Positions 1 through 64,000 of a stretch of DNA of 64,000 nucleotides are shown piece after piece. The stretch is from assembly GCA_033065855.1 (NCBI GenBank), contig JAVXUO010002997.1:1-64000 (forward strand), written 5' to 3'. The first letter of the stretch is position 1, and the number at the start of each line of letters is the position of its first letter. The stretch is from Escallonia rubra (Eukaryota; Streptophyta; Magnoliopsida; Escalloniales; Escalloniaceae). Under the pieces are notes generated by a model. It did not search any database. It had not been told where the DNA came from and worked only from the letters and a program-made list of their open reading frames with translations. Position numbers and translations under genes: made by a program.

Positions 1-189
1 GAATTGTTTTTAAGGCGCGGAGCGCTTTGATCGAGCATGGCGATGTTTTAAGCATCGGAGCGTTTTGACCGAGGAATGATGTTGAGTAAATTTGACTATC
101 GAACGGGTGACGTGTCGGAGCGGGTGACGTGTCGTGCCACTGGAGTCTTTTAGCGGGCCCTGGGGTGCGGTCCGAATAGGTTGTGAACA
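1..189 (-). repeat. 3' LTR of the Tat element (inner end only)
   Basis: Positions 1-189 match 14115-14336 almost base for base, and both end in GTGAACA on the plus strand. After position 189 the left copy enters the element interior, while after 14336 the right copy enters unrelated A+T-rich DNA. This fixes the LTR edge. The right copy carries a 33 bp longer version of a GAGCGGGTGACGTGTCG repeat. The other roughly 1.6 kb of this LTR lies before the window. Confidence 0.93.
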
Positions 190-200
190 TAAGTCCCCTG
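190..200 (-). promoter_or_regulatory. Polypurine tract of the Tat element
   Basis: On the minus strand the bases just before the 3' LTR read CAGGGGACTTA and are followed by TGTTCACAACC, the LTR start. A short purine run touching the 3' LTR is where plus-strand DNA synthesis is primed. The tract is short and not pure purine, so the exact cut site is uncertain. Confidence 0.6.
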
Positions 201-292
201 CGTGCGGGGTGCGCGGAGGGGCAACCCGAGCGGGCGCCACACGCATAAACGGTGTTGGATGCACTGGGCATGGTTGTCGCTCAGTGCTTAGA

Positions 293-700
293 GCCCGCTG
301 CGATTGCGAGGGCTAGGAGCCCGGTCGCTTTGATGGAGACGGCGATGGCTATAAGCGTGAGAGCCCATCTCGGATGCGAGGGTCGGAGCCCCGTCGCTGG
401 ATTGAGACGGCGATGGCTATAAGGTTGAGAGCCCATCCCGGATGCGAGGGCCGGAGCCCCGTCGCTTGATTGAGACGGCGATGGCTATAAGCTTGAGAGC
501 CCATCCCGGATGCGAGGGCCAGAGCCTCGTCGCTTTGATGGAGACGGCGATGGCTATAAGCTTGAGAGCCCATCCCGGATGCGAGGGCCGGAGCCCCGTC
601 GCTTTGATTGAGACGGCGATGGCTATAAGCTTGAGAGCCCATCCCGGATGCGAGGGTCGGTTGATTGTGCCGGCGAGGGCTTTAAGGTTGTGAGCCCGCC
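293..700. repeat. 68-69 bp tandem repeat near the 3' LTR
   Basis: The word GAGCCCAT recurs at 361, 429, 497, 566 and 635, giving a unit of 68-69 bp that contains GCGAGGGCCGGAGCCCC and GAGACGGCGATGGCTATAAG. Degenerate units extend the array on both sides. Long ORFs in this stretch on both strands are by-products of the period. A diverged copy of the same unit, with GCGAGGGCCGGAGCCC, occurs inside the LTR at 13330-13535. Confidence 0.88.
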
Positions 701-1250
701 CCGCCGTCAGGGGTCGTAGTGCCAGAGCACTGGGAGCGCGTCAAAGTAGCATCCCGGAGGAGCCGGCTGCCCGAGAGGAGGGAGAAAAGATGTGTCCCGG
801 AGAAGTCGTCGATTCCCGCGGGATGTTGCACACTCCGGAGAGTGGGTCGGAGCCTGTTCCACGAGCAAAGCAAGGTGCGCATGGTGTGGTGGATGAGTGT
901 GGTGCCTGGTGGGCAGGTAACATGATTGGGGCGCACGGGTGTGGCGACTACCGTCGCGAGGCAAGACCGAGTGCTGAGGTACATATCGCGAGAACGGTGC
1001 ATGAGAGCAGCGACGAGGGTCGTGAGACGAGATAGGCGACGAGCGTCGCGATGCTGTTCGGCCGTCACGAGTGGACGTGGCTGTGAAGATGGTGGTGTTG
1101 GTGCGATGGGTAAGGCCCGAAGAGAAGGGCCGTGTGGGGTTTGAAACATGAATGTGGGGGATATGCGTAAGTAGTGGGAAAGAAAAAGAAATTTTATTTT
1201 TTTATTTTATTTTTGGAAAAAAGATGGGTGGTTGAGATGGGATGGCCCAC
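701..1250. other. G+C-rich non-coding spacer of the Tat element
   Basis: This stretch lies between the tandem array and the candidate promoter of the antisense gene. Short overlapping ORFs occur on both strands, but none resembles a known domain and all look like by-products of high G+C. An A+T-rich patch at 1185-1225 precedes the TATA-like box. I see no gene here. Confidence 0.5.
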
Positions 1251-1253
1251 TTC

Positions 1254-1259
1254 TATAAA
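1254..1259 (+). promoter_or_regulatory. Candidate TATA box of the antisense PMD gene
   Basis: TATAAA within TTCTATAAAGAGGGAG lies on the plus strand, just after an A+T-rich patch in otherwise G+C-rich DNA and about 820 bp before the first PMD start codon. The spacing would give transcription from about 1285 with a purine-rich leader. This rests on the motif and its position only. Confidence 0.4.
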
Positions 1260-1379
1260 GAGGGAGAGGGGGGGGTGGTTTGTAAAGAAACATTCCGCAT
1301 TTGGGAAAGAAAGATTGAGAGAAAGAAAAGAGAAGAAATGGTGAGAAAGGGAAGGCGAGTGGCCGGGGGGGCGGCCGCA

Positions 1380-1860
1380 GAGGGGGGTCGGCGTGGCCAA
1401 GGGGTCGGCGGCGGTGGAGAGAAGGAAAGAAGAGGGGAAGGGGGAAAGAGGGAAGAAAGAAGGGAAGAGGAGGGGTCGGCCACCCGAGGGGGGTCGGCGG
1501 GGGGAGGAGGGTCGGGCACCCCGGGGGGTCGGCCAACACGGGGGAGAGGAGACGGGCGGGGAGGAAAGGAGGAGAGGGGAGGGGCTCGGCCACGCGAGGG
1601 GCGTCGGCCGGCAGAGGAGGTTCAGCGGGGGGAGATGCCGCGGGGGGAGTAGGGAGAGGGAGGAGAGAAGAAAGGGATCGGCGGGGCCGAGGGGGTCGGG
1701 AGCTGGAGGTGGGTCGGCGGGGACGAAGGGGTCGGGAGGGGGAGGTGGTTCGGCGGCCGAAGGGGTCGGGAGCTGGGGGGTCTCGGTGCAGAGGGGTCGG
1801 GAGCTGAGGGAGGTCGGCGGGGAAGGGGGGCGAGGAGCTGGGGAGTCGGCGGGGTCAAGA
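1380..1860. repeat. Purine-rich repeats with GGGGTCGGC core (antisense leader)
   Basis: The words GGGGTCGGC, GGTCGGCGGGG and GGTCGGGAG occur about 18 times at irregular spacing in a G/A-rich plus strand. This is the reverse complement of the GGCCGACCCC core of the LTR minisatellite at 13619-14096, so the two sets lie in inverted orientation within the element. Proline-rich and glycine/arginine-rich ORFs here on both strands are artefacts of composition. Confidence 0.75.
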
Positions 1861-2080
1861 GCCACGGGCAAGGTCACGCCCGCCGAGCCGGTGCCCGTTC
1901 TGAACATGTTGGAGCAGCAGATGTGGGTGAAACCACGAGGTGGTGCGGCGAGCGCGGCGCGGCCACCGTGAAATGTGACGACGGAACCGGTGGCGCCCCC
2001 GCCCAGAGATGAGGGCGAAGCTGCGGGAGGGGGGGAGACGGGAGTGCCGCTTTCATTTGATGATGCGTCGGTGAGGACGT

Positions 2081-4173
2081 ATGATCCGGACCCGGATAAG
2101 ACGGTCACCGTTGAGAGTAAAAGGGGTAGTACTGGCCATGCCTGGCCGGGAGTTGTGGAGGGAGCTGGCCATCCGGGTAGCAGATGGTGCGTTCACAGTG
2201 CCTTGGAGTGGTGCGTCGATGGGGGAGGAGCCGCGAGTGCCGTCACCATATGTGCGGGCTCCTAGCTGGGAGGATGCGCCCGTGCCGTCACCGAGGTATG
2301 TGGCGGGGTTGTTGGTGGAGCGTGAGGATATACCCTGGGCACCTGTGGTGTTCAAGGGTCACGGTGCGATGCCGATTGGGTGGGACTTCTGGTGTGAGCA
2401 CATGATGGAGGTGCCGAGGTGGGCGGCATTATTGGATGTGTTGGGGTTGGTGCCGGCGATTGACATTACGGCGAGGGGGGTGGAGTTGTACAAAGACACG
2501 CCTGGGATGACTTTGTTGTTGTCGCGATGGAGTACTCAGACACATACCTTTGTGACTGAGTTCGGAGAGATTGGGCCGACGCTGCTAGATGTGATGATGT
2601 TGACGGGGCTGCCGATGCGTGGAGAGATGGACGCACGTGTGACGCGGCTGACTAATGAGGAACGGTTGTTGCAGACGCAGTTGATTGATATTTTGGCAGA
2701 GACGAAGCAGCATCGGAAGGCGACATATAGCGGGTGGCTCCGATTGTTCTACGGCACGCCGCAGGTGAGGGCGGGGCAGAAATTGGGCAATGCGGCCCAT
2801 TTCGTAATGGGGCCATATCACAAGGACGAGTGGTACGAGATGGTGGCCTTTTTGACGATGTACTTGTCGAGGTAAGAATGATGCGTTCCATTGCTTGTAT
2901 ATTTGTAGATGTGATGTGAGTTTTTGGTTGTATATAATGCATTGGCGTGTTGTTTTGTGTTGCAGATTCGTGTTTGAAGGGACGCCGGAGGATGGCATAT
3001 CCGCGAAGGTGATCCCCCTGGCGATTCGGATGGCGCAGGGGAAGCGTGTTGGGCTAGCTCCCGTGTATCTGGGCACCATGTATTCACGGTTGGATCAGTT
3101 CGTGAACGACGTGAAGAGGTCGCACGGGCGGTACCAAGTGGCGACCTACGTGGATTGGATGTTCCTGTAGCGGTACTTGTATGAGTGCTTTCCAGACTAT
3201 CGTCTGACAGGATATCCGCTCGAGCATCCAGCACCGAAGACGAGGACAGTGATGCACAGCGGCAGATCACGGGAAGTGGCATTGTGGTGCAGTGGGGCGC
3301 GGGCATTTGCATGGGCGGGCATCAAGAGGCCGGAGTGCTCATTGTCGCGGTTGATGGATGTGAGGGAGGCATGCATGGCACGACCGTATAGAGAGATGCA
3401 TGCGTCATACAGAGTACCCCCTGGTTCCACGGACAGGAGATGACGATAGATCTGACCAAGAGGGGGGGTTGCCACCGGCGGACGTTGTGCTCTTGGTGGC
3501 CTACTTTCCAGGTTGGCTGCCAGTGATGACTGATGATGGCGGGAAGTCTGCAGAGAACCTATATTACGTGGCTCGGTATTGCCCGGACCGGTTGTCGCGG
3601 ACATTTGGTTACTTGGAGCCGCCGTGTGGGTATCGTAGCCCATGGAATGTGACGACCGCATTCGGATACACGTGGTATGACAGAGTTCGTGAGTGGCCGG
3701 TACCGGTGGTAGCGTGGAGGAGGCCGGGGAGAGCGTCAATGGGGGCGGTGACGGTGGAGTATGCACAGTGGTGGGAGCGTCTGCGGGCGGTCTGGGCGGA
3801 GTGGTTGGCACAGCCATCGGGGACACGGCGACTGGTTGACGTGTTCGCCTGTGACCGGGCGTTGAGCTTGGTATCGATGACAGCGGCGAGGCAGGCCGGC
3901 ATGCTGGTGTTAGTGACGGGGAGTGCGGTTGTGAGTTCGGAGAAGGATCCCGACGAGGAGGGCGAGCAGTCCGAGGATGAGGCTCTAGAGGAGGACCATG
4001 GGGAGGGGCCAGTGGTGGCGGTATCGCGGGTGCCAGGGGCCGGCAAGGGGCCGCTGTCGTTACTGCGAGTTGGTATGATGGAGGGGGCTCGTCAGGCGAG
4101 CGCGGGTTCTTCAGACTTGTGGCTGACATGATCGAAGAGGCCGCGAGATGCGTTGGAGGAGCCAGTGGTTGAG
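2081..4173 (+). pseudogene. Plant Mobile Domain (PMD) gene, antisense in the Tat element, N-terminal part
   Basis: From the ATG at 2081, exon 1 (2081-2871) encodes 263 residues. They include GWDFWCEHMMEVPRW, LLSRWSTQTHTF and GPTLLDVMMLTGLP, which fit the PMD family (Pfam PF10536, the MAIN/MAIL1 type domain; plants carry it both in host genes and in transposons). A 94 bp GT-AG intron follows. Exon 2 resumes in frame (FVFEGTPEDG), then meets TAG at 3168, probably from CAG, and continues in frame to about 3443. The rest (3400-4131) is in another frame and contains AYFPGWLPVMTDDGG and WWERLRAVWAEW. It lies opposite to pol and converges on it. Function is not known from sequence; PMD proteins of the host are nuclear and affect silencing and transcription. 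The stop and frameshift make this copy a pseudogene. Family assignment is from memory of conserved words. Confidence 0.82.
2872..2965 (+). other. Intron 1 of the antisense PMD gene
   Basis: The donor GTAAGAATG follows TACTTGTCGAG, and the acceptor TTGTGTTGCAG precedes ATTCGTGTTTG. Removing the 94 bp joins ...MYLSR to FVFEG with the reading frame kept. The plus-strand intron inside a minus-strand retrotransposon shows that the gene is meant to be transcribed opposite to the genomic RNA: in genomic RNA the intron is antisense and cannot be spliced out. Confidence 0.8.
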
Positions 4174-4274
4174 GTAGGCCGAACTGTGGCCGCTTGTGAT
4201 TAAATCTCGTTTTGTTTTTTTTTTTTGATGTTATTATTAAAATAAAAAAAATGCTAATGGTTGGTTTTGGACAG
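4174..4274 (+). other. Candidate intron 2 of the antisense PMD gene
   Basis: GAG|GTAGGCCG at 4174 and a T/A-rich tract ending TTTTGGACAG|GGGTACG at 4274 make a plausible 101 bp GT-AG intron. It has a run of T and A (4208-4252) unlike the G+C-rich exons. The reading frame just before it is disturbed (TGA at 4129 in one frame), so the phase cannot be verified. Confidence 0.55.
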
Positions 4275-5426
4275 GGGTACGGGGGACAAGCGGTGGAGAG
4301 CGGCAGCGATGCAAATGTAGCGGTCGAGACAGAGGCGGCGAGAGCAGCTGAGGTTGATGAGCCAGCAGGCAGGGATGAGCCGGTAGCGTTTGGCGCACCG
4401 GGGGCCGGGGCCAGTGGCGGGGTGAGTCCACCACCAGATGTCGAGGAGGGGGCGGGTGATGTGTATGGTGGCTTGGTCGACGAGTCGTTGATGTTTGATG
4501 CCAGTGGTTACTGGTGGACAGGCGCGGCGACGGAGGCCGCGGTGGTTGAGCGGGGGGATTTGATGGAGTTGGAGCCTGCAGTGGCGGTCCCGATTCAAGA
4601 GGTGGAGATCCCGGTGCAGCCGGTGTAGGCTGTTGTGGTGGCGCCGTCAGGGTCGACCGTTGAGGCGAGTGCGACGTTGATGGCGATGCACTCGATGATC
4701 TTTAGTGTACAGGCAGCCGGGGAAGTGCGTGAGAGGCCGGTGATGGTGTTGAGTGGCACAGCAGCCGGGGAGGCGCGTAGCGGATCGTGGAGTGGCCAGG
4801 CCGACGTGGTAGTAGGGGAGAACCTCCAGCTACCCTTGGAGACAGTGCGTCGGTTAGAGATGGTGAAGGCGGCGTACCCGCAGACGTTTGAGGGGGTGAA
4901 TTTAGAGAATTCGGTGCTGTAGAGATGGGTGTACTCAGGGTTTGTGGAGTGGCTGCTGCCGATTGCGAGTGTTCCCGCGGCGGGCTGGACAACAGCGTTC
5001 ATTGAGCGGTCACTGACGGAGTTCGCGGCATTCACCTCTTTAGGTGTGCAGCTAGATTGGTTGGCCGAGTTCTTTAGGTCGAGGAGCGAGGGTGGTGCTG
5101 TGAGCGAGAGGATGGCCTTGGTACGCATAAAGGAGATGCTGCTCGAGAAGCGGCGCCAAGGGCTGGAGGTGGAACGATCAGAGATCAACGGAGAGTTGGT
5201 CGTGATTGACAGAGAGGTGGCAGAGATAGAGAGGCAGCTGACAGACTTGCAGAGACGTCTGAGTGATCTCCAGAGGCGGCGGGCGGATGTGGAAGTGCGA
5301 GAGACTGGGCGTCTGAGGCGGCAAGCTGAGTTCGAGGCGGAGCAGTCGTCGCTACAGGTTCAGCGTCAGGCGTTGCAGGCGTTTAGCGTTCACCCGGTAG
5401 CCGCTTTGTTATCTAGCTTCCGGTAG
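4275..5426 (+). pseudogene. C-terminal part of the antisense PMD gene, acidic linker plus coiled coil
   Basis: One reading frame runs from 4275 to a TAG ending at 5426, with two internal stops, TAG at 4626 and TAG at 4920, both easily derived from CAG. The first 200 residues are rich in A, G, E and V and look disordered. The last part (about 5100-5400) is a strong heptad-like coiled coil, with words such as EIERQLTDLQRRLSDLQ and RRRADVEVRETGRLRRQ. Long C-terminal extensions with coiled coils are common in transposon-borne PMD genes, but I cannot name this one. It probably belongs to the same transcript as the PMD exons upstream. Confidence 0.6.
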
Positions 5427-5877
5427 GTTCATCATAGATGTACTGTCTAGGGAGTGCCCGGTAGTGGCCAAAGACATTTTATGTATGTATAAACACCTAT
5501 CTTGTTGGTACATGAAGTGTAATTGCGTGCTGTTTTGTTAACATCTGTCGTGCATGTATGGTATAAGCGTTGCGTGTGACGATTGCGTGTTGCGTCTGTT
5601 GGATGTCTGTCTGTGTCCCCCCCCCCCCCGTCCTTTCCTTGTTCTGCTTCTTGTTTTTTTTTATCGAGGACAAACACTTGATAACTAAAAAATGAATACA
5701 GAAGTAGAGGCAAAGTACAGCGGTATAAGTAAAAAGATCGTATATTGATAGTGCGTGAATTAAGGAAATGTCTTTACACAAAAAGAACTCGTAACAAGAA
5801 ATAAAAGTACAAGCTAATACATGTGTGTACATACACAAGATGCTGAGTCGTGGGGGGTGGGACAAGCCGCAAGTTGA
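5427..5877. other. Spacer between convergent PMD gene and pol
   Basis: These 451 bp separate the end of the plus-strand PMD gene from the end of the minus-strand pol gene. They are A+T-rich compared with their neighbours, carry a run of ten C (about 5619-5628), and contain AATAAAAG at about 5800 on the plus strand, which could serve as a polyadenylation signal. No conserved coding words are seen. Confidence 0.5.
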
Positions 5878-6753
5878 TCATGCATAGTACTTCTTCAGAT
5901 AGCGACCATTGACAGGGGCGGTAAGTTGCCCGTCGTCTGGATTGAGTAGGAGGTACGAGCCATTGCTCCTGGCAGTATGTATTTCAAATGGCCCCTCCCA
6001 GTTAGGTGTAAACTTAGGAGCTGACAAATTGGCCCGTACATGCTTGGCGGCTTGGAGGACGAGGTCACCTGCTGCGAATGAGCGAGGTTTGACGGTCTTC
6101 CCGTAGGCTTTGACAAGCTTCTCATGATATGCTTTCATTCGTCGCATGGCATTGGCTCTCTTTTCATCAAGGCTCTCAAGTGCCACCATTCTGGTTTCCT
6201 CCTCTCCGAGACCACTGCTGAGGGATAGACGCGCCGATGCGATTGCGATCTCGGTCAGCACTACACATTCGTCCCCGTAGACGAGGGAGAAGGGTGTGGC
6301 CTTCGTAGCTGTGTGTCTGGAAGTTCTGTAGGCCCAGAGGGCATGACTTAGCTATTCGGACAAGGAGTTGCTCGCGTCATGGACCATGCGTGACAAAACG
6401 CGCAACAGAGTTTTGTTAGAGGCTTCAGCCTGACCGTTGCCTTGCGGATAATAAGGAGTCGACGTGGCATGATTGATATCGTCTACTTCCATGAGAGTCC
6501 GAACATCTCGATTGATGAATGGCGTGCCGTTGTCGGAGATAATACATCGGGGGATGCCGAAGCGACAGATGATGTGGTCGCGCAAAAAGTTGGCGATGGC
6601 GCCCCCTGTGGCTCTTCGCAGAGGTATGGCTTCGACCCACTTCGTGAAACGCTCCGTTGCGACCATGATCCAAATGTGACCTTTTGATGGTGGATGTATG
6701 GGGCCAATAAGGTCGAGAGCCCAAGAGTGGAATGGCCAAGGGGCCGTGATCAT
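5878..6753 (-). pseudogene. pol: Tat integrase catalytic core and C-terminal domain
   Basis: The catalytic triad is visible in ALDLIGP (D), ISDNGTPF (D) and GNGQAEASNKTL (E), the retroviral-type DDE integrase that inserts element cDNA into the genome. After a TAG at 6352 (probably from TGG, since W is usual there) the same frame continues with LSHALWAYRTSRHTATKATP and a C-terminal region with FAAGDLVLQ and PNWEGPFEI, ending at 5878. No chromodomain follows, as expected for the Tat clade. A frameshift near 6755 separates this frame from the zinc-binding part upstream. One stop and one frameshift make it non-functional. Confidence 0.9.
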
Positions 6754-6791
6754 GCGTAAGTTGCTGGCATGTGCATTCTATCTGCGTGTCT

Positions 6792-7373
6792 CTAGCAGGG
6801 TTGACAGTGTCGTACATGAGAGATTGCATCGGATTTCATAGTCGGCCAGTAGTACCCCAGCCTGAGTAGTTCTGCATACAATTTCTGAGAGCCTTGATGT
6901 TCGCCACAAGCACCATTGTGCACTTCGTTGATCACCTCGACTGCTTGGGCACCCTGCAAGCATCGTAGGGTGCGTCCCGAAAATCCCTTGCGAAATAATT
7001 CGCCTTCCGTCTCGAAGTACTTGACCGACTTGCGTTTGATAGATCGTGTCGAGCTGTGGTCAGAGGGTAGCAGTCCGTGGGACAGATATTGCAGGAAAGG
7101 CTGGCGCCAGTCACCCTCAATATTAACGACAAGAGCTTCCGTACGGTCTGGGGCATATAGGCATTCTGAGCAAGCCTGCTGCACATCCGAAGCATCCTTA
7201 GCCATGGATGGCCAAAAGAGACCAATTCGCTGGAGACGACGGTATAGTGGTGGTCCGCCGAGGCCGCAACACTTTTGATGTCCATATTGCAATTTGTGCT
7301 TTGCTTCTGCCGGGGCCAAGCATCGTGCCAGAGTGCCCCCGGGACATCGCTTGTACAGGATGTCTCCTAACAT
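6792..7373 (-). pseudogene. pol: Tat integrase zinc-binding region, duplicated
   Basis: Two similar modules follow each other. The first has LGDILYKRCPGGTLARCL, QYGHQKCCGLGG and QACSEC; its second histidine is lost. The second has GELFRKGFSGRTLRCL, EVHNGACGEHQGS, LGYYWPTMKSDA and HCQPC, a complete H-H-C-C set that binds zinc at the integrase N-terminus. Each module is preceded by DWRQP (the first of these lies before the TAA at 7380). Integrases normally have one such module. TAG at 6792, where CAG (Q) is usual, ends the frame. Confidence 0.85.
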
Positions 7374-7379
7374 AAAGAA

Positions 7380-8105
7380 TTATGTGCGAGTGGAGACGGA
7401 AGCGAGTGATGGTGCTCTAAGCTGGTCGACGATCGGCTGCCTCCAATCATCGGTCGTAGTGTCCGTCGGTACCAAGTCCAACGTCGTGCATGGTGCCGTC
7501 CTTTTGATAATGGTTAGCACCCGTTGTTCGCCGTCAATGTCTATTTTTGACGCGATCGTGGCTAAGCTGTCCGCATGTCGGTTGTGGCACCTGCTGTGAT
7601 GTTCATATTGGATATAACCAAGCTGTCCCTCCAAGTGTTGTACTAAGGCACGATAAGGTGCCAAGGCTGGCTCCCTGACTGCAAACTCCCCATCGGCCTG
7701 CTTCATGATTAGGTTCGAGTCCCCCTTTACACGCAATGATTTAGCCCCCATGCTGATGGCTAGCATGAGGCCAATGACGAGGGCCTCGTACTCGGCTTCA
7801 TTGTTAGATACCGGGAATGCGAGTTTGAAGGATAGGGAGGTGGTAACACCTTCTGGGTTCCGAAGGACAATGCCGGCACCACCTTGCCGGATGGGAATTC
7901 CCTTGGGGTCTTTACTAGTGGCTGAGCCGTCGAACTCAAGTGTCCATAATTCATCAACATCAGAGGTCAGGGCCGTCTCCTCTCCAGGCAATTGATGTGA
8001 GGTTGGTTCATATTGTTGACGTGGGAAGAAGGCGCGAGTGCTTGGCTTCGCAAAGCCGTAGGATTCTTGATGGATAGGCCGAATTCGGCCAGTAGTAGTA
8101 ACCAA
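7380..8105 (-). pseudogene. pol: Second (archaeal-like) RNase H of the Tat element
   Basis: The region around 7500-7950 encodes an RNase H fold with WTLEFDGSATS (first D), NNEAEYEALVIGL (E), VKGDSNLIMKQ (D) and NRHADSLATIAS (last D), so all four acidic residues are present. It would remove the RNA strand of RNA/DNA hybrids. This extra domain, closer to archaeal and host RNase HI, defines the Tat clade and is distinct from the RNase H fused to reverse transcriptase upstream. The start falls in a frameshifted overlap with the first RNase H; TAA at 7380 ends the frame. Confidence 0.88.
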
Positions 8106-9349
8106 CGAGTAAGTTGTCCAGACAGGGCGGGGCGGGTGAGCATGTATCGTAATGGGTCAGCCTTGGTGACGAGTACAATTTGGTGCGACAAGAAGTAGTG
8201 TCTGAATTTCTGCGAGGCGTAGACCAAGGCGAAACAATGCTTTTCGAGCTCAGAATAATTGGCCTCGGGTTCTTTAATTGACCGACTGAGATAATAAACC
8301 GGACGTTCCACTCCGTCCACTTCTTGAGCAAGTAACGCCCCTATAGATCTGGGCGTGGAGGTTAGGTAAAGCAAGAGTGGTAGGCCTCGCTGCGGGACAG
8401 CCATGGTCTGCGGTGACATGAGAACCGCCTTGATTTATTCGAATGCTTGTTGTTGGGGCGCACCCCAACTCCACGGTGCACTCTTGCGCGTCAAGTGCTG
8501 GAAGGGCGTGATGAGTTCGGCCAAGGCAGGGATGAACCTGCGGAGATAAGAAACCTTGCCAAGGAAACTTTTTAACTGCTTGGTGCTCTTGGGTGGTGGC
8601 ATCTCTCGGATAGAGGCGACTGTGGAGGGGTCAACGTCGATACCCTGTCGATTGACCAGGAAGCCGAGAAATTTGCCGGAGGAGACCCCAAAGGCACATT
8701 TGAGCGGATTCATTTGCATGTTGTATTGACGACATCGATCAAAAACTGCCCGAAGGTCCGCAAGATGCTCACTTTCCTTTTTAGATTTAATAATGAGGTC
8801 GTCAACATAGTCTTCCACTGTGCGGTGTATCATGTCGTGGAAGATAACTGTCATAGCTCTCTGATAGGTGGCACCCGCATTCTTGAGACCAAAAGGCATG
8901 ACCTTCCAACAAAAGTTACCCATCGGGGTCCGAAAAGCTGTGTTGGCACTGTCATCTTGGTTCATTCGAATTTGGTTGTAGCCGGTGAAGCCGTCCATTA
9001 AGGACAGGGTCTCGTGTCCGGCGGTAGCCTCCGTGAGCATATCAATATTGGGCAGTGGAAATTCATCTTTAGGGCATGCCTTATTCAAATCGCGGAAGTC
9101 AATACAAACGCGAACTTGTCCATTCTTCTTTTGCACAGGAACAACATTGGCCAACCAGATAGGATGAGTGATGGGTTCGATGAAGCCAGCCTGCAGAAGT
9201 CGTTCGATCTCTTGTTTGATTTTTATTTCAAGTTCGGAACGGAAGGATCGCGTATGCTGTCGAATTGGGATGAACCCGTTGGTAATGTTGAGATGGTGCG
9301 TCACCAAGGCAGGATCCAATCCAGGCATTTCGTTATAACTCCATGCCAA
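7967..9349 (-). pseudogene. pol: Tat reverse transcriptase and first RNase H
   Basis: The frame starts with LAWSYNEMPGLDP, followed by the reverse transcriptase core: VRVCIDFRDLNKACPKD, SLMDGFTGYNQI, MPFGLKNAGATYQ and the catalytic YVDD of EDYVDDLIIKS. It ends with the connection region. TAA at 8435 interrupts just before the first RNase H (LTSTPRSIGALLAQE, VYYLSRSIKEPE), whose end is frameshifted near 8035. Upstream, 9350-9501 carries the usual lead-in (EDLEEINLADAGVEPR) in a different frame, with an apparent deletion joining it to LHWHETRDVLAWS. The enzyme copies genomic RNA into DNA; this copy cannot be translated through. Confidence 0.92.
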
Positions 9350-9580
9350 TACGTCGCGAGTTTCGTGCCAATGTAGGTCAGTCGAGGTTCCACCCCCGCA
9401 TCAGCCAGGTTAATCTCTTCAAGATCTTCGGCCTGCGGCCGCGTGCCGTCTTCATAGCAGGGGGTGCAGCGCCCGGTGTAAGCTCGTGATCTGACGGACA
9501 ATGCTCAGCCATGCAACACCATTATGGCTCCGTAGGTGGGCAGTGGTCGAGGCAGTCGGGCAGCGGACCCCCGGACACCG

Positions 9581-10834
9581 TCATAACTGGTAGATGACCC
9601 TTCCGTCCTTGATGACGCGCTGGAAGGTGGTTTCAAACTTGGGCTTTTTGGGCTTGGGGGATGAAGGCGGGGAAATGGTAGGGGCATCAGATGGTGATGT
9701 GGAGGTTGATGCCTTGTTCTTGTTGTTTTTCTTGGACTTGGACTTGGATTTGGGTGGCTTGTTCCCACACAGCTCATCCCAATCTGGCAGCTTGGTGGAG
9801 TGGATGTGAGTGGCATTCTCATTGTCTGCAGCGGGTTGGGTGAAGGAGGCCTCAGCAAAATAAGACTCGGCGCACTCGAAAGGGGCCTTGGTTGCGGGGA
9901 TGGTTACTGCTACCTCATGTCCCGCAGGACCGGCCACCAGTTTCACACACTGGTGGTACGTCGAGGGAACATCCTTGTTGAAATGGATCCAAGGTCGCCC
10001 AAGTAGGAGGTGGAAGGAAGACTCGCTATCTATCACATGGAAAATGGTGTCACGCCGGACAGTTCCGACCATTAGGTCGACAGTGATGTGGCCAAGAGTG
10101 GACTGGGGGCCCTGCCCAAAGCTAGTGATTTTGATGGGGTCCCGAATGATCTTTCTTGGCGGTATACCGGCCCGCTGCAAAGTGATGAGGGGGATGATGT
10201 TGATTGAGGCGTCGCAATCTACCAAGGCGCGGCGGAAGCCGGTGCCGTTGACAGTGCATTCAAGGTATAGTGGCCGGTTATGGTGCTCGACGGTAGGTGA
10301 GTCCTCATCTGAAAATATAAATGCAGTTGACGGGCCATGTCTGAGCTCAGCCTGGGCGGTGAAGCACTCGGGCCCGAGGCCTGTGGTGACCTCGATCAAG
10401 CAATCTGAGAGATAGGTCTGCGCCGCGGGTGAAAACCCCATTTCATCAAAGAAGCCTTTGATCTTCGTCATTTGGCCAGCCGAGGACACTGGCTGGGGGG
10501 TAGGAGGCATGAGGGCTGTGATCAAAGGCGAGACTTCCGCAGGAGCTTCGAGGACGAGCGGCTCGAAGTGGTCGGTGGTAACCATGAGCACCTGGTGCTC
10601 GCGGTTGTCGTTGCCATGGTTTGGGTATGGTTCTTTCCTCACATCATTATTCTTCCGCAGTTGTAGCTCGCCTGACGCGACTTTTCTTGCAAAGATGGCC
10701 CGCAACGCATTGCAGTTCTTGAGAGGATGACCGAGGGCCTGGTGGAAGGGACAGTAGTTGGGCCTGGTTCTTTCCTCGTCCGTGATGGGGATCCGTACGG
10801 GTGGTAACTGGGAGTTGTTGTCGTTGACAACCCA
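9581..10834 (-). pseudogene. pol: Tat gag zinc knuckle and aspartic protease
   Basis: In the same frame as gag, right after the TAA at 10835, comes YCPFHQALGHPLKNC, a C-x2-H-x4-H-x4-C knuckle that would bind RNA. The protease follows with RALVDCDASINIIPL, ITSFGQGPQ and LLLGRPWIH. In retropepsins the active site is D-[ST]-G-A or close to it; here the glycine is replaced by aspartate (GAC), which should inactivate the enzyme that cuts the polyprotein. A lysine/serine-rich tail (KSKSKKNNKNK) ends at 9581. Confidence 0.87.
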
Positions 10835-12439
10835 TTATGTCAATAGATCCTTCACTATATTTAAATCGCACGAAAAGGCATGCGGAGTCTCCTGTTGTCG
10901 CCGTTTGTCTGTTTGTTGGTCCCTATCCGGGAACTGGCGTTTAAAGCCAGTGTAACTACTGACGTTGCTATTGTTGTTGTCGGTGCTGGTGCCGCTGCGC
11001 TGGGTACTGGGTGGGGCTGCTGAGGCCACTAGTGCACTCTGTGGCCGAGGCCTCCATGGGTTGACAGGCCCGACCGTCTTGTAAGTACGTCTTGCCGTCT
11101 CTTTGAGATGTCCCCATGATTTCAATTGTAGGTTCTCGAGGTGCACCCGGTACACGTCGTTCATATTCTTGATGCATATGGGCACCAGTGTCTCATCCTT
11201 ACTGAAATCCGTGCACTTGAGGCATTTAAGATGAAAGCGATGCACATATTTGGTCAAGTCTTCGCCGGGGGCTTGGCGAATGCCGGCGATGTCCACTATG
11301 GTAACGTGCTCAGCTTCATAATGGAATTTGTCCATGAAGAGTTGGACCATTTCATGCCATGAATGGACTGTCCCCGCAGGGATCTGGTGGTACCAAGTGT
11401 AGGCTAAGCCTGTAAGGGACTTGTGGAATTCCCTCAACTTCAAGCTGTCTCCCGGGCCGTACTGCTCCAATGAGCCTGCGAATCTCGTCAAATGCTCAAG
11501 GGCGTTGCCCTCGCGCCCGTTGAAGAGCACAAAGGCTGGTTGTTTGTACTTGAACGGATAGGGAATGATGGCTATCTCGTCAGCATACGACGCGTGGCTC
11601 GTCAATCGACTCGATGAGTCGGGTGCGGACTGCTGTGACAGCCGGTGAAGAAGCGCATCAAAGTCAGCCTTTGAAACATAGTTGGAGGGCGGCTCCTCTA
11701 GGCTGATCAAAGTTTGGTGGCCGACCGGTGCTCCGCGAGCCCCAGAATCCCCTGTCGGTACAACTTGGTGGGCAGGAACGGTTGAAGGGCGATACACGGC
11801 GGGTGTTGATGCGGGCAGGTGAATGGTGGCATGGGTGGGCGAACGAGACATATCCACCACCTGGCCTGTCATTCGGTGCTGTTCCATCAAGTAGGGGTTA
11901 GGCTCCATCTCAATGGACTCGTGAGTCTCGGAAGAGCTCCTGGCTGGAAGATGTTAAGGCGCCATAGTGGGAGAGACTTGTTGTAATAATGGCCCAAGAT
12001 CTAGCTACTGCCTGCGTGGGGGCATCATGGGACGCGGCGTGTCTGTCACGGGCGGTGAAGGTGTCGCGAGTCCTATCGCCAGGGGTCTGGAGGGTTGAGG
12101 CGGCAGTGGTCGTGACACCGGCGCCTGGGTAGCGTCAGGGGACGGCTCAGGTCCTGTAGGCTGGACCGGCAGCATAATCTGTTGCGAGGCCATCGCTTGT
12201 ATGGATTTTTGCATTTCCAATATGGCGGCCATGAGTGAAGCCTGAGAGTCCTGTATGCTGGCTATGGTGGGAGTGAACTGTTGGATGGCTGCGTTGACTG
12301 CCACTTGCACGTCAGGTGTGGGAGGGTCTTGGGGGCGCACAGCGCTAGTCCCCTCTTGGTCGTCAGAGTGATGTTCCTCGCGGATGGTGGGGTCGAGGCC
12401 TTGGCTGGTTGCCCTGGTAACTTTCCGTTGTACATGCAT
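10835..12439 (-). pseudogene. gag: Tat gag (capsid) gene
   Basis: The ATG at 12439 lies 40 bases past the primer site. The frame is open except for TAG at 12005, TAA at 11954 and TAA at 10835. The N-terminal third is proline-rich with a helical segment (QASLMAAILEMQKSIQAM). The retrotransposon gag domain follows: YPFKYKQPAFVLFNGREGNA, HLTRFAGSLEQYG, LREFHKSLTGLAYTWYHQIP, SWHEMVQLFMDKFH and KYVHRFHLKCLKC. It would form the particle that packages element RNA. Frame and length (about 535 codons before the knuckle) fit Tat gag; the three stops disable it. Confidence 0.9.
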
Positions 12440-12478
12440 GGTTGCTAGGATGAAGCAGACTGCAACAGGATGGTCGCC

Positions 12479-12496
12479 GCCCCGGCGGAGTCGCCA
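12479..12496 (-). promoter_or_regulatory. Primer binding site of the Tat element
   Basis: The minus strand reads TGGCGACTCCGCCGGGGC two bases after the LTR end (AACA-TT-TGGCG). A TGG start and this position are diagnostic of a tRNA primer site. The TGGCGACTC start resembles the tRNA-Arg type used by Ogre and other Tat elements; the tRNA identity is from memory. Confidence 0.8.
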
Positions 12497-13329
12497 AATG
12501 TTGATGCCGAAAGAGGGTCCTTTGCCACGTCGAGGTGCCACAAGGGATGCAGTCTGAGTTGGCTTCCAAGTGGGCAAAGTGGGAGACAGCAGGGATGACG
12601 TAAGGGCTGAGAGCAAGGCTCCTCAGGCAGGTCACGAGGGCTGGCAGTGTCGCGCAGGCAGGGTGACGACGAACAGGGCCAGCAGTCGACAGTCTGTGTC
12701 AAGAGCGCAATGTCGAGAGCTCGAAGTCGTAAGCCCAAATGTCTTTCTCTCACTAGAAATCCAGAGAGAATAGGTTTTAGAGAGAGAAAGTGAAAATGTC
12801 AAATGAGGCAGAAGTCCTTGAATAAGCTCCAGAATCCACTATATATAGGCACAAATATGCGCGTGTCATCAGCCGACACGTGTCGCCCTCTGGTAGTGAC
12901 ACGTCACCGTAAAAGGTCCCACAGTCTGGATTGTCTGTTGAATTGCCCGTCCCCGAGTTCGTGTCGCCCTGCCGTTGCAGCGTCCCTCTGCCTGTCTAAA
13001 GAGACTGACTACACTGCGGTAGCATGGTCAGAGTAGCCCGTTGCCCCAGCCTCCAGTCCAAGCCCTTACTGAATCCCACTAGATGCGTCAAGAGACGCGC
13101 CGAGATCCTGGCAGCGGTAAGGGTTACCCCTGCAGCCAATTGCCAGGCGTGTCAGACGCGATGCCTTCCGAGGACCTGCTCCCGTCCCGGAGTGACTCGC
13201 GGTTCATTGCCCTGGCGGTGTTGATGATCAATGGTAACATGAGCGCACATGCTCGCAGCTTGATATCTAGAGTTTGTGGCGAGGGGTCCTTGTGCCGGGG
13301 CACTACGAATGGAGCCCCCTGTGAGTCTG

Positions 13330-13535
13330 TCGGCGATAGCCTTAGGGTTGTGAACCCATTCCCGTTGCGAAGGCCGGAGCCCGTCGATTAATTGTGTTGG
13401 CGAGGGCCGGAGCCTTCAGTTAATTGTGCCTGCTAGGGCTAGAGCCCGTCGGTTGATTGTGCTGGCGAGGGCCGGAGCCCTTGGTCGTTTGTGCGGGCGA
13501 GGGCCGGAGCCCCCGGTCGATTGTGTGCGCAGTAA
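13330..13535. repeat. Diverged GAGGGCCGGAGCCC tandem repeat in the LTR
   Basis: Four to five copies of a unit of roughly 37 bp carry GCGAGGGCCGGAGCCC followed by a GTCG-TTGATTGTG segment. The first copy (GGCGATAGCCTTAGGGTTGTGAACCC...) resembles the 68-69 bp unit of the internal array at 293-700, so the two arrays are related. Confidence 0.7.
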
Positions 13536-13618
13536 TGGGCGTCACACGACCACTAGTGGTGAGTGCGTTGAGTGGTGTGATAGCAGCGGTAAGCAAGTCC
13601 CCTCCCCCTTCTAAGGAC

Positions 13619-14096
13619 AAGGGAGGCCGACCCCCTTCTCAGTGGGGTGGCCGACCCCCTCACCAAAGGGGTGGCCGACCCCCTCACAAGGTGGTGGCCG
13701 ACCCCCTCATCAAAGGGGTGGCCGACCCCTAACAAAAGGGGCGACCGACCCCCCATAAAAAAGGGGTGGCCGACCCCCTCATCAAAGGGGTGGCCGACCC
13801 CCTCATCAAAGGGGTGGCCGAGCCCCTCACCAAAGGGGTGGCCGACCCCCTCACAAGGTGGTGGCCGACCCCCTCATCAAAGGGGTGGCCGACCCCTTCA
13901 TCAAAGGGGTGGCCGACCCCTCACAAGGTGGTGGCCGACCCCCTCATCAAAGGGGTGGCCGAACCCCTCATCACAGGGGTGGCCGACCCCTTAACAAAAG
14001 GGGTGGCCGACCCCCTCATCAAAGGCGTGGCCGACCCCCATCTCAGGGGGGTGGCCGACCCCCTTCTCAGGGGGGTGGCCGACCCCCCGGGGGGGA
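13619..14096. repeat. 24 bp G+C-rich minisatellite in the LTR
   Basis: About 18 copies of GGTGGCCGACCCCCTCATCAAA or close variants, with a unit near 24 bp and occasional 21 bp versions (CACAAGGTGGTGGCCGACC). All three plus-strand frames give repetitive ORFs (GVADPLIK and the like), which I take as by-products. The core is the reverse complement of the GGGGTCGGCC words at 1380-1860. Confidence 0.92.
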
Positions 14097-14336
14097 GGCA
14101 CTTTCGATCTGTCGGAATTGCTTTTAAGGCGCGGAGCGCTTCGATCGAGCATGGCGATGTTTTGAGCATCGGAGCGTTTTGACCGAGGAATGATGTTGAG
14201 TAAATTTGACTATCGAGCGGGTGACGTGTCGTGCCACTGGAGTCTTTTAGCGGGCCCTAGGGTGGAGCGGGTGACGTGTCGTGCCACTGGAGTCTTTTAG
14301 CGGGCCCTGGGGTGCGGTCCGAATAGGTTGTGAACA

Positions 14337-14735
14337 ATAATGTATTATCTAACATGAATTATTTGTTTGTTCAATTTGGCAGAGTTCTGGTTTGAGAGTA
14401 TTAACTCTGAATTAATAGAATAAACTTCGTCTGGCTTGGGAGAAAAACTTGTACGTTTTCTCTTCAAGGCTCACCCCTGATAAATAGGAATGTTGCTATA
14501 AGACTAGATCTCCTTGTCCTTGATAATTATCTCTCCATTCTTTGAACCGATAAATATCATATTTTTGGCAAACTTTAAGGTGATGCATGATGTCTTTTTT
14601 GATTGACCAGGCCACCTCATTGGAACATACTAAAAAGATTATTACGATCAACCATCCTTGTCAAATTAATCTTTCAGTCATATCTACACTTTAGGGAATG
14701 CATGTCACCTTCTTATTTGTCAATAAATAATCATT
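14337..14735. repeat. Left LTR remnant of an older nested element
   Basis: From about 14366 this matches 24698-25085 in the same orientation, with many small changes. Shared words include GAGAAAAACTTG, AAGGTGATGCATGA and TTTTGATTGACCAG. Its left end is cut by the Tat insertion at 14336. I read it as one LTR of an old element whose other LTR is at about 24670-25085. The terminal bases are not clear. Confidence 0.75.
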
Positions 14736-15049
14736 TTGAATATAAATGCCCCCTTGAGACTTGGCCATAGGTACGATGCGTATGACCAGAATTTAGGTCA
14801 AATTAGTCTCGAAAGTTGATGATTTTTTATTTTGCAACTAAACTCAGAATTTAGCTAAGTTGCCTACGTACCCCAGGAGTATCAAGTCAAACCTGGTTCA
14901 ACTTTGCAGCTTCAACTCATTTGCCAAAAAAAATACTACTGCATGCGATATATAAAGAAGTTGTCCCTTGTAACTTAGGTAAAGAAATTCTTCAATTTTG
15001 CAGTGTAGCACCCATGTAGAGGAGTGTCACTAAAAATATACTTGTATTC

Positions 15050-15353
15050 AGTTTCAACTAGAGTCAATGAGCTTCTGATGAAATTTTGGGTGCAACTTCA
15101 ATTCCTATAGGAGAGGTATATCACTGAGACCATTCTTGCAGACATTTTCAACACGTGTTAAGGAGTTCTTGGAGAAACTAAAGTTTAGCATCGATTCGTA
15201 TAGGTAGCATTTTTTAAAAGAGTTTTTGTAGACATTTTTCACTCGTACGAAGGAATTACCAGAAAAACCAATTGAATTCAACGTCGACTCATATGGGGGA
15301 ACATCAGTGAAAACCATTTTGTAGACAAATTCAACTTCTGTCCAGAATGTCAT
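15050..15353 (-). repeat. Degenerate ~90 bp tandem repeat
   Basis: Read on the minus strand, the frame 15353-15105 shows about three units of roughly 30 residues. Each has the pattern V-Y-K, a short stretch, Y-E-S-x-L-N, then F-S-x-N-S (FVYKMVFTDVPPYESTLN, NVYKNSFKKCYLYESMLN, NVCKNGLSDIPL). The DNA period is about 90 bp with heavy divergence. No function can be named. Confidence 0.55.
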
Positions 15354-16321
15354 TAACAGTTTATGCTCGTGTCAGGGAGTGCACGATGACACTTGAATTT
15401 GAAGAAGCACACTGATTCAAGAAGTAGATTAGACCATATCCAACTATAGCCGGATTGAATAATCAAAACTCTATGCCTTAAGCAACTTTATCGATGCCAT
15501 GTATTGCGAATTGGGAATATCTACTTGGATTGAAGAAATACCAAACTTTGGTTCTTTAGAGACAATTGAAGTCAAGTTGGATGTAGCTTCGCCTGTGTCA
15601 TCAACTTCGTCTTGACCATCGAGATGGTTAAAAGTTGTTTGCTTTTGCTTCATATGGCCGAAGGAATTGCTACTTGATTTTTGAAGACGTGTTTCTTCTT
15701 CTTTCGAGCTATTCGATGCACTGATACGTTCACAGCTGCAAAGTCACTTGCTGAAATATTGCCCCTATTATGCAAGTCTTAAACGAGGTCATGCTTTATC
15801 CTGTTTGCAGTTATGATGAGTTCCATGTTATGACCTCTTGTAGCTCATTCATCAAAGGACTTTAGTTTAATGGCTTGTAGAATATAGCAGAGTCCTAATT
15901 GCATGCCTTGGATGCACATCTCGATAGCAGAGGCTTAAGACAATCTCTCATTATACTTAAAGGATTAAGCTTCTTCATTTTTTGATGTAATCGGCCCATC
16001 CTCCACTTGGAAAGTATTAACGAGTTAGATCATGCTGACAGGACGTCGAGTACTAAAGAAGTGACCGAGGAAATATTTTTCCAAGTCTTCTCAACTATTG
16101 ATTAGATTTGGCTGAAGGTATGAGTATCAGTCAAAAGCATATCTTTTAATAAGCGGGCAAAGTGCTTGTGAGAAGATCTCCATCAGTGCCTGCGCTGTTG
16201 GATGTCTCCATAAAGTGAGCAATATGTTGTCCTAGATCTCCTTTGTCATCAAATTGTTGAAGCTTTGGCAGTTGATAGTTTTCTGGCATTTTCAAGCACT
16301 CCATTCATTACGTGTATGGTT

Positions 16322-16765
16322 TCACGTAAAACTTGAAAATTTGGGATCTCTCTTATTGACTTTCCATAATTGTTCCATGATTAAATTTTGAAGTTGATCA
16401 GTCAATATAGATCCATGAGGAGAAACATTGATTTCTGAAATTTTGTACTTTCTTGACTCTTTGTGGTCATATGCATCTCTTCTGACTTCTTTTGATTTTT
16501 TCATGAGATCTAATTTATAAAGTAGATAGTCAATTTGAACCCCCTAACATTTTTCGTACTCTATAAGATCATAGAGAGCCTTCATTATATATGCAATACG
16601 ATCTTCAATATGACTTAATTGCACCATCATTACCGGCATGACTTCGTAGTCAAAAGTAAAGTCGATAAAACTTATTGACTTTGTCAAATGTGAAATCATG
16701 CAAAGAGACGGAGAGCCAGAACGGGTGATTAAGTTGACGTCATACTCTGTTGTAGATCTGGGCAT
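16322..16765 (-). pseudogene. Decayed ORF of unknown kind in the older element
   Basis: Two minus-strand frames, 16765-16544 and 16504-16322, lie close together and have protein-like composition (MPRSTTEYDVNLITRSGSPS; MKKSKEVRRDAYDHKESRKY). I recognise no domain. They could be an internal ORF of the non-autonomous element, or chance. Confidence 0.3.
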
Positions 16766-17789
16766 AGGCAGAACCGAACTCTTGAGACATCATTGAGTGT
16801 AAGAACACTTTTTCGACCATGGATGTAGTACCCTTTGCCCCTGATGATGTCGCCCTAATGATGTTGAAGAAATGACTCTGTTGGTGACATTAAGTTTTAC
16901 AGCCGGCATCATGGAAGAAGTAGTTTGTGAAAGTAGCTAATTTGTCGCCTTCGCCCAGCTTCAACTTTTGATGTTGGTCCTTGTAACTACAAGATTTTTT
17001 GTGTAAAGCTTGAGACCAAGAGATTTAAAGTTAGTCATCCTTTGAGCTATTGCAGCTTGAAATTTGAAGGATGGATAGTAGAGAAGAGATGAGAGGCATA
17101 GATTATAGTTTTGAGCTTAAAAATAAGGAGAAAAAAATAACATCAAATTGAATTTGTGTTGATATGACTAGCGAGCACAATAGTGTAACGCCCCCGACCT
17201 TGGGAGCCGTTACCAATGTACTTCGAGTCCTAAATCATATGCATTCTAATAAATACTCAATTACACCAAGGTATAAACAGAGCATCTAATACATTATCAA
17301 CAAGCATCTCCAAAAGGTAGAGGCGCAAAACAACCTTACCTCATACAACCGTTAATCACAAAAGAATGATCCATCCTCAAATTCTATTACAAAATTCTAA
17401 TGCCAAATCAAATTACCCACTTCCGGGTAAAGTTCTAAAAAAGGAATACATCGTTTTTTACAAGCTAACAAAATAGGAACTATAATTCTCCGAATGTGCC
17501 AAGCTCCTAATCATGCTTACCACCTCTGATAAGGGACAAAGCAACAAATAGGGGTGAGTTCAAATAGACTAGTAAGGGGAAATCAAATGGAAGCGAATAC
17601 GTTATTTCGTATTTCGGAACAAATCATAACTTTGATGAACAAACAATAGTAATTGACATTTACGTCAAATAAGCGAATCAAATATACGAAATGATCATTA
17701 GTGGCCATAGGCCCAAATCGAACACAAAATCTGAAGGTGTGAAACACCTACCGTTAGAGTAATAGTCGTCAATGTGAGAACTATCCGAA

Positions 17790-17886
17790 AGTCACTTAAA
17801 GTGACTACAAAAACCACTAAGGTGGCTACAAAAGTTACCAAGTAACTACAAAAGTCACCGAAGTGACTACAAAAGTCTTAAAGACT
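17790..17886. repeat. Array of five short palindromes in the LTR
   Basis: Successive short inverted repeats are separated by CTACAAAA: GTCACTTAAAGTGAC, CCACTAAGGTGG, GTTACCAAGTAAC, GTCACCGAAGTGAC and GTCTTAAAGAC. Spacing is about 20-23 bp. The stems differ from each other but each arm pair stays complementary. It lies downstream of the TATA box in element orientation, so it would be transcribed. The other LTR has four (23721-23797), lacking the CCACTAAGGTGG unit. Confidence 0.85.
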
Positions 17887-18329
17887 CCCCTTTTCAACAA
17901 ATGGTTGTTCATTCTAATGATCATATGAAAATTACAAATTTCAAATAGTAATGAAGGCAAATACGAAACAAGTTGAACGATTCTCCAAAGTTGTATAACA
18001 ACTAGTAAAATGATACTAATTAACGAATCCTTATCACAGAAAGAAATAGGAAATCCCTTACCTTAATCAAGCCCTTTGCTACGAAATCCTTAAAGTGTTG
18101 CCTTAGTATCTCAAGAGTCTCCCAAGCCCTCTCTCTCTCTCTCTCAACCTTTAAGAAGAGAAGCAAAAGAACTAAAAAAGAAGAGTTGGAGGGAAAATAA
18201 GCTATTTATAGGAAGAATGCTAAGTTGGGGATTTATACTAACACTCCCTAAACTTATGTATCTTATTCAAAATGTACCCAAAACTTTTCAATATTTACGA
18301 AAAGGGAACCTAATACTTTCATTCGAAGG

Positions 18330-18500
18330 AAAACTATTCCTTCGACCGAATCCTTCAGTCGCGAAATAGCCTTCTTTGCACTCATTCTTTTTCATTCGAC
18401 CGAAAACATTTTCATTCGACTGAATCCATCAGTTGCTTCATCTCTTCGATTTAAAACACTTTTCATTCGACTGAAAGTACTGTTCATTCGACCGAAAAGT
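18330..18500. repeat. TTCGACCGAA-type words in LTR U3
   Basis: At least six copies of CATTCGACCGAAA or CATTCGACTGAAT occur in the part upstream of the TATA box in element orientation. TTCGACCGAA is nearly palindromic. Position and repetition suggest promoter elements, but this is inference. Confidence 0.55.
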
Positions 18501-18601
18501 ATTGTTCATCTTTTTTTGTTTCCTTCTCCTTTTAATGATTTATCCCTTAATTTATTTTCCAACAAATATGATCTTCATTAGCATAAAAAGGGGCTCTTAC
18601 A

Positions 18602-18614
18602 TTCTCCCCACCTT
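18602..18614 (-). promoter_or_regulatory. Polypurine tract of the Del/Tekay-type element
   Basis: The minus strand reads AAGGTGGGGAGAA directly before the 3' LTR start TGTAAGAG. Purine content and position fit a plus-strand primer. Confidence 0.85.
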
Positions 18615-18646
18615 AAAAGAATTCCGTCCCCGGAATTAAACGTACC

Positions 18647-19095
18647 TTAATCATCGAAAAGTTGAGCGTGTTTCTTACGCATATCATCTTCGAGTTCCCA
18701 AGTGGCTTCCCTCTCAGAATGGTTACGCCATAATGCCTTCACGAAAGCTATCCTCTTAGAGCGCATGACACATTCATGCATTCCAGAGTGCGATCCGGTT
18801 GCTCCTCATAAGATAGATCTTCCCTAACTTGAATAGGCTCAAACTCAATAACATGCGAAGGGTGAAAAACATACTTCCTCAAGGTTGAAACATGGAAAAC
18901 ATTATGTATTCTTGACAATTTAGGAGGCAAAGCTAAACGATAAGCAAGTGTACCAATTCGCTCCAAGATTTCAAACGGTCCAATGTACCTTTCAGATAGC
19001 TTCCATTTCTTCCCAAACCTCAAGACTCCTTTCCTTGGGGATACTCGCAAAAACACATGATCACCAACGTCAAATTCGAGCTCACGATGCCTCAT
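18647..19095 (-). pseudogene. pol: Integrase C-terminus and chromodomain
   Basis: The frame from 19095 gives the integrase C-terminal domain (FDVGDHVFLRVSPRKGVLRF, YIGPFEILERIG, LSRIHNVFHVSTLRKY). A shift near 18765 moves to a second frame encoding FVKALWRNHSEREATWELED and ending in TAA at 18647. The latter matches the retroelement chromodomain, which targets insertion to marked chromatin, and places the element among chromoviruses. The frameshift separates the two in this copy. Confidence 0.85.
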
Positions 19096-20156
19096 ATCTG
19101 TGTAACTCTCTATCGGCTCGGTGCAATCTTAAGTTTGCTCCTAATCACTTGGATCTTGTCTACAGTGATTTGAACAAGTTCTGGACCTATAAATTTGCTT
19201 TTTCCAACCTCACTCCAACAAATTGATGACCAACACCTTCTCCCATAAAGAGCCTCAAATGGTGCCATCTGAATGCTAGCATGATAACTATTATTGTAAG
19301 TAAATTCTATCTATGGTAAATGATCATCCTAATTACCTCGAAAATCCATAACACAAGCTCGCAGCATATCCTCCAATGTCTGGATAGTTCACTCAGATTG
19401 CCCGTCTGTTTGTGGATGGAAAGCCGTGCTAAGATTTAGTCGGGTACCCATGACCTCTTGCAAACTGCCCCAAAAGCGTGAGGTAAATTGAGGGTCTCTA
19501 TCTGACACAATAGATAAGGGCATTCCGTGCAACCTAAGTATTTTTCGAAAGTACAAGTTAGCAAGTACCTCAATCGAATCCTTGTTTCTTATGGCTAAAA
19601 AGTGAGCTGATTTGGTCAACCAGTCAACTATCACCCACATTGCATCATGTCGTTTTGTAGTTGGCGGCAGTCCAACCACAAAATCCATCATTATATGCTC
19701 CCACTTCCACTCCGGAATAACAAGTGGTTGCAATTTCCCAATGGGTCTCTGATGTTCTGCTTTAATCCGCTGACAAACCAAACATCTAGCCACAAAGTCC
19801 GCTACCTTTCTTTTCATGTTATTCCACCAATAAGCATCCCGTAAATTTTGGGGAAAAGGTGAATTGTGAGTCTCCGTGAGAATCTCCTTCTTTAATTCTA
19901 GATCTGAAGGAACACACAGTCTAGAACCCATATGAAGAATACCCTCATTATCCAATCTAAAATCTGTGTACCCACCTTCTTTAACTATGTCACTAATCTT
20001 TACCAATTCAGGATCTGACGGTTGAGCCACCTTGACTCTTTCTATCAATGATGGTTGAACTTCCAAATGTGCTACATACCCACCAGAATGAGGAAATCTT
20101 ACCTCGACTCCTAACTTCTCCAATTCTTCCAACAATTGAGGTTGTGTAGTAAGCAT
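19096..20156 (-). pseudogene. pol: Integrase of the Del/Tekay-type element
   Basis: The zinc-binding motif (HNSPF, then CLVCQ) and catalytic core are present: MMDFVVGLPPT (D), IVSDRDPQFTSRFW (D) and HPQTDGQSE (E). Directly after that E a TGA at 19389 interrupts, very likely from CGA (R is usual there). The sequence goes on with TIQTLEDMLRACVMDFRGN and further stops. The start of the frame is internal to the polyprotein. Confidence 0.9.
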
Positions 20157-20704
20157 AGCAGAAAGTCTTCACGTAGTCTTCCTACTTAGCGCATCCGCTA
20201 CAACATTAGCCTTACCTAGATGGTACAAAGTAGTGCAATCATAGTCCTTCAAAAATTCCAACCACTGTCTATGTCTCATGTTCAATTCTTTTGTGTGAAT
20301 ATGTATTTCAAACTCTTTTGGTCCGTATAGATTTCACACGGTTCACCGTATAAATAATGATGCCAAATCCTCAATGCAAAAATCACAGCTGCTAGTTCTA
20401 AGTCATGGGTAGGATAATTCAACTCATGATGTTTAAGTTATCTGGAGGCATACGCAATTACCTTACCCCGTTGCATAAGCACACAACTGAGTCCTTGTAG
20501 TGATGCATCGCTATAGATGACGAACCCTCCAGATTCAGATATCAGTGTTAAGACTGGTGCCGAAATCAAACGCTTGTTCAAATTTTGAAAGCTTTTTTCA
20601 CATTCATCTGGCCACAAAAATTTAGCATATTTTCTTGTCAACTGGGTCAAAGGAATATAAATGCGAGAAAAATCTTCAACAAACCTCCTATAGTAACCTG
20701 CCAA
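20157..20704 (-). pseudogene. pol: RNase H of the Del/Tekay-type element
   Basis: The frame 20704-20438 encodes the RT-RNase H connection and start ([32 protein letters not shown]). Broken pieces of the rest follow to 20157 ([17 protein letters not shown], then ADALSRK). The domain degrades the RNA template. Frames change twice within it. Confidence 0.82.
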
Positions 20705-21539
20705 TCTCTGTCACAGAGGTCGGTCTCTCCCAATTCACAATTCCTTCAATCTTAGCAAGATCCACGGATATCCCATCCTTAGTCACTACATGACCCAAGA
20801 AAGAAACATGTTCCAACCAAAACTCACACTTACTGAACTTGGCATAAAGTTTGTGCTCCCTCAAAATCTGTAAAACTATAGTCAAATGTTTCTCATGCTC
20901 TTCTTCACTCTTGGAATAAACTAAGATATCGTCTATAAAGATAATCAAAAACTGATCCAAGTACTTCTTAAACACCCTGTTCATAAGGTCCATAAATGCG
21001 GCCGAAGCATTCATCAAACCAAAAGGCATGATTAAAAATTCGTAATGGCCATACCGTGTCCTAAAAGAAATCTTTGGTACATCCTCATTCTTCACCTTAA
21101 GCTGATGGTAACCAGATCGAAGATCTATTTTCGAGAAGTGTCATGCACCTTGAAGTTGATCAAATAGGTCGTCGATTCTAGGTAGTGGATATTTATTTCA
21201 GACTGTCAGGCGATTTAGCTCCCTATAATCGATACATAAACGCATGCTCCCATCCTTCTTTTTAACAAACAGTATTGGCGCACCCCATGGAGACACACTA
21301 GGACGAATCATACATTTGTCTAAGAGTTCTTGTAATTGCTCATTTAGTTCAGTAGGAGCCAACCTGTAGAGCGCTTTAGAGATAGGTGTTGCACCGGAAA
21401 TCAAATCAATAGTAAACTCAATCTCCATATCTGGCGGAAGACCTGACAAGTCTTCTGGAAACACTTCCGAAAATTCACGAACCACAGGGACATCCTCAAG
21501 CCTAACTCCGGTTATGCGAGTGTCATGAATGTGAGCCAA
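20705..21539 (-). pseudogene. pol: Reverse transcriptase of the Del/Tekay-type element
   Basis: The frame 21539-21198 carries [38 protein letters not shown] and [11 protein letters not shown]. Positions 21095-20688 carry [19 protein letters not shown] and the catalytic [11 protein letters not shown]. Between them the sequence is shifted or mutated (about 21100-21197). This is the polymerase of a chromovirus; it is broken here. Confidence 0.9.
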
Positions 21540-22139
21540 ATAACCTCTACAACCCTTCCTAAGAAGACGTTTGGCACGTAGAGACGAAACAAATCAGGTA
21601 GGGTACTGACCCTAGCCCCTTGAATCTTAAATTCGGGCTGATTCAGAATCGAAAATAGAACTTCTTTGCTAAAGCAGTCTATTCTGGCATGATTGTAAGA
21701 AAACCAATCCATACCCAAAATCACATCGAAATCCTTCATATCTAGCGGAATTAAGTCCATCGCCAATACTCTATTATCGACGATGATGGAGCACAAATTA
21801 TATACTCTGGAGGCAACCACATGGTTCCCAATAGGGGTATCAACATAGAGTTCAGTTTCCAAGCTGCTAGGTTTAACAGTCAAATACTCAAAAAAAGATG
21901 CCGAAACAAATGAATGTGTGGCACCGGGATCTAGTAACGCAAATGCCTTCCTATCACAGACTTTAAAGGTACCTGTTACAACATCATTTGACACTCCCGC
22001 CTCACGAGTCGTCATGGCAAAGACTCTGGCACGCCCCACCCATGCTCTTGGTTTATCATCTTCTTTCTTATTCCATTTCGAATCACGACGTGGCTTGGTG
22101 CATTTTTTGGCTATGTGTCCCACTGCTCCGCAATTATAA
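21540..22139 (-). pseudogene. pol: Zinc knuckle and aspartic protease
   Basis: A CCHC knuckle CYNCGAVGHIAKKC starts the region, followed by the protease with ALLDPGATHSFVSASF and VILGMDWFSYNHARIDC. DPGATHSF is a usual variant in Del/Tekay elements, so the active site looks intact. A TGA at 22145 separates it from gag. Confidence 0.87.
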
Positions 22140-22144
22140 CACGC

Positions 22145-23008
22145 TCATGTGTCCTTATAGCAGGGCGAGTTCCCATTATATTTTCCACAAGTAGTGCAAT
22201 TTCTAGTACCGCCTTGAGTCTGCTGCCTTTGCCCCGATCCACCTAACAATCTTCTCTTGACATCTGATGCTGGTTTCCTTCCACTTCCAGAGTTCTTTTC
22301 ATTACGATCCATCTTCTTCCTCTTATCTTCCCAGATGAGCAGTTGTTCATCATGAATGTGCTCCAGACGTTGCGCCCCATCGACCACTTGTGCATAGGTA
22401 GGGTTATCCAGAATGGACATCTGTCGCCTTATCTCAAAGCGCAGTCCCTCTCGAAACTTACGAGCATGATGACTCTCGTCTTGAACAACATACGAGGCAA
22501 ATCTTGAAATTCGTGCAAATCGCTCCTCATACTCCGTGATCATCTCATTTGGAAGCTGAGCGATCCTCATAAAGTCACTTTCCATAGCCTCCTTCACATT
22601 TGGGGGAAACTAGTTCGTGAAGAAGCGGTCTTGAAATGCTTGCCATGTGAGATCTCTTTTCTCTTCTACCGTCATCATCCTTGAGGTCATCTTCCATCAT
22701 TGGTCAGCCTTGCCTGTCAACTAAAAATTTGCTAACTTCACTTTTTGTTTGTCTGGGCACCCTATCACCTCAAATACCTTATCCAATTCATTAACCCATG
22801 TCTCTACAGCCACAGAATCCACGGCCTTATCAAACTTATTTGGTCGCAAACTAGTGAATTGTTTCAAGATCGCAGCGTTAACCGTAACCAGTGCAGCGTT
22901 GGGTTCTTCATCCCCTCTTCCACCTCGGCCTCCTCTGCCACCACGAATTCCACCGTGGTTACTCATCCTGATTAGCACCATAAACATAATTAAGTCTAAT
23001 GCTAACAC
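22145..23008 (-). pseudogene. gag: gag of the Del/Tekay-type element
   Basis: The N-terminus is glycine/arginine-rich (GGIRGGRGGRGGRGDEEP) and leads to the gag fold (FTSLRPNKFDKAVDSVAVET, WVNELDKVFEVIGC). TAG at 22721 and TGA shortly after interrupt. The fold resumes with DFMRIAQLPNEMITEYEERF and LRFEIRRQM up to 22145, including a degenerate first knuckle (CTTCGKYNGNSPC). It would form the particle; the stops disable it. Confidence 0.85.
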
Positions 23009-23090
23009 ACTTAATCAAGTACTAATCCTAACAAGCGCGGAAGCTTTAAATTAACATATCTCAACTGGTTCTAAGAGTCTACATAATCTC

Positions 23091-23110
23091 AAACCTAGGC
23101 TCTGATACCA
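23091..23110 (-). promoter_or_regulatory. Primer binding site (initiator tRNA-Met type)
   Basis: Three bases past the 5' LTR the minus strand reads TGGTATCAGAGCCTAGGTTT. TGGTATCAGAGC is the standard complement of the plant initiator tRNA-Met 3' end. Confidence 0.92.
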
Positions 23111-23113
23111 AAC

Positions 23114-24492
23114 TGTAACGCCCCTGGCCTTGGAAGCCGTTACCAATGTACTTCGAGTCCTAAATCATATGCATTCTAATAAATACTCAATTACACCAAG
23201 GTATAAACAAAGCATCTAATTGATTATCAACAAGCATCTCCAAAAGGTAGAGGTGCAAAACAACCTTGCCTCATACAACCATTAATCACAAAAGAATGAT
23301 CCATCCTCAAATTCTATTACAAAAGTCTAATGCCAAATCAAATTATCCACATCCGGGTAAAGTTCTCAAAAAGGAATACATTATTTTTGACATACTAACA
23401 AAATAGGAACTATAATTCCCCGAATGTGCCAAGCTCCTAATCATGCTTACCACATGTGATAAGGGACATAACAACAAATAGGGGTGAGCTCAAATAGCCT
23501 AGTAAGGGGAAATCAAATGGAAGCGAATACGTTATTTCGTATTTAAGAACAAATCCATAACTTTGACGAACAAACAATAGTAATTGACATTTACGTCAAA
23601 TAAGCGAATCAAATATACGAAATGATCATTAGTGGCCATAAGCCCAAATCGAACACAAAACCCGAAGGTGCGAAACACATATCGGTAGCGAAATAGCCGT
23701 CACTATGAGGACTATCCGAAAGTCACTTAAAGTGACTACAAAAGTTACCAAGTAACTACAAAAGTCACCGAAGTGACTAGAAAAGTCTTAAAGACTCCCT
23801 TTTTCAACACAAGGTTGTTCATTCTAATGATCATATGCAAATTACAAATTACAAATTTCAAATAGTAATGAAGGCAAATACGAAACACGTTGAACGATTC
23901 TCTAAATTTGTATAACAACTAGTAAAGTGATACTAATTAACGAATCCTTACCACAACAAGAAATACGAAATCTCTTACCTTAATCAAGTCATTTGGTACG
24001 AAATCCTTAAAGTGTTGCCTTAGTATCTCAAGAGTCTTCCAAGCCCTCTCTCTCTTTCTCTCAACCTTTAAGAAGAGAAGCAAGGGAACTAAAAAAGAAG
24101 AGTTGGAGGGAAAAGAAACTATTTATAGGAAGAATCCTAAGTTGGCGATTTACACTAACACTCTCTAAACTTATGTATCTTATTCAAAATGTACCCAAAA
24201 CTTGCCAATATTTACGAAAAGGGAACCTAATACTTTCATTCGAAGGAAAACTATTCCTTCGAGCGAATCCTTCAGTCGCGAAATAGCCTCCTTTGCACTC
24301 ATTCTTTTTCATTCGACCGAAAACATTTCCATTCGACTGAATCCATCAGTTGCTTCATCTCTTCGATTTAAAACACTTTTCATTCGACCGAAAGTACTGT
24401 TTACTTTTTTTCCCTTCTTCTTCTAATGATCTATCCCTTAATTTATTTTCCAACAAATATGATCTTCATTAGCATAAAAAGGGGCTCTTACA
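23114..24492 (-). repeat. 5' LTR of the Del/Tekay-type element
   Basis: 1379 bp, from TGTAACGCCCC to GGGGCTCTTACA, the partner of 17184-18601. Its palindrome array (23721-23797) has one unit fewer. A TATA box (TATAAATAG on the minus strand) lies at about 24119-24127, so transcription would start near 24095. Confidence 0.94.
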
Positions 24493-24669
24493 AATGGCAT
24501 GAATAAATCTTTACACAAGGAAAAAATTATCTGATTCTTCTCTGTCTTGACTAACGCCTGATTGAAGCCTTGAGAGCTTGTTTCTGGACAAAATAACGAA
24601 TTTAGTTGAGTTTGCCATAAACACTTGATCAATTTTCACGGCGAACAAGCTTGAATGACAACTCAACTT

Positions 24670-25085
24670 GAATGGTGTATTCTTTGACTTGAGGAGTTTG
24701 TGTCTTCAATTGAGCAGATCTCTGGCTTGAGAGAATAAACTTTATTTTAAGAGAATAAACTTCTTCTCTGGCATAAGAGAAAAACTTGGAAGTTTTCTCC
24801 TTAAGGCTCATCCCCTATAACTGTAGTGGTGAATAAGAGTATTGCTACAAGATTGTATCACCTTGATAATTATCTGTTAATTTTTAAAAAGATAAATGTC
24901 ATATTTATGACATCATCTAATTGGCTAGAAACTTAAGGTGATGCATGAAGTCTTTTGATTGACCAGACCACCTCATTGTGACATAGTGAAAGATAATTGT
25001 AATAATAATAATTGCTAAATTAGTCTTTTAGTCATATCCATTTCTTAGGGAACACATGTCACCTTTTCATTTGTCAACTAATACT
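24670..25085. repeat. Right LTR remnant of the older nested element
   Basis: The direct-repeat partner of 14366-14735 (for example GAGAAAAACTTG, AAGGCTCA, AAGGTGATGCATGA, TTTTGATTGACCAG, CACATGTCACC). The stretch 24493-24669 between the Del-type LTR and this copy may be the last internal part or the LTR start; the boundary is not clear. Confidence 0.7.
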
Positions 25086-25105
25086 TATTCTAAAGACAAA
25101 TAAAT

Positions 25106-25330
25106 AATTACTCATTCCGTCTAAAAAATTGATCGTATTTCCTTTTTGGGCCATCCCACAAAAATTGCTCAATTTCCAAATTAAAAAAAATTCTATAGGT
25201 ATTTTTACATATTACCTTTTTATAAAAGAAAAATAGAGGAGGGGGGAGGGGAACCCAATTACGGGAAAAAGGTTCATGCTTTATTGTAAATGAGTTGTCC
25301 TAAAAGAAATGGGCATGGGGCTTAAATGTT
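25106..25330. mobile_element. Possible Stowaway-like (Tc1/mariner) remnant
   Basis: ACTCATTCCGTCTAAAAAAT followed by TTCCTTTTTGGGCCATCCCA resembles the CTCCCTCCGTCCC-type terminus of plant mariner-like elements. A loose inverted counterpart (GAGTTGTCCTAAAAG) lies near 25290. The far end and TA duplication are not clear. Confidence 0.35.
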
Positions 25331-25519
25331 TGAGGATAGGTGTCATTAGAAACTTAGTGCCTCCTCTGTCAATGACCCAAAATCAACTACGAGTTTGTCA
25401 TATCTGGCCAGTATATGTGCTACCATGGTTCCGGTCTTTCTCGCTTATAGCACCTAAAATATGTTAATCTCTACATAAAAATCTGTGTATCACTAATTAT
25501 GTTCCCAATATTGAAGAGA

Positions 25520-25870
25520 TTTTCTTCCTCTTTTTGCTGAGCAATAACAACTTTTGTCGAGTTACCTTTTAGTTGAATCTCCCAAGAATAAGCTTCAAGA
25601 GCAAAGAGAATTGCTTCCATGGCTACTCAAGCTTCTACGATCTCCAGGTTTGTCACATCAGCAATCTTCATGGATAAGTCTGTGGAGAATATTTCTTGGC
25701 TATCCCTTACCACTACCCTCGCTCCCATAGTTTCAGCTTCCTTGAAAATTGTATCATTGAAATTATCTTTGTAAAGGCCCGCTGACAGTGAGCGCCATTC
25801 TCGAGGGATCTTCAACATTTGGTTAACATTGGACTTTTGAGCGTGCTGAAAAGCTTCCAAAACATTATTG
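25520..25870 (-). pseudogene. RNase H-like (RVT_3 type) remnant, LINE-associated
   Basis: The minus-strand frame has WRSLSAGLYKDNFNDTIFKE, MGARVVVRDSQEIFS and, after a stop, MEAILFALEAYSWEIQLKG with NSTKVVIA. The order resembles plant RNase H-like domains found at the end of LINE polyproteins and in related gene fragments: a W-x-P-P-G-x-x-K-x-N-x-D-G-A start, G-x-G-V-V-V-R-D, then an E-x-x-A-x-x-x-A-L helix. Key acidic residues are partly lost. The rest of a LINE is not seen. Confidence 0.55.
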
Positions 25871-25932
25871 CCTGGGTATGTATTTCCAAAGCATTTCTTT
25901 TTATCCCATTATTATAACACATATCATTACAA

Positions 25933-27075
25933 TAGAGATGTCAAACGGGTCAGGCCGCCCACGAGCTGGCCCAATCCGGCCCTAAATTGGCCCGAGCTAA
26001 CCCGACCCTCTTTGTGAACAGTGTCGGCCCCTAACCCATAGGGCCTAGGCCAGACCTTCTTTTTTCGCAAAAATATCTAGCCCGGCCCAGCCCTAAAAAG
26101 GACCTGGTCAGGCCCGATTTTGGCCCTCTTTCTGGCCCGGCCCCATGACTTTTGAATTTTCAGATTCGTCTCCCCCCCCCCCCCCAACGACCATTTTCCC
26201 CACTTTTTGAAAAATTCCACTTTTACTCCCTCCCAACATTTATATAATGGCTAGTTTGGGGGATATTTTCGTCCAACAAATTTTTGATAATTCTTTTATG
26301 CTTTTTTACACTTTTACCCTTCCCAACAACTATAAACGACTAATTTTAAGGGGCATTTTGGTCTTTTGTAAACTTTAATTTTTTTTATAAATTCACACCA
26401 TTTCTTTCATATTTTTCACACCAATCTTCTCACTCTCTCTTATCTAAAATTCTACATTTTTACAAGCTTTGCTACCATTGTTATTTCTTATTAATTACTA
26501 ACCTTATCTAATTTTCAATTACAAGTATTAATTAGTTATTTACTACTCTTATTTCTTTGCATTTAGTTACTCTTACTAAATTCTACAAGCTTAGCCACCA
26601 TTGTTATTTGTTATTAAGTACTAACTCTCTCCAAATTTTAGTTACAATTATTATTTAATTATTTACTACTCTTATTCCTTTGCATTTAGTCATTCTTACT
26701 AGTTTTATTCTTCATTCTAGTAAAAAAAATTTAGTGCCAAATATGTCTCGATTTTTTAAATCACGTAGCAAACGTGGATCATCATCACAAGCACCACCAC
26801 TACCACAAGCACCACGACCACCACCACCACAATCACTAATCCAAGCACCACCACAACCATTTGATTATGTAGTTCCGGCACGAATGAGTACAGGCTGTAT
26901 AGATACCCAAGCCAATTGGGGGAGTTCAACCAAAACATTCTAGATCTTGAATATACGCCCTCACAAGATATCCTGCATTATAGTCAAGGACGCAGCTCGG
27001 TTGGTGAAGCTACTACTATGGGACATAATTTTAATCTGATGAACGGTCATCATGGTGGAGGGCCGAGCAATCCTT
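25933..27075 (+). mobile_element. 5' part of a hAT transposon, truncated
   Basis: The left end TAGAGATGTCAAACGGGTCAG, followed by many GGCCC/GGCCCG words (25950-26150), is typical of hAT terminal regions, where such words repeat in both orientations. A C-run lies at 26172-26186. A short ORF follows (26743-26943). The hAT-like sequence stops near 27075, where Copia RNase H begins in the opposite orientation; the rest of the element is missing. Confidence 0.6.
26743..26943 (+). pseudogene. N-terminus of a hAT transposase
   Basis: ATG at 26743 gives MSRFFKSRSKRGSSSQAPPL, a proline/glutamine-rich stretch, then a stop at 26941. A second frame carries on with FNQNILDLEYTPSQD and HYSQGRSSVGEATTM to about 27070. 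Basic and Q/P-rich N-termini preceding a BED finger are common in plant hAT transposases, but no finger is reached here. The identification depends on the terminal repeats and is tentative. Confidence 0.45.
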
Positions 27076-27077
27076 CT

Positions 27078-27559
27078 GGATCCATAGTAGAGTGAGATAT
27101 ACAAGTCTGTTTCTTAGAAGGCCATGAAACGGCTCCACCCCCAAGGGTAAAATCCCACCCAAATGTGGACTTGCTATCCCCTGTACTTGTAATCTAACTA
27201 GCATCGGTGTACCCCTTAAGTGTGCCCGGCTCTTCACTATAAAACAAACCAAGTTTTATAATTCTCTTTATGTATCTGAATATTCTACTAATTCCTTCCC
27301 AGTTCTCTACACTAGGGTTACTTGTAAATCTACTCAATTTACAAACTGCAAATGCTATATCAAGTCGTGTGCAATGCATTAAATACATTAAACAACCAAT
27401 AACACTAGCATACTTTAATTGTGCCACTGGTCTTCCAAGATTTTTAGTCACCTTAATGTTAGAATCATAAGGAGTACTAAAATATTTGAAACCAAGATGT
27501 TGGAATTTAGATATGATTTTCTCAACATAATGTGATTGGTAAAGAGCAAAATCCCCCAC
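27078..27559 (-). pseudogene. pol: Copia RNase H, truncated
   Basis: The frame from 27559 gives GDFALYQSHYVEKIISKF, YASVIGCLMYLMHCTRLDIA and LGLFYSEEPGTLKGYTDAS. After a stop at 27194 it continues with [18 protein letters not shown] and [15 protein letters not shown], where the conserved motif is cut off. The next bases belong to the hAT-like piece. Confidence 0.85.
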
Positions 27560-27599
27560 TATGTTTTGTCACTTTAATACCTAAGATGGTATCAACCTC

Positions 27600-28280
27600 T
27601 CATAAATCTTTCATTTTAAACATAGAAGAAAGATACTGCTTAGTCTCATTTATGCCAATCATATTAGTCCCAATAATTAGCATGTCGTCAACATACAAAC
27701 ATACGATAACACAATAATCCTTAGTAAATTTAGAATAAATGCACTTATCTACACTATTATGCTTAAAATCCGTATGACAACACAAATGAGTCAAACTTTT
27801 AATGCCACTGTTTAGGTGCTTGTTTTAAACAATACAAGGATTTTACTTACTTGCAGACTTTATTCTTATTGCCTGGTAGAACGAACCCTTCTGGTTGTTC
27901 CATATAAATCTCTTCATTTAAATTATCATTTAAAACTGCAATTTTAACATCCATTTGATGGATGTAAAGATGGTATATAGATGACAACGCAAACAAAATT
28001 CTAGTAGAAATAATTCTAGCCACATGAGCATACGTATCAAAATAGTCTACTCCTTCTTTCTGTCTAAAACCTTTAGCTACTAATCTAGCTTGAAGGTTTG
28101 TACAGAACCATTAGAATTATACTTCCTTCTGAACACCCACTTACAACTTATAGGCTTTGACCCCGGAGGTAAGCCAACTAGTATCCTAGTTCCATTCGAC
28201 ATAATAGAGTCCATTTCATCATTAATGGCCTCTTTCGAGAATGCAGCATCTCTTGAAGTTACTGCTTCCATAAAGGTCAT
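27600..28280 (-). pseudogene. pol: Copia reverse transcriptase
   Basis: The start is AFSKEAINDEMDSIMSNGT followed by GLPPGSKPISCKWVFRRKYN (28280-28080). After shifted sequence the catalytic motif CLYVDDMLIIGTN appears in 27794-27600. This is the Copia polymerase, broken by several frameshifts. Confidence 0.87.
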
Positions 28281-29436
28281 TGGATCACTATCAACGTTAA
28301 GGACAATAAGAGTTTAATTTAAAACTATTTCTCGACTTCCTTCAACTAGGAAAATTATATAATCAGGTGAGATAAAATCTTTACCTAAATCTTTTCCTTT
28401 CTTATGCCTTTGACTCCTCCTAGGCTCCTCTCTAGGAACCATTGAAAAGTCTACGTCAACGTTAGGTTTAGTTCTTGAATTATATACTAATTCTGATTTA
28501 GAACTTTAACCTCTAAAATCTGAGATGAACTAACATTCAAAGAATGTTACATCTCTAGATTCAACTATCACATTTGATTCCAAATCAAGAATCCTAAATG
28601 CTTTACTATGTTGTGCATATCCAACAAAAGCTCTTTTAAGAGCTCTCGGTCCTAATTTAGTTCTTTTAGGATCTGGAACTCAATAGTATGCTAACCACCC
28701 CCACACTTTTGGATATTCTAGATTGGGTTTCCTACCTTTCCAAAATTCATAGGAAATCTTATTGGAATCTCTTGCATGGATTATATTATACACGTGACAA
28801 GCAGTTAACATAGCTTCTCCCTACAAGTTTAAAGGTAAGCCAACATTCATAATCATACAATTAGTCATTTCTACTAATGTACGATTTTTCTTTTCAGCTA
28901 AACCGTTATGTTGAGGTGTATAAGAGGCAGTCTTTTGATGTATAATGTCGTGCTCTTCACAGTAGGCATTAAACTCATTTGGAAAATATTCTAAACCTCT
29001 ATTAGTCCGAAAAATCTTAATCTTTTTATTGAGTTGATTTTCTACCTCTGACTTAGGTTTTGAACATACCAAATGCCTCATCTTTAGTTCTCATAAGATA
29101 CACGTACGTATATTTAGAGAAATTATCAATAAACATGATGAAATACCTCCTACCACCTCTAGTTACTAAACCATTTAATTCACATATATCTGAATGTACC
29201 AAATCTAAAAGTTTGGATTCCCTTTCTACACTTTTAAAAGGTTTCTTCGTCATTTTAGATTTAATACATACTTCACATTTATCAGTACTAACATGAGAAC
29301 ATGAAATTAAACCTAGATGCATCATGTTTCTAATGTACTTGTAATTTAAATGTGCTAATCTACTTTGCCAAAAATTAAAAGGCTCAACAATATAAGAAGA
29401 AGCAACATTTATTTCATTAAGACTGAGTTTGAACAT
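28281..29436 (-). pseudogene. pol: Copia GAG-pre-integrase and integrase
   Basis: 29436-29053 has FWQSRLAHLNYKYIRNMM, CEVCIKSKMTKKPF, DLVHSDICELNG (first D of the triad) and FIMFIDNFSKYTYVYLMRTK. After a frame change, 29081-28821 has EYFPNEFNAYCEEHDI and TPQHNGLAEKKNRTLVEM (E). The second D motif reads FRTNRGLEY, where RSDRGGE(Y/F) is usual, so the catalytic aspartate is lost. Only weak coding traces continue to 28281. Confidence 0.85.
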
Positions 29437-29499
29437 CCCATCACAACCATATCTCTTTCTAACAAAGTTTCCGTTCTTAGACAGAATTAACTTGTTGGA

Positions 29500-29880
29500 C
29501 TAAAAAAGAACACGAAAACCTTTCTTACAAACAAGGTTTACAGATACTAAATTCTTTTTAATAGCAGGGACATGTAGATCATTAAGAAGAGTTAATATCT
29601 TTCCAGATGTGAAGTTTAACTCCACACTGCCTTTGCCAAAAATATTTTCCCTCACCAGATTCCCCATTTGGACCTCTTGATTATTAGGCAATTCTTCGGC
29701 GGTCTTGAAAAGAGATATGTCCTTGAAAATGTGGGATGTGACTCCCGAATCAAATCACCATCCGAAACTTGAAGATGAATCAACCATATTAATTTCGGTA
29801 ACCATGGCCAATAGATTTTGCTTGAACATGTTTGCGGACTCACCAGTGGCTCCTTTTCCACTCTTTCGATGTCGGCATTC
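29500..29880 (-). pseudogene. pol: Copia protease
   Basis: FDSGVTSHI, where FDSGATSHI is usual, gives the aspartic active site (about 29735-29760). It is followed by NNQEVQMGNLVRENIFGKGS and DLHVPAIKKNLVSVNLVCKK, and a stop ends the frame at 29500. The DSG motif is kept, but a stop lies just before it. Confidence 0.8.
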
Positions 29881-30679
29881 TCATGCATAATGCCCCTTCT
29901 TTCCGCAAACATGACATTTACTCTTCTTTTTGTTCTTATTGAGATTGGTCCTCTTAAACATGTTGTCTTCTTTCTTAACTTGAAGAGCATGAAATGATTT
30001 TTCATTAGCGGCATCAACATAATTCACTTTGGAATTAAATTCAGTTTCTCCCTTTTTATATCTATTACGCGATTCCTCTTCTATACGAAGATGTTTCTGA
30101 ATTTTCTCCAAAGTAAAATTTTTCTCTCTATGCAACAATTTCTTCCTATAATATTTCCAAGATGGTGGTAACTTTGCAATTATCATATCAACATGAAAAA
30201 GAATCCGGAATTTTTCCATCAAGTTTGCAAATTTTATTTGCAATATCTTGCAATTCGTGAACTTGGTGGAGAATTGGTATGCCGTCTAACATGGTAAAAT
30301 CATTATACTCAGAAATTAAGAACTTATGTGTACCTTCTTCATGAACTTTATATTTGTACTCCAACGCCTTCCAGATTTCTTTAGCCGAATCAAATGACTT
30401 GTAGTTGTTGTAAAGACGATCCGAAAGTGCGTTGAGAATATGGCCCCAACACATAACTTCATCAGCGTTCCTCCTTTTCCATTCCTTCTTTTCATTCTCA
30501 CTAGCATTATCATCGGGCTCCGAAAGTGGCTCGCAATTTAAAATGTAGACAATCCTTAACACCGTGAGTAGGAATTTGACTTTGTCATGCCAACGACCAA
30601 AATTGCTACCATTAAATTGATCCAACTTGACGAGGTCTTGATTCATCATCTTGACAGAGGCACTAGTTTTCACTTCCAT
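29881..30679 (-). pseudogene. gag: Copia gag with zinc knuckle
   Basis: ATG at 30679 starts MEVKTSASVKMMNQDLVKLD and a Copia gag fold (FNGSNFGRWHDKVKFLLTVL, YKSFDSAKEIWKALEYKYK). A frameshift near 30220 moves to a frame with AKLPPSWKYYRKKLLHREKN and the knuckle CHVCGKKGHYA, cut by a stop at 29881. The start codon lies only about 25 bases from the LTR end. Confidence 0.85.
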
Positions 30680-30704
30680 TTTCTTTAAAATAACGTTCTA
30701 AACT

Positions 30705-31409
30705 TGTTGGGAATATTTGTCGGGAAATGAAAACGAATAACTTTTGAGGTGTAAGAGTGTATCTAATGACACTTTCTTTAGAATGTTATTTGCCCCCATT
30801 CAAGATATAGTTTGCTAATGGGTTGCAGACAAATTCGTTCCCAGGATACAACAAAACCTGAGAAGAACTGCGATTAGCAATATCGAAGATCTCCAAAAAA
30901 AATTGCGAAACAATAGTAGATAAATTTTGGGAGACTAAGAGAGCTATCTGAATTTTCAGCAAAAAACTTTTGTATGTGTGCATGCAATTTCGGAAGGCTA
31001 CTAAAAAAAGAGATAATTGGCTAAAATATTAGTACATGTATATATACCCATCAAAAGCAGCATTGTTATGAAGAGGCATTATACCTCTTAAAGAAATTGC
31101 CGACCGTCGTACAGCACAATGGTTGCATTAACCTCTGCACAGGACGGTGACAAACCCAACTGTTGCCGACTCCTCAGTATAATGTTGGCAAAAAGGTAAG
31201 ACAAAGCCACCTCTTCAAGAGGTGATGGTTGGTTTCTCTATTCAGATGGACATAACATTGGCTTTACCACTCATGTAAAGCCACCTCTCATATAATTATT
31301 TTACACTATTCTGCCAACATTACAAATGAACATGAAGACTTGGATTAAACTCTCTTAAATGGATTAAAATAATCAAATAACCCATGAGTTTTATATGCCA
31401 ATCTCAACA
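30705..31409 (-). repeat. 5' LTR of the Copia element
   Basis: 705 bp with TGTTG at one end and CAACA at the other. In element orientation it begins TGTTGAGATTGGCATATAAAA, a usual Copia LTR start, and has TATATATAC near 31035-31048 as a promoter candidate. No second copy exists in the window, so the ends are judged by motif alone. A standard primer site is not evident next to it. Confidence 0.6.
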
Positions 31410-32176
31410 TTGGTTCTTCTGGCTTTAATGCCAGAAGAAGGAAAAAGTTTTAAGTTAATAGGTTGGGAACTTCGAGACAATGCGTAGCTAGCTGCAAGGC
31501 GATTTTTCCTTCTTTAGCGTTGTCATGTCATGGGAGACGCATATGGTCGTCACTCACATACTTAACAAGTTTGCTCGTGATGAAGCTATTCATCACTTTT
31601 GTGTTACATATCTAACTGTAGTCAGGATATCCATTCCCTACATATTGTTCAACGCACTGCATTGGCATTTTTTACTTCCAGTTCAGGTCAGAATCTAAAG
31701 CAAGCATGGTTTGGTGACTTTCAGCCTTTTCCACTTCCTTAAATCGCATCATTGTTGTTATTGTGGCTAAGGCTACTAATAGTCTTTTATGTTTCCTTCA
31801 TGTAAATTTGTATTTGTTTGTCTTGTCCGATGGCCTGTACATTTGTTTGTAATATACTTTTTTCTTTGGTATATAATTCTTTTGTCACATTTGTTTGTAA
31901 AAAAAAAAGGCAAGGTCGCGCCGCTCATCCCACGGCTTTTGAAGTCAGAAACAAACCTCTACTTTACTATGAAAGTGACTTCCTCCTTCGGATTTCATTC
32001 TCTGTCTTGGTGCTTCTTTTTCGCATGGAGAAGTAATTTTAAAGGCAACAGAAAATTGTGTTAGGCATGCATGAAATTACTCCTTGTTAGCTATTGCATT
32101 TGTTCCAATCTAACTATGTCGTTTGGTACTTGGTATTTGGTATTTATTACGGTGCAATAAGGACTTGAGTTGTTAG
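31410..32176. other. Intergenic DNA with one hairpin
   Basis: An inverted repeat at 31414-31439 (TTCTTCTGGC, 6-base loop, GCCAGAAGAA) directly follows the Copia LTR. The remainder is A+T-rich with a run of ten A near 31900 and no convincing coding sequence. Two overlapping short ORFs at 31789-32064 have no conserved words. Confidence 0.45.
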
Positions 32177-32181
32177 GCTAT

Positions 32182-32796
32182 TGGTTGCACCAAAGAATAT
32201 TTCTTTTTTTACTAGTGACATGCCTTTAATTAAATGACATTAACTTTTATTAATATTTCTTAAAAGGAGATAATGGAAGATTCAAACTAGGAAGTGGAAG
32301 AAACCAACTTCTGAAAATGTGTTCTTATTGATAAGGGATGAGTGTGGTTGCTTACTTGTTAGTGAGTAGTTGTTTTCTTAGTGGGTAATTATTTTCTAAG
32401 TGGGTAGTTTTTCTTGTAGTGGTAGTTATTTGCTACAAGTTGTTTTGTACTATAAATGCCGGGTCAAAGAAGGAACAAAGACATCATCATCAAATCAAGA
32501 CTTGACTTTTTTTTAAGTCTTTTTCTTTCTTTCATGTTTAGAAGCTCTTCCTATCCATCAATATGGATTCTATTTTACAGAGTTGAAAACATTATGCTTT
32601 GTAAACATTTTCAGCATTAATAAAAGTTTTTCTTTGTCTTTATTGGATTCGCAATCTTTCTATTTTCAGTTTACATTTCCATTTTTCATTTTCAGAGAAA
32701 TCTTCAGGCCTGAGAGACAAAAAAAGATCTCACACTTTTAATCAATTATGCCGCAAGAGCACAAATTGATTGTTAGTTTGCCCACGGCCGCAAACA
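32182..32796 (+). repeat. 5' LTR of the non-autonomous element
   Basis: 615 bp from TGGTTGCACC to GCAAACA. It contains ACTATAAATGCCGGGTC (TATA box near 32448) and is similar to 34353-34939 along its whole length with scattered differences, mostly transitions. Confidence 0.85.
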
Positions 32797-32816
32797 TTAG
32801 CACGCCCAATGGGAAA
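32797..32816 (+). promoter_or_regulatory. Primer binding site candidate
   Basis: TTAGCACGCCCAATGGGAAA follows the LTR end. TGGCACGCCCagTGGGA is a primer-site form seen in other plant LTR elements, and this copy differs by G to A changes. The tRNA cannot be named. Confidence 0.5.
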
Positions 32817-32867
32817 ATGTCAAGTACAAAAAGTCATGTTAGGAATGGTGGGACAATCTAATTCAGA

Positions 32868-33377
32868 GTGTTTGAATGCGTCCACTCAGTCTTGTTAGAA
32901 GATTCGCATGAACTATGCGTGCTTTGCGGGAAAATTTTGAAGTTATCACTTCAGTTGACTGAAATTTGCAACATAATTGGTGCAAGTAATTTACATAAAT
33001 CCAATGAAATTCCAAAATTGGCAAAAAAAAATTGGATAATGAATCCTTTGTTTAGAAATGTGCAAAAGGATAATAATATTTCTAACAATGAAATGGTCTT
33101 TACACCAAAAGAAAATAAAATTGATGTTACTGGGGGGCATTTCAATAGTTCACAAGACCATAAAATAGTTTTTATACCAAATAAATATATGAACGGTGGC
33201 ATTCGGCGTATCGATGCTCCCAAAATGTCCAAAGCGCTATTGATTTGTATCAAGAAAAATGATGTCAAATCCCTAGATGCTTTAAACCAACAATACATTT
33301 CACCATCATATGAAAAATGGCCAAAGCAAAATGATGGCATGACTGATACATATTTTGAAAAGCCATTTGTGATGTAA
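32868..33377 (+). CDS. ORF of unknown function in the non-autonomous element
   Basis: An open frame of 169 codons starts 71 bases after the primer site. It is lysine/asparagine-rich, has a possible C-x2-C pair (CVLCGK, residues 17-22) and words such as MVFTPKENKIDVTGG and KIVFIPNKYMNGGIRRID. No gag, protease or known domain is recognised. An ORF of this size in a decayed, A+T-rich element may be real or may be chance. Its position fits a gag-like leader protein, but that is inference. Confidence 0.4.
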   Translation: MFECVHSVLLEDSHELCVLCGKILKLSLQLTEICNIIGASNLHKSNEIPKLAKKNWIMNPLFRNVQKDNNISNNEMVFTPKENKIDVTGGHFNSSQDHKIVFIPNKYMNGGIRRIDAPKMSKALLICIKKNDVKSLDALNQQYISPSYEKWPKQNDGMTDTYFEKPFVM

Positions 33378-33649
33378 GATCACCCTAAATTTTCATGGAT
33401 ACCAAGGCACAAGTACATTTAGAAAACTTTTGGATCCATCATATTTTGGTATGCAACACCCACTTTGAATTTGTGGTTTACACCAAATTTTGATTTTATG
33501 GCTTTCAATTTAGCATGACTTTATATACTGTTTTAATGCAAAAGTTAATTTGACGAGATAATGATACTATGGCAATATGTTCATACTATTTGGTCCGTGT
33601 GCATAGTGATCTACTGGATTAAGTTTCTCTAAGGGGGCTGAAAACCAGT

Positions 33650-34300
33650 CAATCGGTTGCTTATAATTGTTTGTCATGCCATCAGTAGTGAAAATTGATT
33701 TCACTTTGAAAGGATGCAACGTTATCAATAGTAAAAATGCTTTCACTATGAAGAATATATAACTATTGATAGTAAAAATGCTTTCAATTTGAAGAATGCA
33801 AACCTATCGATTGCGATTGTTGTATCGATAGTGAATATTATCTTGCAAAATCAAGATAGCGCAGTTTAAACCAATAGATGACTTATCGATTGTAAAAAAA
33901 AAGTAAGGCTATTAGTAATGAAAGGCTATCGATAGTAAAATTGCTTTCAATTTGAAGAGTGTATGGCTATTGATAGTGCAAATGCTTTCATTTCCAAGAA
34001 GATTGGTGTATCGATAGAGAATATTATCTTACAAAATCAAGATGGTACAATTTAAGTCAATAGATGGCTTATCCGTAGTGAAAAACGTAAGGCTATCAAT
34101 AGTGAAAGACTATCGATATGAAAAATACTTGCACTTTAAAGAGTGCAATGCTATCGATTGTGAAAGAATACTTCCTTTTAATACACTCCAATGTTATCTT
34201 GGTGCGGCCAAAGCCAATCAATGACTAATCGATAGTAAAAGTGCATTCATTGAAGGCTACAAGTCTATCGATAGTGAGAGAAATGCTTTCCCTTTAAAAG
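33650..34300. repeat. CTATCGATAG-centred repeat array
   Basis: Many copies of TATCGATAGT or ATCAATAGT are followed by GAAAATGCTTTCA-type words and TTTGAAGARTGCAA. The palindrome CTATCGATAG recurs. A larger unit of about 195 bp is visible: TATCGATAGTGAATATTATC at about 33823 and TATCGATAGAGAATATTATC at about 34011, each followed by TGCAAAATCAAGAT or TACAAAATCAAGAT. The array fills the internal region between the ORF and the polypurine tract. Confidence 0.8.
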
Positions 34301-34336
34301 ATTTGATTCTTCGTAGTTTTCAAGTATTCGATTGAT

Positions 34337-34352
34337 TGAACTAGGGGGGCAA
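34337..34352 (+). promoter_or_regulatory. Polypurine tract of the non-autonomous element
   Basis: GAACTAGGGGGGCAA lies directly before the right LTR. The run of G with flanking A fits a plus-strand primer site. Confidence 0.6.
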
Positions 34353-34939
34353 TATTTGCACAAAGAAATATTTATTTATTCACTAGTGACATGGCTTTAA
34401 TTAAATGACATTAATTTTTATTAATATTTCTGAGAAGGAGATAATGAAAGATTCGAACTAGGAAGTGGAGTAAATCAATTTCTGAAAATGTATTCCTATT
34501 GATAAGAGATAAGTGTGGTTGGTTACTTATTAGTGGGTAATTGTTTTCTAAGTGGGTAGTTTGTGTCATAATGGTAGTTATTTTCTATAATCTAATTTGT
34601 ACTATAAATGCTGGGTCAAAGAAGGAACAAAGACATCATCATCAAATCAAGACTTGATTTTCAAATCTTTTCTTTCTTTCATGTTTAGGAGCTCTCAATA
34701 TCCGTCGATAGGGATTTTAGTTTCCAGCGTCGGAAGCATTGTACTTTCTAAACATTTTCAGCATTAATAAACTTTGTTCGTTGTCTTTAGTGGCGCGCAA
34801 TCTTTCTATTTCCGGTTTACATTTCTATCAATTTTCAGAGAAGTGTGAGAGGCCAGAGAAGTAAAAACGATCCAACATTGTTTAATAAATTGTGCCGCAA
34901 GAGCACAAATGGATTGTGAATTTGCCCATAACGCAAACA
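34353..34939 (+). repeat. 3' LTR of the non-autonomous element
   Basis: 587 bp from TATTTGCAC (the usual TG changed to TA) to GCAAACA, the partner of 32182-32796. TATA-like ACTATAAATGCTGGGTC is kept. Confidence 0.85.
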
Positions 34940-34944
34940 ACTAT

Positions 34945-35290
34945 TAACCTTAAACATACTTGTGCATGGTTTCTCCCTGTGAGATTTCGTGCGCTGGTCT
35001 TAAGACGGTTTCACCATTGAAAGACGATGACGACCGGCGTGTGGATTCACGCAAATGACCAAAGTAGAATCTGTTGTCAGTAAAATCGGACTGCTTTTTC
35101 AAGAAATGGATGGATGAGATTGGGAAATGAAGAGGTTGTGGTGATAAGGGATGTGATAATCTTTGGAATCAAAACATATACAATGATCCACATTGTTTGA
35201 TCAGAATCAAAAATCGGACTCTTGAGTATACATATATTAGCCATCCGTTTCAGAAACTTTTGCAGTAATATCAAACACAAAGGCTAATGT
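34945..35290 (-). other. Downstream region of the PSB33 gene (probable 3' UTR)
   Basis: This stretch follows the stop codon of the minus-strand gene and should hold its 3' UTR and poly(A) site. No clear AATAAA is seen on the minus strand. No other coding feature is evident. Confidence 0.4.
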
Positions 35291-35479
35291 CTAATTCAAA
35301 GCGTTTGAAATAGAATAAATGAAGTCCAAGAACCCGGTTCCCTTCAAGAGACCTTTACCAGTCAAGAGTTCGAAATCTAAGAGCAACAAAAAGCCGATCA
35401 CAGCAGCCTTTCCGTTTATCAATTCATTTTTCCCCGTGAAACCAAACCCTTCAGACCCCTCGTCAACCACCATTCTCAC
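35291..35479 (-). CDS. PSB33: PSB33 exon 3
   Basis: Starts after the acceptor CCCAG at 35480 and ends in TAG at 35291. It encodes 62 residues beginning VRMVVDEGSEGFGFTGK and containing the C-terminal hydrophobic helices. It joins exon 2 in phase 0. Confidence 0.88.
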   Translation of the reverse strand: MRMVVDEGSEGFGFTGKNELINGKAAVIGFLLLLDFELLTGKGLLKGTGFLDFIYSISNALN

Positions 35480-36629
35480 CTGGGCTCCAAAACACAAGGT
35501 ACCAGATCAAAACCAGTTGGAAAGGGAAAGAATATTCTGTTACTTGCAATGATCTGAATGATTTTGAAGTGAATGATAATCTAGGTGAATTTCTTACCTC
35601 ATCCACATTGACATCAGTGGCCGTAAAACCAGGTTGAGCCTTTCCACTGAAGACAATCTCTGCAGATACGTCTGATCTTGCTGCTCCCATGCTTATGTAA
35701 ATGTTTTTGCCGTCAGTTCTTACTGGATAAACAAATAAGCTCCTCAAAGCAGGTGTAAGGACTCGTAGCACGGGATTATTAGGATACCACTCCTTGATAA
35801 CTCCAGTTCGCAGATCAAACGTGCTATCAGTTGTTGGGCAAACAACACAGCCGTCCTGCGGAAGATGAAATCTTACAGTTCATGGCCTGTATCATTTATA
35901 TATAATTCCGCATTATTGCATGATTCGAATATGAACACAACTCTCTCTTAAGAAGTTCACCAAAATACATCAACGCTTTTCAAAATTAATTTCCATTTAT
36001 CAATCCGGTGTTCAATGAATAATACAAGATTTTTCATAAATTCTGAAATGCTACAGAAAAACCTCTTTTTGCCTGAACCTTGCACATGAACCAATCAACC
36101 GAATACTGGCGGACTCATAAACAAACGAAAATTAAACGGCACTTTGCATGTAATATGAAAATTAGTAAGTTATCTTTTTTAACCGTCCAAATGATAACAA
36201 ACTGGTCAAACACATATGGACGCAGCGAGTGTGCAAAGTTTTTGTATGCGTATTTTTGTGTTGAGAGTGATAGAGAGAGGGAGATAGAGAATGGGAAACA
36301 TAGAGAGAGAGTGGGGTGTAGAGATGACCAAAGTTAACATTATTCATGTGCAATGACTAGGTTGAATATCTCAGTTACATTAGTACTCTGGGTTTTAGCT
36401 GGAGGAAACTCCCTAAATGGCAACGCTTCTCTCTGAGTCGCTTTTGCGATCTCAAGTTAGGAGTCCCATGGGAACACATACCAACCTAACATGGGAACTC
36501 AATCCCATCTTTGGACAGATGCACATCGAACAAGTGACAGAGTACCTTGGAAATCGAGTCCTCTGTCGACTCAAATCACTTTTTTCCCTCTCTTCTCTTG
36601 CTTCCTCTTCCTCCAAGTCCTTAAATTCT

Positions 36630-36662
<33 letters not shown>

Positions 36663-37012
36663 TATATACACACAAATTTGGTCCTATCTAAATCCAGTTT
36701 TTTTATATTGGTCCCATAGGTAACCAAATCGGGCAGGAGATTCGTGGCGAACAACTTTGTCACCTTTGTTATTTCCCAACGCAAGTAGCTGGTAGAAAGT
36801 TGATGTGCTGAGTACAAATGTAACAAGTAACCACCACTTGCGGTATTTTCAAGCCAAAAGCAACCTAACATGGGAACACATGGGAACTCAATCCCATCTT
36901 TGGACAGATGCACATCGAACAAGTGACAGAGTACCTTGGAAATCGAGTCCTCTGTCGACTCAAATCACTTTTTTCCCTCTCTTCTCTTGCTTCCTCTTCC
37001 TCCAAGTCCTTA

Positions 37013-37065
<53 letters not shown>

Positions 37066-37348
37066 TATATACACACAAATTTGGTCCTATCTAAATCCAG
37101 TTTTTTGATATTGGTCCCATAGGTAACCAAATCGGGCAGGAGATTCGTGGCGAACAACTTTGTCACCTTTGTTATTTCCCAACGCAAGTAGCTGGTAGAA
37201 AGTTGATGTGCTGAGTACAAATGTAACAAGTAACCACCACTTGCGGTATTTTCAAGCCAAAAGCAACCTAACATGGGAACACATGGGACAAATCACTTTT
37301 TTCCCTCTCTTCTCTTGCTTCCTCTTCCTCCAAGTCCTTAAATTCTCT

Positions 37349-37381
<33 letters not shown>

Positions 37382-40300
37382 TATATACACACAAATTTGG
37401 TCCTATCTAAATCCAGTTTTTTGATATTGGTCCCATAGGTAACCAAATCGGGCAGGAGATTCGTGGCGAACAACTTTGTCACCTTTGTTATTTCCCAACG
37501 CAAGTAGCTGGTAGAAAGTTGATGAGCTGAGTACAAATGTAACAAGTAACCACCACTTGCGGTATTTTCAAGCCAAAAGCAAAGTGTGTACACAGAGGTG
37601 AAGTTTAAGATATATACATATTAATGCCAACGCAGGATGGGCTAGCAACACATACATATGTACCTGTATAGGTACTAAGAATAGTTCGTAATTTACTTGT
37701 TTGAATCCACTGACAACCTTATTTATTCTAGACGTCCACACTCCCCTGCCCCAGCCCGCATTTCCGCTCCCTCTCCCACCCCTGCTTTTGCGCAACTAAG
37801 CTCTGGAGGCTTTCAATAATCCCATCTGCAATACTTTCTTCGTACGGTTGCAGGTTTCATCTTCTATCAGTAAAAAATGGGCCATTTGCATCGACAAAGA
37901 CGCTTCTGATTGTTTGATAAACTTCCAAATAGTAAGAGCATGGTTAACACTAATACGTCAAATGGTCGTGATAGCCAGCAACTTACATATTACTAATTAT
38001 GATACTTCAACACATATAACTTTCATAAAGCACTCTTGAGTAAGTTGCACATATTTACTTAGTTATCAGAGTTGCACAGCTCTGAAAATAACACTCTATC
38101 AAGAGCTCTTTTCTTTTTTGGTAGTCACTCTCTATCAAGAGTTATGAGCAAATACAGAGAACCTATGGAAGAGCTTGCCGTCAAAACTACTTGGAACCAC
38201 TTCAATCAACAAGTGAACCAAAAACTATTGCCAGTACTGATCATTACGTTTTCATATGTTTTGGAAGTACTGACCCGTAGCTTTAATTTTAAACCTAAAC
38301 AGATATTTTAAAGCTCCATACAGCAATAGGGAAGTTTAGAGTCTTCTACGATGTCTTGGATTATATGAGTTAGCCTTAGGAGTAAATGCCAATTATGTCC
38401 TTTTTGTTACAGAATACATATTTTATTCTCAAAACGCATAGCCATCATTCATCTCCCTACTTCCATAGCCACTATTGCCAGTATGCCTAAACCACAACTA
38501 CCTATTCCATGGGTAACCCATATCCGTGCCGCTGCCTCTAAAGAAGTTTCCTCTGCAACAATTGTTGGGGCTTATATAAGATGGGCTTTTGGCTTCAATT
38601 TATGTCATGGATTTTGACAATCAAGTATTTCTATAGATTGGAATCATGTCAATAAGTTCGGCATTGATTCTACTCTAAATATGCTGGCTGAGTAAGTTAT
38701 TTAGTTGATTATACTGGCAATATGCTTTCTGATTATAAGCTCAAAAATTGATATTGTTGCATTTTACTTTTTAAGGATAAAGGGGTTGCGGTTTGCTACC
38801 AACATATGTTTCTTTATCTAAACCCTTTGTGTGATAGGGTCCCAATCAACGATGACTAAGTTGGAATATATGTAAAAAAACGCTGCGTGTCACCTCATTA
38901 CACTGCTACCATATATTTGTGCATTGTACAAATTTATTCATCCCTTGAGAATATAAGGAACAACGCAACAGTGGCATTCCGTTGTATGAAAATCTGTATG
39001 CTCCACTCCCAATCCGTCCCAGATTTCTTACACCAAACTCTTCTGATCAGAGAACTGAACTAAGCTATAGATTCATTGATACGTTTTTTGTTTTTCCATA
39101 AATAGGTGTGATATTTTTAATGTTACATATTAATTTTTGAAAGCATATACGAGCTTGGCATCCGTGGCTTATTCTATACTCAAAAAGTTTTAACCAACAT
39201 TTATGTCTCCCAATGTCAGTCAATACACCCCTCCCTGTTGCACCTCATCTTTGCCAGCACCCAGATTCACTGTCGAAGCTCGCGGAATGATCATGGGGTT
39301 TCTCAGCAGCCAAGTCAGAAGCTGTAGGCATTTGTTTCTCTCTGTATTTCCTGATCTGATGTATTCACCAACATATATGGCCATATACAGAAAATGGTCG
39401 CTTGTATATGTCTTGCTTCGGCTTCGGATTCACAAAGAACACACATATGTGTGTGTTACAAGTTTGACTGAAATTTCTATATACGAATTTATAGATGCAT
39501 AAGCTCAAATGCTTACCCTCTAAAATAAAGATGTGAGTTCCCCCATTACTCACTACAACGGTTCATGAAGTAGGAAGGACAAGAAACAAAAAGGAGCAGC
39601 CCTGACTAGGATAGCAAGAAAAGTAGAGCATGCACATAGTCTTACTACTCGCCCTCTTATCGAGACTAGCATACCCGAAGATAAAAACCACCAAGGAACT
39701 TTTTCGTGGCCAGAAAGGGCCTCTTAGCTCTGTTAGGGCCCATGGTCCTCAAATTTAGCTATTAGCATATGAAAATTCTCAGAAGATACAAATAGATTAT
39801 GCGGCTGAACAACATGAGTTGCTGTCACCTTAAGCTTATGCGACTGAACACCACGCATGGCTGTCACTTTAAGCTTTAGCATTGGCGGGTGTGCCAGAAC
39901 ACCCTTCATCAACACATAGCTTGGTGTAAGTTTACATGTTACATGATAAGGCTTGGTGCATAGCTCAAACTTCAACCCAAGTTCTTTACAGCCTCCTCAG
40001 ACACTTTATTGCAATTGCAATTGTCCTACTGTCAAAAAGGTCGATTGACATGCTGAAACTCATACTCAATTGTGTTTGGAAGGTTCTTTCCTAATGATAA
40101 AGCTTGCTAAATACCTGGTGTGTCTCATATCTGCATACTAGGGTAAGTAACAGCAATCAGAGTCCTTCATCATCTCCAGATTCATCATGGTCAAAAGGAA
40201 TAAAGAGCACACAAACTAGCTCATGTTTTGCATATTCAGGTTACCGGGATTCTTCGAAGCCGTTTCCCCCACTCCACAGATTGACTTGGCTGAATGCCAG

Positions 40301-42678
40301 TAGGATCTAATAGGTGGCGATGATGATGATGACAAAAACCATGACTAAAGCATCTCGCTAGGGATAGAATGTCTACGACTCTGCAGATAAGAAAGTCTTA
40401 TGGAACTCAAAATGCTGACACTTGGTTAGTTAATGGACTTCCCTCAGTAGGCACTCACAGATTCTCGTTCATGCACATGTGGGTTCACTGAGGCTCCAAT
40501 AGATGATAATATCTATAAAAACTTTCCAGTTGCACTACTTCCACCACACTGCAAAATCTGTTGGCAGCCAAGTAATATCGAATTTGTGTTTTGCAAACGT
40601 CCATCACATCATGTCACTCAGCCAAAACAGATCTTTCAGCGTCCAGTTATACTCTTCACCAGAAAAGTGAGCTCTTTGCTGGTTATGTAGCAGTACAGAA
40701 CCCAGTTGTCAGAGCAAGCTTCATATTCTCCCATAATTCAATAGCAGCAACAAAATTTTCTTATCTTATCAAAAGTTCTCCTAGCTCCCCTTAACTTATA
40801 TTTGATGAGAATAGCTTCTGCTCATCAGCCATATAGTAGTCTGCAAGGAAGATTTTTGACCTATGCAAGAAAAAACTTGATATCTTGTCTTCATGACAAG
40901 GGCCAACCTGTCAACTAGCACCTATGCACATCAACACTGAAAAGCTGCGGGGGCAATAGAAAGTGTAACCATCGTGAGGAACTTGTCAAAAGTGCTGTTG
41001 TTGATGGAGGTTTCGTGTTTGTTCCACGAAAGAAGTACTCGGCTTCTTGCCCACCAGTCACATTCATAGTGTAGAAAACATAGAAAAGACTGGAAAATTG
41101 GAGATACAGTTTCAATCATGACATTGTTACATCCCAATGTTGTCAATCACAGTTTCTAAGGGGAGGAGAATATCAAAACGAATTTATGAACCAGTGTAGG
41201 GTGCGATTAAACTCAGATAGAAGGGGGGGTAACCGTTATTAAACCTAACCTTAAAAGTCTGAGCAACTATACGCTCCATTTTCAATTTTCTTTCATATTC
41301 TGTTAAAACTAATGCTCTCTTTCTTCACAACAAAGGAAAACAATCTGGAATTCTCCAGCAACGGCAAGTCCGTTCAAGCAGAATACTCCAGCAATGGGCA
41401 AGCGGTTCAGGAGAGAACTTAGCCATGAAGAAAATAGTATTGGTCAAAGTCTCTAGCTAGAATGAGAGCTGATTGGTTGAAGGGTTGCCAGCAGATTTCT
41501 TCACTATGAAGAGGTTTAGAAGCAAATTTGGATCTGCTAGTCTTAGTTGGTTAGCTGTGAGTCGGTTGCTATATCTATAAATAGGCAGACATGGTTCATT
41601 TTGTAGAAGAAGAGAGAACTAGCAAACATTGAAGCTAGTATTGTTCTAATTGGAGACAAGAGCTCCATATATTCATTTTCAATAAAATCTCTATTTGTCA
41701 AAAACTATTTCAAATCCAACACTCGCGAAGGGTGTGCAATTTTTATATCTGATAGTCCAAACTTAAGTTCCCGTAGGACCAAGTTAAATAGTACATTGTA
41801 AAAAGGATGATCCTCATTTACTTCCTTCTTCTTTGTCGGAAACGAAGTTGGCAAAATGCACAACATTGAATGTTCAATTATTGAACAAATTGAATCCAAT
41901 TCGGCTGATTCAATCACGAGATTTAAGCTTACCAAACGCGGCAATGGTCATGCAATTATGATTCGAATCAGATTTTGTTAAAAGAATTGTCCATAATGCA
42001 TAAACACGTGAAGCGCAAGTGTGCTACATACATTGAGAACTAAAGCATGTTGTTAAGAAAATTGTACATAATGCATAAACACATAAGCGCAAGTAAGCTA
42101 CATACATTGAGAACAAAAGCATGTTGCTAATATAGGAACCTTTGTATCCACCATTATCACACATTAGAATATATAATGCTTTCTCCATTTTCCTCAAATA
42201 ATAATTCTTGTAACATAAATGAAGGATGACGCAATTCAGTGGAAAACGGAAAAAAAATGAGGGAGGAATAATGAGAAACCTGGGTGAGCTTAGCATTGAG
42301 GAGGCCTTCGCTATAAGCGCCCTCGGCAGGCGACCTGTTCTCTATGGCGTACACCTCGTTCTTGTACCATAGCAACAGTATGGTCTCCCCGTCCTGTATT
42401 ATCACGCGGCGCTCTCCCTTGGGCAGTGCCGCCAGAGGAACAACCGGAACCCAGTTCTTTCCGTCCGAGGCCGAAAACTCCTCCGCCACCGAAACCTCGG
42501 TGGCCTTGCACGCGATTCTCCGGGGTTGGGAGGGTGGCAACGAGATCTTCCTGGTCAAGGATGGGTTGTTGGCAGTGGCAAGTGGGTGTTGGGATGGCGA
42601 TAGTGGCGGTTTACGGCGGTGTGCGGTTGATGGGACGGGGAGGACGCCGGAAGTGAGCTTGGGGGCTGCGGCGGCCAT
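35291..42678 (-). CDS. PSB33: PSB33 (Rieske-like thylakoid protein), three exons
   Basis: Exons 42678-42280, 35855-35598 and 35479-35291 join in phase to 281 codons (Arabidopsis At1g71500, from memory about 287). The N-terminus is serine/proline/arginine-rich, ending about RRIACKAT, a plastid transit peptide. The middle is a Rieske-like fold (NWVPVVPLAALPKGERRV, VYAIENRSPAEGAYSEG, DGCVVCPTTDSTFDLRTG). The C-terminus has one or two hydrophobic segments (AAVIGFLLLLDFELLTG, GFLDFIYSI) that anchor it in the thylakoid. The canonical C-x-H and C-x2-H iron-sulfur ligands are absent; as I recall, this is a known property of PSB33, which stabilises photosystem II and its antenna. All splice sites are GT-AG and the frame is open throughout, so the gene looks functional. 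Intron 1 is 6.4 kb. Confidence 0.9.
35598..35855 (-). CDS. PSB33: PSB33 exon 2
   Basis: Bounded by the acceptor TTCCGCAG and the donor GTAAGAAAT. It encodes 86 residues from DGCVVCPTTDSTFDL to TATDVNVDE, the second half of the Rieske-like domain. Both boundaries are phase 0. Intron 2 (35480-35597) is 118 bp. Confidence 0.9.
36482..37582. repeat. Triplicated ~400 bp repeat with CT microsatellites in PSB33 intron 1
   Basis: Copies at 36482-36860, 36861-37263 and 37264-37582 each start CAACCTAACATGGGAAC and end AAGCCAAAAG. They contain a (CT)n run of different length, then ACACACACATATATACACAC. Copy 3 lacks about 97 bp near its start. Outside the microsatellite they are almost identical, so the duplication is recent. 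The SLSLSL-type ORFs here are microsatellite artefacts. Confidence 0.92.
37583..41976. other. Rest of PSB33 intron 1
   Basis: About 4.4 kb of intron with no recognisable gene. A minus-strand frame at 39733-39975 contains an internal near-repeat (LKVTAMRGVQSH, LKVTATHVVQPH) of unknown meaning. A region with CTATAAATAGGCAGACATG and AATAAAATCTCT (about 41571-41695) looks like the R/U5 part of a Copia-type LTR, but no second copy or clear ends are seen. Other ORFs are short and unconserved. Confidence 0.4.
41977..42125. repeat. 75 bp tandem duplication in PSB33 intron 1
   Basis: 41977-42051 and 42052-42125 both carry AATGCATAAACAC, AGCGCAAGT and CTACATACATTGAGAAC, with few differences. It lies about 150 bp inside the intron from exon 1. 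Confidence 0.88.
42280..42678 (-). CDS. PSB33: PSB33 exon 1
   Basis: ATG at 42678 (MAAAAPKLTSGVLPVPSTAH) to LLNAKLTQ, 133 codons, then the donor GTTTCTCAT at 42279. It contains the transit peptide and the first half of the Rieske-like domain. A GA microsatellite (about 42704-42728) lies in the 5' UTR just upstream. Confidence 0.9.
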
Positions 42679-42728
42679 GTGGTGTGATTATGGCGGTGAA
42701 GATGAGAGAGAGAGAGAGAGAGAGAGAG

Positions 42729-43985
42729 CGCTTTGAGCCAAGGAAAGGGAGAGAGAGTCACAGCAGGGTCGAGCATGGCCACAGAAAGTGGATAAGAAGA
42801 AGAGTGGGCAAGTATGGTGTTCGTGGGCGCCAAAGGTCTTTACGATTTGGTGGGTTTCAGATAATTCTTCAACACCGGCCCGTTCTGTTAATCTATCACG
42901 CTTAACGGAAGCTTTTCTTCTCCATTGTGTGTGTGTGTGTTTTTCTTTTTTTGGCTACCTGCAAACTCCGTAACAAAAAAATATATTATTATACATACAA
43001 ATTTCGTGTTTAAAGTTATGAGACAAAAGTTAATACACAAAAAATAATTTTCCAAATTTAAAATAAAGTTAGTTACATCACTCTATAACTTTGAAAGAAA
43101 ACAATTGTAAAGTCCTCTGATTTGATATCCGATTTGGTGACGATCTAGGAGCTGAAACAGCTTGATCTTGAAATGTGGACTTTGACGTCTTCATATATTC
43201 AAAGTTCAAAGATTGTCTAAGTGGTTCTTGAATGAGGGTTTCAAGGCTCTATCTCGAACAAGTGTGGCAATTCTTGATTTGTGGAATTACCCAAGCTGAA
43301 GGAGGGTCGTGCATTATAAGTGCTCGATTGAAGAACGACAATATATTAGTACGTATTTTTTTCATATGAAACACGATTCTTGGGGCGTGATGTACTTGTG
43401 ACATAATTCTGCATGTTGACTTTGTTTATAGAGACCCAATCTATCATTCTTCTTTTTGCTCCAGCTCCAGCTCCTTTATTTTTTAGGTAAGGTGGTGGGC
43501 AGGATTTAAAAAAACCCATGATTTGGACTTTGAATTTATAATTAAGGAGATATTGTCCCCTTAATTCTTCTGAATTTGTTAATTAGATGGACTTTTTGCC
43601 CCTTTAATTTAGAAATACTTTCTTTTAGTTAAAAACTGACTTATTTATGTTTTAATGTTACAAGATCACATAATTGGGCTAGATCCACCAAATAACTTAT
43701 GCGGATTGAGTTTATCTAACTTTTTTTATTTTTTTGAGAATATTCAAGAATATATACCAGGATAATTTAAGACCTCATATACAAAGAGTAGCGAAAAGAT
43801 AAAAGACAAATTATTTGGATGACAACCCCATCCAAGTGAACTATCAAAAGATAAATAAAAAAAAACAAGATAAAGTAAGCAGTTAATAAAAGCAAATAAA
43901 AGCACATATCAACTAGCTAAAATCAAACATAGAAAACCTAAGTAATAGTACATGACAACAAGGAACTACAATAGATAGACATTAA
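42729..43985. other. Upstream region of PSB33 and intergenic DNA
   Basis: Contains the presumed PSB33 promoter and 5' leader on the minus strand. A GT microsatellite lies at 42927-42942 and an A+T-rich spacer follows. No conserved coding sequence is seen. Confidence 0.4.
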
Positions 43986-44393
43986 GGCCCTGTTCGACTC
44001 AGTTTTGAAAACTGAAAAAAATAAACGCGTTTGGTAACTAATTTTCGTTTTTTTTTCCTTCAGTTTAAAAAATCAGTTTTTAAATCAAGGTTGTTTTTGA
44101 AAACTCCAAAAATGAGTTTCGATTTTCTGTTTTGGTTTTTCTTTTTGAGACCACCACCACCCTCCCACCGCCACCTCTGGCGACCACCGCAGGCTACCAC
44201 CGCCGTCAGCCACCGCCACCGCAAACCACCACAAAAAAAAACTCAAAATAAAAACTGGATTATCAAACACCCATTTGTTTTTGAAAAAAAATAAAATAAA
44301 TAAATTGTTTTTTTTTGGAAAATGAAAAAAAAAACTGAAAGTGTTGAGAGCCTAAGAAAATAATCAAGCAAAAATACTCTACCAAACAGGCAC
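43986..44393. mobile_element. Possible MITE (GGCCCTGTT end)
   Basis: Starts GGCCCTGTTCGACTCAGTTT after ATTAA and ends near TACCAAACAGGCAC, giving imperfect inverted ends (CCTGTT...AACAGG). Inner T- and A-rich segments (TTTTGAAAACTG, GAAAATGAAA) are also inverted. PIF/Harbinger-type MITEs have such ends with TTA/TAA duplications, but the right duplication is not found. Confidence 0.4.
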
Positions 44394-45588
44394 CCACTGG
44401 CCCAAATCCAGACATGTGGCATTGATGTCGGAAACACCACCATCTCCGGCCAACACCCTGCCGCGAACCCCCGGAAGCACCTCACCGAGACCCAACAGAA
44501 GCACCTCATCGTGACCCAATAAAAGCACCTACCCTCCACCATAACCCAAAACCCAACAGAAGCACCACCAGAAACATCATCGTCTTCGGCATCTATGAGG
44601 ACCCTAAAAAACATCAACCGGCCATCGAAAAACCTTCTAAATCATCGGCAATCGAAAACCTTCTAAATCATCGATTCTTGACCACCATCAACCGAGACCC
44701 TTCTGAATCATCGGCAAATCGAATGCCACAAATCACCAGTTAATAGCTACCTACCAACAATTGCTACCCATAAAACCTTTCTAGGGCAAGGAGGAAGGGG
44801 GAATCCACTAGGGGAGAGGGGGAGACAAAAACCCTAGAAGAAAAGCCTAACCCTAGACTCACCATCCAACACTAACCCATGGCAGTGCAACCACAAATCC
44901 TATGGTGAAATTACCCTACACTCGAAGCCTACCACCACCCAAATGAGGAAAACCCCAAGGATTCAACAGCTTACCTATTCCATCAAATGCCACTTGATCT
45001 CTAGCGCCAGAAATTCGCAACCGAATCAATCTTAAACCGTTGAAGCGTCATGGCCGTCCATCTCTCCATAACCCCCAAGATCCCACACAATAGCCCTAAA
45101 AGACTACCGATCTAAGCTTTCACGTCACCACACGCTGAGAAAACCGGCAGTGGTGATGGAGACGGAGAAGGAAAAGAGGGGGGTTGTGGCAGAGGATGAG
45201 GTTTCTCTCGTATCGCCTCTCGCAAAGGCACTCTAGTTATGGTTGTGCGGCCCAATCTAAATGAACAAATAGAGTTTATCTAACTTAATTTTGACTTGGG
45301 CCCATCATCTTATTTGACACGCTTCAAAGTTAACACTTAGACCCGTACTTTTCGTTACGTTGAAGTGTTGAACATTTGACTAGTCAAAAAATTGCACATT
45401 ATTGACCAACAGAATTTACAAATTTCCCCCCTTCAAGACTTTGTACGGTACTTTTGTTTGTCAAGTATTTTCACAAGGCATGAAGTAACTTCTCTTTTTC
45501 TTTTTGGCGAATTCTTTTGCTTCAGCTTTACCCATGAAATTGGTGTCGACCTAGGCTTGGCGCCTCAACTGATGTGAGGCAGTGGAAC
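44394..45588. other. Intergenic DNA, unclassified
   Basis: C- and A-rich sequence with ACCCAACAGAAGCACC repeats (44490-44570) and a CATCGG-TTCTTGACC-CATC stretch (44640-44720). It resembles the inside of a DNA transposon or decayed gene, but no ends or domains can be supported. Confidence 0.3.
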
Positions 45589-45596
45589 CTTAGAGT

Positions 45597-46834
45597 CATG
45601 GGCGGAACCACGTGGGAACTAGGGGGGCTAGTGCACCCCCTGGACTTTTGAATTTTTTTTGGGGAAATGCACCTCTCAATTCTCTCTCCCCGTTCTCGCT
45701 CAGTCTCTCACCTTTCTCTCCCTCCCTCTCTTCGTGACCGGTGACTGTACTCTGACCGTGACGAAGGACGACGGTGACAGCCACTGGCCGAGTGCCCGAG
45801 CATGAGTTGTGACCAGATTTGAACACCAGATCGTTTCTCGAGCTGTGCAGTTGACGGGCGACAGTTGTGCAGGCGATGCCGTGACGCCGCGACGGGGAAG
45901 ACTCACCGATGGCGACCGACGATTGACCAACGGCGAAGCAACTTCTTTGCTCTCTGCTGACTGGCTAACTGTTGTGCATGTTAGCAAGGATAATGTTACT
46001 TTGTGTATGATAGCAAAACTAATGTAGGTTGTTCATTTGACTGGTTGGATATCACGGTTGTTACCGTCAGATTGGTTTTCAATTCGAATGGTTCGTGCCC
46101 ATTGGATCTATTAGTCATGAGCACCCATTTTAACTGAAAAAGGAATAGATACTTTATGCTAGTTTTGTGGACATGAGATGGAAAGTATATCTCGTTTGTT
46201 GTTTAGTTGTTCGTTCTCTGAGCACATTTGGTTTGCAATTAGTTTGCTTAACTCTTTAGATAAATGTATGTTATTGTCTCAATTTTGAAGGACATAGCCT
46301 GGGAACATAAGCAACACATTCCTACTCACACGACAGCCATTTGTTGGACACTGTGGAAAACACTAAATCCTGCAGTATTCCAAAGGACAGAGTCTCAACC
46401 CTACAAAACACATAGAAAGATATCAAAACTGTTATGCATGAATCGAGAAGAATTGAGGACTTACGAAAAAAGTTAATACTCAAAATAAATAGTAGCCAGA
46501 GAGCAGAGTATCTTAGAGACTATAACAGAAGTTGCATGAAGCGCAACAAGAAGAGCAGCAGGAATGAGGATAGTGATAAATGAGAACATTTGCCACACGA
46601 AGATGGGCAAATTGTCGTACGCAGCTAACGGGAATAGGCAGATGTTGGCACAAAGGTATTACAATTTGAATGGGTAAATTAATATGGACTTATTAGAATC
46701 AGGGTTTATGAAATTTAGAAATTGATTATATTGGGAATATAAGTATAGCAAATATACTATTTTACTTATAAAAAAAATTAGTGACTTCGATATATTTTAG
46801 CACTCCCTGGAGTAAAATCCTGGTTCTGCCATTG
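45597..46834. mobile_element. Non-autonomous hAT transposon with captured sequence
   Basis: The inverted ends are CATGGGCGGAACCA and, on the other strand, CAATGGCAGAACCA. The element is flanked by the perfect 8 bp direct repeat CTTAGAGT at 45589-45596 and 46835-46842, the signature of hAT insertion. It is 1238 bp and encodes no transposase. It contains a LINE-like fragment (46120-46480). Confidence 0.9.
46120..46480 (+). pseudogene. LINE zf-RVT fragment inside the hAT element
   Basis: The frame near 46168 reads FCGHEMESISRLLFSCSFSE followed by HIWFAIS. A shifted frame then gives AICWTLWKTLNP. C-x2-C-G-x-x-E-S-x-x-H-L-L-x-x-C plus W-x-x-I/L-W-x-x-R/N is the zinc-binding zf-RVT pattern (Pfam PF13966) that follows reverse transcriptase in plant LINEs. 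It is decayed by frameshifts. Confidence 0.55.
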
Positions 46835-46842
46835 CTTAGAGT

Positions 46843-48119
46843 GTGTTTGGAACCATAGAATTAATGAAATTTTATTTCAAATACTAAATCTTTTGTTGTT
46901 TGGAACATGTAAAAAAAATTAGAATTGGATTTCATGAGATTTGAATGGATTTGTTGCTATACTGTGAAATCCGATGAAAAATGATCGGATTTTATGTGAT
47001 TTGGATTTACTTGAACTAAGTCTTCAAACCATCACGAAGGTCGCCGATGGCTTGTGAATCCCCAAATGCAAGTGCGCATATTTCTTTGGTTTAGCATAAG
47101 GTACTTTGACTATTATTGCTTTTTTGGAACTGGACAAGCTTTTAGTATCGTTAAGCATGGTATTTTCCATGGCCAATCATGTTCACGTTTTCTTATTCTG
47201 GTAATGAAATTTTTTTGATCGTCAAGATGGCTAACTTTTAAGGCACGTAAGACATTATTGATCATCCTTATTCCATTGTGTTAGTTCAGTCTATCAATCT
47301 ATCATCCTTTTTCAAAATTGTTCATTTCCATCTCTTACTTTAGCATAACATAGCACTTCTTCCCCAATGTTTATTTGATTGGATGTAACTAAATGGCCCA
47401 AAAGCAATTTGAACAATGTGATCAGCTTATTTTGACTCAAGTTTAGGTTACGTTAATTATATTCTTTATTGAGCTTGCAACTATGCATATTGTCATTCGT
47501 ATTTTCCTTATCTTCTATATTGAGGCAATCCCTATGTAATCAAATGCACCATGATTTTCTTCTTCCTCCTCCTCATTTTCTTTGGTGGGATGTTATTTTT
47601 TGAAGTTGACAAACTATTAAAAACCCCTGCAGTTGTCCTTCGTCCTCATGAGATAGCTACAAAACCTTGTGCACCACGCATGCGTGGTATAATCCTCACC
47701 ACATACAAAGTTATATGCACATCATACTGCAGTAACTTGATAATACATTTTTGTGTAAGTTATTCTTTTAGTAGTATCTTTTTTTCCGGGTTTGGTTAGG
47801 AAAAAAAAAACAGAAGGAAGCCTGGTGAAGCCAAGGTCTGATTATTGGTTCTTGTGCCTAAAAGCGGGTCACTTAGCCATCAGAGATGCCCCCTCAAGAC
47901 CTCTATTTTCTTGCTTAAAGTTTTTTATCATAATGTTTCCTTGTAAGAATTACTTTCTTTAAGACCGGTGATTTAGTAACTATAGTCATGTAGAGTTTAT
48001 GTTCTTCTTTAATTCTACGTTCAATTTCTGTTTGTTTATTTTTCCTTTCATGTAGCTAGATTTAAGTCTACTTTTCCTTGCCAACTTCGATATTGTTTTC
48101 ATACTTTTTTTGCCTCCTT

Positions 48120-48153
<34 letters not shown>

Positions 48154-48810
48154 ACTTCTTTTTAGTTTGTCTAAGATAACTTTTTGCATTTGCCTTGGAT
48201 ACATGTTACTTCCTCAATCTTAGACGTGAATTAGAGGAGCCTGGCACTGATCATGTTGACTAGGTGCTGCTTAGTTTCCACATATTTTTAGATACGTAAA
48301 CAAAAATTGCAAGATAGTTAGATCACAATCACTTGGGTGGCGGTATGAGGGATATAAAAGAGGGATGACATTGGCTTCTGGTGTTGCAGAAAATATTGAA
48401 ATGAAAATTTGAGGAAAAATTCGATCGGGCATCGACATATGCCTAGACAATAGATTTTACTTTTCCGATACATCTGACGACCATGTCCATGATCAAATAA
48501 GAGCAGTCTCAAAATTCACCTTTTGCTCAGAGAAAAAGTTTAGCAAATTTGACCTCTTAGTCCACAAAGACAACATATGCTTAAGTTATATTTGGAATAT
48601 TTAGTTTTTTTAACCCCTAAAGTTATTGTTACACACAAAATTGTACACCAACCAAACTGTACACTAACAAGTCTTCCTCATCATATATGCTTTACAATTA
48701 AATGTACTTTGCCTTGCATATTTCAAAGGCCACCTTTACATAACAACAAAATGCAGTTTTCAGTTGAGCATCATCCATAGATTTTGTCAAAGATTTTAAA
48801 CTTTAAACTT
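46843..48810. other. A+T-rich intergenic DNA
   Basis: It starts with GTGTTTGGAACCATAGAATT and inverted-looking AAATCC/GGATTT words (46843-47010), which might be a short MITE. A CT microsatellite lies at 48123-48150. No gene is seen. Confidence 0.35.
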
Positions 48811-49032
48811 ATCAGTTTTGCAACCTTTGTGAACATCTAATTTTTGCTAAACTTGTAGGAAGTATTATAAACCATGAATCAAAATAAAAGAAGAGTGATG
48901 AAGCCTAACTATAAGAGGAATATCAGTTTTGCAACCTTTGTGAACATCTAATTTTTGCTAAACTTGTAGGAAGTATTATAAAGCATGAATCAAAATAAAA
49001 GAAGAGTGATGAAGCCTAGCTATAAGAGGAAT
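48811..49032. repeat. 111 bp tandem duplication
   Basis: 48811-48921 and 48922-49032 are identical except for about two bases, starting ATCAGTTTTGCAACCTTTG. A very recent local duplication in intergenic DNA. Confidence 0.92.
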
Positions 49033-50306
49033 TAGTATGGTCGACTAAGTGCTGTAGACAGATCCAAATACATTCAAAAAGTTTCTAATAATAGGATAAT
49101 GAGGCGTAAGAATGTGAATGCAATTGTTCTTCATGACTTCAGCAAAGAATAAATATGCCCAAGATATGTCACGTTACAACTGGGTGTAAATTACTTTTAT
49201 CTATTCAATTGCACTTTCTCTTTTGCTGAATTTGGACGAGTGGGCTTGAGACATGTACGACCCCTTGGAATGAGGTTGGGCTATCCTAAAGGAATAGATA
49301 GTTGAAGTATTCTCGACCATGTTAGGTAACGACTCTTTCACTAATTGCCAATCATCACGAAATGCACAAACTAGGATTTTGCATCATTTTTCCTTGATAA
49401 GATTGACTGAAGGGTTAACATTACACAAGAAAAAAAAAGTACTAATCTCCATTTTGTGTGTTTCTTGTGCAGTGTTGGCATAACGACAAACACAAGGAAG
49501 ACATACTAAGACAAATTTATGAAGGCGGAGAAGCAAAAGTACCAAGATTATATTGTCTCTATTAGTTTTCAAACTGAGCTATACTTCATTTAACTTACTA
49601 AAACAGAAGATAAGTCACGCGGTGTATTGAGGAGGCTATGATCGATCCTAGAAGTAGCACCTCAGAACCTGTGTGTTAAGCAAACCGATCTTCGTTGAAT
49701 GAATCTATCAATATGCTAGTAAGTACAATATGAAAAATATATGTTGTATTTCAACTCATATAGGGCGAACTTGTAGAATTTCATTTCTATGGATGGCGAA
49801 ATATGTTCCACCCATCCTCTTGGTTGTTGGCATGCCAACGTCTAAGAGGTTTCCATATGTTGTTAGCAGGGGGGGGGGGGGGTTAACTATAGTAATCAAC
49901 CATTTAGGTTAGACTATTAGAACTGTAGCATTTCTTATAGGATTACTTTTCTGCAACTATTCTACAATCCCAAATTTAAACTTTCTATTGCCTCCATGAC
50001 CCCCACATGGGTAACAAAGCAACTCTAGGTTCGTTGCCACCCCATCAAGATACTATGCCTCTAATTGGTTACTATTGAAATGGATACTCTCTTTAAGACC
50101 CATAAATTCCTTCGCCTAGGTTTTGCAAACATGGGGTTCCCGCCTTCAGTGAAAAAAATACTCAAAAAGGAAAAAAGTTTCACAAGATGAAACTATATTA
50201 CTTGTTATAGCCACATGCTCTTCATATAAAGTTGGTAAAGGCAGATAGCTCTCTCCTTAGTATAGGTTGATGCCTATAAGCTTATTGTTCTTTTGTTTTT
50301 TAATTA
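49033..50306. other. Intergenic DNA
   Basis: No conserved reading frame. A run of about 14 G lies at 49870-49882. Nothing else can be supported. Confidence 0.35.
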
Positions 50307-53300
50307 TGTAATACCCCGAACCTTAATTTTATGCCTAGCCGATTAGTTTATATTTAGTGACGATTATGAACGTAACATTTAGCGATGATGTGCATAATTA
50401 AGATTTTATCGACAACAATTAACAACGATTTTATACTTAGCATTGATATTTGTTATTAGAGTGACTTTTAACGATGATTAGTGAATCGGGGTCAGTTATA
50501 AAATTACATTTAAATTGGGGTCTCTAGCGACGATTATTGCCAGCGGTATTGATTGTGACTTTTAGTAACAATGTATAATGCTCCTAAGTTGCAAATTAAT
50601 GAGGTTGGAAGAATGTAATGCCCGGAATGTTTCATTGGTCGATGAAAATTTTATTTTAACCTTAATCTAAGATTATTGTGATCTTTTAAGAGGAATGTGG
50701 GTGAGATGAGAACACTAGCTAAGTGTGTGTGTGGGGGGGGGGGGGGGGTCTTTAGAATTATTCTAATCTAGGGTAATCATATATAAAGGAAGTTTTAAGA
50801 GGGCGGCCGTCCTAGCAAATCTGTCACCCCCTTTACGCGAAGTCCAGAGAGGGAGAGAGAGAAGGAACAAGGCTAAGCAAGGGAAAATTCAAGGTAATGG
50901 AATCCATAAACTCTCTCTTTAGTTTAGACACGAATTTCGACGTTTTATATGTATATTTGGTGTGGAATTGATAGCTTTCGGTAGTATTTGAGAAGAAGGC
51001 CACTATAGAGTAGATTAAGAATGGGTTAGGGTTTTTGTCATATCTCCTTTATTTTAAATCCGATTAATATGATTTTACCCTTTCTGAAAACTTAATTGTC
51101 TTGTCTTCAACTCTTTAGTTTTGAGTTTTCTTATAATCCCACTTTTGCACATTCAAAATCGATCTTAGAGTCAATTTACTGTAGAAATCCAGAATTTTTG
51201 CTTTCTGGCAGCCACTTCGATTTATCATAGAAAATTATTTACTCATGGGATTTTTTTGAAATTTATATTTCTAGAAACCTCAGAAAGTCCTATTCAAATT
51301 TTTCATTTATATTTTCTAAGATTCATAGTATTTCGACTCCAAAATAATCATTGACCAAAACTGGTCTGCACAGAGATGTGCTGTTTTGATCAGCCACTTC
51401 GAATTACTGTAGAGAAGTCATCAATCATTGGATTTTTGTGAGATTTATATTTATGAAAACCTTAGAAAGTCTAATTTAACTTTTTAGTTTTGAGTTTTTT
51501 TAAGATTCATCATGTTTCTTCCTCAAAATGGTCAATCTACAAAATTAGGGTTTGCTGAAAAATGCTATTTTCATAATTATAGATTAGTACATTGCCCAAG
51601 ACTTTTTAAGCCACTTCTAAGCATATTTGGGCAAAGTAAAAAACTAAAACTACCATTATTTTTGTGTGAAGACTTCGATATAGGAATTTATGGGATTTTT
51701 CTAGGCATGCGAAAGGTCTGAAACGACCTTATTTTGAAAATAGGCTTTTGAATTGTTTGATATAGCAAATAAAATTATGGGCTAATTACACCTATGTCCC
51801 TGAGGTTAGGGGGTAATTACAGTCAAGGACACAAAGTTTCAAAATGTAACATTTCGTGACCAAAAGTGTTTCAAATGTATCACCCGTATCCATCTGTCAA
51901 GGTTCCGTTAAAAAAATGTACTTTTTGGCTTATGTCATCATCATGTATTTTTAAATTGACAATACTACCCTTATACAATATTACAAATCATATTATGATA
52001 TTTTTTTAATTACAAAAGCTTTCAATTTTTTTAAGGAAACCCTAATTTTCATCCCTTCCAACCCCTAACCCTAATTTTCACCCTTTCCAACCCTAATTTA
52101 ATCCACGCCGCTGCCGCCCCCTCCCCCAAATCCATGCCGCCGCCGCCCCCTCCCCCAAATCCACGTCACCGTCGCCCCCTCCCCTAAGACCTACACCGAC
52201 GTCCACCCCTCCCCCTAATCTGCGCGGTGGGAGATCTTGCTGCCGAAAGATTCACCGGCGGGAGTTTCAGTTCCTGAAGTGGTTGTAGAAGCCCATCCTC
52301 TTATCCCGCCCCAGCGACAGCTCCTCCATCATCCCGATGTACTGCCACCGTCCCCACTCCTCCCTTCCCAAGCCACCGCGACCCCCGTCTTTCCAAGACC
52401 CCAACGGCAGTCGTGTCGGAGGCGGTGCGACGGAGCAGATCCAACGGCGATTGGGTAGCTTAGGGCGAGGCTGAGGTGCTTCCGTCTCACGAGGTGGTGG
52501 TGGCAGTGAGGCAGTCGCCGGCGAAAGGGTGCTGCGGGAAGTTTTGAGACATTAATAGGGTTGGGGGGGGGAGTAATGACATTAATGGTATTAAAAATTA
52601 AAAATAAGATGAAGAGTATTGGAATTAATGGAAGAAGATGAAATAATGGCATTGGAAAATAAATAAGGTTTCAATCCAGGGGCAACAAAGTCTTTTCATT
52701 AAAACCGTTAGGGTTTTTAAGATTCCGTTTGGTCAACGGACATAAGTGTAATTTGTCCAAACTATTGTCCTTGCCTGTAATTACCCCCTAACCTCAGGGA
52801 CATAAGTGTAATTAGCCCTAAAATTATTTTTAGCTGAAAGTTTTACAGTGGCCTAAACACACTGAGAGGCTTAAGTGTCTAAAATTTTGTGACATTCTGG
52901 CGTTGTTCGATATATTTTGAAAACATGAGCATTAGCGCTCAATTTAAGGAGCGACTTAGGGTTCCGAGCGGAAAATTCCCCGAGAGGCCATTATGGTCCG
53001 AAAATCCCACCTAGCTATTTAAAATAGTCTTTCTGGTTATATCGGCATATGTAACGGTACATTTGAAGTCGGGGGTGAATAAAAAATTTACTGAAGTCGA
53101 GGGGCGATTTAGTAATTTCACTTACTTGAGGAAAACTTAATGCTTAGGTGTACTCGAACGGCAATGAATAACATCCGTGTTAATTGTTATTTAGGTTTCG
53201 ATAGACAAGAGTTAGGACCTGCTTTTGAGCAAATACCAAAAGCAGTTATTCAGCGAGGTAAGTACTCCTGTCATATTCCTCCGTATACCCTATTTTCCTT

Positions 53301-54752
53301 CTATGTATATGTATAAATGATTTATTCCAATTAGAAGATTTAAAGACTTTCATATGCTACTATTTTTTTTTTTTTTGTGTAAATTGGTTTGATGAGAAAA
53401 TGCATCAAAATTGCCATTGAATATTTCTTTGAGTAGTGTTTTAAAGTTCACTTATGTTGAAAAAAGACGGTATTTCTGACTTAGTTGTTGTGCTCCATAT
53501 CTACAGGGGAAAGTTGGATTGTGGGTTATGGTCGACGGGACGATACGTTGATGCACAATACTGTTGCTCGTGGTTCACCCTTAATGTAATACCCCGGACC
53601 TGGATTTTATGCCTAGCCGATTAATTTATATTTAGTGATGATTATGAACGTAACATTTAGCGTTGATGTGCATAATTAAGATTTTATCGACAACAATTAG
53701 CAACGATTTTATACTTAGCATCGATATTTGTTATTAGAGTGACTTTTAGCGATGATTAATGATTGGGGTCAGTTATAAAACTACATTTAAATTAGGGTCT
53801 CTAGCGACGATTATTGCCAGCGGTATTGATTGTGACTTTTAGTGACAATGTATAATGCTCCTAAGTTGCAAATTAATGAGGTTGGAAGAATGTAATGCCC
53901 GGAATGTTTCATTGGTCGATGAAAATTTTATTTTAACCTTAATCTAAGATTATTGTGATCTTTTAATAGGAATGTGGGTGAGATGAGAACAGTAGCTAAG
54001 TGTGTGGGGGGGGGCGGGTCGTATACCCTGACCGAATAATATTTATCCCAGGAAGGGGTAGGGATTGTGGGCCCTAGTCAGGGGGGAATGTACGCTGACC
54101 GCAACATACCTAAGTTATGACGAACTGTGATAGTTGTTAATGAGCCTTCTTAATGTTATGCCTATGTTCTGAAAATATTTTATGAATTGCTTTCATAAGT
54201 ATATATGTATTGTATCTTATGTGAAAATGTTTACCAATTTTAAATCGAAGAGAAACCATGGCATGCTTCTATGAATCCCAAAACCTATTTTAGGAATGTG
54301 GTATGTGTACTTACTGGGCCCCAAGCTCACTCTTTTATAAATGTTTTCAGGTGATTATCTAGATGGAATCGGCACTGATGAGGGCCACGAGGATGTAGCT
54401 TTGGTAGACAACTGCTAGAGGAGTTGTAGTCCTCTTAGATTATTTAATAAATCATTTGGTGGAGTGCTAGTACTAAAGTTGTAATTTGAGATTTTTCGGA
54501 GCTTAGATCTCCACCGGATTTAAAATGATCCATGTTAGTTGTTAAATAAAGAATGTGATTGGAGATTCATTGAGAACTTATAAGCGTGATTTTAGAAATA
54601 TTATTAAGGAGATAGATTTAAATTACTTGGTTATAGATTCTTGTGTACATGTTGTAATAAGGCCTGGCAGAGCCCTGGGTGGATGTTCGGATGGGCCAGC
54701 GGCCGGTCACGGACCTAGCTCATGGGCTCACCTGTGGGTTCGGGTCGTGACA
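50307..54752 (+). mobile_element. Rearranged pair of long Gypsy-type LTRs
   Basis: An LTR start TGTAATACCCCG occurs at 50307 and again at 53585; the first about 430 bp of each match closely (50307-50735 and 53585-54012). The left copy goes on with a TATA box (CATATATAAAGG near 50780) and LTR-like DNA but lacks an end. The right copy jumps from its G-run to a terminal segment ending GGGTCGTGACA at 54752, lacking the middle. The simplest reading is two LTRs brought head to tail by deletion, with no interior left. Neither gag nor pol is present. Confidence 0.65.
51779..52818. mobile_element. Mutator-like (MULE) non-autonomous element
   Basis: Inverted ends of about 44-54 bp start GGGCTAATTACAC and are nearly identical on both sides (one difference in the first 44). 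It is flanked by the perfect 9 bp direct repeat TAAAATTAT at 51770-51778 and 52819-52827, the Mutator signature. The 1040 bp interior includes a G+C-rich block (52090-52560) with a CCGCCCCCTCCCCCAAATCC repeat of about 27 bp, which could be captured host DNA. No transposase is present. Confidence 0.9.
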
Positions 54753-56683
54753 AATTAGCTAAACTTTTTCAAATAAATGAACTCGTATTTGAATGAGACG
54801 ATATGAATTGTATTTAAAGCCCTCATTTGGCTTCTAAGATTTAAGACCGAACTTTTTGTAATCATGGCCAGCCAATTCTAAAGTATTGTTATTAGTACTA
54901 GGTTTTAGGCCAAAAGAGAGAAAATTAGCGACGGTATGGATCTCTCTCAACCTCTTTTATCCTCACCCATAGTTTGTGTATTTGCTTTGCCCTCTTTCAT
55001 TCGAGGCCATTATCTTAAATTACTTGGTTCTGGTTCCAATTTCCTTTGGGTGAAAAAAATAACAAACTTGCACTTACCTGCTTATTGTTCTCATTTTATA
55101 GTATCTTTTTGTAAAGCTTGTTTTTGTGCACCCCATGCTTAGTGACTTTGCAATGGTTGGATAGATATCTTGGAACGTGGCGCATTACTAATGTTATTAA
55201 TTGGACAAGTCTTATGGTTGTGTATGGCACAAACCGATTGATCATGATTGCCTTGAGTCTAAACCAACAAATACCCATCTTAAGGCTCAGTTACTATTCT
55301 CGAAAGATACATGTGTCTACGATGCCAAATGCTGAAAACATGATACGGACCTTTAGGTTATTTGAAGAACATATTCACCGATAAGTCAACTTTCTGACGT
55401 GTCGCTCATGCTAAATGTATGCACTTGTCTTTATGTCACTATTGTTTTTCTTGCTCATTAACCACGAATTTGTCTATATGATTTCTGCGGAATTAAACAT
55501 GTTGAATATGGTCACTTGAACGAAGTTGTGCTTGATGCTAAGCCTGGTATATCTAAAGTATGAGTCTTTCTAACTAATATTGTTTTGACTTTTGTTTTGT
55601 TTGTTTTCCATTGAGTTTTCCGGTCCGTAAGAAGATTTTAACTAAAGCAAAGCTGGAGGTAAGAAACTCATATGCCTTTGAAGTGGTTTATTACTTAAAA
55701 GCTCTGTAAAGGAAAACGGAAGGATCAAATGACAGGAAGACTACGAAGAGCCATATATGAGCCGGTCTTTGTATATATCCACTTTGTACGGCTACTATAT
55801 ATTCGGCAAGAGATGGCAAACGAGTTGATGACTTCTTGACTCTTGTTTAGGACTTTCTTGGATAAAAAATTCTGTAACAGAGTTTGATTTCAAGGTGCTC
55901 TTTCATGGATTTTTTATTTGTTTATTGTTGGCCTTTTTTTGGTTCTTGCTTTCTTTAGTTCTCTGGAGTTGTCTAATTCAAGTTGAAATACTTTTTGTTC
56001 GTGGGACAGATCATTGATATTGGTTTGTCGCAATAGAGTGTTTGGATTTTAATGTAATGCTTTTAGCCACTAGGCAGGCCTGTTATCTTTTTACACATCT
56101 AAAGCTCTAGACTTAAGAGCTGGTTTACTGAGAGAGGCCATGCATGAACACACTCACAATAGGTTGAATGCATGTTAAGGCAGAGTAAAACCAAATTCAT
56201 GCAAAGTGATGTTCGATGTATATTGGCGAGACATACTACTTAATGTCTTTTACAAACCTGTACTGATGTTACTTCAGTGTAATGTTTATCGAGCACCAAA
56301 GTCAATGCATCACATGAAGACATGAGAACAATAACTTTTTTGCTATCTCATAAGATGAGTTCTAATAATTATAAATCCTTCTTGTAAGTCAAAGCTGTTT
56401 GTCACGGCATTAAGGCACGAACTTAAAGGAAAGCCCTTCAGCACTCTCTTGATGTCGGTTTTTTCCTCGAAACTTGGCCGTATGTAACATTTGGTAGAGC
56501 TGAATCTCTTTTTTTTTTCACGTATATATCTTGCTAGCTGAAGCTTTTTTAAATATTGTTGTCCCATATATTTTTTTGTGGTGTAAATTTTTAGCAGTAC
56601 TTGAAATTAACAAAACAGATTGTATCGTCACTACTTATCGAAACTTTTCAGTGAATAACTAGTAATAGTAGTAGTTAAATAAA
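54753..56683. other. Intergenic DNA with weak exon-like pieces
   Basis: Short plus-strand frames occur at 54936-55142 and 55118-55384. A segment near 55490-55560 (HVEYGHLNEVVLDAKPGISK followed by GTATGAG) looks protein-like, but I recognise no family and cannot join exons. It may be a decayed gene. Confidence 0.3.
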
Positions 56684-58001
56684 GGGTTAATTACTCACGG
56701 CACCCCTGAGGTTTACCCTAAATTACACACGGACCCCCTATCTTTTGAAAATTACACTAAGGTACACATTTTTTTTTCTGTTAACAGAGTTAACAAAATT
56801 AATGAAAAGACGGTCATACCCCTGATAAACAAGTTAATTTACCCCCCCCTCTCTCTCTCTCACTCACTCACACACACACGCCGACAACACCCGTTTGGAC
56901 GGTCATACCCCGTTTGGACTGCACACCCACTGCCGGTGAAGCCACGGGCCACCAACTGTAGCCACCATGACCCATCACCGCCCCCATCACCATGAACCAC
57001 AAGTGCCGGCCACCACCACTCCGCGAAGACAACCAAGATCTGGGCGCAGATTTGGGGGCGGGGCAGCCGACGCAGATCATCGGCCGGGAAAACGACAGCC
57101 GAGGCGAGTAACTGATCACCGGTGAAGTGCGGGTGATGGTTGCCGGAAGCAACAACCAAGAGACCCAAATGTAAATCCTGGCGAAACGCAACAACGATGC
57201 AACCAAGAGACCCATTGGAGATTGAGAAGATGCCGGGAAAGGTTCAACACCACCGGGAAACAACCGCCGGCCAAGAAACTACGAGTAGCTCTGAAGATTA
57301 CATCCTAGCAATCGACAAGAGTCTTCGAACACGGCCAACCAAAATGGTCGGAAACAGCCCGAACTTAACCACCTCCGTCCAAATCCGAATCACCAGCCAT
57401 TAGCAACAGCGTCGTTGGCCTCCGAACTCACGCAGCGGCACCAGAGAACAGCCTTCAACCTTGTTCTTTAACTCTCCTGATTTGAATTATTTTTTGTGTA
57501 GTTTGAAAAATGGTGATTTTTGCGGTGGCTGGTGACGACTGAATATGTGATGGAGGCAGTGGTATTTCGACGCCGCTGCCTAAATCTGGCGATCGGAGAA
57601 GACCCATATACTACCCGGTTGCTGTGGAGTTAGTCCTTGCGGCTGTAGTGGTGGATCGGCAGAGTTTCATAGCTGTGGTGGTGGTACTTTTGTTGGATCT
57701 CAGGAGAGAGAGAGAGAAAGGAAGAAAAACCCAAATCTGGGCGCAAATCCGTGATTTGGCCGGAATCTGGAGTCGCCGGTAATTTTGCACGGAAGAAAGA
57801 AAGGGGAAGATCTAAGGGCATTTTTGGTATATCATAATAAATTTGTGTTGCCCTAAATTTTTTTGACGGTGCCCTAACGGAAGTGGGTTTTGTGTAATAC
57901 AATGATAAATCTCAGGAGAACGTAGTGGAATTTTCAAAAGATAAGAGGGGTCCATGTATAATTTAGGATAAACCTCAGGGGATGCCGTGAGTAATTAGCA
58001 A
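56684..58001. mobile_element. Second Mutator-like element with long inverted ends
   Basis: The left end GGGTTAATTACTCACGGCAC and the inverse of the right end (GCTAATTACTCACGGCATCC) match over about 70 bp with several changes. They share the GGG(C/T)TAATTAC and CCTGAGGTT words with the element at 51779. It is about 1.3 kb; no target duplication is clear. The interior is rich in CACC/CCGG words and has no recognised gene. It ends 45 bp before the start codon of the next gene. Confidence 0.72.
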
Positions 58002-58045
58002 GTCAACCCCATCAGGACGGAGGAGTAAAAGGGTGAAGATGTGGA

Positions 58046-58513
58046 ATGAGCATCGCCACACCATGTCCAATTCAAGTATTAGAGAAATGGATGACTTCAC
58101 GCGTCAGGCGCAAATTACCAATGACGCTGGTAGTAGTCACCGCCACGTCATGGATGCTTCCTGCACTTCATCACACTAGCAGCAGCAGCAGCAGCAGCAA
58201 TTCCGAGCTCAAGATTCATCACTGCCACCATGTCATTGCAATTGCTGGAGTAAATGTAAACAGAGACAAGAGCGGCAACTTTTTATTAAGAAGAAGGCGG
58301 AGGTGGGTGCTACGGAACAATCCACCCAACAGCAATCCGACGGTGGAGGCGGAGGCGGAGGCGCCGCATATGGCATTAGATACGGCTTCGAATGTGGTGA
58401 GGAAGTTTTATGATGGAATCAACGGCCGCAATCTTGCCGCCGTGGAGGACCTCATTGCGGACGATTGCATCTACGAAGACCTTGTCTTCCCCCGCCCTTT
58501 CGTTGGTCGAAAG
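58046..58513 (+). CDS. NTF2-like gene exon 1
   Basis: ATG at 58046 (MSIATPCPIQVLEKWM) to VGRK, 156 codons, then the donor GTACCATC at 58514. Holds the presumed transit peptide and the first helices of the domain. Confidence 0.75.
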
Positions 58514-59180
58514 GTACCATCTCTCTCTCTCTGTCTGACTGTCTCTGTCGATAGTTAGCGGCAAAAGCTCCCTCCTCTCTCACTCACCGCTCTCGCTCCT
58601 TTTGTCGCTCCGCGCTTTCACGCTCCCTCTACCAAAATTTCTGTCGACTCTGTAGCTCTCTCTCAGTTTTCGCTTTCCCTCGCGCTAGGCGAACCCGGTG
58701 GCTTAGCTATAAACTAATCCTTCTTAAATTATTGTTATGCTCGGATCGTTGCTCAGATTGGTTTACATAACAAAACCACGAGTGTGCTTAGTGAACATTT
58801 TTAGGGTTCGAGTATTTATTCTCTAAAAATGTTTTGGCTGGAAGATACTTTCTTAAGCATTAGGTTTGTTTGAGGTCATATACTTTGCAGGCTATCCTAG
58901 AATTCTTCCAAAAGTTCGTTGATTCTATCAGCGCAGATCTGCAATTTGTTATCGATGATATATCTGATGAAGATACTACAGCTGTTGGGGTCACATGGCA
59001 TTTAGGTATGGCCATGTTGTGCAATTTTCTCTTTCTCCTTCTTCTAGATGATGGTAGCTTGTTGTCTTAGTAAGCAACTGTGATATAAATGATAACAGAA
59101 TTGCGGGGGAAGCCTTTTCCTTTCAGCAAAGGATGCAGCTTTTATCGGTGTGAGGTATTGAATGGCCAGAGAAAGATAAG
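58046..59180 (+). CDS. NTF2/SnoaL-like plastid protein gene, 3' end not found
   Basis: Exons 58046-58513, 58891-59005 and 59099-59180 join in phase with GT-AG introns. The N-terminus has about 100 residues rich in S, R, T and H (with a run of serines from a GCA repeat), consistent with a transit peptide. The domain follows: ASNVVRKFYDGINGRNLAAV, EDLIADDCIYEDLVFPRPF, AILEFFQKFVDSISADLQF, TTAVGVTWHLE and FPFSKGCSFYRCEVLNGQRK. This is the NTF2-like fold of plant chloroplast proteins such as the Arabidopsis NTF2-family proteins (exact orthologue uncertain). Family members end with about 40 more residues, and I found no exon for them before 62340. No disabling change is seen. Confidence 0.75.
58891..59005 (+). 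CDS. NTF2-like gene exon 2
   Basis: After the acceptor TACTTTGCAG, 115 bp encode AILEFFQKFVDSISADLQF to VTWHL; the donor is GTATGGCC at 59006. The exon ends one base into a codon that exon 3 completes as GAA. Confidence 0.78.
59099..59180 (+). CDS. NTF2-like gene exon 3
   Basis: After the acceptor GATAACAG, 82 bp encode LRGKPFPFSKGCSFYRCEVL then NGQRKI; the donor is GTGAGTAA at 59181. The sequence joins exon 2 in frame and matches the beta-sheet end of NTF2-like domains. Confidence 0.75.
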
Positions 59181-59994
59181 GTGAGTAATTTTCATGTTAG
59201 AAGTTCACATTTGAGGGAAGTGTGTGACTTTCTTTTTTGATTGGTATCTCCAGCTGAGATACTAATGGTTATCCAGTTGAGAAAATTTTGTGAGGTGCAT
59301 TAATGGGGCAGCATTCCAATTTCTTTTCTTTGATTCCTTATTCCTGTCTAAACCAAGCACTGCGAGAAGAAGACAGATGTTCAGTTGAAGGGAAAAATAC
59401 CAGCCATAATTTGTCTTTAGAAAGACTAGAGCTTAGAGTTAATTTGTTGGATAGCATGCTTCTGAAGGCAGTTAAAAGATCACTAGTGAGTCTGTTCCCT
59501 ATTGGAGAGGTTGGTAGAAGGTTGTTTTTGGTCGAGAATTGACCTTTGGTACTGTTTTACACCAGTGGCTTCCTTGGGCTTGAAAACACGGTCGAGACAA
59601 GGTTCTAGCCATGTATTAAGCAAAGCATGCTTCAAGTTCATATAACGAACCTTTCGTAGCTAACCCATTTTGGCTATACACGTTGCCATGCTAGGCACCC
59701 ACTTTACGCAACACGTGACAAAACATTCAACGGTCAAAATTGTCCGCAGAAACAATGCGGTCAAAATTGGCCATGTCCCTCGCGTGAAGCGCGCTAGAAT
59801 CGCTCGATGATGGCTAAGGCGTAACGGATTTTCATCCATGAAATAAGGAGAGAAGGATTGTCTACTGCCAAGGAAACCGCCTAGCTCAATGTATGCTCCC
59901 TTGCCGCATTATGGTCCCCCATTTGGCATATGGTATAATCACCAGACCTCTCTTCGTACATACTCATGGCTGCCATTCCGGTTATGCTGTCACT
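59181..59994. other. Downstream of exon 3 (intron or flank)
   Basis: The donor at 59181 requires a further exon, but no continuation of the NTF2-like domain can be read here. A frame at 59303-59542 has no conserved words. The last exon may lie beyond the transposons, or be lost. Confidence 0.4.
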
Positions 59995-60815
59995 GGGGCT
60001 GTTAATGAACTGAGGTGTTCAAATAGATGGTTGTTCGTTTAGTAGAAGCTCGTTTATGTTCATTTGTATAGTAAATGTACCAAACGTGAACACTTTTTGC
60101 AGCTCATTTATTAAATCACTTGAGTCTAAACATGTCAAATTGTTCGTGAATATGTTCAGAGGGAAACAAATGATAATAATTTTTGAACATACACATTTAT
60201 GGAATGTGTATACCGTGTCTAAAGTCAAAAGGCCCTATACTCAAAATCCCAAGCCTACAAAATTCTTAATCCTACGGCCTAGCCAACACTCAGCCAACCC
60301 CAAACATCACCCACACATCATCTCGCTGGTGCCCTAGTTTTACAAACTCCAACAGCGCAACTCCCCCCTCCCCCACTCGGCTCTCTCTCACACATCCCAT
60401 CACCGTCACATCGCATGCGTTACCCTCTGTCGAACTTGGTTTTGATCTTCAAAATGATCCAAAAATCCAACTGAGGTCTATTCTAAAATATCTTTCCCAT
60501 TAGTGGTTTCGCTGCTTATTTCAACGGGGCAAGGTCCGCGAGCTCAAGCTGCCAGTCATTTTGCTATTGATTTGTTCTTCTTTCATCCTTAAGTGAAAAG
60601 TTTTCGATACAAAAATCTTGCATTTTTGGTGTGCCTTAGTGAACAAAAGCACGAGTTTAGGGCTCAAGTTCAGTTCGTATAACAAACCGAGACGAGCTCA
60701 AACTTTATCAATACTTTCACGAACCGAGTTGAACAAACATTCTAGACCGTGATCAAACTCATGGCGTAACTTATGCGAACCTAGCTAGAACAAACTTGTG
60801 TTTGGCTTGAACTCG
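59995..60815. mobile_element. Possible non-autonomous hAT remnant
   Basis: GGGGCTGTTAATGAACTGAG at the start, and repeated AACGAGC/GAGCTC-type words near 60640-60810 (CACGAGTTTAGGGCTCAAG, CGAACCGAGTTGAAC), resemble plant hAT ends. The right end and target duplication are not visible. Confidence 0.35.
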
Positions 60816-62345
60816 CCCTGGTTGTTGTACCCCATATCTAGGTCCTCACGAACCTTAGGATGTCAGTACCTTCTCTAGACCCGCCAATAGGGCTGCGACG
60901 GGCTGGACGGGCCTAAGCGCTAGATCATGCCCAGCCCACTCTTAAAAATTTGTGCCCATGCCCATGCCCAGCCCATCTACCGGCCGAATAATATCTGTCC
61001 ATGCCTAACATATGAAAGTGTACAAGGGCTACCCATGAATTGTCCATGGTTAGAAATTAGTTTTTGTTTACTTAATAGCTAATCATACTAATCACCATCC
61101 AAGTCTACAAATTAGTCATGAGTTTTTTTTACTTGATTTTTAAGCATATCAGTTTCCATCCAAATCTACTAATTAGTCACGAAAATGAAGAAAAATATAG
61201 TGAAGTCTCAAAATGGAATTTAAATTTGAGGATGGAAACAAAATTTTAGGACCAAATAGTAGGAAAAGAAGAAGACACGAGTTTAGAAACAATCTTAAGA
61301 AGTCTAATCCTATAATAAGAAACAAAAAGTCTTCATAGGTCTCCAAACCCAAATGATTAGAGGATTGTACACATAAAATTTATACATACAAGTTATCTTA
61401 TAGAAAAGTTGGGCGGGCTGGGCCTTACATGGGCTTGGCATGCCTTTAAAGACCTTTGCCAATGCCCAGTCCAAATATTTTATGGGCTCAAAATTTTGTG
61501 TCTACATCCACCACAGTTTCTGTATAAGCCCACGCCCTTATTTCTCTACGGGCTGGCAGAGGTTGCACACGAGCAATCCAAGTTGCACCCCGCCCAGACG
61601 AAGCCTTGTGTCTCCTAGTACCCCCTTTGTACACTGCGTCATTAACCAATCCATAAGCCCCCCTTGGACTTGGGCACTTTTCACACACTTTAGCACTTTC
61701 GAAACACTTGGGTACTTTTGGATGCTTAAACAGATTTGGTGCTTGAACAACCCAATGTTCGATAACATACCTTTGGTACCATGTTCGATACTGTGTTTGG
61801 TGCTGAATCCGATCCTTAATCTGCAGAGCCAATGCGCCAACTCCATGCTACGTGCCAGTGTTATCGCATACTTTTGACGTGCCTTGGCGCTGCATGGTGT
61901 CCATGCCACGTGTCTCCGGCACCGCATCTTATCTCGGCACTCTCGGCGTTGGTCCTTATTTTCAGCACATGATGTTCCTTTGACCGACTCTCTAGAGCAT
62001 GTGGCATCCCGAGAGGCTCAGTTCGTATTCTTCGGTAGGAGGACCCTTTGGTGCAGCCGGATAGGTTTGTCACTCAAGCCCTGCCTCTATCGGAGCGACT
62101 CAAGTGACACACTAGGCACGTCTGGGCTGTGATCTATCACACTCATGTCACTGGTAATCATTGACACCTTCTAAATCGTGACCTTGGTGTGACTCCGAGC
62201 CGGGTGTAGGTGAACGGTATCTTCCCTAGTCTGTTTGATAGTTAGACCTATGTTACATGGACTCCTCAAAATGCGTGACATATCCGTGTCGGAAACTTGA
62301 CACTTGGACATGGATATATGATGTGCCTTAAGTGTCAGTAGAGTA
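60816..62345. other. Intergenic DNA with GGGCTGG words
   Basis: TAGGGCTGCGACGGGCTGG at 60888 and GCGGGCTGGGCC near 61410 resemble another hAT terminal region. No clear ends. Overlapping ORFs at 61440-62132 on both strands do not resemble known proteins. Confidence 0.3.
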
Positions 62346-64000
62346 GACCTGGCAAACGGGTATACCCGCCGGGTACGAGTAAAACCCGGTTGGGGTCTGG
62401 GTAAAAATGGGTTGGGTAATTTATACCCGAGTTTTTTCGGGTAGGATTTTCTAGGAACCGTACCCTACCCTTGCGGGTAGGGTATTACCCGTGGGTCATG
62501 TCTTTTAAAAAAAAAAAACAGATTTTAACACTCTTTTAGTCTTTTTGCTGGTTACTAATTTATTCAGTACTACTACTTACTGTTATTTTTCTCTTTTTGT
62601 TTCTTTTGCTCATTTTACCAACACATTTCATGCCTTTGATTGTGGTTGTAAAAACAATTTTCAGTTTTCAATTTACCAAAAACTAAAAGTTATGACACAA
62701 AACATTAAAACTCATAATCTCCTACTTAGTTACTTACTACTAAATACTTACTAGTTACTACTTACTAGCATACTAATTGTTAAATACCATAAGAACAAAT
62801 TCAAGCATTGAACCCCATTCCCCAATCCCCACCCACAGTCCAAAAACTTTAAACAATTATATCATCATATCACATGCATATATTCATTGAAATTAAAGTC
62901 TTCAATTCTATCGTCGTCAACTAAAACTTCAAGTTTTCAAAACTCCGTTAAGCTTCTTGCATCCAACGAACCTTCCATGTTCGCATTGATAGGCAAAGAT
63001 ACCACAAGGTCACTATCCTCCGGCTCATCACCTACATTTAAGCAAATACGATTAAACTAAATAAATAAACTTCATATTCTAATGCTTTAAAAATAATAAC
63101 TTACTTTGAATTGCATAACCATACAACCAATTACATCCGCAAACCAAAACTTGGGCATTATCCAGAGTAAGTGAACTCCGAACTTTTGAAAGAACTTTTG
63201 CTCCAATACTAAAAGCCGATTCGGATGCAACAGTGGTTATTGGAATGCTCATAATGTCACGTGCCATATTAGAAAGAATAGTATACCTAAACCGATTGTC
63301 TTTCCGATACTCCAACACATCCAAATATGCATATTCCACACGATCATATGCCGGCTCCTCCAAATAAAGATCCAAATCCGACTTCTTCTTGGCCTTAAGT
63401 CGTCGCTTTTTAAAGTACTCCTACATTTTTAGAATGAGAAATGTGTTAAACAAAAAATATAAAAAAGCAAACAAGGAACGTAAACATAAAAAGGAAATAA
63501 CTTACTTCGGCCTCGTCTTCTTCCACGCAAATGACACTTGTACCAACTGAAGCTTTATCTTTAGGAACAACAGAATTTTGAACCACATATTCTTCATAGA
63601 GCTTCTCGATCTTCTTTTTGAGTTCTTTTGCCTTATCTTTCCCTCTACCCGCTTCAATCTTTTCATAGCAATATTCCACATATCCTAACTTGTAGCGAGG
63701 ATCAAGCATTGTTGTTATAGCTAGGATAGTACTATAAGACTCCCAATACTTTAAAAACTTAGGGTACATTTCCGTCGCCATTTTTCTCAAAACTAGATCC
63801 TCACTTTCCATCTCTTCCATTATAAGCAACTGAATTTTCCACACTGAATTAAAATACAGATTTGAAGTTACGTACTCAGTCCCGGACACAAAATTGGTCA
63901 TCACAGCAAATGGGGCCAAAAACTTTGCAATTTTTGCCCCCCTATCCCATTCTTCATTGGTAGGACAATACTTGTAGCTAGGTTCAATGAGAGAATAATT
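62346..64000 (-). mobile_element. hAT transposon, 3' part, running off the window
   Basis: The right end in element orientation carries TAGACCTGGCAAACGGGTA (62346) and many TACCC/GGGTA words in both directions (62350-62500), a typical hAT terminal region. Transposase exons on the minus strand follow (62937-64000). The start of the element lies past the window end. Confidence 0.82.
62937..64000 (-). CDS. hAT transposase, C-terminal half, three exons
   Basis: Exons 64000-63506 (partial), 63420-63105 and 63031-62937 join in frame. Introns are 85 bp (63421-63505) and 73 bp (63032-63104), with GTAAGTTA donors and TGTAG acceptors. The first exon has the hAT RNase H-like end (YSTILAITTMLDPRYKLGYV), the second the dimerisation domain (NMARDIMSIPITTVASESAF, KVLSKVRSSLTLDNAQVLVC), and the third an acidic tail ending TEF and TGA. 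The protein cuts and moves its element. No stop or frameshift is seen in this half. The catalytic first two thirds are outside the window. Confidence 0.85.

Follow-up and report, generated by a model that had tools for sequence, protein, structure and literature searches.

An intron-containing plant mobile domain gene, antisense to a Tat-lineage Gypsy retrotransposon, has been kept by purifying selection

In Escallonia rubra, a minus-strand Gypsy retrotransposon of the Tat lineage carries a gene for a plant mobile domain (PMD) protein on the plus strand, between its integrase and its 3′ LTR. PMD proteins are silencing and transcription factors of plants. We are close to certain of the structure of this gene and of the selection acting on it: two small GT–AG introns interrupt the coding sequence of a protein in which a complete PMD is followed by an acidic linker and a coiled-coil tail, and that protein is under purifying selection. 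We propose that it is an antisense accessory gene of the family whose product may counter silencing of the element, and we give this whole chain a probability of about 40%. The window analysed here is a stretch of 64,000 nt (contig JAVXUO010002997.1, positions 1–64,000, forward strand), to which all coordinates refer. We read 36 copies of the gene: 30 that were aligned, the window copy counted, and six more.

Earlier literature describes PMD genes carried by Gypsy elements as well as Tat elements with antisense genes, and it also contains the counter-silencing idea. The first of these, which a first-pass annotation of this DNA had mentioned, is documented in several reports (PMC6317226, PMC5418596, PMC9289625). 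Neumann 2019 (PMC6317226) found an extra open reading frame (ORF) with PF10536 in 57% of Ogre elements, which like the present element are angiosperm Tat-lineage elements; orientation, introns, promoter and selection are not given in the available parts of that report, whereas the gene described here runs antisense, is split by two introns and shows constraint. The PMD-A1 and PMD-A2 clades likewise comprise PMD proteins encoded by angiosperm Gypsy elements (Ikeda 2017, PMC5418596); gene structure is not described in the accessible portion of that study. Host PMD proteins are involved in transposable-element silencing (PMC5418596, PMC7156037), and the proposal that transposons deploy PMDs to counter silencing has been published (PMC8616336). 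In the open-access literature we found no report of the spliced architecture, a promoter candidate or codon-level constraint of such a PMD gene.

The host element

Profile searches matched gag, protease, reverse transcriptase (RT), RNase H, RVT_3 and integrase on the minus strand, running from 12.0 to 5.9 kb. Gag and protease occupy 9581–11953 (PF03732, 1.1e-11; PF13650, 1.5e-4, slightly under its cut-off), RT 8435–9400 (PF00078, 2.5e-31), RNase H followed by a second RNase H (RVT_3) 7380–8434 (PF17917, 7.7e-25; PF13456, 1.5e-17) and integrase 5878–7379 (PF17921, 2.3e-15; PF00665, 5.3e-12). The succession RT, RT_RNaseH, RVT_3 and integrase is the arrangement that marks angiosperm Tat elements, in which a second RNase H is placed between RNase H and integrase (PMC6317226). 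The family thus belongs to the Tat lineage of Gypsy retrotransposons and is probably of the Ogre type. In the window copy, whose frames are broken, 180 nt separate the frames at 9581 and 9400; in the Ogre clade the gag–protease ORF and the RT ORF stand a short distance apart (274 bp on average; PMC6317226).

Both LTRs lie on the minus strand. The 5′ LTR spans 12499–14336, its 5′ end (14336) taken from the match to the 3′ LTR and its putative 3′ end lying beside a PBS-like TGG at 12496. The 3′ LTR is partial (1–189; 97–100% match to 14115–14336), its remainder lying beyond the contig start; positions 1–117 pair with 14115–14231 at 97% and 117–189 with 14264–14336 at 100%. A 69-nt tandem repeat of 5.2 copies (305–660) has the 3′ LTR on one side and the antisense promoter candidate on the other, and Retand elements likewise have tandem repeats near the 3′ LTR (PMC11963269). 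A tRNA scan of the whole window found none. With the pol domains mapped on the minus strand and the LTRs matched, the PMD gene lies antisense between pol and the 3′ LTR, as the first-pass annotation had placed it. A spacer (5427–5877) separates it from the convergent integrase gene, and mean identity to the window copy drops there to 0.884, compared with 0.92–0.96 in the flanking genes (29 copies).

Two conserved introns and a complete PMD

The conserved part of exon 1 (1873–2871, plus strand, as are all features of this gene) carries the N-terminal third of the PMD at about 2468–2871. Intron 1 (2872–2965, 94 nt, GTAAGA...TTGCAG) is followed by exon 2 (2966–4173), with the remaining PMD and then an acidic stretch, intron 2 (4174–4274, 101 nt, GTAGGC...GGACAG) and exon 3 (4275–5426), with an acidic linker, a C-terminal coiled coil at about 5100–5390 and a stop codon at 5424–5426. 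The window frame 2075–2872 matches PF10536 with E = 3.5e-15 and 56.5 bits (profile 7–119), above the Pfam cut-off of 34.9 bits; exon 2, over 2966–3107, matches with E = 5.4e-6 and 26.3 bits, under that cut-off (profile 114–166). In an open copy with both introns spliced there is one PF10536 match, to profile 8–347 (E = 1.2e-32, 114 bits), and this copy encodes 1311 residues. The PMD-family assignment made from the letters alone thus holds under the profile search that was to check it.

Exon 3 gave weak matches to coiled-coil families, all below cut-off; the acidic and coiled-coil extension, put forward at first as part of the novelty, is real and as a novelty only modest. PF04195 (TRP28) was absent among matches at E ≤ 1 in both the window copy and the open copy. 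The spliced protein has no transposase match and the surrounding element is Gypsy, which sets the gene apart from MULE-type PMDs. A protein database search with residues 190–900 of the open copy scored 7993 candidates, none at E ≤ 0.001, in a collection from which plant proteins may be absent, and when a genic PMD exon (L008) was compared with solved structures, nothing matched at E ≤ 1.

Both introns have GT and AG conserved in all 30 aligned copies, the window copy counted; the intron at 2872–2965 had been called clear in the first-pass annotation and the second, now placed at 4174–4274, only probable. Retaining either intron introduces an in-frame stop in 30/30 copies. Lengths are 91–94 nt for intron 1 and 86–111 nt for intron 2 across the 30 copies, with T at 0.43 and 0.41. 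As a background, 3 of the 20 GT and 3 of the 6 AG dinucleotides within the two introns of the window copy are kept in all 30 copies, and two of each three are the splice sites themselves. The annotation had also reasoned that antisense introns would survive replication through the genomic RNA, and both are kept in all aligned copies and in the six further ones.

The window copy belongs to this family but is dead: it cannot be translated, and any idea of a usable gene here finds no support. It carries five stops (1969, 3168, 4129, 4626 and 4920) and three frameshifts, one of 2 nt near 2108 relative to the other copies and two within 3410–3470. The end of the originally annotated span (2081–5426) stands. 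Its start at 2081 was rejected as an artefact because only the 2-nt frameshift near 2108 brings it into phase, and the conserved coding frame runs upstream of 2081 to at least 1873. Several long frames are open in this region, on the plus and the minus strand alike.

Could the PMD similarity or the introns have arisen by chance in a GC-rich element that is decaying? The window copy by itself, with its stops, frameshifts and long open frames on either strand, might suggest as much. The PF10536 match of the open copy, splice sites kept in 30/30 copies against 3/20 GT and 3/6 AG inside the introns, and the dN/dS contrast among the plus-strand frames (below) refute this explanation.

Purifying selection on one frame

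Substitutions across the copies show that purifying selection has kept the predicted PMD protein in lineages that transposed. The dN/dS ratio is 0.294 in the coding frame (1086 codons), while the two remaining plus-strand frames give 1.06 and 1.12. Every exon contributes: 0.33 (1873–2104) and 0.21 (2120–2869) in exon 1, 0.23 and 0.39 in exon 2, the later part being read from 3475, past the frameshift region, and 0.31 in exon 3; the integrase gives 0.18 for comparison. The antisense frame gives 0.39, which we read as a mirror of the coding frame and not as constraint of its own, because the third positions of the two frames coincide. Changes found in at least three copies comprise 254 synonymous, 165 nonsynonymous and 7 stop changes, and single-copy changes 288, 497 and 27. 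The seven shared stops show that some sequences sampled are dead or that mutations recurred among them. The whole spliced frame is open in 2 of the 36 copies, which supplies the intact relatives that the first-pass annotation had called for; only this fully open count is used here, since the per-copy stop counts of broken copies mix stops with frameshifts. With 34/36 copies broken, expression today may be rare.

The same data bear on the idea that the antisense RNA alone matters, regulating the sense RNA through double-stranded RNA with the protein incidental. RNAs of the convergent genes would overlap over several kilobases, and two reports, in their accessible parts, describe antisense transcripts from LTR elements as able to set off silencing or to modulate it (PMC7264820, PMC12786077). 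However, constraint is limited to one frame (0.294 against about 1.1), and the exons are closer to the window copy (mean identity 0.92–0.95) than are the introns and spacer (0.85–0.88). This freedom of introns and spacer, together with kept splice sites, is unexpected for a non-coding antisense RNA and makes the explanation very improbable.

Nor does the gene appear to be a passenger, that is, a recently captured host PMD gene or one beside which the element inserted. PMD loci are certainly numerous, with 216 PMD matches reported across the genome. Yet the integrase end lies antisense beside the PMD gene in 30/30 aligned copies (mean identity 0.956), exon-1 relatives share 74 to 100% identity (148 scored matches) and all exons are constrained. 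By contrast, the best-scoring genic PMDs, four tandem intronless genes (L001–L004), reach 24–28% identity over 210–425 aligned positions. They outrank L008, "MAIN-like" by our own reading, in pairwise score. In this comparison L005–L007 were left out and L008, L039 and L040 were compared by one exon only, giving short local matches (33–44% over 36–78 residues) that score below L001–L004. Among the genic PMDs compared, the closest are genes other than MAIN, and the only likeness to MAIN established here is the domain. Integrase adjacency, close exon-1 relatives set against distant genic PMDs, and exon constraint refute recent capture, and a passenger of either kind is highly improbable. An ancient capture may still have taken place and is one of two scenarios in the available text of PMC5418596.

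Candidate promoter and start codon

A TATA box at 1254–1259 (plus strand), lying about 1.06 kb inward of the boundary of the 3′ LTR, is the candidate core promoter. TATAAA is present there in 26 of the 30 copies, and two (L036 and L037) lack the block. A GA-rich leader leads to a candidate start codon at 1338–1340, an alignment column that reads ATG in 26 copies and CTG in 2, with the block absent in 2. Between this column and the conserved frame lies a low-complexity stretch in which Arg and Gly codons abound (1341–1872, plus strand; 417–664 nt in the 30 copies), a coding candidate that joins the ATG column to the PMD frame in phase in 8/28 copies (3/7 among subfamily copies). The start at 1338 stays a candidate because of this in-phase count and because L046, a copy with an otherwise open spliced frame, lacks the ATG. 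An intron from 1341, with a well-kept GTGAGA, to about 1872 is disfavoured: the stretch is G-rich, no pyrimidine tract was seen in it and it is open in phase in some copies. Among the best 40 of the 148 exon-1 matches, 25 have frames of at least 500 residues without inner stops; we do not count these as proof that the Arg/Gly-rich stretch is coding, because its frames are out of phase with the ATG in four of six further copies (L041, L043, L044 and L045). The arrangement strongly suggests that the gene has an internal TATA promoter of its own, about 1 kb inside the 3′ LTR, from which integrated DNA would be transcribed into a distinct mRNA that is then spliced.

Precedents for this position and orientation are antisense genes of other Tat-lineage elements. 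Maize Grande gene23, also antisense in the pol–3′ LTR interval, has its own promoter just upstream and a nuclear product, whereas the promoter here is only a candidate; the accessible portion of that report mentions neither a PMD nor splicing (PMC7264820). Antisense TRP28 (PF04195) ORFs of Retand elements share the position, the orientation and a long pol–3′ LTR region (Vicient 2025, PMC11963269), but the gene described here has no PF04195 match. That survey sought uninterrupted ORFs and, in its available text, reports no PMD. Since such surveys would fragment genes of this kind, spliced antisense Tat genes may be under-counted.

A possible anti-silencing role

In the model that we favour, the antisense gene would be transcribed from its internal TATA promoter as its own spliced mRNA. 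The genomic RNA would run in the opposite direction, both introns would be unspliceable there, and every new copy would for that reason inherit them. Acting in trans within the nucleus, the protein would engage the machinery of host MAIN and MAIL1 with the phosphatase PP7L and so keep the chromatin of the element transcribed; we hold this step tentatively, at less than even odds. MAIN and MAIL1 share the plant mobile domain (PMC5418596, PMC7156037), whereas the present protein is retrotransposon-borne, with extra N-terminal, acidic and coiled-coil parts. A functional parallel may be VANC21, a transposon-encoded anti-silencing protein of VANDAL21; that element is a DNA transposon, and anti-silencing is demonstrated there but inferred here (PMC8616336). 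As a counterpoint, antisense transcription could also feed double-stranded-RNA silencing (PMC7264820, PMC12786077).

A quite possible, if doubtful, alternative is that the protein serves the element's own nuclear cycle and leaves host silencing untouched, for example by activating or tuning LTR transcription, guiding the pre-integration complex or escorting RNA, much as accessory proteins of complex retroviruses might. The gene-level evidence (splice sites, PMD match and dN/dS) is identical for both readings, and current results do not separate them. Grande offers an example of an antisense gene with a promoter of its own and a nuclear product, and the accessible text of two studies proposes roles of this sort for antisense ORFs (PMC7264820, PMC11963269). 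Anti-silencing is slightly more natural because the PMD is linked to silencing factors.

If introns can be removed only in the antisense mRNA and not in the genomic RNA, functional protein would come only from integrated nuclear DNA. The element may then encode an intron-containing, independently promoted PMD chromatin factor as a nuclear anti-silencing programme separate from gag–pol replication, which we consider on balance unlikely. If true, such a split would resemble the way complex retroviruses separate regulatory from structural genes. The available text of PMC5418596 leaves open whether transposon PMDs gave rise to genic PMDs or descend from them. The transposon gene described here, with conserved splice sites, codon-level constraint, a candidate promoter and open copies, supplies a concrete protein for that question of origin, and equally for the printed idea that transposon PMDs counter silencing.

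A minus-strand Tat-lineage element with a plus-strand PMD gene

The window opens contig C2884, covering its first 64 kb; the leading 14.3 kb hold a minus-strand Gypsy element with gag, protease, reverse transcriptase, RNase H, a second RNase H (RVT_3) and integrase. According to PMC6317226, such an additional RNase H, placed after the first and ahead of integrase, distinguishes the angiosperm Tat elements, Ogre and Retand. The LTR pair matches along its first 190 nt, with the contig start truncating the 3′ LTR; a PBS-like TGG lies next to the 5′ LTR at 12496, and the gag–pol frames of this copy are broken. The 5′ LTR carries a 24-nt tandem repeat of 19.6 units (13621–14087), and a 50-nt duplication is found at 14215–14314. 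Elsewhere in the window, direct repeats at 17184–18601 and 23114–24492 (90.7% identity, about 5.9 kb apart) may be the LTRs of a further element, and those at 50306–50743 and 53584–54018 (95.4% identity over 438 nt, 3.3 kb apart) possibly delimit a small LTR element.

On the plus strand, the plant mobile domain (PMD) profile PF10536 matches at 2075–2872 (E=3.5e-15) and in the next exon (5.4e-6). Searching the genome (566 Mb, 3222 contigs) with 2081–5426 gave at least 36 full-length relatives at 90–100% identity, the window copy counted (40 matches scored of 605 candidates), and 30 copies, the window copy among them, were aligned. Mean identity to the window copy (n=29) is 0.949, 0.942 and 0.920 in exons 1 (from 2081), 2 (2966–4173) and 3 (4275–5426), 0.881 and 0.849 in introns 1 (2872–2965) and 2 (4174–4274), 0.884 in the spacer (5427–5877) and 0.956 at the integrase end. 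The coding stretches of both strands stand out in this profile, and its breaks coincide with the splice sites.

Both introns are kept in every copy read

The first-pass annotation had proposed a spliced PMD gene with one clear and one probable intron, and the sequence comparison supports both introns: GT and AG are kept in 30/30 copies, retention of either intron brings in an in-frame stop in all 30, and an open copy read spliced gives a single PMD match (profile 8–347). Of the dinucleotides that the window copy has within the introns, 3 of 20 GT and 3 of 6 AG are invariant across the 30 copies, the splice sites being two of each; for the whole of 2081–5426 the counts are 98/283 and 104/274. 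The donor is GTAAGT-like in intron 1 and GTAGGC or GTAGGT in intron 2, and T content is 0.43 and 0.41, respectively, compared with 0.20–0.22 in the exons. Lengths range over 91–94 nt and 86–111 nt, with all three phases occurring. No intron loss was seen in the 30 aligned copies or in six further ones, as expected if the replication RNA is the opposite strand; the annotation's argument that antisense introns survive replication thus agrees with the presence of both in all 36.

The spliced protein has been under selection

Across 1086 codons and all pairs of the 30 copies, dN/dS is 0.294 in the coding frame, against 1.06 and 1.12 in the remaining plus-strand frames; on the antisense strand the values are 1.07, 1.23 and 0.39, the lowest belonging to the frame that shares its third positions with the coding frame. 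By part, the ratio is 0.21 in exon 1 from 2120, 0.23 at 2967–3410, 0.39 at 3475–4173 and 0.31 in exon 3. It is 0.18 in the PMD part of exon 1, 0.25 in the coiled coil and 0.35–0.42 in the PMD end, acidic part and linker; integrase, on the opposite strand, gives 0.18. Selection has acted on the protein of this plus-strand gene as read through both splice junctions. The codon data and the gene's unvarying place tell against a role as RNA alone and against a passenger gene.

Single-step changes in at least three copies comprise 254 synonymous, 165 nonsynonymous and 7 stop changes; the counts are 116, 152 and 14 for changes in two copies, and 288, 497 and 27 for those in one copy only. Shared and single changes differ (Fisher p=2e-15), a value that overstates certainty because the copies are related, L016 and L017 being a 99.7% identical pair. 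The counts fit a gene that was held under constraint during the element's movement and decayed once inserted, although the 7 stops common to at least three copies count against this pattern.

Relatives with an intact antisense frame do exist. The whole spliced frame is open in one of the 30 copies (L032), where it encodes 1121 residues counted from the 1873 column, or 1311 if the ATG at the 1338 column is taken as the start, and in one (L046, which lacks that ATG) of six additional copies picked from the closest relatives of L032. The other 34 of the 36 copies read are not open. The window copy, itself broken, has 44 private single-base differences, 28 of them C-to-T or G-to-A, as expected of methylated DNA.

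The 5′ end

Coding behaviour extends from 1873 onward (dN/dS 0.15 in the 16 codons ahead of 1921, a small sample), so translation should start upstream of 1873. A candidate plus-strand TATA box at 1254–1259 is present in 26/30 copies, and a candidate ATG at 1338, downstream of a GA-rich leader, likewise in 26/30. The block (columns 1254–1338) is absent in two copies, L036 and L037, which have sequence resembling the element's 69-nt tandem repeat (305–660) in its place. Between the ATG and 1873 lies a stretch rich in Arg and Gly codons, 417–664 nt long among copies; it keeps the PMD reading frame in 8/28, no more than chance. We lean, at about even odds, towards its being translated and drifting fast; the alternative is a further 5′ intron or a different start.

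Relation to other PMD proteins

The open-copy protein has an Arg/Gly-rich N terminus (about 1–185), the PMD (391–796), acidic stretches (about 850–1010) and a predicted coiled coil (about 1205–1300), the last from weak coiled-coil-family matches and from inspection of the residues. Among the genic PMDs compared, L001–L004 come closest, being 24–28% identical to the element PMD over 210–425 positions, whereas exon-1 relatives (at least 148, scored of 2273 candidates) show 74–100% identity genome-wide. By this comparison, the PMD gene is old in the element, not recently captured. L001–L004 are four tandem intronless genes (C922, 1276726–1298317) with the PMD in a single uninterrupted frame of 643–689 residues. 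Three other PMD loci (L008, L039 and L040), compared through one exon each, scored below them. In L039 (1499–4194) a PMD exon is followed by a frame matching Ulp1/C48 protease, and the locus looks like a MULE-type PMD–protease element; one identical PMD score is common to at least 44 of the genome PMD matches listed. L040 (minus strand, 4563–5255 and 3198–3680) belongs to another multi-exon PMD family, with several near-identical copies among the matches listed.

Discussion

That Gypsy elements carry PMD genes, as the annotation stated, is already in print: published work describes PMD as an extra ORF in 57% of Ogre elements (PMC6317226), PMD-A1 and PMD-A2 as encoded exclusively by Gypsy (PMC5418596) and PMD as the commonest non-canonical domain in an LTR-element survey (PMC9289625). 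Tat elements are also reported often to carry an additional gene in antisense orientation downstream of pol, before the 3′ LTR (PMC7264820, PMC11963269), including one in maize Grande with its own promoter and a nuclear product (PMC7264820) and one in Retand with a TRP28 domain (PMC11963269). The gene described here is real and well kept, sits in a dead copy and is of a kind known in outline. What may be new is its spliced structure, with a candidate TATA promoter, together with the evidence of codon-level constraint: a search of open-access full texts found neither introns nor a promoter nor codon-level selection reported for a PMD gene carried by Gypsy, although this absence is weak.

Integrated copies would transcribe the gene from its own promoter, and the product would act in the nucleus, in trans. 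Less certainly, with a probability of roughly 0.4, the protein would keep the element's chromatin in a transcribed state, either by competition with the host PMD/PP7L machinery or by making use of it. The main rival reading is that it serves the element's own cycle within the nucleus.
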